DNA of 64,000 nucleotides from Scylla paramamosain (lineage: Eukaryota; Arthropoda; Malacostraca; Decapoda; Portunidae). Where the stretch lies: NCBI RefSeq assembly GCF_035594125.1, contig NC_087158.1, positions 3,195,001 through 3,259,000 of the forward strand, written 5' to 3'. Below, piece after piece: positions 1-64,000 of this stretch (within the stretch, counting starts at the first letter, position 1; each line of letters opens with the position of its first letter). The translations under genes and the position numbers were made by a program. The notes under the pieces are model-generated. The model had not been told where the DNA came from, did not search any database, and was given only the letters and a program-made list of their open reading frames with translations.

Positions 1-640
1 TCTTTTCGTCTTCCTCCTCTTCCTTTTTTCTTTCCATCCTCTTCCTTCCTTTTTTTTGTCTTCTTTTCCTTCATTCTCCTCCAACCCTATTCCTCATTCT
101 TGTTTTCTTCTTCCTCACCTCCTTCTCTTCTTCCTCATTCTTTTCTTTCATGGCTTGTTCTTGTTCTTCTAGTTTTTCTCCTCCTCGTCCTCTTCTTCCC
201 TATCCTCGTTTCCACTCTTTTGCTAATTTTTTTTCTCGTTTTGTTTGTCATTGTTCTCCTCTTTCTCTTCCTCCATCATCTTCCCTTTCTTCTCCTCGTC
301 TTCATCTACCTCGCTCCTTCCTTCCTTATCTTCTTGTTTTCTTCTCCTCCTCTTCCTCATCTTTATCTTTCTTGTATTGTTCTCGTTCTTTTCTTCTCAT
401 CCTCCTCTTCATCCTTCTTCTCCTCTTCTCTTCTCCATCTTTATCCACACTGTCTTGTTTTTATTATTGTTCTTGTTCTCCTCCTCCTCCTCCTCCACTT
501 CCTCTTCCTCCTGCTCCTGATTCTCCACCTGCTCCTCCTCCACCTCCACTTCTCCCGTGCTTCTTCCGTCCTCCTCCTCATCCATCTTCTTCTGTTCTCA
601 TCTACCTCGTTTTCTATACACCATCTGCTGGTTCCAAGGG
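1..640. repeat. Polypyrimidine (TC/TTC/CTC) tract
   Basis: About 600 bases of almost pure C and T on the plus strand. The open frames across it translate as runs of Ser, Leu, Phe and Pro, or as Arg and Glu on the other strand, and have no domain. In texture it resembles the acidic-repeat relics further in, but I could not find their diagnostic Asn-Asp-Ser-Val-Thr or Cys/His motifs here. The remaining sequence to about 1,030 is AT-rich and holds nothing I recognise. Confidence 0.8.
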
Positions 641-1238
641 TGTTCTGTCGCGTATCACCTGTTACAAGGACAATGTATATCATAACTTAATCTAACCTAG
701 TCTAGTATTAAAAGATAAAAAAAATATAGACACAATATTGAGATCTGCTAAAAGTCTATACATCTACGCAGTGTTCTTGAAGTACATTAAAGTTTTCACT
801 GTTTGTTTCTCCCCGATGCATTGCACTGTGAATGCTCGTGTGTGTGTCCCTGTGTGTTGTGTTGGTGTGGGTGTCTGTGCAGCAGTGTCTCTATCACTGT
901 TTTAAGTTTGATAAGTAATTAAGTAGGTGTTTATTGACATTGTATTACAAACATTATAATTAATTACAATATATACCTATATTACTGGCACAGTCTGTCA
1001 AGCCGAAACTTCCCAACAGACATTCTTTTTTTATTTACTTTTTTTTTTTAAGTTGCAGTGCGTCCCTAGTCAAAAAAAAAAATATAATAACAAACACAAT
1101 AATAAAAAAAATATAATAACAAACACAGTAATGAAAACAATAACAACCATATACTGAGAGCAATAATAATAAGGAATAATGACAACTTGATAGCACACTG
1201 ATGAAAAGCAATACCAACAGCGGTGTGTCTGTCTCCAG

Positions 1239-1325
1239 GTGTGGCCCGTCTGGGTGCGCGCGTGACGGACTTGCGGCGCAGTGGCTATGAAAAAATTCCA
1301 CATCCTGGAGACACGGCCCGCGAAG
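1239..1325 (+). other. Candidate internal exon a (87 bp)
   Basis: This GC-rich island in AT-rich DNA is preceded by a pyrimidine stretch ending CCAG and followed by a GTGCGC donor. One frame is open throughout (2 leftover bases, 28 codons, 1 leftover base) and includes RVTDLRRSGYEKIPHPGDTA. That phase matches the start of candidate exon b at 3,948, giving a Gly codon across the junction. I do not recognise the protein. It could be a chance open frame, and no start codon or promoter was identified. Confidence 0.3.
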
Positions 1326-1690
1326 GTGCGCTAGTGCTGGTTGTCTCTGGGGGCGCGGCACCTCCCCTGTGTCGCCGCCCGAGTGCACCATTCTCCCAGT
1401 TCTACCTCGCTTCACTCTCTCTACCACACCTGCGGGCTCTACCTGTTAGGACAATCAAGGTGTATCGGAAATGCAGGTGAACGCTGATTATCTCACCTGA
1501 TGTGTTTGTTCGCTAATTGCCTGGGCGATAATGGCGTTATTAAGTCTGAATACCCGCCCAGCTTTGAATTAGAACTAGTATTATTACATATATTATTGTC
1601 ATTATTATTGTTATGGGCAGGAATAAACGGCATTTCAGTATTAGTGATGGTGATAGTTGTGATGGTGATGGTGATGGTGTGATAATGCTG

Positions 1691-1942
1691 TAGTAGTAAT
1701 AGTAGTAGTAGTAGTAGTAGTAGTAGTAGGATGAGGAAAAGGAGAAATAGGAAAAGAAGGAAAGGAAAGAAGAGGAGGAGGAGGAGAAGGAGAAGGAAGA
1801 GGAGGAAAAGGAGAAGGAAAAGGAGGAGGAGGACGAAGAAGTAAAGAAGAGGATAACGAGGAGGAGCAGGAGGAGGAGGAGGAGGAGGAAGAAGAGGAGG
1901 AGGAGGAGGAGGAGGAGGAGGAGGAGGATGTGAAAGTGCAAA

Positions 1943-2018
<76 letters not shown>
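1691..2018. repeat. Purine tract (GTA/GGA)n followed by (TC)n
   Basis: A (GTA)n run at about 1,691-1,730 passes into some 200 bases of G/A-only sequence rich in GGA. After a short gap comes (TC)n at 1,966-2,018. The strand therefore switches from all-purine to all-pyrimidine within about 30 bases. The long frames here are translated repeats. Confidence 0.9.
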
Positions 2019-2019
<1 letters not shown>

Positions 2020-2069
2020 AAACTATCCTATTAAATCTTCCTATATGTATGCTTTCATAAACCAAACTC

Positions 2070-2073
<4 letters not shown>

Positions 2074-2148
<75 letters not shown>
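2074..2148. repeat. (TG)n microsatellite
   Basis: About 37 perfect TG units. The sequence from 2,150 to 2,390 is low-complexity GGTA/GGCA-like repeat with no gene. Confidence 0.98.
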
Positions 2149-2151
<3 letters not shown>

Positions 2152-2389
2152 AATTCAAGCATCGGCCTGCAACATTCGGCCTCTGACGGAATTCTTGATT
2201 AACAATGAAAGCAAGAGGTCTGAGTGTGTGTAGTACTGGCGAGAGGGAAGGCAGGAAGGCTGGCGAGGTACAGAGGTGAGTGGATAGGTAGGCAGGTATG
2301 CAGGTAAGTGGATAGGTGGGAAGGTAAGTGGATGGGCTTCGAGGACTGGTAATTAAGTAGCAGGTAGGTAGGTGGGTAAGTGAATACGA

Positions 2390-2740
2390 GTAGATAGATA
2401 GATGGATAGATAAATTGATAGGAAAGTAGGTAGATAATCAGATAGACAGATAGATAGACAGATAAGTAGATGGATAGATAGACAGGCACGTAAACTGACG
2501 GATAGATAGATAGATAAATATAAAGGTGAATAGGCAGAAAACAAGTAGATGATTTACATAAAGATTCACTGACAGATAGATAGATACATACATACATGCA
2601 TACATACAAATACACATACATACGTAAACAAACATATAGACAAAAACAGAGAAAAAAGACAGAGAGACATATAGATAGGCAGACTGTCACACAGAAAAAA
2701 AAAGCCACACAGACAGACAGACAAACAGACAGAGACATAG
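2390..2740. repeat. Compound GATA/GACA/CATA tetranucleotide repeat
   Basis: Imperfect GATA and GACA units alternate, then CATA and ACAG units follow to about 2,740. No coding frame is credible. Translations give Tyr/Leu/Ser runs. Confidence 0.9.
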
Positions 2741-2814
2741 GTAAACATAGAAAATTATAAAAAAAAAAAATTAATAAAAGAGGAGAAAACCGATAAATGA
2801 TTTGATAAACAGGT

Positions 2815-2816
<2 letters not shown>

Positions 2817-2900
<84 letters not shown>
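2817..2900. repeat. (GA)n microsatellite
   Basis: About 42 GA units. This is the first of three long GA tracts within 560 bases. Confidence 0.98.
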
Positions 2901-2904
<4 letters not shown>

Positions 2905-2981
2905 TGATTATACAGAGACCATTGATTTCCAAATATAAAAAAACAAGCACCAGTTCCCAATAATTACAATTTGCTTCCATT

Positions 2982-2985
<4 letters not shown>

Positions 2986-3061
<76 letters not shown>
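2986..3061. repeat. (GA)n microsatellite
   Basis: About 38 GA units, followed to 3,280 by A/G-rich low-complexity sequence with no recognisable gene. Confidence 0.98.
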
Positions 3062-3064
<3 letters not shown>

Positions 3065-3278
3065 AATTGAGTTTGAAAAAAAAATAAATAACGGGAAAGG
3101 AAGGAAAATATAAAGTGCAGATAAAAGGAAAGAAGAAAGGAAGGAGGGAAGAAAGAAAGAAATGGAAGAAAGAAAGGAAGGAAAAAGGCAAAAGGAAATC
3201 AAGAAAAGAAATTAAGGAAACAGACACAAGGAAAGAAAATAGAAAAGGAACAGAACAAGAAAAAAAATAAAACCGAAG

Positions 3279-3381
<103 letters not shown>

Positions 3382-3851
3382 ACAGTACACAAAAATAATT
3401 AATTAAACCTGTATACAAGTCGAATCCTATGCTTTTTTCCTCAGCCGTTCAGCAAAATGTGGATGCAATTGCTCTGTAATTAACCGAATCTGGAGCCTCG
3501 GAGCGTGGACTGAGCGCACGGAGTCTTGGTGCAAATAACCTCCAATTCTTCCCTGGTTACAATTAAACTGCATTCATATCGTGTCTCATTTCTTTCCTTT
3601 CATATATTGTCTACTTCTCTCTCTTTTCTTTCTTTTTTTTTTTTTTTTACTTTATATTTTCGTTTCTCTATGTCTTTGCTTTTGTTTGTCTCTTTGTCTC
3701 TATCTCTCTCTTAACAACAATGGACGTTTCTCTTATCCTCCTTTTTCTCTCTGCTTTTCTCTTCTCTCTTTCTTTTCTCTTTCTCTCCTTTCCACTTCTA
3801 TCTTCTTGCTTTATTTCTCTCATCCTTACATACATTTTTCTGACATTCTAC

Positions 3852-3854
<3 letters not shown>

Positions 3855-3941
<87 letters not shown>
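3855..3941. repeat. (TC)n microsatellite
   Basis: About 43 TC units with one CC interruption. It ends directly in GTACAG and so forms the polypyrimidine part of the acceptor of candidate exon b. Confidence 0.98.
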
Positions 3942-3945
<4 letters not shown>

Positions 3946-3947
3946 AG

Positions 3948-3998
3948 GTGAGGTGCTGAAAGAAGTGTTACCGGCACAGGTGATCTTCGCTTCTCACG
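3948..3998 (+). other. Candidate short exon b (51 bp)
   Basis: The sequence begins immediately after (TC)n-GTACAG and ends before a consensus-like GTATGT donor. One frame reads EVLKEVLPAQVIFASH, with two bases left at the start and one at the end. This is phase-compatible with candidate exon a, so the pair could be joined in frame. The evidence is splice-site shape and phase only. The family is unknown and the reading is uncertain. Confidence 0.3.
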
Positions 3999-4388
3999 GT
4001 ATGTCACCTGACGTTAATTAAGCCATATTGGAGGCTAGGACTTATGGGAGGAGGAGGAGGAGGAGGAGGAGGAGAAAATCATATAACTTATTAACTAAAT
4101 TATTATCTTCTTCCCTCACTTTACTTCCCTTCACAAAATCCTATCAGTTTCTTCGTGTGTTCATCATTTTCATCTATTATTTTCTATTGGTGTTTTTTTT
4201 TTTGCGTTAGTATTTAATGTTTCGTTGACTTTATTGAATTATTTATCTATTTTTATTTCCATTTACTCTATTTACTCATGTTTTATCATTTCTTTTCTTT
4301 TTTACTGGTCTTGTTGACATGAATTTACTGACTGACTGATTCATGAACACACACACACACACCTGCCTGGCTTGTGGGAGTACGGAGT

Positions 4389-4389
<1 letters not shown>

Positions 4390-4468
<79 letters not shown>
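4390..4468. repeat. (TC)n microsatellite
   Basis: About 39 TC units, ending in CCCTCTCAG, which is acceptor-like and leads into candidate exon c. Confidence 0.98.
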
Positions 4469-4472
<4 letters not shown>

Positions 4473-4476
4473 TCAG

Positions 4477-4601
4477 CCTCCGTCCTGCCACAAGAGAAGT
4501 TATTAGTAATGAAGACTGTGGCAATCTCGTGTTTGAAGGAGTAACAAGGCCAATCATAATGCACCTTCCTTTTATCTCCTGTACGGTTCTCTTTCCTCCA
4601 G
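4477..4601 (+). other. Candidate exon c (125 bp)
   Basis: The acceptor is CTCTCAG and the donor is a strong CCAG/GTGAGT. One frame is open across the whole segment (41 codons, including ATREVISNEDCGNLVFEGV), but its phase does not follow exon b. The phase that does follow exon b stops after about 22 codons, which would make a terminal exon. I cannot choose between the two, and neither protein is recognised. Confidence 0.3.
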
Positions 4602-4817
4602 GTGAGTGTTCAAGGTTAAATGAGATGGAGGTGTGGCTTATTGTGTTTTATTTTGTAGGTTATTAATTTTATTCGTCTGTCATTGTCTCTTTCTCTCACT
4701 TTTTTTAATCTTTTTTATCTTTTCTTTATCTCTACTGTTTATCTTCTCTCTTTTCTTAATATCCATCTCTGTTTGACTGTTTGTTTGTCTTCCGGGTTAT
4801 TAGTCTGTTGATGTAAC

Positions 4818-5160
4818 CCAGTGGTTCTTCACCTTTTCAACACCACGCCCCCTCTAAGAAACTGTCCTTCCCTCCACGCCTCCCATACATCAATGAATGA
4901 AATTTCCTTCCAAATTTGATAGAAAAATAAAATAAAGAAATTGTCTTTAGTCTTTTTATGGAGTACAAATAAAGCACTAGTGAGATACTTGACACTGCTC
5001 AGCTGCTGGGCCTTGAATGCGTGGCTGAATGCATGCCAGAGTGCACAGCGTGTCCCTTCAGTGTTCAGCCTGTGTGCGTGTTTGGTACTGACAAGAACGA
5101 GCGATGTCGAGGCGGCTTCACACATGCGTGGATCTCAACATACTGAGAATTCGAAGAGCC
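4818..5160 (+). mobile_element. hAT-like terminal repeat and internal fragment
   Basis: The sequence CAGTGGTTCTTCACC near 4,820, followed shortly by CCACGCCCCC, resembles the terminal inverted repeat of hAT/Charlie-type DNA transposons. No matching inverted end and no transposase frame were found before the retrotransposon fragment near 5,195. This is probably one end of a non-autonomous or truncated copy. Identification is by motif memory only. Confidence 0.35.
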
Positions 5161-5194
5161 TGATGTGAGATCAAAGAGCGAAAAGGGAGGTGCT

Positions 5195-5822
5195 TAGACT
5201 GACCCTATTGTCGTAACCTGATGGTGGAAAATTCGAAAGATTCAAGAGCGTAGACACGAGAGCAAGTCAGTCGCTGCGCACATACTCGTAGACGCAACAT
5301 CCAGCTTTGGATTGAAAATGAGGATAGAGAAAGTAGGAGGGAACAGAAAAGGAGTCACTGTCAGTTGCCTCAGACAACTGTGTTTCAGTAAAGAAAAGAA
5401 GATGAGGCTTAATAGAGGAGAGGTGGCGTTCCACAGATTGAAAATTTGATCTAAAACCGCGAATGATGCAGAAATTAATGAAGGAAAAGTTGAGGGGGTG
5501 TCAAGACACTTAGGGTCAATACCAGAGGAACAGTCCGACCTGGGGACTTTTTTGGTCCCCTCCCATGATGGGGACTCCGAGGCTGGTATAGGAGTCGCCA
5601 TAATGAATTTTGACTTAAGAAAAGGGTGTGTGTACCAAGTGCATGTACAGTTGTCTTTACAGGGCATGCTGTGACTGCTCCCTTGTGTTGTGAGACACAA
5701 AGGGAAATTTCAGTGAGGTCACAGCTTGGCCACTGGAAAGTTGACAGCACCGCCTGATCAATGCAAACTGGTCCAATGCTTGAGATCTCACTGAGAGTGA
5801 TTATCGTTTTGGCAGCTGTCTA
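5195..5822 (-). pseudogene. Retrotransposon copy A: 5' end and start of endonuclease
   Basis: Reverse-strand sequence matches the 5' UTR and first ~120 codons of the element at 18,683-21,985. It keeps the start MATP, the phrase VPRSDC and the 5' UTR around the ATG, but it has a frameshift early in the endonuclease and stops before the catalytic GDFN and SDH motifs. The 5' end abuts a long (TA)n tract. This is an independent fragment: the rest of the element is absent. Confidence 0.8.
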
Positions 5823-5832
5823 ATGCCTCCTA

Positions 5833-5978
<146 letters not shown>

Positions 5979-6112
5979 CAGGGCAAGGATAGTGCCTTCA
6001 ACTGGGGGACTTCGATTCAGAAGGGACCACTGCGCTCCTTGGAGTGGAGTCAGTGCCCCTCCTAACCTCCAGCCGTGGCCAACAGGAACCCATGCCCGGG
6101 CGCACGCCGCTG

Positions 6113-8310
6113 TTTTTTTTTTTTTTATGTATGAGGAACACTGGCCGAGGGCAACAAAAATCCAATAAAGAAAATAGAAAAAACACTGAGATGACAGTCC
6201 CAGAAAAGGGTCCAAAGTGGTAGTCAAAAATTGAAGGATAAGTGTCTTGAAACCTCCCTCTTGAAGGAATTCAAGTCATAGGAAGGTGGAAATACAGAAG
6301 CAGGCAGGGAGTTCCACAGTTTACCAGAGAAAGGGATGAATGATTGAGAATACTGGTTAACTCTTGCATTAGAGAGGTGGACAGAATTGGGGTGAGAGAA
6401 AGAAGAAAGTCTTGTGCAGCGAGGCCACGGGAGGAGGGCAGGCATGCAGTTAGCAAGATCAGAAGAGCAGTTAGCATAAAAATAGCGGTAGAAGACAGTT
6501 AGAGATGCAACATTGCGGCAGTGAGAGAGAGGCTGAAGACAGTCAGTTAGAGGAGAGGAGTTGATGAGAAGAAAAGCTTTTGATTCCACCCTGTCTAGAA
6601 GAGCAGTATGAGTGGAACCCTCCCACACATGTGAAGCATACCCCATACATGGACGGATAAGGCCCTTGTACATAGTTAGCAGCTGGTGGGGGGGGGCGTT
6701 GTTAGAAAAACTGGAGGAGACGTCTCAGAACACCTAACTTCATAGAAGCTGTTTTAGCTAGAGATGAGGTATGGAGTTTCCATTTCAGATTATAAGTAAA
6801 GGACAGACCGAGGATGTTCAGTGTAGAAGAGGGGGACAGTTGAGTGTCATTGAAGAAGAGGGGATAGTTGTCTGGAAGGTTGTGTCGAGTTGATAGATGG
6901 AGGAATTGAGTTCTTGAGGCATTGAACAATACCAGGTTTGCTCTGCCCCAATCAGAAATTTTAGAAAGATCAGAAGTCAAGCGTTCTGTGGCTTCCCTGC
7001 GTGAAATGTTTACTTCCTGAAGTGTTCGACGTCTATTAATAAACGTGGAAAAGTGTAGGGTGGTATCATCAGCGTAGGAGTGGATAGGACAAGAAGTTTA
7101 GTTTAAGTCATTGATGAATAAAAGTGGGTGGGTGACAGAGAGAGTGGGTGACAGGACAGAATCATGAAGAACAACACTGTTAATAGATTCAGGAGAAGAA
7201 CAGTGACCGTCTACCACAGCAGCAATAGAACGGTCAGAAAGGAAACTTGAGATGAAGTTATAGAGAGAAGTATAGAAGCTGTAGGAGGGTAGTTTGAAAA
7301 TCAAAGCTTTGTGCCAGACTCTATCAAAAGCTTTTGATATGTCCAAGGCAATAGCAAAAGTTTCACCAAAATCTCTAAAAGAGGATGACTAAGACTCAGT
7401 AAGGAAAGCCAGAAGATCACCAGTAGAGCGGCCTTGACGGAACCCATACTGGCGATCAGATAGAAGGTTGTAACAAGATAGATGTTTAAGAATCTTCCTG
7501 TTGAGGATAGATTCAAAAACTTTAGATAGGCAGAAAAAAAAATAAAGCAATAGGACGGTAGTTTGAGGGATTAGAACGGTCATCCTTTTTAGGAACAGGC
7601 AGAATGTAGGCAAACTTCCAGCAAGAAGGAAAGGTAGATGTTCACAGACAGAGTTGAAAGAGTTTGACTAGGCAAGGTGCAAGCACGGAGGCACAATTTC
7701 GGAGAACAATAGGAGTCACCCCATCAGGTCCATAAGCCTTCCGAGGGTTTAGGTCAGCGAGGGAATGGAAAACATCATTGCAAAGAATTTTAATAGGTAG
7801 CATGAAGTAGTCAGAGGGTGGAAGAGAGGGAGGAATAAGCCCCGAATAAAAGGTTTGAGGAAAGAGTTGAACTTTAGAGATAGATGTGATAGCAGTGGTG
7901 CCATCTGGTTGAAATAAAGGATGGAAAGAAGAGGAAGCAAAGTTATTGGAGATATTTTTGGCTAGATGCCAGAAGTCACGAGTGCAGTTTGATCTTGAAA
8001 GATTTTGACACTTTCTATTAATGAAGGAGTTTTTAGCTGGAGAACAGACTTGGCATGGTTCCGGGCAAAAAATATAAAGTGTATGAGATTCTGGTGATGA
8101 AAGGCTTAAGTACCTTTTGTGGGCCACCTCTCTATCATGTATACCACGATAACAAGCTGTGTTGAACCAAGGTTTGGAAGGTTTAGGTCGAGAAAAAGTG
8201 AGGAATGTACGCCTCCATGCCAGACACTATCACCTGTTATGCGGTCGACACACAAAGACGGGTCTCTGACATGGAAGCAGTAGTCATTCCAAGGAAAATC
8301 AGCAAAATAC
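6113..8310 (-). pseudogene. Retrotransposon copy B (RT half, tRNA-side parental copy)
   Basis: This is a 5'-truncated non-LTR element with a poly(T) 3' end at about 6,113-6,126. On the reverse strand it carries the [12 protein letters not shown] linker, [32 protein letters not shown] and the C-terminal region ending near [10 protein letters not shown]. Frameshifts break it into pieces. Its 3' flank is not LINE sequence, unlike the copies at later unit joints. Its 5' end lies 40 bases from an initiator tRNA gene. It is probably the original copy beside the tRNAs. Confidence 0.85.
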
Positions 8311-8350
8311 ATCACGGCCTCACTGCCGCCCCCAAAAACTACCGTCAGAT

Positions 8351-8422
8351 TAGCAGAGCGTGGTTTCGATCCACGGACCTCTGGGTTATGGGCCCAGCAC
8401 GCTTCCACTGCGCCACTCTGCT
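8351..8422 (-). tRNA. tRNA-iMet: Initiator tRNA-Met (CAT), downstream member of pair 1
   Basis: The reverse strand folds as a complete 72-base tRNA. The acceptor is AGCAGAG with CTCTGCT plus discriminator A, the anticodon stem is CTGGG/CCCAG, and the loop is CCCATAA. Initiator hallmarks are the A1:U72 pair, C33, three G:C pairs in the anticodon stem, and the ATCGAAA T-loop. The sequence is nearly that of the vertebrate initiator. A T5 tract (AAAAA on the plus strand, 8,334-8,338) lies 12 bases past the 3' end and fits a Pol III terminator. Confidence 0.97.
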
Positions 8423-8504
8423 GCTACTTCTAGGGGCTTTGAGCAACTGACTCCTCCACACTACCTTGGGCGTGTAATAACAATAAAGAGAAGCTTTTCC
8501 TTGT

Positions 8505-8576
8505 TAGCAGAGCGTGGTTTCGATCCACGGACCTCTGGGTTATGGGCCCAGCACGCTTCCACTGCGCCACTCTGCT
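8505..8576 (-). tRNA. tRNA-iMet: Initiator tRNA-Met (CAT), upstream member of pair 1
   Basis: Identical in its 72 bases to the copy at 8,351 and separated from it by 82 bases. The minus-strand spacer (8,423-8,504) contains no run of four or more T, so no standard Pol III terminator separates the two genes. Each has internal A and B boxes. Confidence 0.97.
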
Positions 8577-9440
8577 GCGCTGTTCATTTGTCTCGTGTCT
8601 TCAGTCACTCTTATCCTTACAGTACACTTCCTCGTGTCCGTCAACTTTGAAACACGAGTGCTGGAGAATATTCCGTTTTTTTTTTTTTTTTTTTTAATAC
8701 CGTCAAAAATATACCTAAAGAATGGAAGAAAATATGAGGGAAAAGAACGATATACGGAAAAGAAAAATAAAGAAAGTTGAAACAAACAAACATGAGAAAA
8801 TAAGGTTTGAATTTATTTACTTTTTGTAATTGTTCAGGTGTAGCGTCTGTAACTTTTGTTATAGTTAGTGTTTTGATTTCCATCCACCAATAGGATCCCT
8901 GCACGGCAGGACAGGGTGTGTGTGTTCATGTGTTGGTGTCACAGGAGTTGAGGTGGTTCCCACTGCAAGGGCAGTCACTTCATCCCTCTCCTCAAGAGAA
9001 GTGTTTTATTATTTTTAATGTGTTTTTAGCCTTTTTTAGTTTGTCTGGTCAGGTCGCGATTGTGTTGTGCCAAAACGTAACTACGTAAAAGAACGCTGCG
9101 CCTGAACTTGAGTTTTTATTAATGGGCTGAATGTTTATCAGTTTTAGGGAATTATTGGTTGAATATTTGAAGATTCGGCACTTTTGTAGGACTTATTTAT
9201 TTGAATGGCAAAGTCCTACTAGAGGAAAGAGACAGACGAGGGACATACAATATTTGAATGGACAAGCAGTATTTGTGTGTAATATGTATTTTTTAATCTT
9301 TATATTTTGTCAGTAAACTAAAACTAAAAGCTAGTGATGCCACAGTGCCCCCAGTGTGGCATCGCTCCCTGCACGCCTCGCCTCTGTCAACAACGTACGT
9401 GTTACAACTCGCTGCCCTCTCGCCTGCACACCCTGCTTCA
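8577..9440. other. Moderately complex unit spacer, no gene recognised
   Basis: This sequence follows the tRNA pair and is repeated near-identically at 25,023-25,885 and, in part, at 39,047-39,778. Only its first ~100 bases survive after 60,486. It contains a poly(T) run near 8,680. No domain or splice pattern is recognisable. The short frame around 9,334-9,570 starts with CPQCGIAPC but shows no family signature. Confidence 0.6.
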
Positions 9441-10215
9441 TGGAGGCTGGCTGAGGAACAGGACAGTGGTGCTGTGGCTGTACGTCAATGTTTCAGATGT
9501 CGTAAATATTTCTTTTCTCCCCCAGGCTACTGATATATGTCCTTCTTCTATGGAAACCCCTGGGTCATAGAGCCTGATTGAGAAATAGTGTTTGCAGCTG
9601 TATAGAGACACTTCAAATGTTATAAATTATTTCTTATCTTCTCTAATCTACTGACACACATCCCTCTTATCCCCACCAGTCTTGCATTTAGCAGGCTGGC
9701 TGAGGAATGGTGTGTGTGGCTGTGGGTAAATGTCTCAGGTGTTGCAAATGTTTCTTTCCTTCCTATTTTTTTTATGTAAGAGGGCACTGAACAGGCGCAA
9801 CAAAGACTAAGAAAAAAAAAAAGGAAAAAGAAAAAAAAAAAAAGGCCCTCTCAGAGTATCAGTTCGTAAAGAAAGGTCAAAAAGTATCATCCAAAACTAC
9901 CTCCTTGAAAGAGTACAAGTCGTAGGAAGGATGAATTACAGAAACAGGCAGGGAGTTCCAGAGATTACCAGAAAAGGGACGAATAATTTAGAATACTGGT
10001 TAACTGTCGTATTAGACAGGTGGACAGAACAGAAGTGAAAGAAAGAGGAAAGTCTTGTGCAGTGATTTATGTCTTTTATCCCCACCAGGAGGATTATTCT
10101 CTTTCTACCATTTATTACTGTTCCCTTCCCTTCACTATGTTCATTCTTGTTCCCTACAAATGTTTCTTTCTCCCTTGACCTGCTGACACACATCCCTCTT
10201 GTCCCCAACCAGGTG
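9440..10215. repeat. Degenerate ~130-bp tandem repeat, interrupted by a retrotransposon 3' end
   Basis: Diverged copies of a unit carrying GGCTGGCTGAGGAA, then TGTGGCTGT, then AAATGTTTCTTTC and ACACATCCCTCTT occur at about 9,440, 9,580, 9,700 and 10,150. Between the last two lies a retrotransposon 3' fragment. The arrangement is copied at 25,885-26,660 and, partly, at 49,220-49,800. Confidence 0.65.
9768..10061 (-). pseudogene. Retrotransposon copy C: 3' end only
   Basis: On the reverse strand this matches the last ~290 bases of the element: the Ser-Phe-Pro-rich C-terminus with VHLSN and VNQYS, the 3' UTR, and the terminal TACATAA motif with a poly(A) tail (poly-T on the plus strand). It is more diverged than copies B and E, so it is an older insertion. 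Confidence 0.75.
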
Positions 10216-12609
10216 GGCTTTTCTCTCCTTCATTTCCTTTCCCTCCCCTTTGTTCTTCCTTCAATTTCTTTCCTTTTCCCCTTTATATTCAATATTCGCT
10301 TTTATCTTTTCTTCAAATTTATCTTCTTTTCCTCTTCCACTTCACATTAGATCTCTGTTTACTATTTACTGATCCTTGCAAAGAATTAATCACACGAATT
10401 TTATTTATTTTTTCTATTTATTCAAATCTTAGATAAAAAAGGAAATATATTGTTACTAGCAATAAAAGAGGTTGTTATTAGCAGCAGTGACCTAAGTTGT
10501 ACAAGCACACAGTCCCTTGTCACTAACAATGAATGAAGCTGCACAAACACCCTGACCTTCATATAGTACATGATGAAGGCAGGAGCCACCATTCATTCAG
10601 GCCAACAGTTTTCATTAGTCATCGCTCACTACAAATACTATTTTTTTTTATCTATTTTATTTTATTTATTTATTTTTTTGTACATAAATCACAAATTCAG
10701 GCAATGCTTGATAAATTTAAATTGACAACAATTCTCATTTTCGTTTTTCTTTGACCGTTTTTTAAATTTTTTTTATTTAATTTTTTTTCTTTCTTCTTAT
10801 TTTACAAGTCACAAATTTCAGGTAATGCTTAATGCATTTCAAATGACAACAATTCTCGTATTTTTATTTATTCTTTTTTTTTTATTTTCTTGTTTTCAAA
10901 ATCACAAATTTCACGCAATGTTTAATACATTCTACATGGCAGCAATACAGTCTTTGGGACAAAGGTGGCTGACTTTCAACCATCCACTTAAAAGCCAAAC
11001 ACGATACTATTTTTTTTTCCTCCGTTATTCTCCGTTTTCCTTTTTTTTTTTTTACATATATCACAGAAATTTTTTTTTTTTATCACGACAACAATTTACA
11101 TTAGACATCGCTCACTAGTCATCGTTTTTTTCTTTTTTATTTTTTTTTTTATTTTTTACACAAATCACAAATTCACCATTCATTCATGTCAACAGTTTTC
11201 ATTATCTTTTTTTTCATTTTCTCTTTTTTCTTTTCTTTTTTCTTTTTAACTTTTTTTATAATTTTATATTTGATTTAAGTTTTTTATTCTATCTATTTTA
11301 TTTTTCTCTTTTATTTTCTTCATACTTTTACCTTCTTTACATTTATTTTTAATTAAATTTTTTTTTTTTTATCTTTATATCTTTTATTTCTTTTAACCTG
11401 TTTTTTATCTTTTTTATCTTTTTCTTTCCATTTTTCTCTGTTATTCTTTTGCACAAATCACAAATTTCATAATAAATATAAAATTCACCATTCATTCATG
11501 CCAACAACTTTCATTTTCCTTTTTCCAATATTTTTTTGATCATTTTGTATATATGTTTTTTTTTTTAATTTGTATCATTTTATTTTTTCGTTTAACTTTC
11601 TATCAATCTATCTATTTATATCTCTTCTTATCTATTTCTTATCTTTGTCTATATATTTTTTTTCTTTTATCTTTTATCTGTTTTATCTTTATTGATATTA
11701 TATTTTCTTTTCTTTTTTTCCTTTTATGTCTTTTATAGTTTTCTATCTTTTATATTTCTTTTTTATATTTTTGTTTCAACTTTTTTTCTTTTTTCTTTCT
11801 TTTTTCTTTCCTTTTATTTTTTACAGCAATCATACATTTCATGACAAAAACCATTTATTCATGCCAACAACTTTCATTATCTTCATTATTTTCTCTTTTT
11901 CATCTTTTTAATCTTTATCTTTTTTTTTATTTTGTATATCTTTTTATCTTTTAATCTTTTTATCTTTTATCTTTATATATCTTTGATCTTTTATATTTCT
12001 TTTTTTTTTATATTCGTCATTATTATTATTATTTTTTTTTTTTGTCTTCTTTAACCCTTTGAGCAGTACTTGATACATCTTTCTTGAATTACTAATCACT
12101 GTGAGACATCTTTTCTTGTTCTACAGTGACCTCCAATCTTTAAACTGTGTACAAATTGCAAAATCTGTTCTTCTTCACCCTCTTCTTTCCTGTTCATGCT
12201 TATGTAAAGATTTCAAGCATTACTTCTGCTGCTGCTAATTGTTTCGTATTGCCGTGAAAGGATTATGTTTTTTTTTTTTTATCTTATCTTATTTATTTAT
12301 TTTATCTTTTAATTTTATTCATTTTTTTGTATTCTAATTTTTTTTATCTTTTTTTTGTCATTTCTGACCTTTTTGTTTTATTTTATCTTATTTTTTTCTT
12401 TCTTATTTATTTTTCTATTTTATTTTCTCATTTTATTTTTTTTACTTCTTATCTTTTCGCTTTTTTCCCATTTCCTCTTTTTTTTGCCTTTTTAATTTTT
12501 ATTTTTCACGTTTTGATTATTTATTCATTTTCATTTTTATTTTATCTATCTTTTTTTTCTCTTATCTTTTTTATCTCTTATTTTTATTTATTTATTTATT
12601 TTATTTTAT
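10062..12609. repeat. T-rich region with recurrent ~50-70 bp conserved cores
   Basis: Long T/A/C-only spacers are punctuated by short complex cores of two kinds. One runs ACAAATCACAAATTTCA, then GCAATGC, then TTTCAAATGACAACAA. The other runs CACCATTCATTCATGCC, then AACAACTTTCATTA, then GTCATCGCTCA. In this stretch I see them near 10,563, 10,683, 10,800, 10,897, 11,062, 11,155, 11,448 and 11,820. Spacers vary while cores stay recognisable. There is no coding frame: the Phe/Leu/Tyr frames are translated poly-T. Confidence 0.75.
12051..12266. mobile_element. MITE-like short element
   Basis: A ~215-base complex block starts TTTAACCCTTTGA and ends TGAAAGGATTA, an imperfect inverted repeat. The unit-4 copy at about 50,125-50,301 has a better match (TTGAAAGGGTAGAA). 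It is non-coding and sits in poly-T DNA. It is also present at 28,489-28,705 and 41,148-41,364. Because all copies belong to the repeated unit, mobility is not proven. Confidence 0.4.
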
Positions 12610-13375
12610 TTTTATTCATAAACTGTTAATGGACTCAGAAACACAAGTGCTCCTGTCTGGGGAGACAGGTCACCACGCAGAGTGTCCGTGGCGCCCCTCA
12701 CCAGCCCATCCCACCACCTTGTGTACTGGTGCACAAATTGTCTTTGGTGGTGACAGGTTCTACATCTAGGTATCACAAGTGTCTCTTGCTCGTCCTTGTC
12801 TCCCTCGTCCTTCTCTTCCTCTTCTTCTGTTACACTATCAAGGACTTTCTCCTCTTCCTTCTCTTTTTCTTCCTCGTCTTCCTCCCCTTTCTTTTCCTCT
12901 TCTTACGTTACACTATCGTTCAACTCCTCTCTCTCTCTGTTACACTTTCATTGGCTTCCTCCTCTTCCTTCCTTTCTTTTTCTCTTCCTCATCTCCTTTA
13001 TTTTTCTTTTCCTCTTTTTATGTTACACAATAGTTGAATTAATCCTTCCTTCTCTTTCTCTTTCTCTTCCTCATCTCCCTCCTCTTTCCTTTCCTCTTCT
13101 TTTGTTACACAATAGCGAATGAATTCTTCCTTCTCTTTGTCTTCCTCTTTCTCATCTCCCTCCTCTCTCTCTTCCTTTTCTCGTCATTTACATCACTGGC
13201 TTCCTCATCTTCCTCGTTCTTCACTCCCTCATCCTCCTTTTCCTCTTGTTTCTCTTCCTCTTCCTTTGTCACTGTATCTTTGGCTTCCTCCTGTTTCTGG
13301 TCTTGGTTTTCCTCTTCTTCTGTGCTAATTTCATCACTTCTTTCCTTGTTACACAGCTTTGATGGTCAAGGCAGG
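12610..13375 (-). pseudogene. Acidic-repeat coding relic, block 1 of unit 1
   Basis: The plus strand looks like TC microsatellite, but the minus strand reads as a decayed coding array. Runs of Glu/Lys/Asp are punctuated by motifs such as LDSVTEEEE, NQDQKQEEAKDTVT and NEEDEEASDV, and the array ends in a non-repetitive tail CRTCHHQRQFVHQYTRWW..., then TDTLRGDLSPQTG, and a TAA near 12,607. The last ~98 codons are open, but there is no ATG. Upstream repeats contain a TAA at VT*EEE and a frameshift. It is either an exon of a lost gene or a non-functional tail. Confidence 0.5.
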
Positions 13376-13552
13376 AGTCGCTATCAATTCATGCCTAACA
13401 CTTTCATTATCTTCTTATCTTTTTATTTTATTTTTATCATCTTATTTTTTCTATCATTTCGTCTTTTACCTTTTTCATCTTTTAAAATATTCTTTAAATT
13501 TTTTGTTTAATTTTTTTCTTCATTTTTTCTATTTCTTTTCTTGTTTTTTCTC

Positions 13553-13649
<97 letters not shown>

Positions 13650-15121
13650 CTAGTCTCTTCTTTTCTTCTCATCTTTTCTTTTTCTTGTTTTTTTTTTCTT
13701 TCTTGTCTTTTATTTTTGACACGATAATTTTCATAACAAAGGGAAAAGTCAACATTCATTGATAACAACAACTTTCATTCGTCATCACTCATTTCTTTTT
13801 TCCTTTCTTTTGTTGTTTTTCTGTTTTCTTTTCTATTCTTTATATTTTTTTTTATTTTTCTCTCCCTTTTTTTCTATAAACAAAATTCAAAATTTTCAAG
13901 CAATGCATTACATATTTCAATTAATTTATGGGAACAACATTGATCATCTTATTATTATCTTATTACTTCATCTTTTTATTATTCTATCTTTTTTTTTGTA
14001 TTTGTTGAATCTTTTATCTTTTTTTTGCTTTAAACTTTTCTCTCTTATCTTGTGTTTATTTCATAATTTTTAATGTCTATTTTTTTTTAAGTTTTAAATC
14101 TTTTTTTTATTTTTTTTTGTCTTTTCATCTTTTCAATTTTTTTTAATCTTTAATGTTTTTCATCATTTATATATTTTTGTCTTTTTATTTTTGTTCCCTT
14201 TATTTTTTATTTTTATATATTTATTTATTTTTTTATTTTTCACATTTATTTTTTTTCATTTTTTTTATTTTTATCTTTTTTGTCTTTTTTTATTTTCATT
14301 AGTCATCCTTTATTATCATTATTTTATATTTAGATTTTTTTTTCATTCTTTTTTTTTTACTCACTCTGAGAAAGACACAAAATTTCCAGCAATGCATTAT
14401 ACATTTCAAATAATTCATGCCAACAACATTCATTCTTTTAGTGACTTATTACTTTTCATCTTTAACTTTTAATTATTTTGTCTATTTCTTTTTTGTATTT
14501 TTATGTGTTTATCTTTTTTTCGAGTTTGAAAATTTTCTTGATTTTTTATATTTTTTCTTAATTTCTAATCTATTTTTTTTACTTTTTCATTTTTTTTATA
14601 TTTTTAATTCTAGTAAACTTTTTAATCCATTTATATTTTTATCAATTTTATTATTTTTTTTATATTTTTTTCCCTTTCATTCACACCAACAACTCTCATT
14701 ACTCATCGATTTCTTTTGTTTTCTTTTTTTACACAACCCACCAATTTAAGACAAGCCATTATACGTTCCAAATGAAAACAATTTTTGTCCTTTTTTTCTT
14801 TTCTTTTTAACTTTTTCTTTTATTTATTTTCCTTTTTTCCTTTATTTTATTTTGTTCTCCACTACAAACACGGATCTCCCTTTCTTTCTCTTTGTTATTT
14901 TCTTTTCTCTTTTCTTTTCACAAATCACAAATGTTATAATGAAGGAGTCACCATTCATTCATGCCAACAAATTCCATTATCATTTTTATTTTCCTATTGT
15001 AATCCTTCCATTTTTTATCTTTTATATTTCTTATCTTTCTTTCTTTCATCTTTTTATTTGTTTTTATCTTTTCATCTTTTTTTTCATCTTTTAATCTTAT
15101 TTATTTTTTTGTTTACTTTCT
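13376..15121. repeat. T-rich region with conserved cores (second stretch of unit 1)
   Basis: Cores like those at 10,563-11,820 appear near 13,720, 13,875, 14,360, 14,670, 14,725 and 14,920, separated by poly-T spacers. A (TA)n tract lies inside. No gene is seen. Confidence 0.7.
13558..13646. repeat. (TA)n microsatellite
   Basis: About 44 TA units. The orthologous tract in unit 2 (29,898-30,006) is longer, so this locus is length-variable between duplicates. Confidence 0.98.
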
Positions 15122-15712
15122 TTTCAGGCCATCCCACCACCTTGTGTACTCGTCCACAAATTGTCTTTGGTGGTGACAGGTTCTACATCCAGGTACCACA
15201 AGCGCCTCTTCCTCGTCCTTGTTTCCGTCGTCCTTCTCTTCCTCTTTTTGTCTCACTTTATCATTGGTTTCCTCCACTTCCTTCTCTTTCTTTTCCTCTT
15301 CCTCGTCTTCCTCCTCTTTCTCTTCCTTGATTACACCTTTCCCGTCTCTTTCTCTTCCTCTTTGTCATCTACCTCCTCTTTCTGTTCCTCTTCTTATGTT
15401 ACACTATAATTGAATGAATTCTTCATTCCTCTTCCTTGTTTTCTTTCATTTTCTCTTCCTCTTAATATTTCACAGTAATGTTGAATCCCCCTCCTTCATT
15501 TTCTTTCTATTCCTCTTCGTCATCTTCCTCCTCTCTCTCATCCTTTACTCGATAATACATCATTGGCTTCCTCATCTTCCTCGTTCTTCAATCCATCCTC
15601 CTCCATTTTCTCTTCTCCTCTTCCTCTTCTTTTGTCATTGTATTTTTCACTTCCTTCTCTTTCTAATCTTTCTTTTCCTCTTCTTCTGTGCCAATTTCAC
15701 CATCCTTTTTAT
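15122..15712 (-). pseudogene. Acidic-repeat coding relic, block 2 of unit 1
   Basis: Homologous to the block at 12,610. It opens with GEIGTEEEEKKD, contains NEEDEEAND, and ends with the shared CRTCHHQRQFVDEYTRWW tail, here followed by DGLKRK and a stop. A run from about 15,330 to 15,122 is open, and earlier repeats carry stops. The duplicated end meets TTTCTTTTCAG at 15,119-15,127, where homology between the two blocks breaks. It lies directly beyond the 3' end of the kinase gene. Confidence 0.5.
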
Positions 15713-15733
15713 ATATTTTTTTTTATAATTTTC

Positions 15734-15785
<52 letters not shown>
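15734..15785. repeat. (TC)n-(AC)n compound microsatellite
   Basis: About 9 TC and 17 AC units, just past the end of the kinase copy 1 frame. Confidence 0.97.
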
Positions 15786-15786
<1 letters not shown>

Positions 15787-15838
15787 CTACTCATCTACTC
15801 TCACACTCACTCTCACACTCACACTGCATCAGAATTCG

Positions 15839-16582
15839 TCATCTACCAAGTTTCCTCTTTGCTCTTCTTCGTATTCGACTTTCTATATCGTCATTTTTAT
15901 CTCCTTCACCTTCTTCTTCTATATCATCTCCATTATCTTCCTCTTCTATATCATCTCCTCCTTCTTCCTTTTCATCTATGTCATCTGAATCTTTCTCTTC
16001 TCTATCTCCTTCATGTTTCTCTTCTCTATCATCTATATGTCTGTCTTCTCTATCATTTCCTTCACGTTCCTCTTCTCTCTCATCTCCTTCATCCTCCTCT
16101 TCTATATCGCCTTTATCTCTCTCTTCCTCTTCAGACTGTATATCGTCTTCCTCACCGTCTTCTTTCTTCTTTTTCTTCTCTTCTATCAAAATTTCATCGT
16201 TTCCATTGTCTTCTTTATTCTCTTCTTCTGACTCTATATATTCTCCCTCATTTCCTCTCTCATCCTCTTCTTCCTCTTCTGATTCCAACTCTACATTATC
16301 AAACTCCTCGCACTTTTCAACCTTCATTTTGTCTTTCATCATGTCATCATCTTCATCGTCTTTCTCCCCTTCATCCTCTTCTGACGCTTTATCATCGACC
16401 TCGTCTTCTTCTTCATCATCTGAATGTGCATCATCATCTTCACCAACCTCTTCCTTCTTCTTTCCCTCTTCCTTCACGCTGTCACTGTCTTCACCCTGTT
16501 CCTTCTTCTCTTCCTCTTCTGCCTGCACAGCCTCGGCCTCCTCCCCCTCTCCGTCGGCCTGGCCTTCCTCCTCCTCCTCCTT
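15839..16582 (-). pseudogene. Kinase copy 1: tail beyond the premature stop
   Basis: In the same frame as the kinase exon, after a TAG at 16,583-16,585, the frame runs open for 247 codons to the family's normal end (SRIRRRAKRK...GR, then stop). It is the same acidic tail as copies 2 and 3: Glu-rich, then DSDSVKEEGKKKEEVG, HSDDEEEDEVDDKASEEDEG and EEKHEG-type repeats. No further stop has accumulated, so the nonsense change looks recent or tolerated. Confidence 0.85.
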
Positions 16583-17704
16583 CTATTCTTCTTTCTCGTC
16601 TTCCTCCTCCTCCTCCTCCTCCTCCTCCTCCTTCTCCTCTTCTTTCTCGTCCTCCTCCTCCTCCTCTTCCTCCTCCTCCTCCTCTTCCTCTTCGGCCTCC
16701 TCAAAGTAGTGATCCAGCTGGTGAGGGGTGAGGATGCCGGCAAGGATAGCGAGGCAGTGAGCCACGCGGGCGAGGGAGGGGCGGCGGCTCGCGTCCCGCG
16801 CAGTGCACGAGCGTGACAGACTCCTGAGGGGACCTATCAAGAAGTCGTGAGGGCACCTGTCCATCAGGCAGCCCATCAGGAAGCCGAGGCTGTACACGTC
16901 ACCTGAGGGGAACACACGCCCTCCTCCAAACACCTCAGGCGCCATCCAGGGGGCTTGCCGGGAGTGTGAGGCCTCAGTGAAGCTGTCCTCGTCACTCTGG
17001 CCTTCCTCCTTCTCCACCACCACGCTGCCGCTGGAGGAAGCCCACCCAAAGTCGATGATGTGGAAGCGGGGCGCGTTCACTGAGCCACTGAAGGTGATGT
17101 TGTTCCACTTCAAGTCGTTGTGCACGATGCCTTTGGCGTGCACTTCCTCCAGACACTGGCACACGGCCTGCAGTGACTCCAGGAACCCCTTCACGGAACA
17201 CACCTCCAGGTACGTGTCGTACGTCTGCCCCACGAACTCCTGCACCAGGGCGGGGGGCGCCTGGCACACGCCTGCAACACACACACCCACACACCTCAGA
17301 CACCACCACACGCCACCCGTCAACTATACTCCATACAATATTGCTGTTTTTCTGTGTATACATGCATGACAACACAAGTTACCTAGAAGCCGAGGCGCCC
17401 CGCCTGCTCCACCGAGCTGCAGCAGAAAAGTAGCCTCCTTCAGCACCGGCAGCAGCTGGTCGGCTTGCAGCAGCTCCTTCACCACCGCCGGGGCGCCATT
17501 CTCTTGCCCCACCAGCCTCACGGAGCCAAAGCCGCCCACACCCAGGAGGAGTCCGCCGCCCAGGCCGTGCAGCTCCGCCTTGGTGAGGACGGGCACCTGG
17601 CGGCGGATCACCTCACAGTAACCTTGCACGGCCTTGGCTTCTTCCCCACACTCCTGCACTGTCTCGCCCTCGTCTTGCCGCACGCAAGACTTGGACGAGT
17701 ACAT
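16583..17704 (-). CDS. Protein kinase, copy 1 (two exons, tail truncated by nonsense codon)
   Basis: Exon 1 is 17,383-17,704 and exon 2 starts at 17,271. The 111-base intron has GT (CTAG/GTAACT) and TTGCAG ends. The predicted product is 336 residues. Motifs are the glycine loop GVGGFG (55-60), the VVK lysine (76), a candidate alpha-C Glu (90), the catalytic loop HNDLKWNN (158-165), DFG (181-183), MAPE (217-220) and SGDVYSLG (230-237). It should phosphorylate Ser/Thr or Tyr, but the family and substrate are unknown. HND replaces HRD. There is no signal peptide or membrane segment. The start is the first in-frame ATG; frames further upstream need GTG. The ~500 bases of upstream minisatellite and GC-rich DNA seen in copies 2 and 3 are missing here. 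Confidence 0.75.
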
Positions 17705-17769
17705 TGTGTCCTTCTGCTTCGCTAGATCGACTATTTGTTGGCTGGTTTGCCGCTGCTTACAATTCCTGT

Positions 17770-17895
17770 CCACGCCTTGTTTGTGCCTCGCTAGAGTCTC
17801 TCTTTGGTCGCTTTTTTGTCGCTGCATACAATTCTTTGACACGATTTCTTTGTACTTCGCTAGAGTGTCTCTTTGCTCGCTTGTTTCTTGCCGAA
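17770..17895. repeat. Residual GCTTCGCTAG minisatellite upstream of kinase copy 1
   Basis: Two to three diverged units containing CTCGCTAGAG, GTGTCTCTTT and GCTCGCTTG. This is the contracted counterpart of the arrays at 34,380-34,960 and 56,100-56,610. Confidence 0.8.
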
Positions 17896-17937
17896 TAGGG
17901 GAAAGTCCTCCTATAACAGATACACTGCCACGTGTTT

Positions 17938-18034
17938 GAAGAAGAAGAAGAAGAAGAAGAAGAAGAAGAAGAAGAAGAAGAAGAAGAAGAAGAAGAAGAA
18001 GAGAAGAAGAAGAAGAAGAAGAAGAAGAAGAAGA
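17938..18034. repeat. (GAA)n microsatellite
   Basis: About 32 GAA units with one break. Its counterparts are much shorter at about 35,240-35,278 and of similar length at 56,889-56,970. On the minus strand it lies upstream of the kinase gene. Confidence 0.97.
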
Positions 18035-18496
18035 TATAAATCACAGCAAGCGCTACTATCAGCAACAGCAAGAGCAGCACTGATGGAAAGACCACAAATA
18101 GTAACACACAGAATAACACCAAGAGTAGTGTCATTAATTAAGGAGAATGGCGAGTTATTGCTGACAGACAAACAAACAGACTCAAGAAGCACACAAAACA
18201 ACTCTGAACTTTTATTTTATTTACTTTTCGCGGCAATCAGTGTATAATCGTTTGCTTTTCAGGAAACTCGTCAGGAAAATCGTCGCAACGTCGTTATTGT
18301 AGAGTCACAGTTACAAGTGGCGCTGTGTAACTCGTGTGGCTGCAAACACTGGTTAGCAGGATAACGTGCACGATGAGTCACGCAGACCACGTGTTGGTAA
18401 GGAAGAGGGAAAGAAAAGAAGTGATAAACTGCAAGGTCATATCAGGAGAGACTTGAGCTGAACACCACAGATAATTAGTGACGAACATGAAGTGTC
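18035..18496. other. Unit spacer upstream of kinase copy 1
   Basis: Moderately complex DNA conserved at 35,280-35,760 and 56,971-57,450. It may hold kinase 5' regulatory DNA on the minus strand, but I see no clear TATA element or coding frame. Confidence 0.5.
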
Positions 18497-18573
18497 TTGT
18501 TCAGAGGAAGCAGGTCCTGGAACAGTCTGCCTCAAAACATCACGTCCATCGCTAACTTCACTTGTTTTAAAAA
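18497..18573 (+). pseudogene. C-terminal relic of a second non-LTR element
   Basis: One plus frame reads [20 protein letters not shown], the usual C-terminal signature of CR1/Jockey-type reverse transcriptases (WNSLP...FK..LK). It is cut here by the (TA)n tract. The longer copies at 35,760 and 57,450 continue into the 3' region and a (TG)n tail. Confidence 0.5.
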
Positions 18574-18575
18574 TC

Positions 18576-18676
<101 letters not shown>

Positions 18677-18682
18677 TGTATG

Positions 18683-22088
<3,406 letters not shown>

Positions 22089-22299
22089 TTGTGTTCGTGT
22101 ATGAATGTATTTATGTGCGTTTTTACATGTATGTGCTCATGTGCGTGTGTATGTCTGTACTTACGTGCGTACGTGTTGTTATCTGAACTTGAGTGTGTGT
22201 GTGTTTGTGCGTATACAAGTAATGCACGCATGTCATGTATACTTGTAATACATGTATATAATGTAAGTATGCGTGCATGTGTGTGTATGTATGCATTGC

Positions 22300-22612
22300 T
22301 TATTATTAATGGACGATACAGTTATACTTGCCACTTCAAGGGACGTGTGTGAAAGGAAGCTTAATATTCTGTTTGATTTCTGTAATGAGTATGGCATCAT
22401 TTCAAATGAAAAGAAATTGAAGTTCTTTGTTATAAATGGGGACAGTAATGATTAATTATCTTTTTATAATAATAATGTGAATATACAATATTGTCCTAAA
22501 TATCTGTGCAAGGTTTATGGATGACGGCAAAGCAAGCTCGGTGATCTCACTTCATTATCCCGCTGTGTCCGAATTAGTTAATAAATTCACAATTTTTTTT
22601 ATGCTAATATTG
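22300..22612 (+). pseudogene. LINE-2 fragment: RT motif C region (unit 1)
   Basis: The plus frame reads [14 protein letters not shown], then CNEYGIISNEKKLKFFVING, then with one frame change ARFMDDGKASSVISLH and NKFTIFF-like residues. This is the xMDD catalytic box and following region of a LINE reverse transcriptase distinct from element D. It is 5'-truncated next to TG/TA-alternating DNA and 3'-interrupted by copy E. Copies recur at 36,480, 42,510 and 58,170. Confidence 0.7.
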
Positions 22613-22615
22613 ACT

Positions 22616-24756
22616 TCTTTTTTTTTTATGTAGGAGAGACACCGACCAAGGAAACAAAACTCCCATAAAAAAAAAAAGGCCCACTGAGATGCCGGTCCTC
22701 GGATGGGTTCCCAAGCGGTAGTCAAAAACTGAAGGACAAGTGTCCTGAAACCTCCCTCTTCAAGGAGTTCAAGTCATGGGATGGTGGAAATATAGATACA
22801 GGCAGGGAGTTCCAGAGTTTACCTGAGAATGGGATGAATGAATGAAAATACTGATTAACTCTTGCATTAGAGAGGTGGACACAATAGAGGTGAGAGAAAG
22901 AAGAACGTCTTGTGCAGCGAGGTCGCGGATGGAGGGGAGGCCAGGCAGAAGACCACTTAGTATGAAAATAACGGTAGAAGATAGCTAGAGAAACAATATT
23001 GCGGCGATGAGAAAGAAGCTAAAGACGGTCAGTTACAGGAGAGGAGTTTATGAGACGAAAAGCTTTTGAATCCACCCTGTCTAAAAGAGTGGTATGAGTG
23101 GAATCCCCTCAGACATGTAAAGTATATTCCATACATGGACGGATAAGGCCCTTGTACAGAGTTATCAGCTGGGGGGATGAGAAAAACTGGCGGAGACGTC
23201 TCAGAACACCTAACTTCATAGTAGCTGTTTTAGCTAGAGATGAGATGTGAAGTTTCCAGTTTGAATTATTAGAAAAGGAAAGGCTAAGCATGTTCAGTGT
23301 AGAAGAGGGAGACAGTTGAGTGTCATTGAAGAAGAAGGGATAGTTGTTTGGAAGGTTGTGTCGAGTTGATAGATGGAGGAATTGAGTTTTTGAGACATTG
23401 AACAATATCAAATTTGCTCTGCCCAATCAAAAATTTTAGAAAGATCAGAAGTCAGCCGTTCTGTGACTTCCTTGCGTGAAATCCTTACTTCCTGAAGTGT
23501 TGGACGTCTATAAAAAGACGTGGAAATGTGTAGGGTGGTATCATCAGCGTAGGAGTGGATAGAACTAGAAGATGAGTTTAGCTCACTGATGAACAAAAAG
23601 AAGAGAGTGGGTGACAGGACAGAACCCTGAGGAAACCAATGTTAATAGATTTAGGAGAAGAACAGTGACCGTCTACCACAGCAGCAATAGAACGGTCAGA
23701 AAGGAAACTTGAGATGAAGTTTGAGAGAGAGGGATAGGAGCTGTGGGAGGGTAGTTTGGAAATCAAAGCTTTGTGCCAGACTCTATCAAAAGCTTTTGAT
23801 ATGTCCAAGGCAAAAGCAAAAGTTTCACCAAAATCTCTAGAAGAGGATGACCAAGACTCCGTAAGGAAAGCCAAACAATCACCAGTAGAGCGGCCTTGAC
23901 GGAACCCATACTGGCGATCAAATAGAAGTTTGTGAAGAGATAGATATTTAAGAATCTTCGTGTTGAGGATAGATTAAAAAAAACTTTGGGTAGGCAGGAA
24001 ATTAAAGCAATAGGACGGGGATTTGAGTTTTGAGGGATTAGAACGTTTATCCTTTTAAGGAGCAGGCTGAATGTAGGCAAACTTCCAGCAAGAAGGAAAG
24101 GTAGATGTTGACAGACAGAGTTGAATTAGTTTGACTAGGCAAGGTGGAAACACGGATGCACAGTTTCAGAGAGCAATAGGAGGGACCCCATCACGTCCAT
24201 AAGCCTTCCGAGGGTTTACGCCAGCGAGGGCATGGAAAACATCATTGCGAAGAATTTTAATAGGTAGCATGAAGTAGTCAGAGGGTGGAAGAGAGGGAGG
24301 AATAAGCCCTGAATAGAAGGTTTGAGGAAAGAGTTGAACTTTAGAAAGAGATGTGACAGCAGTGGTGCCATCTGGTTGAAAAAAAAGGAGGAGAAGAAGA
24401 AGCAAGTTATTCCAGAAATCACGAGGTGAGTTAGATCTTGAAAGATTTTGACACTTTCTATTAATGAAGGAGTTTTTGGCTAGTTGGAGAACAGACTCGG
24501 CATGGTTCCGAGCAGAAATAAAAAGTGTATGAAATTCTGGTGATGAAAGGGTTAAGTACCTTTTGTGGGCCACCTCTCTATTATGTATACAACGAGAACA
24601 AACTGTGTTGAACCAAGATCTGGAAGCTTTAGGTCGAGAAAAAGTGAGGAATGTACGCCTCCATGCCAGACACTATCACCTGTTATGTGGTCGACACACA
24701 AAGACGGGTCTCTGACATGGAAGCAGTAGTCATTCCAAGGAAAATCAGCAAAATAC
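22616..24756 (-). pseudogene. Retrotransposon copy E (unit 1/2 joint, hybrid)
   Basis: On the minus strand this is an RT-half copy of element D's family with poly(T) at its 3' end. [22 protein letters not shown] and YADD are still legible, split by frameshifts and small deletions. Its 3' flank is LINE-2, as for copy G. Its 5' end, at AGCAAAATAC 40 bases from the tRNA, is that of copy B. This combination marks it as the recombination joint between repeat units. Confidence 0.85.
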
Positions 24757-24796
24757 ATCACGGCCTCACTGCCGCCCCCAAAAACTACCGTCAGAT

Positions 24797-24868
24797 TAGC
24801 AGAGCGTGGTTTCGATCCACGGACCTCTGGGTTATGGGCCCAGCACGCTTCCACTGCGCCACTCTGCT
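24797..24868 (-). tRNA. tRNA-iMet: Initiator tRNA-Met (CAT), downstream member of pair 2
   Basis: All 72 bases equal the gene at 8,351, with the same CAT anticodon, C33 and ATCGAAA T-loop. It keeps the T5 terminator on the minus strand just past the 3' end. Confidence 0.97.
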
Positions 24869-24950
24869 GCTACTTCTAGGGGCTTTGAGCAACTGACTCC
24901 TCCACACTACCTTGGGCGTGTAATAACAATAAAGAGAAGCTTTTCCTTGT

Positions 24951-25022
24951 TAGCAGAGCGTGGTTTCGATCCACGGACCTCTGGGTTATGGGCCCAGCAC
25001 GCTTCCACTGCGCCACTCTGCT
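24951..25022 (-). tRNA. tRNA-iMet: Initiator tRNA-Met (CAT), upstream member of pair 2
   Basis: Same sequence as its partner at 24,797. The 82-base gap between them again lacks a T4 run on the minus strand. Confidence 0.97.
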
Positions 25023-25885
25023 GCGCTGTTCATTTGTCTCGTGTCTTCAGTCACTCTTATCCTTACAGTACACTTCCTCGTGTCCGTCAACTTTGAAACA
25101 CGAGTGCTGGAGAATATTCCGTTTTTTTTTTTTTTTTTTTAATACCGTCAAAAATATACCTAAAGAATGGAAGAAAATATGAGGGAAAAGAACGATATAC
25201 GGAAAAGAAAAATAAAGAAAGTTGAAACAAACAAACATGAGAAAATAAGGATTGAATTTATTTACTTTTTGTAATTGTTCAGGTGTAGCGTCTGTAACTT
25301 TTGTTATAGTTAGTGTTTTGATTTCCATCCACCAATAGGATCCCTGCACGGCAGGACAGGGTGTGTGTGTTCATGTGTTGGTGTCACAGGAGTTGAGGTG
25401 GTTCCCACTGCAAGGGCAGTCACTTCATCCCTCTCCTCAAGAGAAGTGTTTTATTATTTTTAATGTGTTTTTAGCCTTTTTTAGTTTGTCTGGTCAGGTC
25501 GCGATTGTGTTGTGCCAAAACGTAACTACGTAAAAGAACGCTGCGCCTGAACTTGAGTTTGTATTAATGGGCTGAATGTTTATCAGTTTTAGGAAATTAT
25601 TGGTTGAATATTTGAAGATTCGGCACTTTTGTAGGACTTATTTATTTGAATGGCAAAGTCCTACTAGAGGAAAGAGACAGACGAGGGACATACAGTATTG
25701 GAATGGATAAGCAGTATTTATGTGTAATATGTATTTTTTAATCTTTATATTTTGTCAGTAAACTAAAACTAAAAGCTAGTGATGCCACAGTGCCCCCAGT
25801 GTGGCATCGCTCCCTGCACGCCTCGCCTCTGTCAACAACGTACGTGTTACAACTCGCTGCCCTCTCGCCTGCACACCCTGCTTCA
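25023..25885. other. Unit 2 spacer after the tRNA pair
   Basis: Near-identical to 8,577-9,440. No gene is recognised. The poly(T) near 25,125 differs slightly in length. Confidence 0.6.
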
Positions 25886-26660
25886 TGGAGGCTGGCTGAG
25901 GAACAGGACAGTGGTGCTGTGGCTGTACGTCAATGTTTCAGATGTCGTAAATATTTCTTTTCTCCCCCAGGCTACTGATATATGTCCTTCTTCTATGGAA
26001 ACCCCTGGGTCATAGAGCCTGATTGAGAAATAGTGTTTGCAGCTGTATAGAGACACTTCAAATGTTATAAATTATTTTTTTTCTTCTTTAATCTACTGAC
26101 ACACATCCCTCTTATCCCCACCAGTCTTGCATTTAGCAGGCTGGCTGAGGAATGGTGTGTGTGGCTGTGGGTAAATGTCTCAGGTGTTGCAAATGTTTCT
26201 TTCCTTCCCATTTTTTTATGTAAGAGGGCACTGAACAGGCGCAACAAAGACTAAGAAAAAAAAAAAGGAAAAAGAAAAAAAAAAAAGGCCCTCTCAGAGT
26301 ATCAGTTCGTAAAGAAAGGTCAAAAAGTATCATCCAAAACTACCTCCTTGAAAGAGTACAAGTCGCAGGAAGGATGAATTACAGAAAGAGGCAGGGAGTT
26401 CCAGAGTTTACCAGAAAAGGGACGAATAATTTAGAATACTGGTTAACTGTCGTATTAGACAGGTGGACAGAACAGAAGTGAAAGAAAGAGGAAAGTCTTG
26501 TGCAGTGATTTATGTCTTTTATCCCCACCAGGAGGATTATTCTCTTTCTACCATTTATTACTGTTCCCTTCCCTTCACTATGTTCATTCTTGTTCCCTAC
26601 AAATGTTTCTTTCTCCCTTGACCTGCTGACACACATCCCTCTTGTCTCCACCAGGTGGGC
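25885..26660. repeat. Degenerate ~130-bp tandem repeat, unit 2
   Basis: Counterpart of 9,440-10,215, with the same GGCTGGCTGAGGAA-bearing units and the same retrotransposon 3' fragment inserted. Confidence 0.65.
26210..26505 (-). pseudogene. Retrotransposon copy C' (3' end), duplicate of copy C
   Basis: Same insertion as 9,768-10,061, carried along by the segmental duplication. It holds only the C-terminal codons, 3' UTR and A-rich tail. Confidence 0.75.
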
Positions 26661-29044
26661 TTTTCTTTCCTTCATTTCCTTTCCCTTCCCTTTGTTCTTC
26701 CTTCAATTACTTTCCTTTTCCCCTTTATATTCAATATTCCCTTTTCTCTTTTCTTCAAATGTATCTTCTTTTCCTCTTCCACTTCACATTAGATCTCTGT
26801 TTACTATTTACTGATCCTTGCAAGGAATTAATCACACGGATTTTATTTATTTTTTCTATTTATTTAAATCTTAGATCAAAAAGGAAATATATTGTTACTA
26901 GCAATAAAAGAGGTTGTTATTAGCAGCAGCTAAGTTGTACAAACACACAGTCCCTCGTCACTAACAATGAATGAAGCTGCACAAACACCCTGACCTTCAT
27001 ATAGTACATGATGAAGGCAGGAGCCACCATTCATTCAGGCCAACAGTTTTCATTAGTCATCGCTCCCTACAAATACTATTTTTTTTTATCTATTTTATTT
27101 TATTTATTTATTTTTTTGTACATAAATCACAAATTCAGGCAATGCTTGATAAATTTAAATTGACAATAATTCCCATTTTCGTTTTTCTTTGACCGTTTTT
27201 TTATTTTTTTTATTTTATTTTTTTTCTTTCTTCTTATTTTACAAGTCACAAATTTCAGGTAATGCTTAATGCATTTCAAATGACAACAATTCTCGTATTT
27301 TTATTTATTCTTTTTCTTTTATTTTCTTGTTTTCAAAATCACAAATTTCACGCAATGTTTAATACATTCTACATGGCAGCAATACAGTCTTTGGGACAAA
27401 GGTGGCTGACTTTCAACCATCCACTTAAAAGCCAAACACGATACTATTTTTTTTTCCTCCGTTATTCTCCGTTTTCCTTTTTTTTTTTTTTTACATATAT
27501 CACAGAAATTTTTTTTTTTTTTATCACGACAACAATTTACATTAGACATCGCTCACTAGTCATCGTTTTTTTCTTTTTTTTTTTTTATATTTTTTACACA
27601 AATCACAAATTCACCATTCATTCATGTCAACAGTTTTCATTATCTTTTTTTTCATTTTCTCTTTTTTTCTTTTCTTTTTTCTTTTTAACTTTTTTTGTAA
27701 TTTTATATTTGATTTAAGTTTTTTATTCTATCTATTTTATTTTTCTCTTTTATTTTCTTCATACTTTTACCTTCTTTACATTTATTTTTTATTAAATTTT
27801 TTTTTTTTATCTTTATATCTTTTATTTCTTTTAACCTGTTTTTTTATCTTTTTTATCTTTTTCTTTCCATTTTTCTCTCTTATTCTTTTGCACAAATCAC
27901 AAATTTCATAATAAATATAAAATTCACCATTCATTCATGCCAACAACTTTCATTTTCCTTTTTCCAATATTTTTTTGATCATTTTGTATATATGTTTTTT
28001 TTTTTAATTTGTATCATTTAATTTTTTCTTTTAACTTTCTATCAATCTATCTATTTGTATCATTTCTTATCTATTTCTTATCTTTGTCTATATAATTTTT
28101 TCTTTTATCTTTTATCTGTTTTATCTTTATTGATATTATATTTTCTTTTCTTTTTTTTCCTTTTATGTCTTTTATAGTTTTCTATCTTTTATTTCTTTTT
28201 TATATTTTTGTTTCAACTTTTTTCTTTTTTCTTTCTTTTTTCTTTCCTTTTATTTTTTACAGCAATCATACATTTCATGACAAAAACCATTTATTCATGC
28301 CAACAACTTTCATTATCTTCATTATTTTCTCTTTTTCATCTTTTTAATCTTTATCTTTTTTTATTTTGTATATCTTTTTATCTTTTAATCTTTTTATCTT
28401 TTATCTGTATATATCTTTGATCTTTTATATTTCTTCTTTTTTTATACATTCGTCATTATTATTATTATTATTTTTTTTTTTGTCTTCTTTAACCCTTTGA
28501 CCAGTACTTGATACATCTTTCTTGAATTACTAATCCCTGTGAGACATCTTTTCTTGTTCTACAGTCACCTCCAATCTTTAAACTGTGTACAAATTGCAAA
28601 ATCTGTTCTTCTTCACCCCCTTCTTTCCTGTTCATGCTTATGTAAAGATTTCAAGCATTACTTCTGCTGCTGCTAATTGTTTCGTATTGCCGTGAAAGGA
28701 TTATGTTTTTTTTTTTTCTTATCTTATTTATTTATTTTATCTTTTAATTTTATTTATTAATTTTTTTATATTCTAATTTTTTTTATCATTTTTTTGTCAT
28801 TTCTGACCTTTTTGTTTTATTTCATCTTATTTTTTTTCTTATTTATTTTTCTATTTTATTTTTTCATTTTATTTTTCTTACTTTTTATCTTTTCGCTTTT
28901 TCCCATTTCTTCTTTTTTTTGCCTTTTTAATTTTAATTTTTCACGTTTTGATTATTTATTCATTTTCATTTTTATTTTATCTATCTTTTTTTTCTTTTTA
29001 TCTCTTGTTTTTTATTTATTTATTTATTTTATTTTATTTTTATT
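26506..29044. repeat. T-rich region with conserved cores, unit 2
   Basis: Base-by-base counterpart of 10,062-12,609. Cores keep their sequence while the poly-T spacers differ by many small indels. It includes the MITE-like block at 28,489-28,705. Confidence 0.75.
28489..28705. mobile_element. MITE-like short element, unit 2 copy
   Basis: Begins TTTAACCCTTTGA and ends TGAAAGGATTA. Only a few substitutions separate it from the unit 1 copy. Confidence 0.4.
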
Positions 29045-29705
29045 CATAAACTGTTAATGGACTCAGAAACACAAGTGTTCCTGTCTGGGGAGACAGGTCA
29101 CCACGCAGAGTGTCCGTGGCGCCCCTCACCAGCCCATCCCACCACCTTGTGTACTGGTGCACAAATTGTCTTTGGTGGTGACAGGTTCTACATCTAGGTA
29201 TCACAAGTGCCTCTTGCTTGTCCTTGTCTCCCTCGTCCTTTTTCTTCCTCTTCTTCTGTTACACTATCAAGGACTTTCTCCTCTTCCTTCTCTTTCTCTT
29301 CCTCGTCTTCCTCCTCTTTCTTTTCCTCTTCTTACGTTACACTATCGTTCAACTCCTCTCTCTCTCTGTTACACTTTCATTGGCTTCCTCCTCTTCCTTC
29401 CTTTCTTTTTCCTCTTCCACATCTCCTTTATTTTTCTTTTCCTCTTTTTATGTTACACAATCGTTGAATGAATTCTTCCTTCTCTTTGTCTTCCTCTTTC
29501 TCATCTCCCTCCTCTCTCTCTTCCTTTTCTCGTCATTTACATTACTAGCTTCCTCATCTTCCTCGTTCTTCACTCCCTCATCCTCCTTTTCCTCTTGTTT
29601 CTCTTCCTCTTCCTTTGTCACTGTATCTTTGGCTTCCTCCTGTTTCTAGTCTTTGTTTTCCTCTTCTTCTGTGCTAATTTCATCACTTCTTTCCTTGTTA
29701 CACAG
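29045..29705 (-). pseudogene. Acidic-repeat coding relic, block 1 of unit 2
   Basis: Same minus-strand content as 12,610-13,375. The terminal frame through CRTCHHQRQFVHQYTRWW to FLSPLTVYE and a stop stays open. The middle has lost about 90 bases relative to unit 1. Confidence 0.5.
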
Positions 29706-32178
<2,473 letters not shown>

Positions 32179-32238
32179 CATCAGCCTTCGTCATCTACTC
32201 TCACACTCACTCTCACACTCACACTGCATCAGCCTTCG

Positions 32239-34293
32239 TCATCTACCACGTTTCCTCTTTGCTCTTCTTCGTATTCGACTTTCTATATCGTCATTTTTAT
32301 CTTCTTCACCTTCTTCTTCTATATCATCTCCATTATCTTCCTCTTCTATATCATCTCCTCCTTCTTCCTTTTCATCTATGACATCTGAATCTTTCTCTCC
32401 TCTATCTCCTTCATGTTTCTCTTCTCTTTCATTTCCTTCAGGTTTCTCTTCCCTATCATCTAGATGTTTCTCTTCACTGTCATCTCCATGTTTCTCTTCT
32501 CTATCATCTATATGTTTGTCTTCTCTATCATCTCCTTCATGTTTCTCTTCTATCTCATCTCCTTCATCCTCCTCTTCTCCATCACCTTTATCTCTCTCTT
32601 CCTCTTCTGACTGTATATCGTGTTCCTCACCGTCTTCTTTCTTCTTTTGCTTCTCTTCTGTCAAAATTTTATCATTTCCATTGCCTTCTTTTTTATTCTC
32701 TTCTTCTGACTCTACACATTCTCCCTTATTTCCTCTCTCATCCTCTTCTTCTTCTTCTGATTCCAACTCTACATTATCAAACTCCTCGCACTTTTCAACC
32801 TTCATTTTGTCTTTCGTCATCATGTCATCATCTTCATCGTCTTTCTCCCCTTCATCCTCTTCTGACGCTTTATCATCGACCTCGTCTTCTTCTTCATCAT
32901 CTGAATGTGCATCATCATCTTCACCAACCTCTTTCTTCTTCTTTCCCTCTTCCTTCACGTTGTCACTGTCTTCACCCTGTTCCTTCTTCTCTTCCTCTTC
33001 TGCCAGCACCTCGGCCTCCTCCCCCTCCCCGTCGGCCTGGCCCTCCTCCTCCTCCTCCTCCTCCCCCTCCTCCTCCTTCTCTTCCTTCTCGTCTTCTTCT
33101 TCCTCCTCCCCCTCCTCCTCCTTCTCTTCCTTCTCGTCTTCTTCTTCCTCCTCCTCCTCCTCCTCCTGCTCTTCCTTCTCGTCTTCTTCTTCCTCCTCCT
33201 CCTCCTCCTCCTCCTCCTCCTCTTCCTTCTCCTCTTCTTCTTCCTCCTCCTCCTCCTCCTCCTCGACCTCCTCCTCCTCCTCGGCCTCCTCAAAGTACTG
33301 ATCCAGCTGGTGAGGGGTGAGGATGCTGGCAAGGATAGCGAGGCAGTGAGCCACGCGGGCGAGGGAGGGGCGGCGGCTCGCGTCCCGCGCAGTGCACGAG
33401 CGTGACAGACTCCTGAGGGGACCTGTCAAGAAGTCGTGAGGGCACCTGTCCATCAGGCAGCCCATCAGGAAGCCGAGGCTGTACACGTCGCCTGAGGGGA
33501 ACACACGCCCTCCTCCAAACACCTCAGGCGCCATCCAGGGGGCTTGCCGGGAGTGTGAGGCCTCAGTGAAGCTGTCCTCGTCACTCTGGCCTTCCTCCTT
33601 CTCCACCACCACGCTGCCGCTGGAGGAAGCCCACCCAAAGTCGATGATGTGGAAGCGGGGCGCGTTCACTGAGCCACTGAAGGTGATGTTGTTCCACTTC
33701 AAGTCGTTGTGCACGATGCCTTTGGCGTGCACTTCCTCCAGACACTGGCACACGGCCTGCAGTGACTCCAGGAACCCCTTCACGGAACACACCTCCAGGT
33801 ACGTGTCGTACGTCTGCCCCACGAACTCCTGCACCAGGGCGGGGGGCGCCTGGCACACGCCTGCAACACACACACCCACACACCTCAGACACCACCACAC
33901 GCCACCCGTCAACTATACTCCATACAATATTGGTGTTTTTCTGTGTATACATGCATGACAACACAAGTTACCTAGAAGCCGAGGCGCCCCGCCTGCTCCA
34001 CCGAGCTGCAGCAGAAAAGTAGCCTCCTTCAGCACCGGCAGCAGCTGGTCGGCTTGCAGCAGCTCCTTCACCACCGCCGGGGCGCCATTCTCTTGCCCCA
34101 CCAGCCTCACGGAGCCAAAGCCGCCCACACCCAGGAGGAGTCCGCCGCCCAGGCCGTGCAGCTCCGCCTTGGTGAGGACGGGCACCTGGCGGCGGATCAC
34201 CTCACAGTAACCTTGCACGGCCTTGGCTTCTTCCCCACACTCCTGCACTGTCTCGCCCTCGTCTTGCCGCACGCAAGACTTGGACGAGTACAT
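32239..34293 (-). CDS. Protein kinase with long acidic tail, copy 2
   Basis: Exon 1 is 33,972-34,293 and exon 2 is 32,239-33,860, giving 647 residues with no internal stop. The catalytic domain (1-~298) has GVGGFG, VVK (Lys76), HND (158-160), DFG (181-183), APE (218-220) and Arg271. From ~299 the tail is dominated by Glu, with KEEKEEEG-type repeats, EEFDNVE, and about 8 near-repeats of a 10-residue unit like EEKHEGDDRE. It ends RIRRRAKRKRGR, a plausible nuclear-localisation or acid-neutralising patch. The tail grows from CTC/CTT triplet repeats that stay in frame. Partner and substrate are unknown. It is transcribed away from the GC-rich block at 34,960-35,215. Confidence 0.85.
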
Positions 34294-34379
34294 TGTGTCC
34301 TTCTGCTTCGCTAGATCGACTATTTGTTGGCTGGTTTGCCGCTGCTTACAATTCCTGTACACGCCTTGTTTGTGCCTCG

Positions 34380-34960
34380 CTAGAGTCTCTTTAGTCGCTT
34401 GTGTGTTGCTGCAAACAATTCTTGTACAAGGATTGTTTGTGCTTCGCTAGTGTTTCTTTGCTCGCTTGTGTGTTGCTGCAAACAATTCTTGTACAAGGAT
34501 TGTTTGTGCTTCGCTAGTGTTTCTTTGCTCGCTTGTGTGTTGCTGCAAACAATTCTTGTACAAGGATTGTTTGTGCTTCACTAGTGTTTCTTTTCTCGCT
34601 TGTTTGTGCTTCGCTAGTGTTTCTTTTCTCGCTTGTTTGTCCTTCGCTGGAGTGTTTCTTTCCTCGCTTGTTTGTGCTTCGCTAGTGTTTCTTTCCTCGC
34701 TTGTTTGTGCTTCGCTAGTGTTTCTTTTCTCGCTTGTTTGTTGCTGCAAACAATTCCTGTACAAGAATGGTTTGTACAATTCTTGTACAAGAATTGTTTG
34801 TTCTTCACTGGAGTGTCTCTTTTCTCGCTTGTTTGTTGCTGGACGCAGGTCTTGTACAAGCCTTGTTTGTGCTTCGCTACAGTGTCTCTTTGCTCTCTTG
34901 TTTGTTGCTGGACGAAGGTCTTGTATACGCCTTGTTTATGATTCGCTAGAGTGTCTCTTG
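34380..34960. repeat. Minisatellite of 33- and 67-bp units upstream of kinase copy 2
   Basis: Units share GTTTGTGCTTCGCTAGTGTTTC. Three 67-bp units start at 34,401, 34,468 and 34,535, exactly 67 apart, and include TTCTTGTACAAG, a near-palindrome. Shorter 33-bp units follow. The 33-bp units could encode 11-residue repeats on the minus strand (KHKQARKETLA), but the 67-bp units shift the frame and an in-frame stop lies at 34,447. I therefore treat the array as non-coding upstream DNA. Confidence 0.85.
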
Positions 34961-35220
34961 TCCTGCCGGTTTGCTGCGGGGCGTTGCTGGTGCAGTCCTT
35001 TAGAGGGTGTCCAAAGATGCTGGCTAATGCACGGCTCGCAGAACATTACCTTAGGCATCAAATGGAAGCGCTCCCTCTCTCCTTGCCTAACTCCAAGCTC
35101 TCACTCAGAGCAGTGGCGACCAATCAGGTGCTGCCTTCTGTGTGAGGGATGGGGGCCCGTGGTGGGTCCCGTGGAGGGATTGCCGGGCGTGGGGGGGGAG
35201 GGGAAAGTCCTCCTATAACA
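34961..35220 (-). promoter_or_regulatory. Possible kinase upstream/promoter block (GC-rich, CCAAT)
   Basis: About 250 bases of GC-rich, non-repetitive DNA lie 5' of kinase copy 2, with a CCAAT box at 35,120-35,126 (plus strand). It is nearly identical at 56,610-56,870 upstream of copy 3 and missing upstream of copy 1. No TATA box or start site can be assigned. Promoter function is inferred from position only. Confidence 0.3.
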
Positions 35221-35759
35221 GATACACTGCCACGTGTTGGAAGAAGAAGAAGAAGAAGAAAAGAAGAAGAAGAAGAAGATGATATAAATGACAGCAAGCG
35301 CTACTATCAGCAACAGCAAGAGCAGCACTGATGGAAAGACCACAAATAGTAACACACAGAATAACACCAAGAGTAGTGTCATTAATTAAGGAGAATGGCG
35401 AGTTATTGCTGACAGACAAACAAACACACTCAAGAAGCACACAAAACAACTCTGAACTTTTATTTTATTTACTTTTCGCGGCAATCAGTGTATAATCGTT
35501 TGCTTTTCAGGAAACTCTTTGTTCTATAAAAAAAAAAAAAAAAAATCGTTTCAACGTCGTTGTTGTAGAGTCACAGTTACAAGTGGCGCTGTGTAACTCG
35601 TGTGGCTGCAAACACTGGTTAGCAGGATAACGTGCACGGTGAGTCACGCAGACCACGTGTTGGTAAGGAAGAGGGAAAGAAAAGAAGTGATAAACTGCAC
35701 GGTCATATCAGGAGAGACTTGAGCTGAACACCACAGATAATTAGTGACGAACATGAAGT

Positions 35760-35888
35760 GTCTTGTTCAGAGGAAGCAGGTCCTGGAACAGTCTGCCTCA
35801 AAACATCACGTCCATCGCTAACTTCACTTGTTTTAAAAATCGGCTAAAAAGCACCTGCTCCATAATTATAATGAATAAGTGTCCATGA
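35760..35888 (+). pseudogene. C-terminal relic of a non-LTR element (unit 2)
   Basis: Reads [15 protein letters not shown], then FKNRLK, the WNSLP...FK..LK ending of LINE reverse transcriptases, then a stop near 35,886. A (TG)n tract follows, perhaps grown from its tail. Same relic as 18,497 and 57,450. Confidence 0.5.
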
Positions 35889-35917
35889 CCACCATCTTGG
35901 TATTTCCATTTTGTTAT

Positions 35918-35923
<6 letters not shown>

Positions 35924-35973
<50 letters not shown>
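35924..35973. repeat. (TG)n microsatellite
   Basis: About 25 TG units, with a second short run near 35,994-36,016. TG/TA alternating sequence continues to the (TA)n at 36,125. Confidence 0.97.
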
Positions 35974-35975
<2 letters not shown>

Positions 35976-36123
35976 TTATACTGGTGTACTCGTGTGTGTG
36001 TGTGTGTGTGTGTGTATGCTTGTGTATGAGTATGAATGTACTTACAGTGTGTCCGTATGTATATATGCTTGTGTGTGAGCATATATGTATTTACTATGTG
36101 TACATGTGTATACTTGTGCGCGA

Positions 36124-36256
<133 letters not shown>

Positions 36257-36479
36257 TGTAAGTATATATACTTGTGTTCGTGTATGAAAGTATTTATGTG
36301 CGTTTTTACATGTATGTGCTCATGTGCGTGTGTATGGCTGTACTTACGTGCGTACGTGTTGTTATCTGAACTTGAGTGTGTGTGTGTTTGTGTGTATACA
36401 AGTAATGCACGCATGTCATGTATACTTGTAATACATGTATATAATGTAAGTATGCGTGCATGTGTGTGTATGTATGCAT

Positions 36480-36774
36480 TGCTTATTACTAATGGACGAT
36501 ACACTTATACTTGCCACTTCAAGGGACGTGTGTGAAAGGAAGCTTAATATTCTGTTTGATTTCTGTAATGAGTATGGCATCATTTTAAATGAAAAGAAAT
36601 TGAAGTTCTTTGTTATAAATGGGGACAGTAATGATTAATTATTTTTTTATAATAATAATGTGAATATACAATATTGTCCTAAATATCTGTGCAAGGTTTA
36701 TGGATGACGGCAAAGCAAGCTCGGTGATCTCACTTCATCATCCCGCTGTGTCTGAACTAGTTGATTAATTCACC
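36480..36774 (+). pseudogene. LINE-2 fragment: RT motif C region (unit 2)
   Basis: Carries [14 protein letters not shown] and NEKKLKFFVINGD as at 22,300. It is cut short at ATTCACCATTT by a deletion that also removes the 3' end of the adjoining retrotransposon copy F. Confidence 0.7.
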
Positions 36775-38780
36775 ATTTCCTGAAACCTCCCTCTTCAAGG
36801 AGTTCAAGTCATGGGATGGTGGAAATATAGATACAGGCAGGGAGTTCCAGAGTTTACCTGAGAATGGAATGAATGAATGAGAATACTGACTAACTCTTGC
36901 ATTAGAGAGGTGGTCACAATAGAGGTGAGAGAAAGAAGAACGTCTTGTGCAACGAGGTCGCGGATGGAGGGAAGGCATGCAGTTAACAAGGTCAGAAGAC
37001 CAGTTATCATAAAAATAACGATAGAAGATTGCAAGTGATACAACATTGCGGCGATGAGAAAGAGGCTAAAGGCAGTCAGTTACAGGAGAGGAGTTTATGA
37101 GACGAAAAGCTTTTGAATCCACCCTGTCTAAAAGAGTGTTATGGGTGGAATCCCTCCAGACAAGTAAAGCATATTCCATACGTGGACGGATAAGGCCCTT
37201 GTACAGAGTTACCAGCTGGGGGGATGAGAAAAACTGACGGAGGCGTCTCAGAACACCTAACTTCATAGAAGCTGTTTTAGCTAGAGATGAGAAGTGAAGT
37301 TTCCAGTTTGAATTATTAAAAAATGACAGGCTGAGCATGTTCAGTGTAGAAGAGGGAGACAGTTGAGTGACATTGAAGAAGAAGGGATAGTTGTTTGGAA
37401 GGTTGTGTCGAGTTGAGGAGGAATTGAGTTTTTGAGGCACTGAACAATATCAAATTTGCTCTGCCCCAATCAGAAATTTTAGAAAGATCAGAAGTCAGCC
37501 GTTCTGTGGCTTCCTTGCGTGAAATGTTTACTTCCTGAAGTGTTGGACGTCTATAAAAAGACGTGGAAAAGTGTAGGGTGGTATCATCAGCGTAGGAGTG
37601 GATAGGACAAGAAGTTTAGTTTAGTTCATTCATGAATAAAAAGAAGAGAGTGGGTGACAGGACAGAACCCTGAGGAACATCACTGTTAATAGGTTTAGGA
37701 GAAGAACAGTGACCGTCTACCACAGCAGCAATAGAACGGTCAGAAAGGAAACTTGAGATGAAGTTTGAGAGAAGGATAGGAGCTTTGTGCCAGACTCTAT
37801 CAAAAGCTTTTGATATGTCCAAGGCAACAGCGAAAGTTTCACCAAAGTCTGTAAAAGAGGATGACCAAGACTCAGTAAGGAAAGCCAGACAATCACCAGT
37901 AGAGCGGCCTTGACGGAACCCATACTGGCGATTAAATAGAAGTTTGTGAAGGGATAGATATTTAAGAATCTTCGTGTTGAGGATAAATAAAAAAAAAAAA
38001 AAAAAACTTTGGGTAGGCAGGAAATTAAAGCAATAGGACGGGGATTTGAGTTTTGAGGGATTAGAACGTTCACCCTTTTAAGGAGCAGGCTGAATGTAGG
38101 CAAACTTCCAGCAAGAAGGAAAGGTAGATGTTGACAGACAGAGTTGAATTAGTTTGACTAGGCAAGGTGCAAACACGGATGTACAGTTTCGGAGAACAAT
38201 AGGAGGGACCCCATCACGTCCATAAGCCTTCCGAGGGTTTACGCCAGCGAGGGCATGGAAAACATCATTGCGAAGAATTTTAATAGGTAGCATGAAGTAG
38301 TCAGAGGGTGGAAGAGAGGGAGGAATAAGCCCTGAATAGAAGGTTTGAGGAAAGAGTTGAACTTTAGAGAGAGAAGTGATAGCAGTGGTGCCATCTGGTT
38401 GAAAAAAAAGGAGGGGAAGAAGAAGCAAAGTTATTCCAGAAGTCACGAGGGGAGTTAGATCTTGAAAGATTGACACTTTTTATTAATGAAGGAGTTTTTG
38501 GGTAATTGGAGAACAGACTCGGCATGGTTCCGAGCAGAAATAAAAAGTGCATGAAATTCTGGTGATGAAAGTGTTAAGTACCTTTTGTGGGCCACCTCTC
38601 TATCATGTATACCACGAGAACAAGCTGTGTTGAACCAAGGTCTGGAAGGTTTAGGTCGAGAAAAAGAGTGAGGAATGTACGCCTCCATGCCAGACAGCAT
38701 CACCTGTTATGTGGTCGACACACAAAGACGGGTCTCTGACATGGAAGCAGTAGTCATTCCAAGGAAAATCAGCAAAATAC
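36775..38780 (-). pseudogene. Retrotransposon copy F (unit 2/3 joint, hybrid)
   Basis: Minus-strand RT-half copy with the same 5' end beside the tRNA as B and E. Its last ~150 bases (poly-T end and 3' UTR) are deleted with the identical breakpoint seen in copy H at 58,473. Several frameshifts and a poly(A) expansion near 37,985 disable it. Confidence 0.85.
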
Positions 38781-38820
38781 ATCACGGCCTCACTGCCGCC
38801 CCCAAAAACTACCGTCAGAT

Positions 38821-38892
38821 TAGCAGAGCGTGGTTTCGATCCACGGACCTCTGGGTTATGGGCCCAGCACGCTTCCACTGCGCCACTCTGCT
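38821..38892 (-). tRNA. tRNA-iMet: Initiator tRNA-Met (CAT), downstream member of pair 3
   Basis: Identical 72-base initiator gene, 40 bases from the 5' end of copy F, with the T5 terminator preserved. Confidence 0.97.
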
Positions 38893-38974
38893 GCTACTTC
38901 TAGGGGCTTTGAGCAACTGACTCCTCCACACTACCTTGGGCGTGTAATAACAATAAAGAGAAGCTTTTCCTTGT

Positions 38975-39046
38975 TAGCAGAGCGTGGTTTCGATCCACGG
39001 ACCTCTGGGTTATGGGCCCAGCACGCTTCCACTGCGCCACTCTGCT
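38975..39046 (-). tRNA. tRNA-iMet: Initiator tRNA-Met (CAT), upstream member of pair 3
   Basis: Partner of the gene at 38,821. Spacing and the terminator-less spacer match pairs 1 and 2. Confidence 0.97.
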
Positions 39047-39778
39047 GCGCTGTTCATTTGTCTCGTGTCTTCAGTCACTCTTATCCTTACAGTACACTTC
39101 CTCGTGTCCGTCAACTTTGAAACACGAGTGCTGGAGAATATTCCGTTTTTTTTTTTATTTTTTTTAATACCTAAAGAATGGAAGAAAATATGAGAGAAAA
39201 GAACGATATATGGAAAAGAAAAATAAAGAAAGTTGAAACAAACAAACATGAGAAAATAAGGATTGAATTTATTTACTTTTTGTAATTGTTCAGGTGTAGC
39301 GTCTGTAACTTTTGTTATAGTTAGTGTTTTGATTTCCATCCACCAATAGGATCCCTGCACGGCAGGACAGGGTGTGTGTGTTCATGTGTTGGTGTCACAG
39401 GAGTTGAGGTGGTTCCCACTGCAAGGGCAGTCACTTCATCCCTCTCCTCAAGAGAAGTGTTTTATTATTTTTAATGTGTTTTTAGCCTTTTTTAGTTTGT
39501 CTGGTCAGGTCGCGATTGTGTTGTGCCAAAACGTAACTACGTAAAAGAACGCTGCGCCTGAACTTGAGTTTGTATTAATGGGCTGAATGTTAATCAGTTT
39601 TAGGGAATTATTGGTTGAATATTTGAAGATTCGGCACTTTTGTATTTATTTATTATTTATTTGAATGGCAAAGTCCTACTAGAGGAAAGAGACAGACGAG
39701 GGACATACAGTATTTGAATGGACAAGCAGTATTTGTGTGTAATATGTATTTTTTAATCTTTATATTTTGTCAGTAATT
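39047..39778. other. Unit 3 spacer after the tRNA pair
   Basis: Matches 8,577-9,310, then joins at TTTTGTCAGTAA directly to sequence equivalent to about 10,478. A ~1.17-kb deletion has removed the 130-bp repeats and copy C. No gene is recognised. Confidence 0.6.
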
Positions 39779-40746
39779 ATTAGCAGCAGTGACTTCAGTT
39801 GTACAAACACACATTCCCTTACCACTAATAATGAATGAAGCTGCACAAACACCATAACCTTCATATAGTACATGATGAAGGCAGGAGCCACCACTCATTC
39901 AGGCCAACAGTTTTCATTAGTCATCGCTCACTACAAATACTCTTTTTTCTTTTTCTTTTTTATCTTTTTCATTTCATTTTATTTACTTTTTTTTGTACAT
40001 AAATCACAAATTCAGGCAATGTTTGATACACTTAAACTGACAACAATTCTCATCTTTTTTTTTCTTTGATCTCTTTTTTCTTTCTTTTTTCTTTTATTTT
40101 CTTCTTTTTTACAAGTCACAAATGCATTTCAAATGACAACAATTCTCGTATTTGTAATTTTTTTTTTCTTGTTTTCAAAATCACAAATTTCACGCAATGC
40201 TTAATACATTCTACATGGCAGTAATACAGTCTCTGGGACAAAGGTGGCTGACTTACAACCATTTATTAATCTATATTTAATTTATATTTGATTTGTTTTA
40301 AATCTTTTACTTTATTCATTTTATTTTCATCTTTTATTTTTTTCATATTTTTACCTTCTTTACATTTATATTTAATTATTTTTTTCTTTTTATCTCTTAT
40401 CTTTATATCTTTTATTTCTTTTAACTTTTTTTTTATCTTTTTATCTTATTCTTTCCATTATTCTCTCTTATTCTTTTGCACAAATCACAAATTTCATAAT
40501 AAATATAAAAGTCACCATTCATTCATGCCAACAACTTTCATTGTCCTTCTTTCAATATTTTTTCATCATTTTTCTATTTCTATTTTTATTTTATCTTTCT
40601 ATCAATTTATGTTTCTATCTTTTCTTATCTATTTCTTATCTTTTCTAAATAATTTTCATCTTTTTATCTTTTATCTGTTTTATTTTTATTGATATTATAT
40701 TTTATTTTATTTTTTATTTTTCCCTTTGTCTTCTATAGTTTTCCAT

Positions 40747-40851
<105 letters not shown>

Positions 40852-41147
40852 TTTGTTTCCACCTTTTTTCTTTCTTCTTTCTTTTTCTTTCCCTTTATTT
40901 TTTACACCAATCATAAATTTCATGACAAAAACCAGAAATCACCATTTATTCATGCCAACATCTTAAATTATCTTCATTATTTTCTCTTTTAATCTTTTTA
41001 GTATTTTTTATCTTTTTTTTTGTATATTTTTATATCTTTTTATCTTTTAATCTTTTTTGTCTTTTATCTTTATATATCTTTGATCTTTTATATTTTTCTT
41101 CTTTTTTTTAATATTCGTCATTTTTATTTTATTTTATTTTTTCTTCT

Positions 41148-41364
41148 TTAACCCTTTAACCAGTACTTGATACATCTTTCTTGAATTACTAATCACTGTG
41201 AGACATCTTTTCTTGTTCTACAGTCACCTCCAATCTTTAAACTGTGTACAAATTGCAAAATCTGTTCTTCTTCACCCCCTTCTTTCCTGTTGATGCTTAT
41301 GTAAAGATTTCAAGCATTACTTCTGCTGCTGCTAATTGTTTTGTATTGCCTTGAAAGGATTATG
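41148..41364. mobile_element. MITE-like short element, unit 3 copy
   Basis: TTTAACCCTTTAA to TTGAAAGGATTA, closely matching units 1 and 2. Confidence 0.4.
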
Positions 41365-41622
41365 TTGTTTTATCTTATTTTATTTTTTTTATCTTTTTAC
41401 TTTTATTTATTTATTTTTTTCTTGTAATATATTTCTTTTATTTTGTTTTATTTTATCTTAATTTTTCTTTATTTATTTTCGTTTTATTTTTTTCATTTTA
41501 TTTTTTTTTACTTTTTTCGTTTTTTTTCAATTTTTTTTTTGCTTTTTCATTATTTATGCTCTGCTTTTATTATTATTTTATTTACTTTTTTCTTTTTGTT
41601 TTATTTTTTATTTATTTATTTA

Positions 41623-41623
<1 letters not shown>

Positions 41624-41685
<62 letters not shown>
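41624..41685. repeat. (ATT)n microsatellite
   Basis: About 20 ATT units, expanded from shorter T/A-rich sequence in the other units. Confidence 0.97.
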
Positions 41686-41739
41686 CATTTTTATTATAAT
41701 TACCCTTTATTATTTATTTGTTTATTTATTTTTTTATTC

Positions 41740-41955
41740 GCAAACTGTTAATGGATTCAGTAACACAAGTGTTCCTGTCTGGGGAGACAGGTCACCACGC
41801 AAAGTGTCCGTGGCGCCCCTCACCAGCCCATCCCACCACCTTGTGTACACTTTCATTGGCTTCCTCCTCTTCCTTCCCTTCATTTCCCTCTTCCTCATCT
41901 CCCTTATCTTTCTCTTCCACTTTTTATGTTACACAATCGTTGAATTAATCCTTCC
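41740..41955 (-). pseudogene. Acidic-repeat coding relic, truncated block (unit 3)
   Basis: The conserved tail reads GTLVLLNPLTVCE and a stop on the minus strand, but the central CRTCHH section is deleted: CACCTTGTGTACA joins straight to the TC repeat. The block ends at a junction near 41,952 where the second core region and the kinase are missing. Confidence 0.5.
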
Positions 41956-41995
41956 ACCATTCTGACCACCATCTTGGTATTTTCATTTTGTTATA

Positions 41996-41998
<3 letters not shown>

Positions 41999-42047
<49 letters not shown>

Positions 42048-42192
42048 CATATTGGTGTACTCGTGTGTGCGTATGTATGTATGCTCGTGTATGAGTATGA
42101 ATGTACTTACAGTGTGTCCGTATGTATATATGCTTGTGTGTGAGCATATATGTATTTACTATGTGTACATGTGTATACTTGTGCGCGAGTAC

Positions 42193-42282
<90 letters not shown>
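41999..42282. repeat. (TG)n, alternating TG/TA, then (TA)n
   Basis: The (TG)n is at 41,999-42,046 and (TA)n at 42,195-42,282, then TGAGTGTATGTATATATACTT. This is an intact target locus without element D. Confidence 0.97.
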
Positions 42283-42285
<3 letters not shown>

Positions 42286-42509
42286 TGTATGTATATATAC
42301 TTGTGTGCGTGTATGAATGTATTTACGTGCATTTTTACATGTATGTGCTCATGTGCGTGTGTATGTCTGTACTTACGTGCGTACGTGTTGTTATCTGAAC
42401 TTGAGTGTGTGTGTGTTTGTGCGTATACAAGTAATGCACGCATGTCATGTATACTTGTAATACATGTATATAATGTAAGTATGCGTGCATGTGTGTGTAT
42501 GTATGCATT

Positions 42510-42840
42510 GCTTATTATTAATGGACGATACACTTATGCTTGCCACTTCAAGGGACGTGTGTGAAAGGAAGCTTAATATTCTGTTTGATTTCTGTAATGA
42601 GTATGGCATCATTTAGAAAATTTTCATTTAGAAAAGAAATTGAAGTTCTTTGTTATAAATGGGGACAGTAATGATTAATTATCTTTTTATAACAATAATG
42701 TGAATATACAATATTGTCCTAAATATCTGTGCAAGGTTTATGGATGACGGCAAAGCAAGCTCGGTGATCTCACTTCATCATCCCGCTGTGTCTGAATTAG
42801 TTGATAAATTCGTCATTTTCTTTAATGTTAATATTGACTT
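42510..42840 (+). pseudogene. LINE-2 fragment, 5' part of the interrupted copy (unit 3)
   Basis: The RT motif C box MDDTL and VINGD are followed, after a frame change, by ARFMDDGKASSVISLHHPAV and DKFVIFFNVNID. A ~10-base insertion near 42,617 is specific to this copy. Copy G is inserted at its end, and the reading resumes at 43,721. Confidence 0.7.
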
Positions 42841-43720
42841 TTTTTTTTTATGTAGGAAGGATACCGGCCAAGGGCAACAAAATTCTAATAAAAAAAAATA
42901 AAAAAGACCACTGAGATGCCGATCCTCGAATGGGTTCCGAAGAGATAGTCAAAAATTGAAGGAGAAGTGTCCTGAAACCTCCCTCTTCAAGGAGTTCAAG
43001 TCATGGGAAGGTGGAAATATAGATACAGGCAGGGAGTTCCAGAGTTTACCTGAGAATGGGATGAATGAATGAGAATACTGAGTAACTTTTGCATTAGAGA
43101 GGTGGACACAATAGGGGTGAGAGAAAGAAGAAAGTCTTGTGCAGCGAGGTCACGGATGGAGGGAAGGCATGCAGTCAGCAAGGTCAGAAGACCAGTTATC
43201 ATAAAAATAACGATAGAAGATTGCAAGAGATACAACATTGCGGCGATGAGAAAGAGGCTAAAGACAGTCAGTTAGAGGAGAGGAGTTTATGTGACGGAAA
43301 GCTTTTGAATCCACCCTGTCTAAAAGAGTGGTATGGGTGGAATCCCCCCAGACAAGTAAAGTATATTCCATACAAGGACGGATAAGGCCCTTGTACAGAG
43401 TTATCAGCTGGGGGGATGAGAAAAACTGGCGGAGACGTCTCAGAACACCTAACTTCATAGAAGCTGTTTTAGCCAGAGATGAGATGTGAAGTTTCCAGTT
43501 TGAATTATTAGAAAAGGACAGGCTGAGCATGTTCAGTGTAGAAGAGGGAGACAGTTGAGTGTCATTGACGAAGAAGGGATAGTTGTCTACAAGGTTGCTT
43601 CGAGTTGATAGATGGAGGAATTGAGTTTTTGATGCACTGAACAATACCAAGTTGGCTCTACCCCAATCAAAAATTTTAGAGAGATCAAAAGTCAGGCGTT
43701 CTGTGGCTTCCCTGCGTGAA
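42841..43720 (-). pseudogene. Retrotransposon copy G (nested in LINE-2, parental copy)
   Basis: An 880-base copy with a poly(T) 3' end, covering the RT C-terminal part up to the region just before YADD. It is 5'-truncated at GCGTGAA. LINE-2 sequence lies on both sides, so both ends of the original insertion are visible. Copies E, F and H share its 3' flank but not its 5' end. Confidence 0.85.
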
Positions 43721-44640
43721 CTCTATTATGACATATGTGTACAAAATGAGAGTATTTAATGCTGCAGTTTTGTCTTCCCTACTGCATAGTTCTGAGACTT
43801 GGCTAATCTCAAATATCAAGGTGATGAGTCACTACAATCAATGAGTAAAAAGTCTTGTTGGGGCAAGGAAAAACACTTCTACTAACCTGTGTCTTGTTGA
43901 GTCTGATATACCGCCGATGAAATTCCTTTTGTGCAAGAAGAGGAAATCATCTGTAAAAGAAAAGCTGAAGTCACACGATATGAAGGAACCATTTACGTAT
44001 GTACACGAATTTTGTAAAAGGCACACATCACGAGGGTAGAGGTTCATTCAGAAGGCATCGGACTATGATGTTTGTGAGCCGCTACAACCAATGACAGACT
44101 CAGTAAGGAGTAAGCCTGACTCGGCTACAAAAAATGTCACGTACAGGTCAACACTTAACACCAGTCTTGCAGTACACAATGTTCCTTACGGTAAAGATTT
44201 TATAGCTGACCATCTCCGCATGGTCAGCTATCAGACGCAAGACTGCGTCTGATGTCTCACAATTTGAAAATAGAATCAGGAAGGAGGAGCACAACACCAG
44301 TAAAGTTAAGGCTGTCCAATTGTAACCAAGGTGAAGTTCAGGATGAGCCTCATGTTCTGTTAGAGTGCCCCTTGACTAATGGTTGGAGGGAAATTATCCT
44401 TCTTTAGATTTCCCGTCAGCAGAAAATTTGCTTAGTGAGAGAGTTAACTGTGATATGCTCTGTAAATTAATTTTTGATGTATTGCATGTTGAGAGAACCA
44501 TTGTGTAATTTTTAGTTTTAGTGTTTAAGTATTTTAATAGTTTTTAGCATATATGTAACGCAGTTTTGTTTTCCCTTTTTATATTGTGTTGACATAGTGT
44601 TTCTGATCGCACAAGATATATAATGTGAAAAAAGACCTCA
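43721..44640 (+). pseudogene. LINE-2 fragment, C-terminal part and 3' UTR
   Basis: The plus frame reads YKMRVFNAAVLSSLLHSSET, typical of the segment after the RT domain in many LINEs. Further on, after frameshifts, it has DEPHVLLECPLT, which resembles the C-terminal zinc-knuckle (H..L..CP) end. Several stops are present. It completes the LINE cut by copy G. To 44,838 the rest is AT-rich, with no gene. Confidence 0.65.
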
Positions 44641-44839
44641 CTTATTTTCATTTATTTATTTATTTTTTTCTTTTTGGTCAAAAAGTTTCTATTTCTGGTT
44701 TTGTTAAATACTATTTTACATTTTCTTTTATGAAGATCTGTAAGAAAAAATAATTGTAGATTTGAGCATAAACTAGTACTAAGTGCATCTGTATGTCTAT
44801 ATGTGTTTGTGTGTGTATACACTACAAAGATTTTCTTTT

Positions 44840-47610
44840 TTTTTTTTTATGTATGAGGGACACTGGCCAAGGGGAACAAAAATCCAGTTAAAAAGAATAA
44901 AAACCCCACTGCGATGCCAGTCCCAGGAAAGGATCCAGAGCTGTAGTCAGAAAGTAAAGGATAAGTGTCTTGCAACCTTCCTCTTGAAGGAATTCAAGTC
45001 ATAGGAAGGTGGAAATACAGAAGCAGGCAGGGAGTTCCAGATTTTACCAGAGGAAGGGATGAATGATTGAGAATACTGGTTAACTCTTGCATTAGAAAGG
45101 TGGACAGAATAGGGATGAGAGAAAGAAGAAAGTCTTGCGCAGCGAGGGCGCTGGAGGAGGGCAGGTATGCAGTTAGCAAGACCAGAAGAGCAGTTAGCAT
45201 GAAAAAAGCGGTAGAAGACAACTAGAGATGCAACACTGCGGCGATGAGAAAGAGGCTGAAGACAGTCAGTTAGAGGAGAGGAGTTGATGAAAAGAAAACT
45301 TTAGATTCCACACTGTCTACAAGAGCGGTATGAAAGGAACCTCTCCAAACATGTGAAGCATACTCCATACATGGACGGATAAGGCCCTTGTATAGAGTTA
45401 GCAGCTGGGATGTGAGAAAAATTGGCGGAGACGTCTCAGAACGCCTAACTTCATAGAAGCTGTTTTAACAAGAGATGAGATGTGAAGTTTCCAGTTCAGA
45501 ATATAAATAAGGGACAGACCGAGGATGTTCAGTGTATAAGAAGGAGACAGTTGAGTATCACCGAAGGAGAGGGGATAGTTGTCTGGAAGGTTGTGTTGAG
45601 TTGATAGATGGAGGAACTAAGTTTTTTGAGGCATTGAACAACACCAAGTTTGGTCTGCCCAATCATAAATTAGAAGGATCAGAAGTAAGGGTTCCGTGGC
45701 TTCCGTGCATTAAATGTTTACTTCCTGAAGTATTGGACGTCTATCAAAAGACGTGGAAAAGTGCAAGGTGGTATCACCAGCGTAGGAATGGATAGGACAA
45801 GAAGTTTACTTTAGAAGGTCATTGATGAATAATAAGAAGACAGTGGGTAACAGGACAGAACCCTAAGGAACACCACTGTTAATAGATTTACGAGAAGAAC
45901 AGTGACCGTCTACCACAGCAGCAATAGAACGGTCAGTAAGGAAACTTGAGATGAAATTACAGAGAGAAGTATAGAAGCTGTAGGAGGGTAGTTTGCAAAT
46001 CAAAGCTTTCTGCTAGACTCTGTCAAAAGCTTTTGATGTATCCAAGGCAACAGCAAAAGTTTCATCAAAAACTCTAAAAGAGACTCAGTAAGGAAAGTGA
46101 AACAATCACCAGTAGAGCGGCCATGACGGAACCCATACTGGAGATCAAATGAAAAGTTGTGAAAGGATAGATGTTTAAGAATCTTCCTGTTGAGAATAGA
46201 TTAAAAAACTGTAGATAGGCAGGAAATTAAAGCAATAGGACGGGATTGGAATTCTGAGGGATTAGAACGGTCACCTTTTAAAAAAACAGGCTGAATGTAG
46301 GCAAACTTCCAGCAAGAATGAAAAGTAAATGTTGACAGACAGAGGTGAAAGAGTTTGACTAGGCAAGGAGTAAACATGGAGGAACAGTTTCGGTAAACAG
46401 TAGGAGGGACGCCATCAGGTCCATAAGCCTTCCGACGGTTTTGCCCAGCGACCTTCAAAACCTTCCAGGTTTGGAAGGTTTAGGTCGAGAAAAAGAGTGA
46501 GGAATGTATGCCTCCATGCCAGACACTATCACCTGCTATGTGCTCGGCACACAAAGACGGGTCTCTGTCACGGAAGCAGTAATCATTCCAAGGAAAATCA
46601 GTAAAATACCTCCTCAGATCTCCCAAAATAGCAGAGGGAAAACGCCAGAGGCACCTTCAGTTAGGTGGATCCTGAGGAGGGATTGGAGCGACAGGACAAG
46701 ATACAAATATGAGATTGTGATCGGAGGACCCCAACGGAGAAGAAGGGCAACAACATAAGCAGAAGGATTAGAGGTCAGGAAAAAGGTCATTTTGGGCGTA
46801 TCTCCAAGACGGTCAGGAATACGAGTAAGGTGTTGCACCAATTGCTCTAGGTCGTGGAGGATAGCAAAGTTGAAGGCTAGTTCACCAGGATGGTCAGTGT
46901 AGGGAGAGGAAAGCTAAAAGCTGGTGGTGAACACTGAATTCTCCAAGAATAGAGATCTCTGTGCAAAAGGGAAGAGAGTCAGAATGTGCTCCACTTTGGA
47001 AGTTAAGTAGTCAAAGAATTTCTTATAGTCAAAGGAGTTAGGTGAGAGGTATACCGTACAGATAAATTTAGTTTGAGAGTGACTCTGTAGTCGTAGCCAG
47101 ATGGTGAGAAACTCGGAAGATTCAAGAGCGTGGGCACGAGAGTAGGTTAAGTCATTGCGCACATAAACACAACATCCAGCATTGGATTGAAAATGAGAAT
47201 AGAGAAAGTAGGAGGAAGCAGAAAAGCAGAAGTTAATGAAGAAAAGTTAAGGGGGGTGTCAAGACACTTAAGGTGGTTGTCAGAAGGGCAGTCCGACCTC
47301 GGGACATTTGTGGTCCCCTCCCCAGATGAAGACAACGAGGCTGGTGAAGGAATCACCATGATAATTTTGAATTTTCAAGTGAAGGGTGTGTGTGTGTTAT
47401 TAGGTGATTGTAGTTTGGTGTGGAGGAAGAGAGTTGTCTTCAGGGGGCAGGCTGTGACTGCCCCCTTGTGTTGTGAGACACAAAGGGAAACGTTCAGTGA
47501 GGTCACAGCTGGGTTTAATAATAAGTTCACAGCACCCCCTGATCCAGTGCTTTAGACCTCATTGGGAGTAATTATCGTTTCGGCAGGTGCCTACTGCCTC
47601 CTCCTTTGAG
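44840..47610 (-). pseudogene. Retrotransposon copy I: 5'-complete, internal deletion
   Basis: The minus strand covers the poly(A) end, 3' UTR, RT, then a ~450-base deletion (the region matching 19,905-20,350 of element D is missing near 46,458), then the endonuclease, the start MVIP and a 5' UTR reaching GGCAGTAGGCACCTGCC. The linker [16 protein letters not shown] and the endonuclease region are legible with frameshifts. It provides the best 5' end for the family. Confidence 0.82.
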
Positions 47611-47666
47611 GAGGAAGTACGAGAATATTTATCATTGTGTATGTGCAAATGTGTATACGTATGTGC

Positions 47667-48974
<1,308 letters not shown>

Positions 48975-49089
48975 TAGTTATGTATTTTACATATACATAT
49001 ATAGTTTTGATGATTTATCATGTTTATATATCTTGTATATTCTTTTGATTATTTATAAAAGGTACGAGAGGGAGAAACCTGTCACTTGC

Positions 49090-49231
49090 TATGTCTCATA
49101 AACTTTAGTGAAAATACTGAGGTGCTATGAAAGCTGTAGCTTATTGGACCTGGCTGCATTACCATCATTTGTAAACAACAGAAGGTAAATTGCTTAATGG
49201 CCAAATAAACGTAACCAATCAATCAATCAAT
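49090..49231 (+). mobile_element. LINE/SINE 3' tail with (AATC)n
   Basis: Sequence ending CCAAATAAACG, then TAACC(AATC)n. Short tandem 3' tails of this kind are typical of CR1/RTE-type LINEs and their SINEs. Only the terminal part is recognisable. Confidence 0.4.
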
Positions 49232-49800
49232 GTTCACTCTAGTGACACACAACCCTCTTACCTCCACCAGCCTTGCGTTAAGCAGGCTGGCTGAGGAATG
49301 CTGCTTGTGGCTCAAAGTAAATGTTTCAGGTTTTGCTGATATTTCTTTCCCTCCATTTCTTTTATGCAAGAGGGACAATGGCCAAGGGCAACAAAACAGC
49401 GACAAAAAAGGCCCATTGAGAGTGTCAGACCCTAACAAGAGGTCAAGAAGGGTCATACAAAATTAAAGGGTAAGTGTCATGAAACCATTTTCGTGAAGAA
49501 TTCAAGCCATAAGAAGGAGGAAATACAGAAACAGACAGAGTTCCAGAGTTTACTAGAAAAAAGGAATGAATAATTGAGAATACTGGTTAACTCTTGTATT
49601 AAAAAGGTGGACAGAACAGAGGTGAGAGAAAGAGAAAGTATTGTGCAGTGATTCATATGTCTTTTATCCAACCAGGAAGATTATTCTCTTTGTATCATTT
49701 ATTGCGGTTTTTTTCTTCCCTTGCCTTTGTTCATTCTTGTTCCCTACAAATGTTTCTGCCTCCCTTGATCTAGTGACACACACCCTTCTTGTCCCCACAA
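49232..49800. repeat. Entry into unit 4: ~130-bp repeat copies
   Basis: From GACACACAACCCTC onward, the sequence aligns with the 130-bp repeats of units 1 and 2 (about 9,650 onward). The tRNA pair and its spacer are absent here, so this unit was joined in a different way. Confidence 0.6.
49360..49650 (-). pseudogene. Retrotransposon copy K (3' end), counterpart of copy C
   Basis: TTTTATGCAAGAGGGACAATGG is the reverse complement of the element's terminal region, followed by the C-terminal codons. It is at the equivalent position to copies C and C' and is more diverged. Confidence 0.7.
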
Positions 49801-50576
49801 GGCGGAGTTTTCTCTTTCCTTCATTTCATTCCCCTTCCCTTTGTTCATCTCTTGAGTTCCTTTCCTCTTCCACTTTATGTTCAATATTTCGATTTCTCTT
49901 CACGTTATTTATTTTTTTTTTATCTTTTAGTCTACATTATTTTCATTCTACAGTCTACATTATTTAGTGCTACATTATTTTCTCTTTTTCATTTTTTTAT
50001 CTATTATTTTGTATCTTTTAATATATTTTTACCTTTTATTCTTTTTATCTTCTATTTTTTATCTTTCATTTATCTATTTTTCTTTTTTTTCTTTTTATAA
50101 TTTTTATCTTTTTTTTAATCTTGTTTAACCCTTTGACTGGCATTTGATGCATCTTTCTACAGCCACCTCCAATCTTTAAACTGGATACAAATTGAATAAT
50201 CTCTTCTTTTCAAACCCTTCTTTCCTGTAGATGCTTATATAAAGACTTCATGCATTACGTACTCTGCTGCTAAATGTTTCGTATTACGTTGAAAGGGTAG
50301 AATTGTTTTATTTATATATTTTTTTTTTTTTATCTATCTTCTTTAGTCTTTTTTTTTATCTTTTGTCGTTTTATCTTTTTAATCTTTTATTTAGTTTTTA
50401 TCTTTTTATCTTCATTATTTTACCTTTTTTATCTATTTTTTTTTATTCCTTCGATTTTAATTTTTTTGTTTCTTATATTTTTTTCTACCTTTTTCATGTC
50501 TTATTTTTTCTTTTGATTTTTTTTTTCATTTTCCTTTTTTAATTCATTTTATTTATTTATTTTTTTTTTTTTTCTT
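49801..50576. repeat. T-rich region, unit 4 (shortened)
   Basis: Contains the MITE-like block (50,125-50,301) but only poor traces of the conserved cores. It is shorter than in units 1 and 2. No gene is seen. Confidence 0.6.
50125..50301. mobile_element. MITE-like short element, unit 4 copy
   Basis: TTTAACCCTTTGA at the left and TTGAAAGGGTAGAA at the right: the best-preserved inverted ends of the four copies. It lacks about 35 internal bases. Confidence 0.45.
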
Positions 50577-51232
50577 AAATTGTTAACGCACTGAGTAACA
50601 CAAGTGTTCCTGTCTGGGGAGACAGGTCACCACGCAGAGTGTCCGTGGCGCCCCTCACCAGCCCATCCCACCACCTTGTGTACTGGTGCACAAATTGTCT
50701 TTGGTGGTGACAGGTTCTACATCTAGGTATCACAAGTGCCTCTTGCTCGTCCTTGTCTCCCTCGTCCTTCTCTTCCTCTTCTTCTGTTACACTATCAAGG
50801 GCTTCCTCCTCTTCCTTCTCTTCCTCTTTCTAGTCTCCCTCCTCTTTTTCTTCCTGTTCTTATGTTATATTATCGTTCAGTTCCTCTTGTTCTGTTACTC
50901 TATCATTGGCTTCCTTCTCTTCCTTCTCTTTCTCTTTCTTTTCCTCATCTCCTTCCTCATTCTTTTCCTTTTCTTATGATACACTATCGTTGAATTCTCT
51001 TCTTCCTTCTCTTTCTCCTCCACTTCCTCATCTCTCTCCTCTTTCTCTTCCTTTTCTCATTACATCATTGGCTTCCTCATCTTCCTCGCTTTTCATTCCC
51101 TCATCCTCCTTTTCCTCTTCTTTCTCTTCCTCTTCTTTTGTCACTGTATCTTCGGCTTCCTCCTGTTTCTAGTCTTTCTTTTCCTCTTCTTCTATGCCAA
51201 TTTCATCATTTCTTTCTTTGTCACACAGATTT
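50577..51232 (-). pseudogene. Acidic-repeat coding relic, block 1 of unit 4
   Basis: Minus-strand motifs are EIGIEEEEKKD, AEDTVTKEEEE, NDSIT, ALDSVTEEEE and the tail CRTCHHQRQFVHQYTRWW to LLSALTI and a stop. TAG and TAA codons interrupt the repeats. Confidence 0.5.
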
Positions 51233-53119
51233 CATGATAAAGGCAGGAGTCGCCATTAATTCATGCCAAACACTTTCATTATCTTATCTTTTTTATCTTT
51301 AATTATTTTCTTCCTTTTTTAGAATTTTCACGTTTTAAACTTAATTTTTATCTCTTATATTTTACTTTTATCATTTCATTTTTTTTATCATTTTGTCTTT
51401 TATCATTTTCATCTTTTTCTTTTCTTTTCTTTTTCTTTTCATTTTTTTATTCATTTTATTCTTTTATTTTTCTTTTCTTTTCCTTTTTATACATATTTGT
51501 TTACTCTTTCTTTTTTCTTCTATTTTTGTTTTTTATCTTTTATTTTTTCTTCTATTTTTCTTTTATCTTGCTTTTTATAACACCACAATTTTCATAACGA
51601 AGGCAAGAGTCACCATTAACTGGTGACAAGAAATTTCATTAGTCATCACTAATTTCTTTTTTTTTTTCCTTTTACAATCTTTTTCTTTATTTTTTCTTTT
51701 GTCTTATTTTTCTTCTTTTCTACACAATGAATAATTTCAAGCAAAGCATTACACATTTCAAATCATTCAGGCCAACAACATTCATTATTTTTTTATTATC
51801 TTATTACTTTTTATCTTTTTTTATTATTCTATCTTTTTTTCATTTTTACCTTTTTTGCCTTTTAAACTTTTTATCATTTTTATAATCCATCTTTTTTTAT
51901 TTTTTTTCATTTTAAAATGTTTTTAGTTTCTTTTATCTTTCCATCTTTTTTTATCTTTTTGTCTTTAATCCTTCTAATCTTTTTTATCTCTATTTTATTT
52001 CAATGTTTTAATTTTTTACTATTTTCTTTTGTTCTTTTTATTTATTTTTTTATTTATTTTTCTTACATTTTTTTAGAATTACTCTTTTCTTTTTCTTTTC
52101 ACCTTTTTTCTTTTCTTTTCTTTTCTTTTTTTCCTTTTTTTACCCGACATTTTTCATAACAAAGGCAACGGTCACCATTAACTGATGACAGCAACTTTCA
52201 TTAGTCATCGCTCATATATTATTTTTTTTTATAGTTTTCTCCTTTCAAAAATTGTTTTCTTTTTATTTTCCTTTCCTTTGTTTTTCCTTTTCTACAAAAA
52301 TCACAAATTCCAAGCAATGCATTATACATCTAAAATCATTCATGCAACAACATTCATTATCTTTTTATTATCTCATTTTTATCTTTTCTATTCCTTTTTA
52401 TTTTTTTTATTTTCTTACTTTTTTCACGATTTTAATCTACCTTTTTATTTTTTTTTTCATTTTTTTAATATTTTAATCCTAACTTTTTTTTATCTATTTT
52501 TTATACCTTTTTATATTTTATCTATTTTATCTTTTCTTTCTATCTCATTTCTTTTTTCCATTTCATTCACGCCAACAACTCTCAACAAACAACAACAACT
52601 CAGTTCATGTTTCTCTTCTCTATCATCTATATGTCTATCTTCTCTATCTCACCCACTTCTCTATCTCACCCACTGCAAAAAATCGCTTTATTTTATTTTA
52701 TTTATTTATTTATTTTTTTTACTTTTTTTTCTACACAAATCACCAATTTCAGACAATGCATTATACGTTTCAAATGACAACAATTTTTGTCCTCTTTCTT
52801 TCTTGTCTTTTTTTTAACTATATTCTTTTCTTAATTTTTCTTTTTCTTTTCCTTTATTTTATTTTATCCTTCACCACAAACACGCGTCTTTCTTTCTTTC
52901 AATCTCTTTTTATTTTCTTTTTTTCCTTTCTTCACACAAATAACAAATTTTATAAGGAGTCACCATTCATTCATGCCAACAACTTCCATTATCTTTTTTA
53001 TCATCTTTTTGTAATCTCTTGATATGTTTTCTTTTATATTTCTTATCTTTCTTTCATCTTTTTTATTTTTCTATCATTTCATATCTTTTTTTTTTAATCT
53101 TTTAATGTTATTTATTTTG
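51233..53119. repeat. T-rich region with conserved cores, second stretch of unit 4
   Basis: Cores near 51,235, 51,590, 51,735, 52,155, 52,300, 52,560, 52,745 and 52,960 alternate with poly-T spacers. It holds an ~85-base insert of kinase-tail-like sequence at about 52,590-52,675. Confidence 0.7.
52603..52675 (-). pseudogene. Stray fragment of kinase tail repeat
   Basis: TTCATGTTTCTCTTCTCTAT and what follows match the EEKHEG/DDRED repeat of the kinase tail (for example near 54,231). Unit 5 has ordinary core sequence at this position (about 63,280), so the piece was inserted or copied in. Confidence 0.6.
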
Positions 53120-53814
53120 TTGTTTACTTTCTTTTCAGGCCATGCCACCACCTTGTGTACAGGTGCACAAATTGTCTTTGGTGGTGACAGGTTCTACATC
53201 TCGTCTTCTCTTCCTCTTCTTCTATTACATTATCATTGGGTTCCGCCTCTTCCTTCTCTTTCTCTTCCTGTTCCTCGTCTTCCTCCTCTTTCTCTTCATC
53301 TGTTACACTGATGTTAGATTCCTTCTCTTCCTTCTCTTTCTTTTCCTCTTTCTCGTCCTCCTCCTCTTTCTCTTCCTAGACTTATGTTGCACTATCGTTG
53401 AATTCCTCATTTCCAGCCTCTTTCTCTCCTTCTTTATCATCTCCCTTCTCTTTCTCTTCCTCTTCTTATGTTACACTACAGTTAAAAGTGAATTCTTAAT
53501 TTTCTCTTTCTTCCTCTTCCTTGTCTTCTTTCTCTTTCTCTTCCTCTTTTTATGTTACAGTGTCATTGAATTCCTCTCCTTCATTTTCTTTCTAATCCTC
53601 TTCGTCATCTTCCTCCTCTTTCTCATCCTTTTCCCGTCAATACATCATTGGCTTCCCCATCTTCCTCGTTCTTCAATCCCTCATCCTCCTTTTCCTCTTC
53701 TTCTCTTCTTCTTCTTTTATCACTGTATCTTTCACTTCCTTCTCTTTCTAATCTTTCCTTTCCTCTTCATCTGTGCCAGTTTTATCATCTTTTTTATATT
53801 TTTCTCATCGTTTT

Positions 53815-53815
<1 letters not shown>
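53120..53815 (-). pseudogene. Acidic-repeat coding relic, block 2 of unit 4
   Basis: About 85 codons are open on the minus strand up to the end: acidic repeats with SNISVTDEEKEEEDEEQ and EPNDNVIEEEEE, then CRTCHHQRQFVHLYTRWW, GLKRK and a stop. There is no ATG, and a TAG precedes the run near 53,380. It lies between the kinase stop codon and the second core region. Confidence 0.5.

Positions 53816-53818
<3 letters not shown>

Positions 53819-53866
<48 letters not shown>
53819..53866. repeat. (CA)n microsatellite
   Basis: About 24 CA units, immediately past the kinase copy 3 stop codon, in the presumed 3' UTR. Confidence 0.97.
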
Positions 53867-53870
<4 letters not shown>

Positions 53871-53880
53871 TCATCCTTCG

Positions 53881-56013
53881 TCATCTACCACGTTTCCTCT
53901 TTGCCCTTCTTCGTATTCGACTTTCTATATCGTCATTTTCATCTCCTTCTTCACCTTCCTCTTGTGTATCATCTCCTTTATTTTCCTCTTGTATATCATC
54001 TTCCTTTTCCTCTATGTCATCTGAATCTTTCTCTTCTCTCTCACCTCCTTCATGTTTCTCTTCTCTATGATCTAGATGTTTACCTTCTCTATCATCTCCT
54101 TCATGTTTCTCTTCTGTGTCACCTCCTTCATGTTTCTCTTCTCTATCATCTATATGTCTGTCTTCTCTATCATCTAGATGTTTCTCTTCTCTATCACTTC
54201 CTTCATGTTTTTCTTCTCTATAACTTCCTTCATGTTTCTCTTCTCTATCATCTATATGTCTGTCTTCTCTATCATCTCCTTCACGTTCCTCTTCTATCTC
54301 ATCTCCTTCATCCTCCTCTTCTATATCACTTTTATCTCTCTCTTCCTCTTCAGACTGTATATCGTCTTCCTCACCGTCTTCTTTCTTCCTTTTCTTCTCT
54401 TCTGTCAAAATTTTATCATTTCCATTGCCTTCTTCTTCTTTATTCTCTTCTTCTGACTCTATACATTCTCCCTCATTTCCTCTCTCATCCTCTTCTTCCT
54501 CTTCTGATTCCGATTCTACATTATCAAACTCCTCGCACTTTTCAACCTTCATTTTGTCTTTCGTCATCATGTCATCATCTTCATCGTCTTTCTCCCCTTC
54601 ATCCTCTTCTGACGCTTTATCATCGACCTCGTCTTCTTCTTCATCATCTGAATGTGCATCATTATCTTCACCAACCTCTTTCTTCTTCTTTCCCTCTTCC
54701 TTCACGTTGTCACTGTCTTCACCCAGTTCCTTCTTCTCTTCCTCTTCTGCCAGTTCAACCTCTCCCTCCTCTTCCTCTCCGTCGGCCTGGCCCTCCTCCT
54801 CCTCCTCCTTCTCTTCCTTCTCGTCTTCTTCTTCCTCCTCCTCCTCCTCCTCTTCCTCCTCCTTCTCTTCCTTCTCGTCTTCTTCTTCTTCCTCCTCCTC
54901 CTCCTCCTCCTCCTCCTCTTCCTTCTCGTCTTCCTCCTCCTCCTCCTCCTCCTCCTCCTCCTCCTCCTCCTCCTCCTCCTCCTCGACCTCCTCCTCCTCC
55001 TCGGCCTCCTCAAAGTACTGATCCAGCTGGTGAGGGGTGAGGATGCTGGCAAGGATAGCGAGGCAGTGAGCCACGCGGGCGAGGGAGGGGCGGCGGCTCG
55101 CGTCCCGCGCAGTGCACGAGCGTGACAGACTCCTGAGGGGACCTGTCAAGAAGTCGTGAGGGCACCTGTCCATCAGGCAGCCCATCAGGAAGCCGAGGCT
55201 GTACACGTCGCCTGAGGGGAACACACGCCCTCCTCCAAACACCTCAGGCGCCATCCAGGGGGCTTGCCGGGAGTGTGAGGCCTCAGTGAAGCTGTCCTCG
55301 TCACTCTGGCCTTCCTCCTTCTCCACCACCACGCTGCCGCTGGAGGAAGCCCACCCAAAGTCGATGATGTGGAAGCGGGGCGCGTTCACTGAGCCACTGA
55401 AGGTGATGTTGTTCCACTTCAAGTCGTTGTGCACGATGCCTTTGGCGTGCACTTCCTCCAGACACTGGCACACGGCCTGCAGTGACTCCAGGAACCCCTT
55501 CACGGAACACACCTCCAGGTACGTGTCGTACGTCTGCCCCACGAACTCCTGCACCAGGGCGGGGGGCGCCTGGCACACGCCTGCAACACACACACCCACA
55601 CACCTCAGACACCACCACACGCCACCCGTCAACTATACTCCATACAATATTGGTGTTTTTCTGTGTATACATGCATGACAACACAAGTTACCTAGAAGCC
55701 GAGGCGCCCCGCCTGCTCCACCGAGCTGCAGCAGAAAAGTAGCCTCCTTCAGCACCGGCAGCAGCTGGTCGGCTTGCAGCAGCTCCTTCACCACCGCCGG
55801 GGCGCCATTCTCTTGCCCCACCAGCCTCACGGAGCCAAAGCCGCCCACACCCAGGAGGAGTCCGCCGCCCAGGCCGTGCAGCTCCGCCTTGGTGAGGACG
55901 GGCACCTGGCGGCGGATCACCTCACAGTAACCTTGCACGGCCTTGGCTTCTTCCCCACACTCCTGCACTGTCTCGCCCTCGTCTTGCCGCACGCAAGACT
56001 TGGACGAGTACAT
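53881..56013 (-). CDS. Protein kinase with long acidic tail, copy 3
   Basis: Exon 1 is 55,692-56,013 and exon 2 is 53,881-55,580, giving 673 residues. The intron and catalytic domain appear the same as copy 2, with the same HND, DFG, APE and Arg271 residues. The tail is longest here: more pure-Glu stretches after YFEEAEEEE, and extra EEKHEG/DDREDRHIDD units near the C-terminus before RIRRRAKRKRGR. Such length polymorphism fits slippage in CTC/CTT triplets held in frame. The gene is the most complete of the three. Cellular location is not shown, though the basic end could direct nuclear import. Confidence 0.86.
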
Positions 56014-56099
56014 TGTGTCCTTCTGCTTCGCTAGATCGACTATTTGTTGGCTGGTTTGCCGCTGCTTACAATTCCTGTACACGCCTTGTTTGTGCCTCG

Positions 56100-56610
56100 C
56101 TAGAGTCTCTTTAGTCGCTTGTGTGTTGCTGCAAACAATTCTTGTACAAGGATTGTTTGTGCTTCGCTAGTGTTTCTTTGTTTGCTTGTGTGTTGCTGCA
56201 AACAATTCTTGTACAAGGATTGTTTGTGCTTCGCTAGTGTTTTTTGCTCGCTTGTTTGTGCTTCGCTAGTGTTTCTTTCCTCGTTTGTTTGTGCTTCGCT
56301 AGTGTTTCTTTTCTCGCTTGTTTGTGCTTCGCTAGTGTTTCTTTCCTCGCTTGTTTGTGCTTCGCTAGTGTTTCTTTTCTCGCTTGTTTGTTGCTGCAAA
56401 CAATTCCTGTACAAGAATGGTTTGTACAATTCTTGTACAAGAATTGTTTGTTCTTCACTGGAGTGTCTCTTTTCTCGCTTGTTTGTTGCTGGACGCAGGT
56501 CTTGTACAAGCCTTGTTTGTGCTTCGCTACAGTGTCTCTTTGCTCTCTTGTTTGTTGCTGGACGCAGGTCTTGTATACGCCTTGTTTATGATTCGCTAGA
56601 GTGTCTCTTG
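56100..56610. repeat. Minisatellite upstream of kinase copy 3
   Basis: Same 33/67-bp GCTTCGCTAG family as 34,380-34,960, with one fewer 67-bp unit and a different number of 33-bp units. It varies in copy number between otherwise near-identical duplicates. Confidence 0.85.
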
Positions 56611-56870
56611 TCCTGCCGGTTTGCTGCGGGGCGTTGCTGGTGCAGTCCTTTAGAGGGTGTCCAAAGATGCTGGCTAATGCACGGCTCGCAGAACATTACC
56701 TTAGGCATCAAATGGAAGCGCTCCCTCTCTCCTTGCCTAACTCCAAGCTCTCACTCAGAGCAGTGGCGACCAATCAGGTGTTGCCTTCTGTGTGAGGGAC
56801 GGGGGCCCGTGGTGGGTCCCGTGGAGGGATTGCCGGGCGTGGGGGGTTGGGGAAAGTCCTTCTATAACAG
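56611..56870 (-). promoter_or_regulatory. Possible kinase upstream/promoter block, copy 3
   Basis: GC-rich counterpart of 34,961-35,220, with CCAAT at 56,770-56,776. The assignment rests on position and conservation only. Confidence 0.3.
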
Positions 56871-56888
56871 ATACACTGCCACGTGTTT

Positions 56889-56970
56889 GAAGAAGAAGAA
56901 GAAAAAGAAGAAGAAGAAGAAGAAGAAGAAGAAGAAGAAGAAGAAGAAGAAGAAGAAGAAGAAGAAGAAG
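56889..56970. repeat. (GAA)n microsatellite
   Basis: About 27 GAA units with one GAAAAAG break, at the same locus as 17,938-18,034. The spacer to 57,450 matches unit 1 and unit 2 and holds no recognised gene. Confidence 0.97.
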
Positions 56971-57449
56971 ATATAAATCACAGCAAGCGCTACTATCAGC
57001 AACAGCAAGAGCAGCACTGATGGAAAGACCATAAATAGTAACACACAGAATAACACCAAGAGTAGTGTCATTAATTAAGGAGAATGGCGAGTTATTGCTG
57101 ACAGACAAACAAACACACTCAAGAAGCACACAAAACAACTCTGAACTTTTATTTTATTTACTTTTCGCGGCAATCAGTGTATAATCGTTTGCTTTTCAGG
57201 AAACTCTTTGTTCTATAAAAAAAAAAAAAAAAATCGTTTCAACGTCGTTGTTGTAGAGTCACAGTTACAAGTGGCGCTGTGTAACTCGTGTGGCTGCAAA
57301 CACTGGTTAGCAGGATAACGTGCACGGTGAGTCACGCAGACCACGTGTTGGTAAGGAAGAGGGAAAGAAAAGAAGTGATAAACTGCACGGTCATATCAGG
57401 AGAGACTTGAGCTGAACACCACAGATAATTAGTGACGAACATGAAGTGT

Positions 57450-57570
57450 CTTGTTCAGAGGAAGCAGGTCCTGGAACAGTCTGCCTCAAAACATCACGTC
57501 CATCGCTAACTTCACTTGTTTTAAAAATCGGCTAAAAAGCACCTGCTCCATAATTATAATGAATAAGTGT
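57450..57570 (+). pseudogene. C-terminal relic of a non-LTR element (unit 4)
   Basis: Same WNSLPQNI...FKNRLK reading and following (TG)n as at 35,760. Confidence 0.5.
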
Positions 57571-57605
57571 CCATGACCACCATCTTGGTATTTCCATTTT
57601 GTTAT

Positions 57606-57900
<295 letters not shown>

Positions 57901-58169
57901 TGTATGTATATATACTTGTGTGCGTGTATGAAAGTATTTATGTGCGTTTTTATGTGTATGTGCTCATGTGCGTGTGTATGTCTGTACTTACGTGCGTACG
58001 TGTTGTTATCTGAACTTGAGTGTGTGTGTGTTTGTGTGTATACAAGTACATGTATATGTACTGTATGTATGTATGTATGTATGTATGTATGTGTATACAA
58101 GTGCATGTCATGTATACTTGTAATACATGTATATAATGTAAGTATGCGTGCATGTGTGTGTATGTATGC

Positions 58170-58472
58170 ATTGCTTATTACTAATGGACGATACACTTAT
58201 ACTTGCCACTTCAAGGGACGTGTGTGAAAGGAAGCTTAATATTCTGTTTGATTTCTGTAATGAGTATGGCATCATTTTAAATGAAAAGAAATTGAAGTTC
58301 TTTGTTATAAATGGGGACAGTAATGATTAATTATTTTTTTATAATAATAATGTGAATATACAATATTGTCCTAAATATCTGTGCAAGGTTTATGGATGAC
58401 GGCAAAGCAAGCTCGGTGATCTCACTTCATCATCCCGCTGTGTCTGAACAAGTTGATAAATTCACCATTTCC
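58170..58472 (+). pseudogene. LINE-2 fragment: RT motif C region (unit 4)
   Basis: [14 protein letters not shown] to VINGD as in the other units, ending at the same ATTCACCATTT deletion point as unit 2. Confidence 0.7.
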
Positions 58473-60374
58473 TGAAACCTCCCTCTTCAAGGAGTTCGAG
58501 TCATGGGAAGGTAAAAATATAGATACAGACGGGGAGTTCCAGAGTTTACCTGAGAATGGGATGAATGAATGACAATACTGATTAACTCTTGCATTAGAGA
58601 GGTGGACACAATAGGGGTGAGAGTAAGAAGAACGTCTTGTGCAGCGATGTCGCGGATGGAGGGGAGGCATGCAGTTAGCAAGGTCAGAAGACCAGTTAGC
58701 ATGAAAATAACGATAGAAGATTGCAAAAGGAACAACATTGCGGCGATGAGAAAGAGGCTAAAGACAGTCAGTTAGAGGAGAGGAGTTTATGTGACGGAAA
58801 GCTTTTGAATCCACCCTGTCTAAAAGAGTGGTATGGGTGGAATCCCCCCAGACAAGTAAAGTATATTCCATACAAGGACGGATAAGGCCCTTGTACAGAG
58901 TTATCAGCTGGGGGGATGAGAAAAACTGGCGGAGACGTCTCAGGACACCTAACTTCATAGAAGCTGTTTTAGCTAGAGATGAGATGTGAAGTTTCCAGTT
59001 TGAATTATTAGAAAAGGACAGGCTGAGCATGTTCAGTGTAGAAGAGGGAGACAGTTGAGTATCATTGAAAAGAAGGGAGAGTTGTTTGGAAGGTTGTGTC
59101 GAGTTGATAGATGGAGGAATTGAGTTTTTGAGACATCGAACAATATCAAATTTGCTCTGCCCCAATAAGAATTTTCAGAAAGATCAGAAGTTACCCTTTC
59201 TGTGGCTTCCTTGCGTGAAATGTTTACTTCTTGAAGTGTTGGACGTCTATGAAAAGAGGTGGAAAAGTGTAAGGTGGTATCATCAGCGTAGGAGTGGATA
59301 GGACAAGAAGTTTAGTTTAAGTCATTGATGAATAAAAAGAAGAGAGTGGGTGACAGGACAGAACCCTGAGGAACACCACTGTTAATAGATTTAGGAGAAG
59401 AACAGTAATCGTCTACCACAGCAGCAACAGAACGGTCAGAAAGGAAACTTGAGATGAAGTTTGAGAGAGAAGGATAGGAGCTGTGGGAGGGTAGTTTGGA
59501 AATCAAAGCTTTGTGTCAGACTCCATCTAAGCCTTGACGGAACCCACACTGGCGACCAAATAGAAGTTTGTGAAGGGATAGATGTTTAAGAATCTTCGTG
59601 TTGAAGATAGTTAAAAAAAAAAAAAACTTTGGGTAGGCAGGAAATTAAAGCAATAAAATGGGAATTTGAGTTTTGAGGGATTAGAACGTTCACCCTTTTA
59701 AGGAGCAGGCTGAATGTAGGCAAACTTCCAGCAAGAAGGAAAGGTAGATGTTGACAGACAGAGTTGAATTAGTTTGACTAGGCAAGGTGCAAACACGGAT
59801 GCACAGTTTCGGAGAACAATAGGAGGGACCCCATCACGTCCATAAGCCTTCCGATGGTTTACGCCAGCGAGGGCATGGAAAACATCATTGCGAAAAATTT
59901 TTATAGGTAGCATTAAGTAGTCAGAGGGTGGAAGAGAGGGAGGAATAAGCCCTGAATAGAAGGTTTGAGGAAAGAGTTGAACTTTAGAGAGAGAAGTGAT
60001 AGCAGTGGTGCCATCTGGTTGAAAAAAAAGGAGGGGAAGAAGAAGCAAGTTATTCCAGAAGTCACGAGGGGAGTTAGATCTTGAAAGGTTCTGACACTTT
60101 CTATTAATGAAGGAGTTTTTGGGTAATTGAAGAACAGACTTGGCATAGTTCCGGGCAGAAATAAAGAGTGCATGAGATTCTGGTGATGAAAGAGTTAAGT
60201 ACCTTTTGTGGGCCACCTCTCTATCATGTATAGCACGAGAACAAGCTTTGGAAGGTTTAGGTCGAGAAAAAGAGTGAGGAATGTACGCCTCCATCACCTG
60301 TTATGTGGTCGACACACAAAGACGGGTCTCTGACATGGAAGCAGTAGTCATTCCAAGGAAAATCAGCAAAATAC
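58473..60374 (-). pseudogene. Retrotransposon copy H (unit 4/5 joint, hybrid)
   Basis: RT-half copy sharing the 3' deletion of copy F and the 5' end of B, E and F beside the tRNA. It also lacks the ~100 bases that hold motif A: CAGACTCCATCTAAG joins to CCTTGACGG near 59,530. Frames are broken throughout. Confidence 0.85.
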
Positions 60375-60414
60375 ATCACGGCCTCACTGCCGCCCCCAAA
60401 AACTACCGTCAGAT

Positions 60415-60486
60415 TAGCAGAGCGTGGTTTCGATCCACGGACCTCTGGGTTATGGGCCCAGCACGCTTCCACTGCGCCACTCTGCT
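60415..60486 (-). tRNA. tRNA-iMet: Initiator tRNA-Met (CAT), single copy of unit 5
   Basis: Identical 72-base gene. The left flank is that of the downstream member of the pairs, and the right flank is that of the upstream member. Exactly one 154-bp period has been lost, as expected from recombination between the two tRNA genes. The T5 terminator is retained. Confidence 0.97.
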
Positions 60487-60589
60487 GCGCTGTTCATTTG
60501 TCTCGTGTCTTCAGTCACTCTTATCCTTACAGTACACTTCCTCGTGTCCGTCAACTTTGGGACACGAGTGCTGGAGAATATGAGACTGA

Positions 60590-61236
<647 letters not shown>

Positions 61237-61893
61237 ATTGTTAACGCACTGAGTAACACAAGTGTTCCTGTCTGGGGAGACAGGTCACCACGCAGAGTGT
61301 CCGTGGCGCCCCTCACCAGCCCATCCCACCACCTTGTGTACTGGTGCACAAATTGTCTTTGGTGGTGACAGGTTCTACATCTAGGTATCACAAGTGCCTC
61401 TTGCTCGTCCTTGTCTCCCTCGTCCTTCTCTTCCTCTTCTTCTGTTACACTATCAAGGGCTTCCTCCTCTTCCTTCTCTTCCTCTTTCTAGTCTTCCTCC
61501 TCTTTTTCTTCCTGTTCTTATGTTATACTATCGTTCAGTTCCTCTTCTTCTGTTACTCTATCATTGGCTTCCTCCTCTTCCTTCTCTTTCTCTTTCTTTT
61601 CCTCATCTCCTTCCTCATTCTTTTCCTTTTCTTATGATACACTATCGTTGAATTCCTCTTCTTCCTTCTCTTTCTCCTCCACTTCCTCATCTCTCTCCTC
61701 TTTCTCTTCCTTTTCTCGCCATTACATCATTGGCTTCCTCATCTTCCTCGCTTTTCATTCCCTCATCCTCCTTTTCCTCTTCTTTCTCTTCCTCTTCTTT
61801 TGTCACTGTATCTTCGGCTTCCTCCTGTTTCTAGTCTTTCTTTTCCTCTTCTTCTATGCCAATTTCATCATTTCTTTCTTTGTCACACAGATT
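61237..61893 (-). pseudogene. Acidic-repeat coding relic, block 1 of unit 5
   Basis: Very close to 50,577-51,232. The minus strand reads ANDRVTEEEELNDSIT, stop, then ALDSVTEEEEEKDEG and the CRTCHHQRQFVHQYTRWW tail. In-frame stops interrupt the repeats. Confidence 0.5.
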
Positions 61894-63739
61894 TCATGAT
61901 AAAGGCAGGAGTCGCCATTAATTCATGCCAAACACTTTTATTATCTTATCTTTTTTATCTTTAATTATTTTATTTTATTTTCATAATTTTCACGTTTTGA
62001 ACTTAATTTTTATCTTTTATATTTTACTTTTATCATTTCATTTTTTTAATCATTTCGTCTTTTATCATTTTCATCTTTTTATTTTCTCTTTTCTTTTTAT
62101 TTTCATTTTTTATTTATTTTATTCTTTTATTTTTCTTTTCTTTTCCTTTTTATACATATTTGTTTACTCTTTCTTTTTTCTTCTATTTTATCTTTCTTTC
62201 TTCTATTTTTCTTTTTTATCTTGCTTTTTATAACACCACAATTTTCATAACAAAGGCAAGAGTCACCATTAACTGGTGACAAGAAATTTCATTAGTCATC
62301 GCTAATTTCTTTTTTCTTTTCTTTTTACAATCTTTGTTTTCTTTATTTTTTTCTTTTGTCGTATTTTTCTCCTTTTCTACACAATGAATAATTTCAAGCA
62401 AAGCATTACACATTTCAAATCATTCAGGCCAACAACATTCATTATCTTTTTTATTATCTTATTACTTTTTATCTTTTTTTATTATTCTATCTTTTTAATT
62501 TTTATCTTTTTTGCCTTTTAAACTTTTTATCTCTTTTTTATAATTTTCAATCTTTTATTTATTTTTTTTCATTTTAAAAATCTTTTTAGTTTCTTTTACT
62601 TTCATCTTTTTTTCATCTTTTTGTCTTTTATCCTTTTAATCTTTTTATCTCTATTTTATTTCAATGTTTTCATTTTTTACTATTTTCTTTTGTTCTTTTT
62701 ATTTATTTTTTTAAGTTTAATTTTTTTACATTTTTTTAGAATTACTCTTTTCTTTTCCTATTCACCTTTTTTCTTTTCTTTTCTTTTCTTTTTTTCCTTT
62801 TTTTACCCGAAAATTTTCATAACAAAGGCAACGGTCACCATTGACTGATGACAGCAACTTTCATTAGTCATCGCTCATTTATTTTTTTTTTTTATAGTTT
62901 TCTCCTTTCAAAAATTGTTTTCTTTTTATTTTCCTTTCCTTTGTTTTTCCTTTTCTACAAAAATCACAAATTCCAAGCAATGCATTATACATTTAAAATC
63001 ATTCATGCAACAACATTCATTATCTTTTTATTATCTCATTTTTATCTTTTCAATTATTCTATTTCTTTTTGTTTTTATTTTTTGTTTTAAAATTTTCTCT
63101 TACTTTTCTTTCTTTTTCACAATTTTAATCTACCTTTTTATTTTTTTTCATTTTTTTAATATTTTAATCCTAATCTTTTTTTTTTATCTATTTTTATACC
63201 TTTTTATATTTTATCTATTTTATCTTTTTTTTCTATCTCATTTCCTTTTTTTTCCATTTCATTCACGCCAACAACTCTTATTAGTCATCGCTCACTGCAA
63301 AAAATCGCTTTACCTTAATTAATTAATTAATTATTATATTTTTTTACTTTTTTTTTGTACACAAATCACCAATTTCAGACAATGCATTATACGTTTCAAA
63401 TGACAACAATTTTTGTCTTCTTTCTTTCTTGTCTTTTTTTTAACTATATTCTTTTCTTAATTTTTCTTTTTCTTTTCCTTTCTTATTTTATTTTATCCTT
63501 CATCACAAACACGCGTCTTTCTTTCCTTCTCTTTTTCTTTCTTTATTTTTTTTCTTTAAAAAAATCACAAATTTTATAAGGAGTCACCATTCATTCATGC
63601 CAACAACTTCCATTATCTTTTTCATCATCTTTTTGTAATCTCTTGATATGTTTTCTTTTATATTTCTTATCTTTTTCATCTTTTTATTTTTCTATCATTT
63701 CATTTTTTTTTTTAATCTTTTAATGTTATTTATTTTGTT
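61894..63739. repeat. T-rich region with conserved cores, second stretch of unit 5
   Basis: Close counterpart of 51,233-53,119, with cores near 61,900, 62,245, 62,385, 62,815, 62,960, 63,265, 63,360 and 63,575. It lacks the kinase-tail fragment. Confidence 0.7.
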
Positions 63740-64000
63740 GTTTACTTTCTTTTCAGGCCATGCCACCACCTTGTGTACTGGTGCACAAATTGTCTTTGGT
63801 GGTGACAGGTTCTACATCTCGTCTTCTCTTCCTCTTCTTCTATTACATTATCATTGGGGCCTCTTCCTTCTCTTTCTCTTCCTCTTCCTCGTCTTCCTCC
63901 TCTTTCTCTTCATCTGTTACACTGATGTTAGATTCCTTCTCTTCCTTCTCTTTCTTCTCCTCTTTCTCGTCCTCCTCCTCTTTCTCTTCCTAGACTTATG
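63740..64000 (-). pseudogene. Acidic-repeat coding relic, block 2 of unit 5 (cut by window end)
   Basis: Matches the start of 53,120-53,815, including the CRTCHH tail on the minus strand. A small deletion lies near 63,858. By analogy with unit 4, a fourth kinase copy should follow just beyond the window. Confidence 0.5.

What the first reader, a model, noticed from the sequence alone, without database searches (positions are those of the whole stretch)
22616..24756. Unit joints are recombinant retrotransposons
Copy B (6,113-8,310) has a private 3' flank and a tRNA-side 5' end. Copy G (42,841-43,720) has LINE-2 on both sides. Copies E, F and H combine the LINE-2 3' flank of G with the tRNA-side 5' end of B. 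This is the product expected from unequal crossing-over between B-like and G-like copies, so the array's founding mechanism can be read directly.
Basis: partly seen in the sequence, partly recalled or inferred. Interest (0 to 1): 0.75.

Follow-up and report, generated by a model that had tools for sequence, protein, structure and literature searches.

The report
Hybrid retrotransposons at tandem-repeat joints
In a repeated stretch of an animal genome, probably a crustacean's, the joints between repeats look like hybrids of two separate copies of a jumping gene, the ordinary scar of recombination between look-alike copies, although later reshuffling has blurred one of the two parents.

Summary
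The window holds a tandem array whose joints (E, F, H) are copies of one non-LTR retrotransposon. The flank pattern is real: E, F and H share G's left flank (E/G 482/496 = 97.2%) and B's 5'-truncation point and tRNA-Met flank (E/B 989/996 = 99.3%). Ends of two different insertions, joined in register, are best explained by non-allelic homologous recombination (NAHR) between directly repeated copies.

The predicted switch exists but is not simply G-to-B. All three hybrids leave G-like sequence near E 23,310-23,359 (against B: p 0.009, 0.0007, 0.0001). The next 1.3 kb is 8.5-9.9% from B, scarcely nearer B than C. Only the last ~70-130 bp and the tRNA flank are clearly B-like. The joint is a three-part mosaic; B or the joint was later overwritten.

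F and H share a joint deletion, so one event copied with the units is likeliest. "Founding mechanism" is not shown: unit bodies differ by up to 23%, and H lies beyond G. The mechanism is known (mouse Abp L1 hybrid). No search supported the "LINE-2" label.

The parts
6113..8313 (-). Copy B: 5'-truncated element at the left edge of the array; private left (3') flank, tRNA-side right (5') end
   Evidence: falls outside the G+E+F+H clade together with C, X and D
22088..22595 (.).
   Evidence: six pairwise identities 95.5-98.0%; translation; searches without support 22, 25, 28, 31, 32
22616..23310 (-). Joint E, segment 1: G-like
   Evidence: E/F/H + G clade 100/100 with stem 0.086 over 22,745-23,320; GE 92.9, GF 95.1, GH 96.2% over 22,627-23,340; first 118 columns E/G 101/118 against E/B 88/116 and E/X 94/114
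23331..24626 (-). Joint E, segment 2: own lineage; E 116/1,283 from B and 129/1,287 from C; G does not extend past about 23,483
24690..24759 (-). Joint E, segment 3: B-like stub; at the 71 counted sites of 24,689-24,759 B equals E=F=H, while C differs at 5
24760..25755 (.). tRNA-side right flank shared with B (99.3%) and F (98.7%)
24797..24868 (-). tRNA-Met (CAT), one of 7 identical copies in the window
24951..25022 (-). tRNA-Met (CAT), second of the pair
36778..38783 (-). Joint F: hybrid, with a deletion across the flank/element 3' end shared with H
42839..43720 (-). Copy G: 5'-truncated (~880 bp) element; at sites where E=F=H oppose B=C=X it is EFH-like at 39 of 40 up to E 23,336 and BCX-like at 5 of 5 beyond
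43724..44700 (+). G's right flank (end approximate): translation reads as a possible continuation of the left flank's frame
   Evidence: no database support
58470..60377 (-). Joint H: hybrid with the same deletion as F and a further ~100 bp internal gap; lies beyond G in the array
18683..21970 (+). Copy C: near full-length element on the opposite strand with endonuclease and reverse-transcriptase domains; comparison copy
44831..47605 (-). Copy D: long copy with internal deletions relative to C; comparison copy
47768..48812 (+). Copy X: 5'-truncated copy; comparison copy

Best explanation
Two copies of one endonuclease/reverse-transcriptase retrotransposon inserted independently in the same orientation about one unit apart: R1 beside a tRNA-Met pair (its right end is seen in B) and R2 inside another repeat at the far end of the unit (seen in G). 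Homologous recombination between R2 and R1 made a hybrid with R2's left end and R1's right end, joining unit end to unit start. That hybrid was then copied with the units as E, F and H; F and H descend from a copy that lost about 147 bp at the joint. Later exchange or conversion overwrote either B left of about 8,240 or the middle of the joint.

Shown: exchanged flanks, shared junctions, in-register joining, a shared switch away from G, and a B-like right stub. Inferred: that R1 and R2 were independent insertions, crossing-over rather than another homologous repair route, the single origin, and which copy was overwritten.
For: Left junction and flank of E match G (97.2%). The right truncation point and flank match B (99.3%). 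B and G have different right ends. With parents G and B, E, F and H leave G at 23,310-23,330 (p 0.009, 0.0007, 0.0001), where E, B and G align without gaps. G itself, at sites where E=F=H oppose B=C=X, is EFH-like at 39 of 40 up to 23,336 and BCX-like at 5 of 5 beyond (permutation p 0.0003). Without using G: among informative sites with E=F=H, those with B=C opposing EFH fall from 41 of 66 to 33 of 105 across the switch (Fisher p 0.00013). B/E difference falls from 116/1,283 to 7/1,066 at the element's right end (p 2e-23; the second figure is 7/996 plus 70 matching stub sites, entered by hand). The order B-E-F-G is what unequal crossing-over predicts.
Against: Right of the switch C or X fits as second parent as well as B, and against D the switch is not significant (0 of 3, p 0.36, 0.075, 0.054). 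With G as child and E or F as one parent there is no significant switch (6 of 6 tests, p 0.42-0.85); only H gives one (3 of 3). Three of 12 tests on non-hybrid children were also p<0.05 (C twice, B once), so mosaicism is common in this family. E, F and H differ from each other by 5-6% inside the element, more than in their flanks. No target-site duplication was found at G, B or E. H lies beyond G. Unit bodies are more diverged than the joints.
Confidence: 0.7

Rival explanations
1. Which copy was overwritten (a version of the best explanation): the original R1 had the E/F/H middle, and B's element left of ~8,240 came later from a C-like copy by crossover or conversion, bringing its private left flank if it was a crossover. 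The R2 x R1 crossover then lies near E 23,310-23,359.
For: B falls outside the G+E+F+H clade with C, X and D and is 93.2% and 93.1% to C and X there. B matches C at 24,688 but E/F/H from 24,690 on. With C and E, F or H as parents B is itself mosaic (p 0.030, 0.0075, 0.020). No target-site duplication around B. The switch lies inside G's 880 bp.
Against: Equally explained if the joint rather than B was overwritten. In segment 2 the tree leaves B and C unresolved. The 24,688/24,690 boundary rests on single sites.
Confidence: 0.45
2. No crossover between elements: one ancestral E-like element sat at every joint, and B and G are later derivatives of it made by local deletion or replacement.
For: The copies sit at homologous array positions. 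G's neighbourhood carries later insertions (D, X). G shows no significant switch relative to E or F alone.
Against: G's right flank did not match the surroundings of E, F or H and reads as if it continued its left flank. This needs two independent replacements on opposite sides.
Confidence: 0.16
3. The joint arose by template switching in replication or by end-joining, not homologous recombination.
For: Such routes also make tandem duplications, and could not be told apart once the joint has been overwritten (established knowledge; no call tests it).
Against: The elements are joined in register, with no gap among E, B and G at 23,300-23,365.
Confidence: 0.12
4. The mosaic is an assembly artefact of a repetitive array.
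For: Highly repetitive window with many (TA)n tracts. Reads could not be inspected, and the own-genome search did not complete.
Against: Copies carry private indels and several percent substitutions; F and H share a deletion but lie in different surroundings.
Confidence: 0.05

Closest known systems
Mouse Abp gene-cluster duplication by NAHR between L1Md_T elements (PMC3669608; abstract, section list and 12 passages seen)
   Same: LINE copies flank and join duplicated blocks; the middle copy is a hybrid whose diagnostic sites switch from one outer copy to the other at one breakpoint
   Different: There the hybrid matches one outer copy at 384 divergent sites and the other at 127; here only the G side and the far right end match, with an unassigned 1.3 kb middle. 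The element is a different retrotransposon and the array is more reshuffled
LINE-LINE-mediated NAHR in human copy-number variants (PMC4344489; abstract and section list seen)
   Same: Directly oriented LINE pairs recombine, with breakpoints inside the elements
   Different: That study used pairs over 4 kb and over 95% identical; here the G-B overlap is under 0.9 kb at about 86-90%
Gamma-globin duplication by L1 recombination in primates (recalled, not read)
   Same: Old germline tandem duplication attributed to LINE recombination
   Different: Recalled only; details not checked

Membership tests
TE-mediated NAHR tandem duplication | Same-family elements in direct orientation at unit edges and joints | tested here: met
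   B, E, F, G, H all on the - strand
TE-mediated NAHR tandem duplication | Joint element has the outer flank of one parent on one side and of the other parent on the other | tested here: met
   E left flank = G 97.2%, right flank = B 99.3%
TE-mediated NAHR tandem duplication | In-register switch of diagnostic sites from parent 1 to parent 2 | tested here: inconclusive
   Switch away from G in E, F and H; a switch to B specifically not met (C and X fit equally) until about 24,690
TE-mediated NAHR tandem duplication | Parents are independent insertions with their own target-site duplications | tested here: inconclusive
   Different junctions, but no significant duplication at B or G
TE-mediated NAHR tandem duplication | Order R1 - hybrid(s) - R2 along the array | tested here: inconclusive
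   B-E-F-G fits; H beyond G does not
TE-mediated NAHR tandem duplication | Unduplicated ancestral locus in an outgroup | not testable with these tools
   No relative's DNA found; own-genome search unanswered
Non-LTR retrotransposon (element of B-H) | Endonuclease plus reverse transcriptase and a 3' A-run | tested here: met
   PF14529 7.5e-12, PF03372 3.5e-08, RVT_1 2.3e-07 and 2.1e-13 in the two frames of copy C; A-run at C's 3' end
Jockey or CR1-type clade | Position in a reverse-transcriptase tree | not tested
   Clade name recalled only
'LINE-2' flanking repeat | Recognisable relatives or RT domain | tested here: not met
   No hit; no Pfam match for three short pieces, and only one irrelevant match below cut-off for the joined reading

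The most novel reading that the evidence does not exclude
The block running from the kinase-like gene through the hybrid joint to the tRNA-Met genes is repeatedly homogenised across units (kinase region 99.3-99.6%, left flank 95.5-98.0%, tRNA flank 98.7-99.3%) while the bodies between differ by up to 23%. The hybrid retrotransposon inside it is an active exchange site that keeps importing sequence from other family copies, which would explain its three-part mosaic and why E, F and H differ by 5-6% in the element but less in their flanks. Against it, the U1 and U2 bodies are 98.4% identical.
Probability: 0.3. Interest if true: 0.45.

Novelty: new member of a known kind. Interest (0 to 1): 0.3.

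Why it matters
It gives a legible case in an invertebrate array of how two stray retrotransposon copies can supply the homology that duplicates a segment bearing tRNA and kinase-like genes. It also shows how exchange among copies can blur the parents, which limits reading a "founding event" from present-day joints. The mechanism itself is well established.

Tried and rejected
Rejected: a simple two-part G-to-B hybrid (segment 2 is 8.5-9.9% from B). Rejected: three independent crossovers as the likeliest history (same switch place in E, F and H; F and H share a deletion). Rejected: mosaicism by itself as proof of crossing-over (3 of 12 non-hybrid controls p<0.05). Not supported: reading the array's founding event from the joints (bodies 77.1-98.4% against 95.5-99.3% for joint flanks).

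Led nowhere: identifying the 'LINE-2' flank; viral-contig relatives of the element and the kinase-like frame; target-site duplications; one decapod literature search (no paper held all five terms). The first self-comparison of flanks was swamped by (TA)n and its output was cut; it was repeated with dinucleotide runs masked. The 27 permutation tests and the 24 are not corrected for multiple testing, and E, F and H are not independent. The first eight-copy alignment included non-homologous flanks; the counts on the element use an element-only alignment.

Dropped before counting: element fragments at 5,196-5,834, 9,893-10,065, 26,336-26,508 and 49,344-49,651, and the part of D 5' of 46,612, were left out of the eight-copy alignment. 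Sites with a gap in any compared copy were left out of each count; the classes use only sites where E=F=H.

Full report
What is there. The 64 kb window is eukaryotic and probably from a crustacean. A protein search with the element's reverse-transcriptase frame gave 1,055 hits, of which 120 were listed. The window holds a tandem array: 6,114-13,217 matches 22,615-29,650 at 93.4%, and 32,316-37,787 matches 54,084-59,485 at 92.1%. Units carry tRNA-Met genes (7 in the window, identical in sequence); by recall they look like the initiator type. In three units there is a protein-kinase-like reading frame; two of the three were scanned and match Pkinase (5.3e-13 and 6.7e-13).

The element. Copies B, E, F, G, H and D lie on the - strand, C and X on the + strand. 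The near full-length copy C encodes endonuclease and reverse-transcriptase domains and ends in an A-run. The clade name (jockey/CR1-like) is recalled and was not tested.

The flanks. E, F, G and H share about 500 bp of left flank, six of six pairs at 95.5-98.0%. In E and G the element's T-run begins at the same flank position. B's left flank showed no match to it; part of it (5,196-5,764) is a fragment of the same element family. On the right, B, E, F and H end at the same element position and enter the same tRNA flank: B/E 989/996, B/F 972/983, E/F 970/983, and H over 111/111 and 166/168. G ends about 0.88 kb in, with another right flank. So E has the left junction of G and the right junction of B. 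F and H have the same right junction and left flank, but both lack a stretch of about 147 bp across the flank/element boundary, with the same breakpoint: a shared derived deletion.

Diagnostic sites. I aligned eight copies. With parents G and B, each of E, F and H switches from G-like to the other state between E 23,310 and 23,330 (permutation p 0.009, 0.0007, 0.0001). With X as second parent the place is the same; with C it is 23,355-23,359. E, B and G align without gaps there. At sites where E=F=H oppose B=C=X, G is EFH-like at 39 of 40 up to 23,336 and BCX-like at 5 of 5 beyond (permutation p 0.0003). The trees agree: over 22,745-23,320 G+E+F+H form a clade (100/100) on a stem of 0.086; over 23,331-23,483 E+F+H exclude G (94.5/93). 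Without using G, the share of informative sites at which B=C oppose EFH falls from 41 of 66 to 33 of 105 (p 0.00013).

What does not fit. Right of the switch the hybrids are not specifically B-like. Over 23,331-24,626 E, F and H differ from B at 116/1,283, 106/1,249 and 116/1,167 sites, and from C at 129/1,287, 116/1,253 and 123/1,171: nearer B in all three, but by about a percentage point or less. A direct C-against-B test gives a weak drift toward B on the right (p 0.06, 0.21, 0.30). By contrast the unit flank B/E differs at 7 of 996 sites and the unit bodies U1/U2 at 55 of 3,451. B becomes like E only at about 24,627-24,690; at the 71 counted sites of the stub B equals E=F=H while C differs at 5. 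The joint is therefore G-like / unassigned / B-like. Either B was overwritten left of about 8,240 by a C-like copy, or the joint's middle was imported from another copy. I favour the first, because it leaves a single crossover inside G's 880 bp, but the data do not decide.

Controls and results against. With G as first parent, 9 of 9 tests on E/F/H against B, C or X were p<0.05, and 0 of 3 against D. Of 12 tests on non-hybrid children, 3 were p<0.05 (C twice, B once). With G as child, the switch is significant with H as parent (3 of 3) but not with E or F (0 of 6). B as child of C and E, F or H is mosaic too (p 0.030, 0.0075, 0.020), and four of six tests among E, F, G and H were p<0.01. Inside the element E/F, E/H and F/H are 1,880/1,978, 1,773/1,885 and 1,769/1,869 identical (94-95%), less than in their flanks. 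Mosaicism is thus common in the family, and the flank exchange carries the argument. No target-site duplication was found at G, B or E.

Founding? Unit bodies fall into types: U1/U2 98.4%, U4/U5 94.9%, U2/U3 83.1%, type I against II 77.1%. Left joint flanks are 95.5-98.0%, tRNA flanks 98.7-99.3%, the kinase region 99.3-99.6%. The bodies, or some of them, therefore predate the present joint copies, or the joint block was homogenised later.

'LINE-2'. Translation of G's two flanks gives pieces that read like consecutive parts of a reverse-transcriptase frame, but that resemblance is recalled. Five calls (22, 25, 28, 31, 32) gave no supporting match. If the flanks are contiguous, G is an original insertion; this remains unproved.

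Known precedents. The mouse Abp cluster shows the same architecture: outer L1 copies and a hybrid middle copy with one breakpoint (PMC3669608, abstract and passages). LINE-LINE NAHR is described as widespread in humans (PMC4344489, abstract and section list). I class this as a new member of a known kind.

Noticed in passing
60,364-60,581: H's unit has one tRNA-Met where B, E and F have two. Its left and right parts match the first and second tRNA neighbourhoods, as expected if recombination between the two identical tRNA copies removed one.
   Followed up: partly
39,776 and 60,581-61,049: Identity to other units drops abruptly from 97-99% to about 77-83% just right of the tRNA block in U3 and U5, suggesting exchange breakpoints between old unit types.
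   Followed up: partly
18,577-22,087; 47,605-47,767; 5,834-5,974: 5' ends of element copies C, D and the 5,196-5,834 fragment lie at or near long (TA)n tracts, and C has (TA)n on both sides; possible insertion into TA microsatellites.
   Followed up: partly
16,583-17,842; 32,239-33,912; 53,881-55,632 (- strand): Kinase-like reading frame with a long acidic low-complexity tail, nearly identical between units (977/981 in two comparisons); no match to it in U3.
   Followed up: partly
about 21,890-21,957 (copy C 3' end): The last ~65 aligned bp of C look G-like while the rest is B/X-like (p 0.0008 and 0.0004), so C is also mosaic.
   Followed up: partly
9,893-10,065; 26,336-26,508; 49,344-49,651: Short 3' fragments of the same element inside unit bodies, not used in the alignments.
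   Followed up: no
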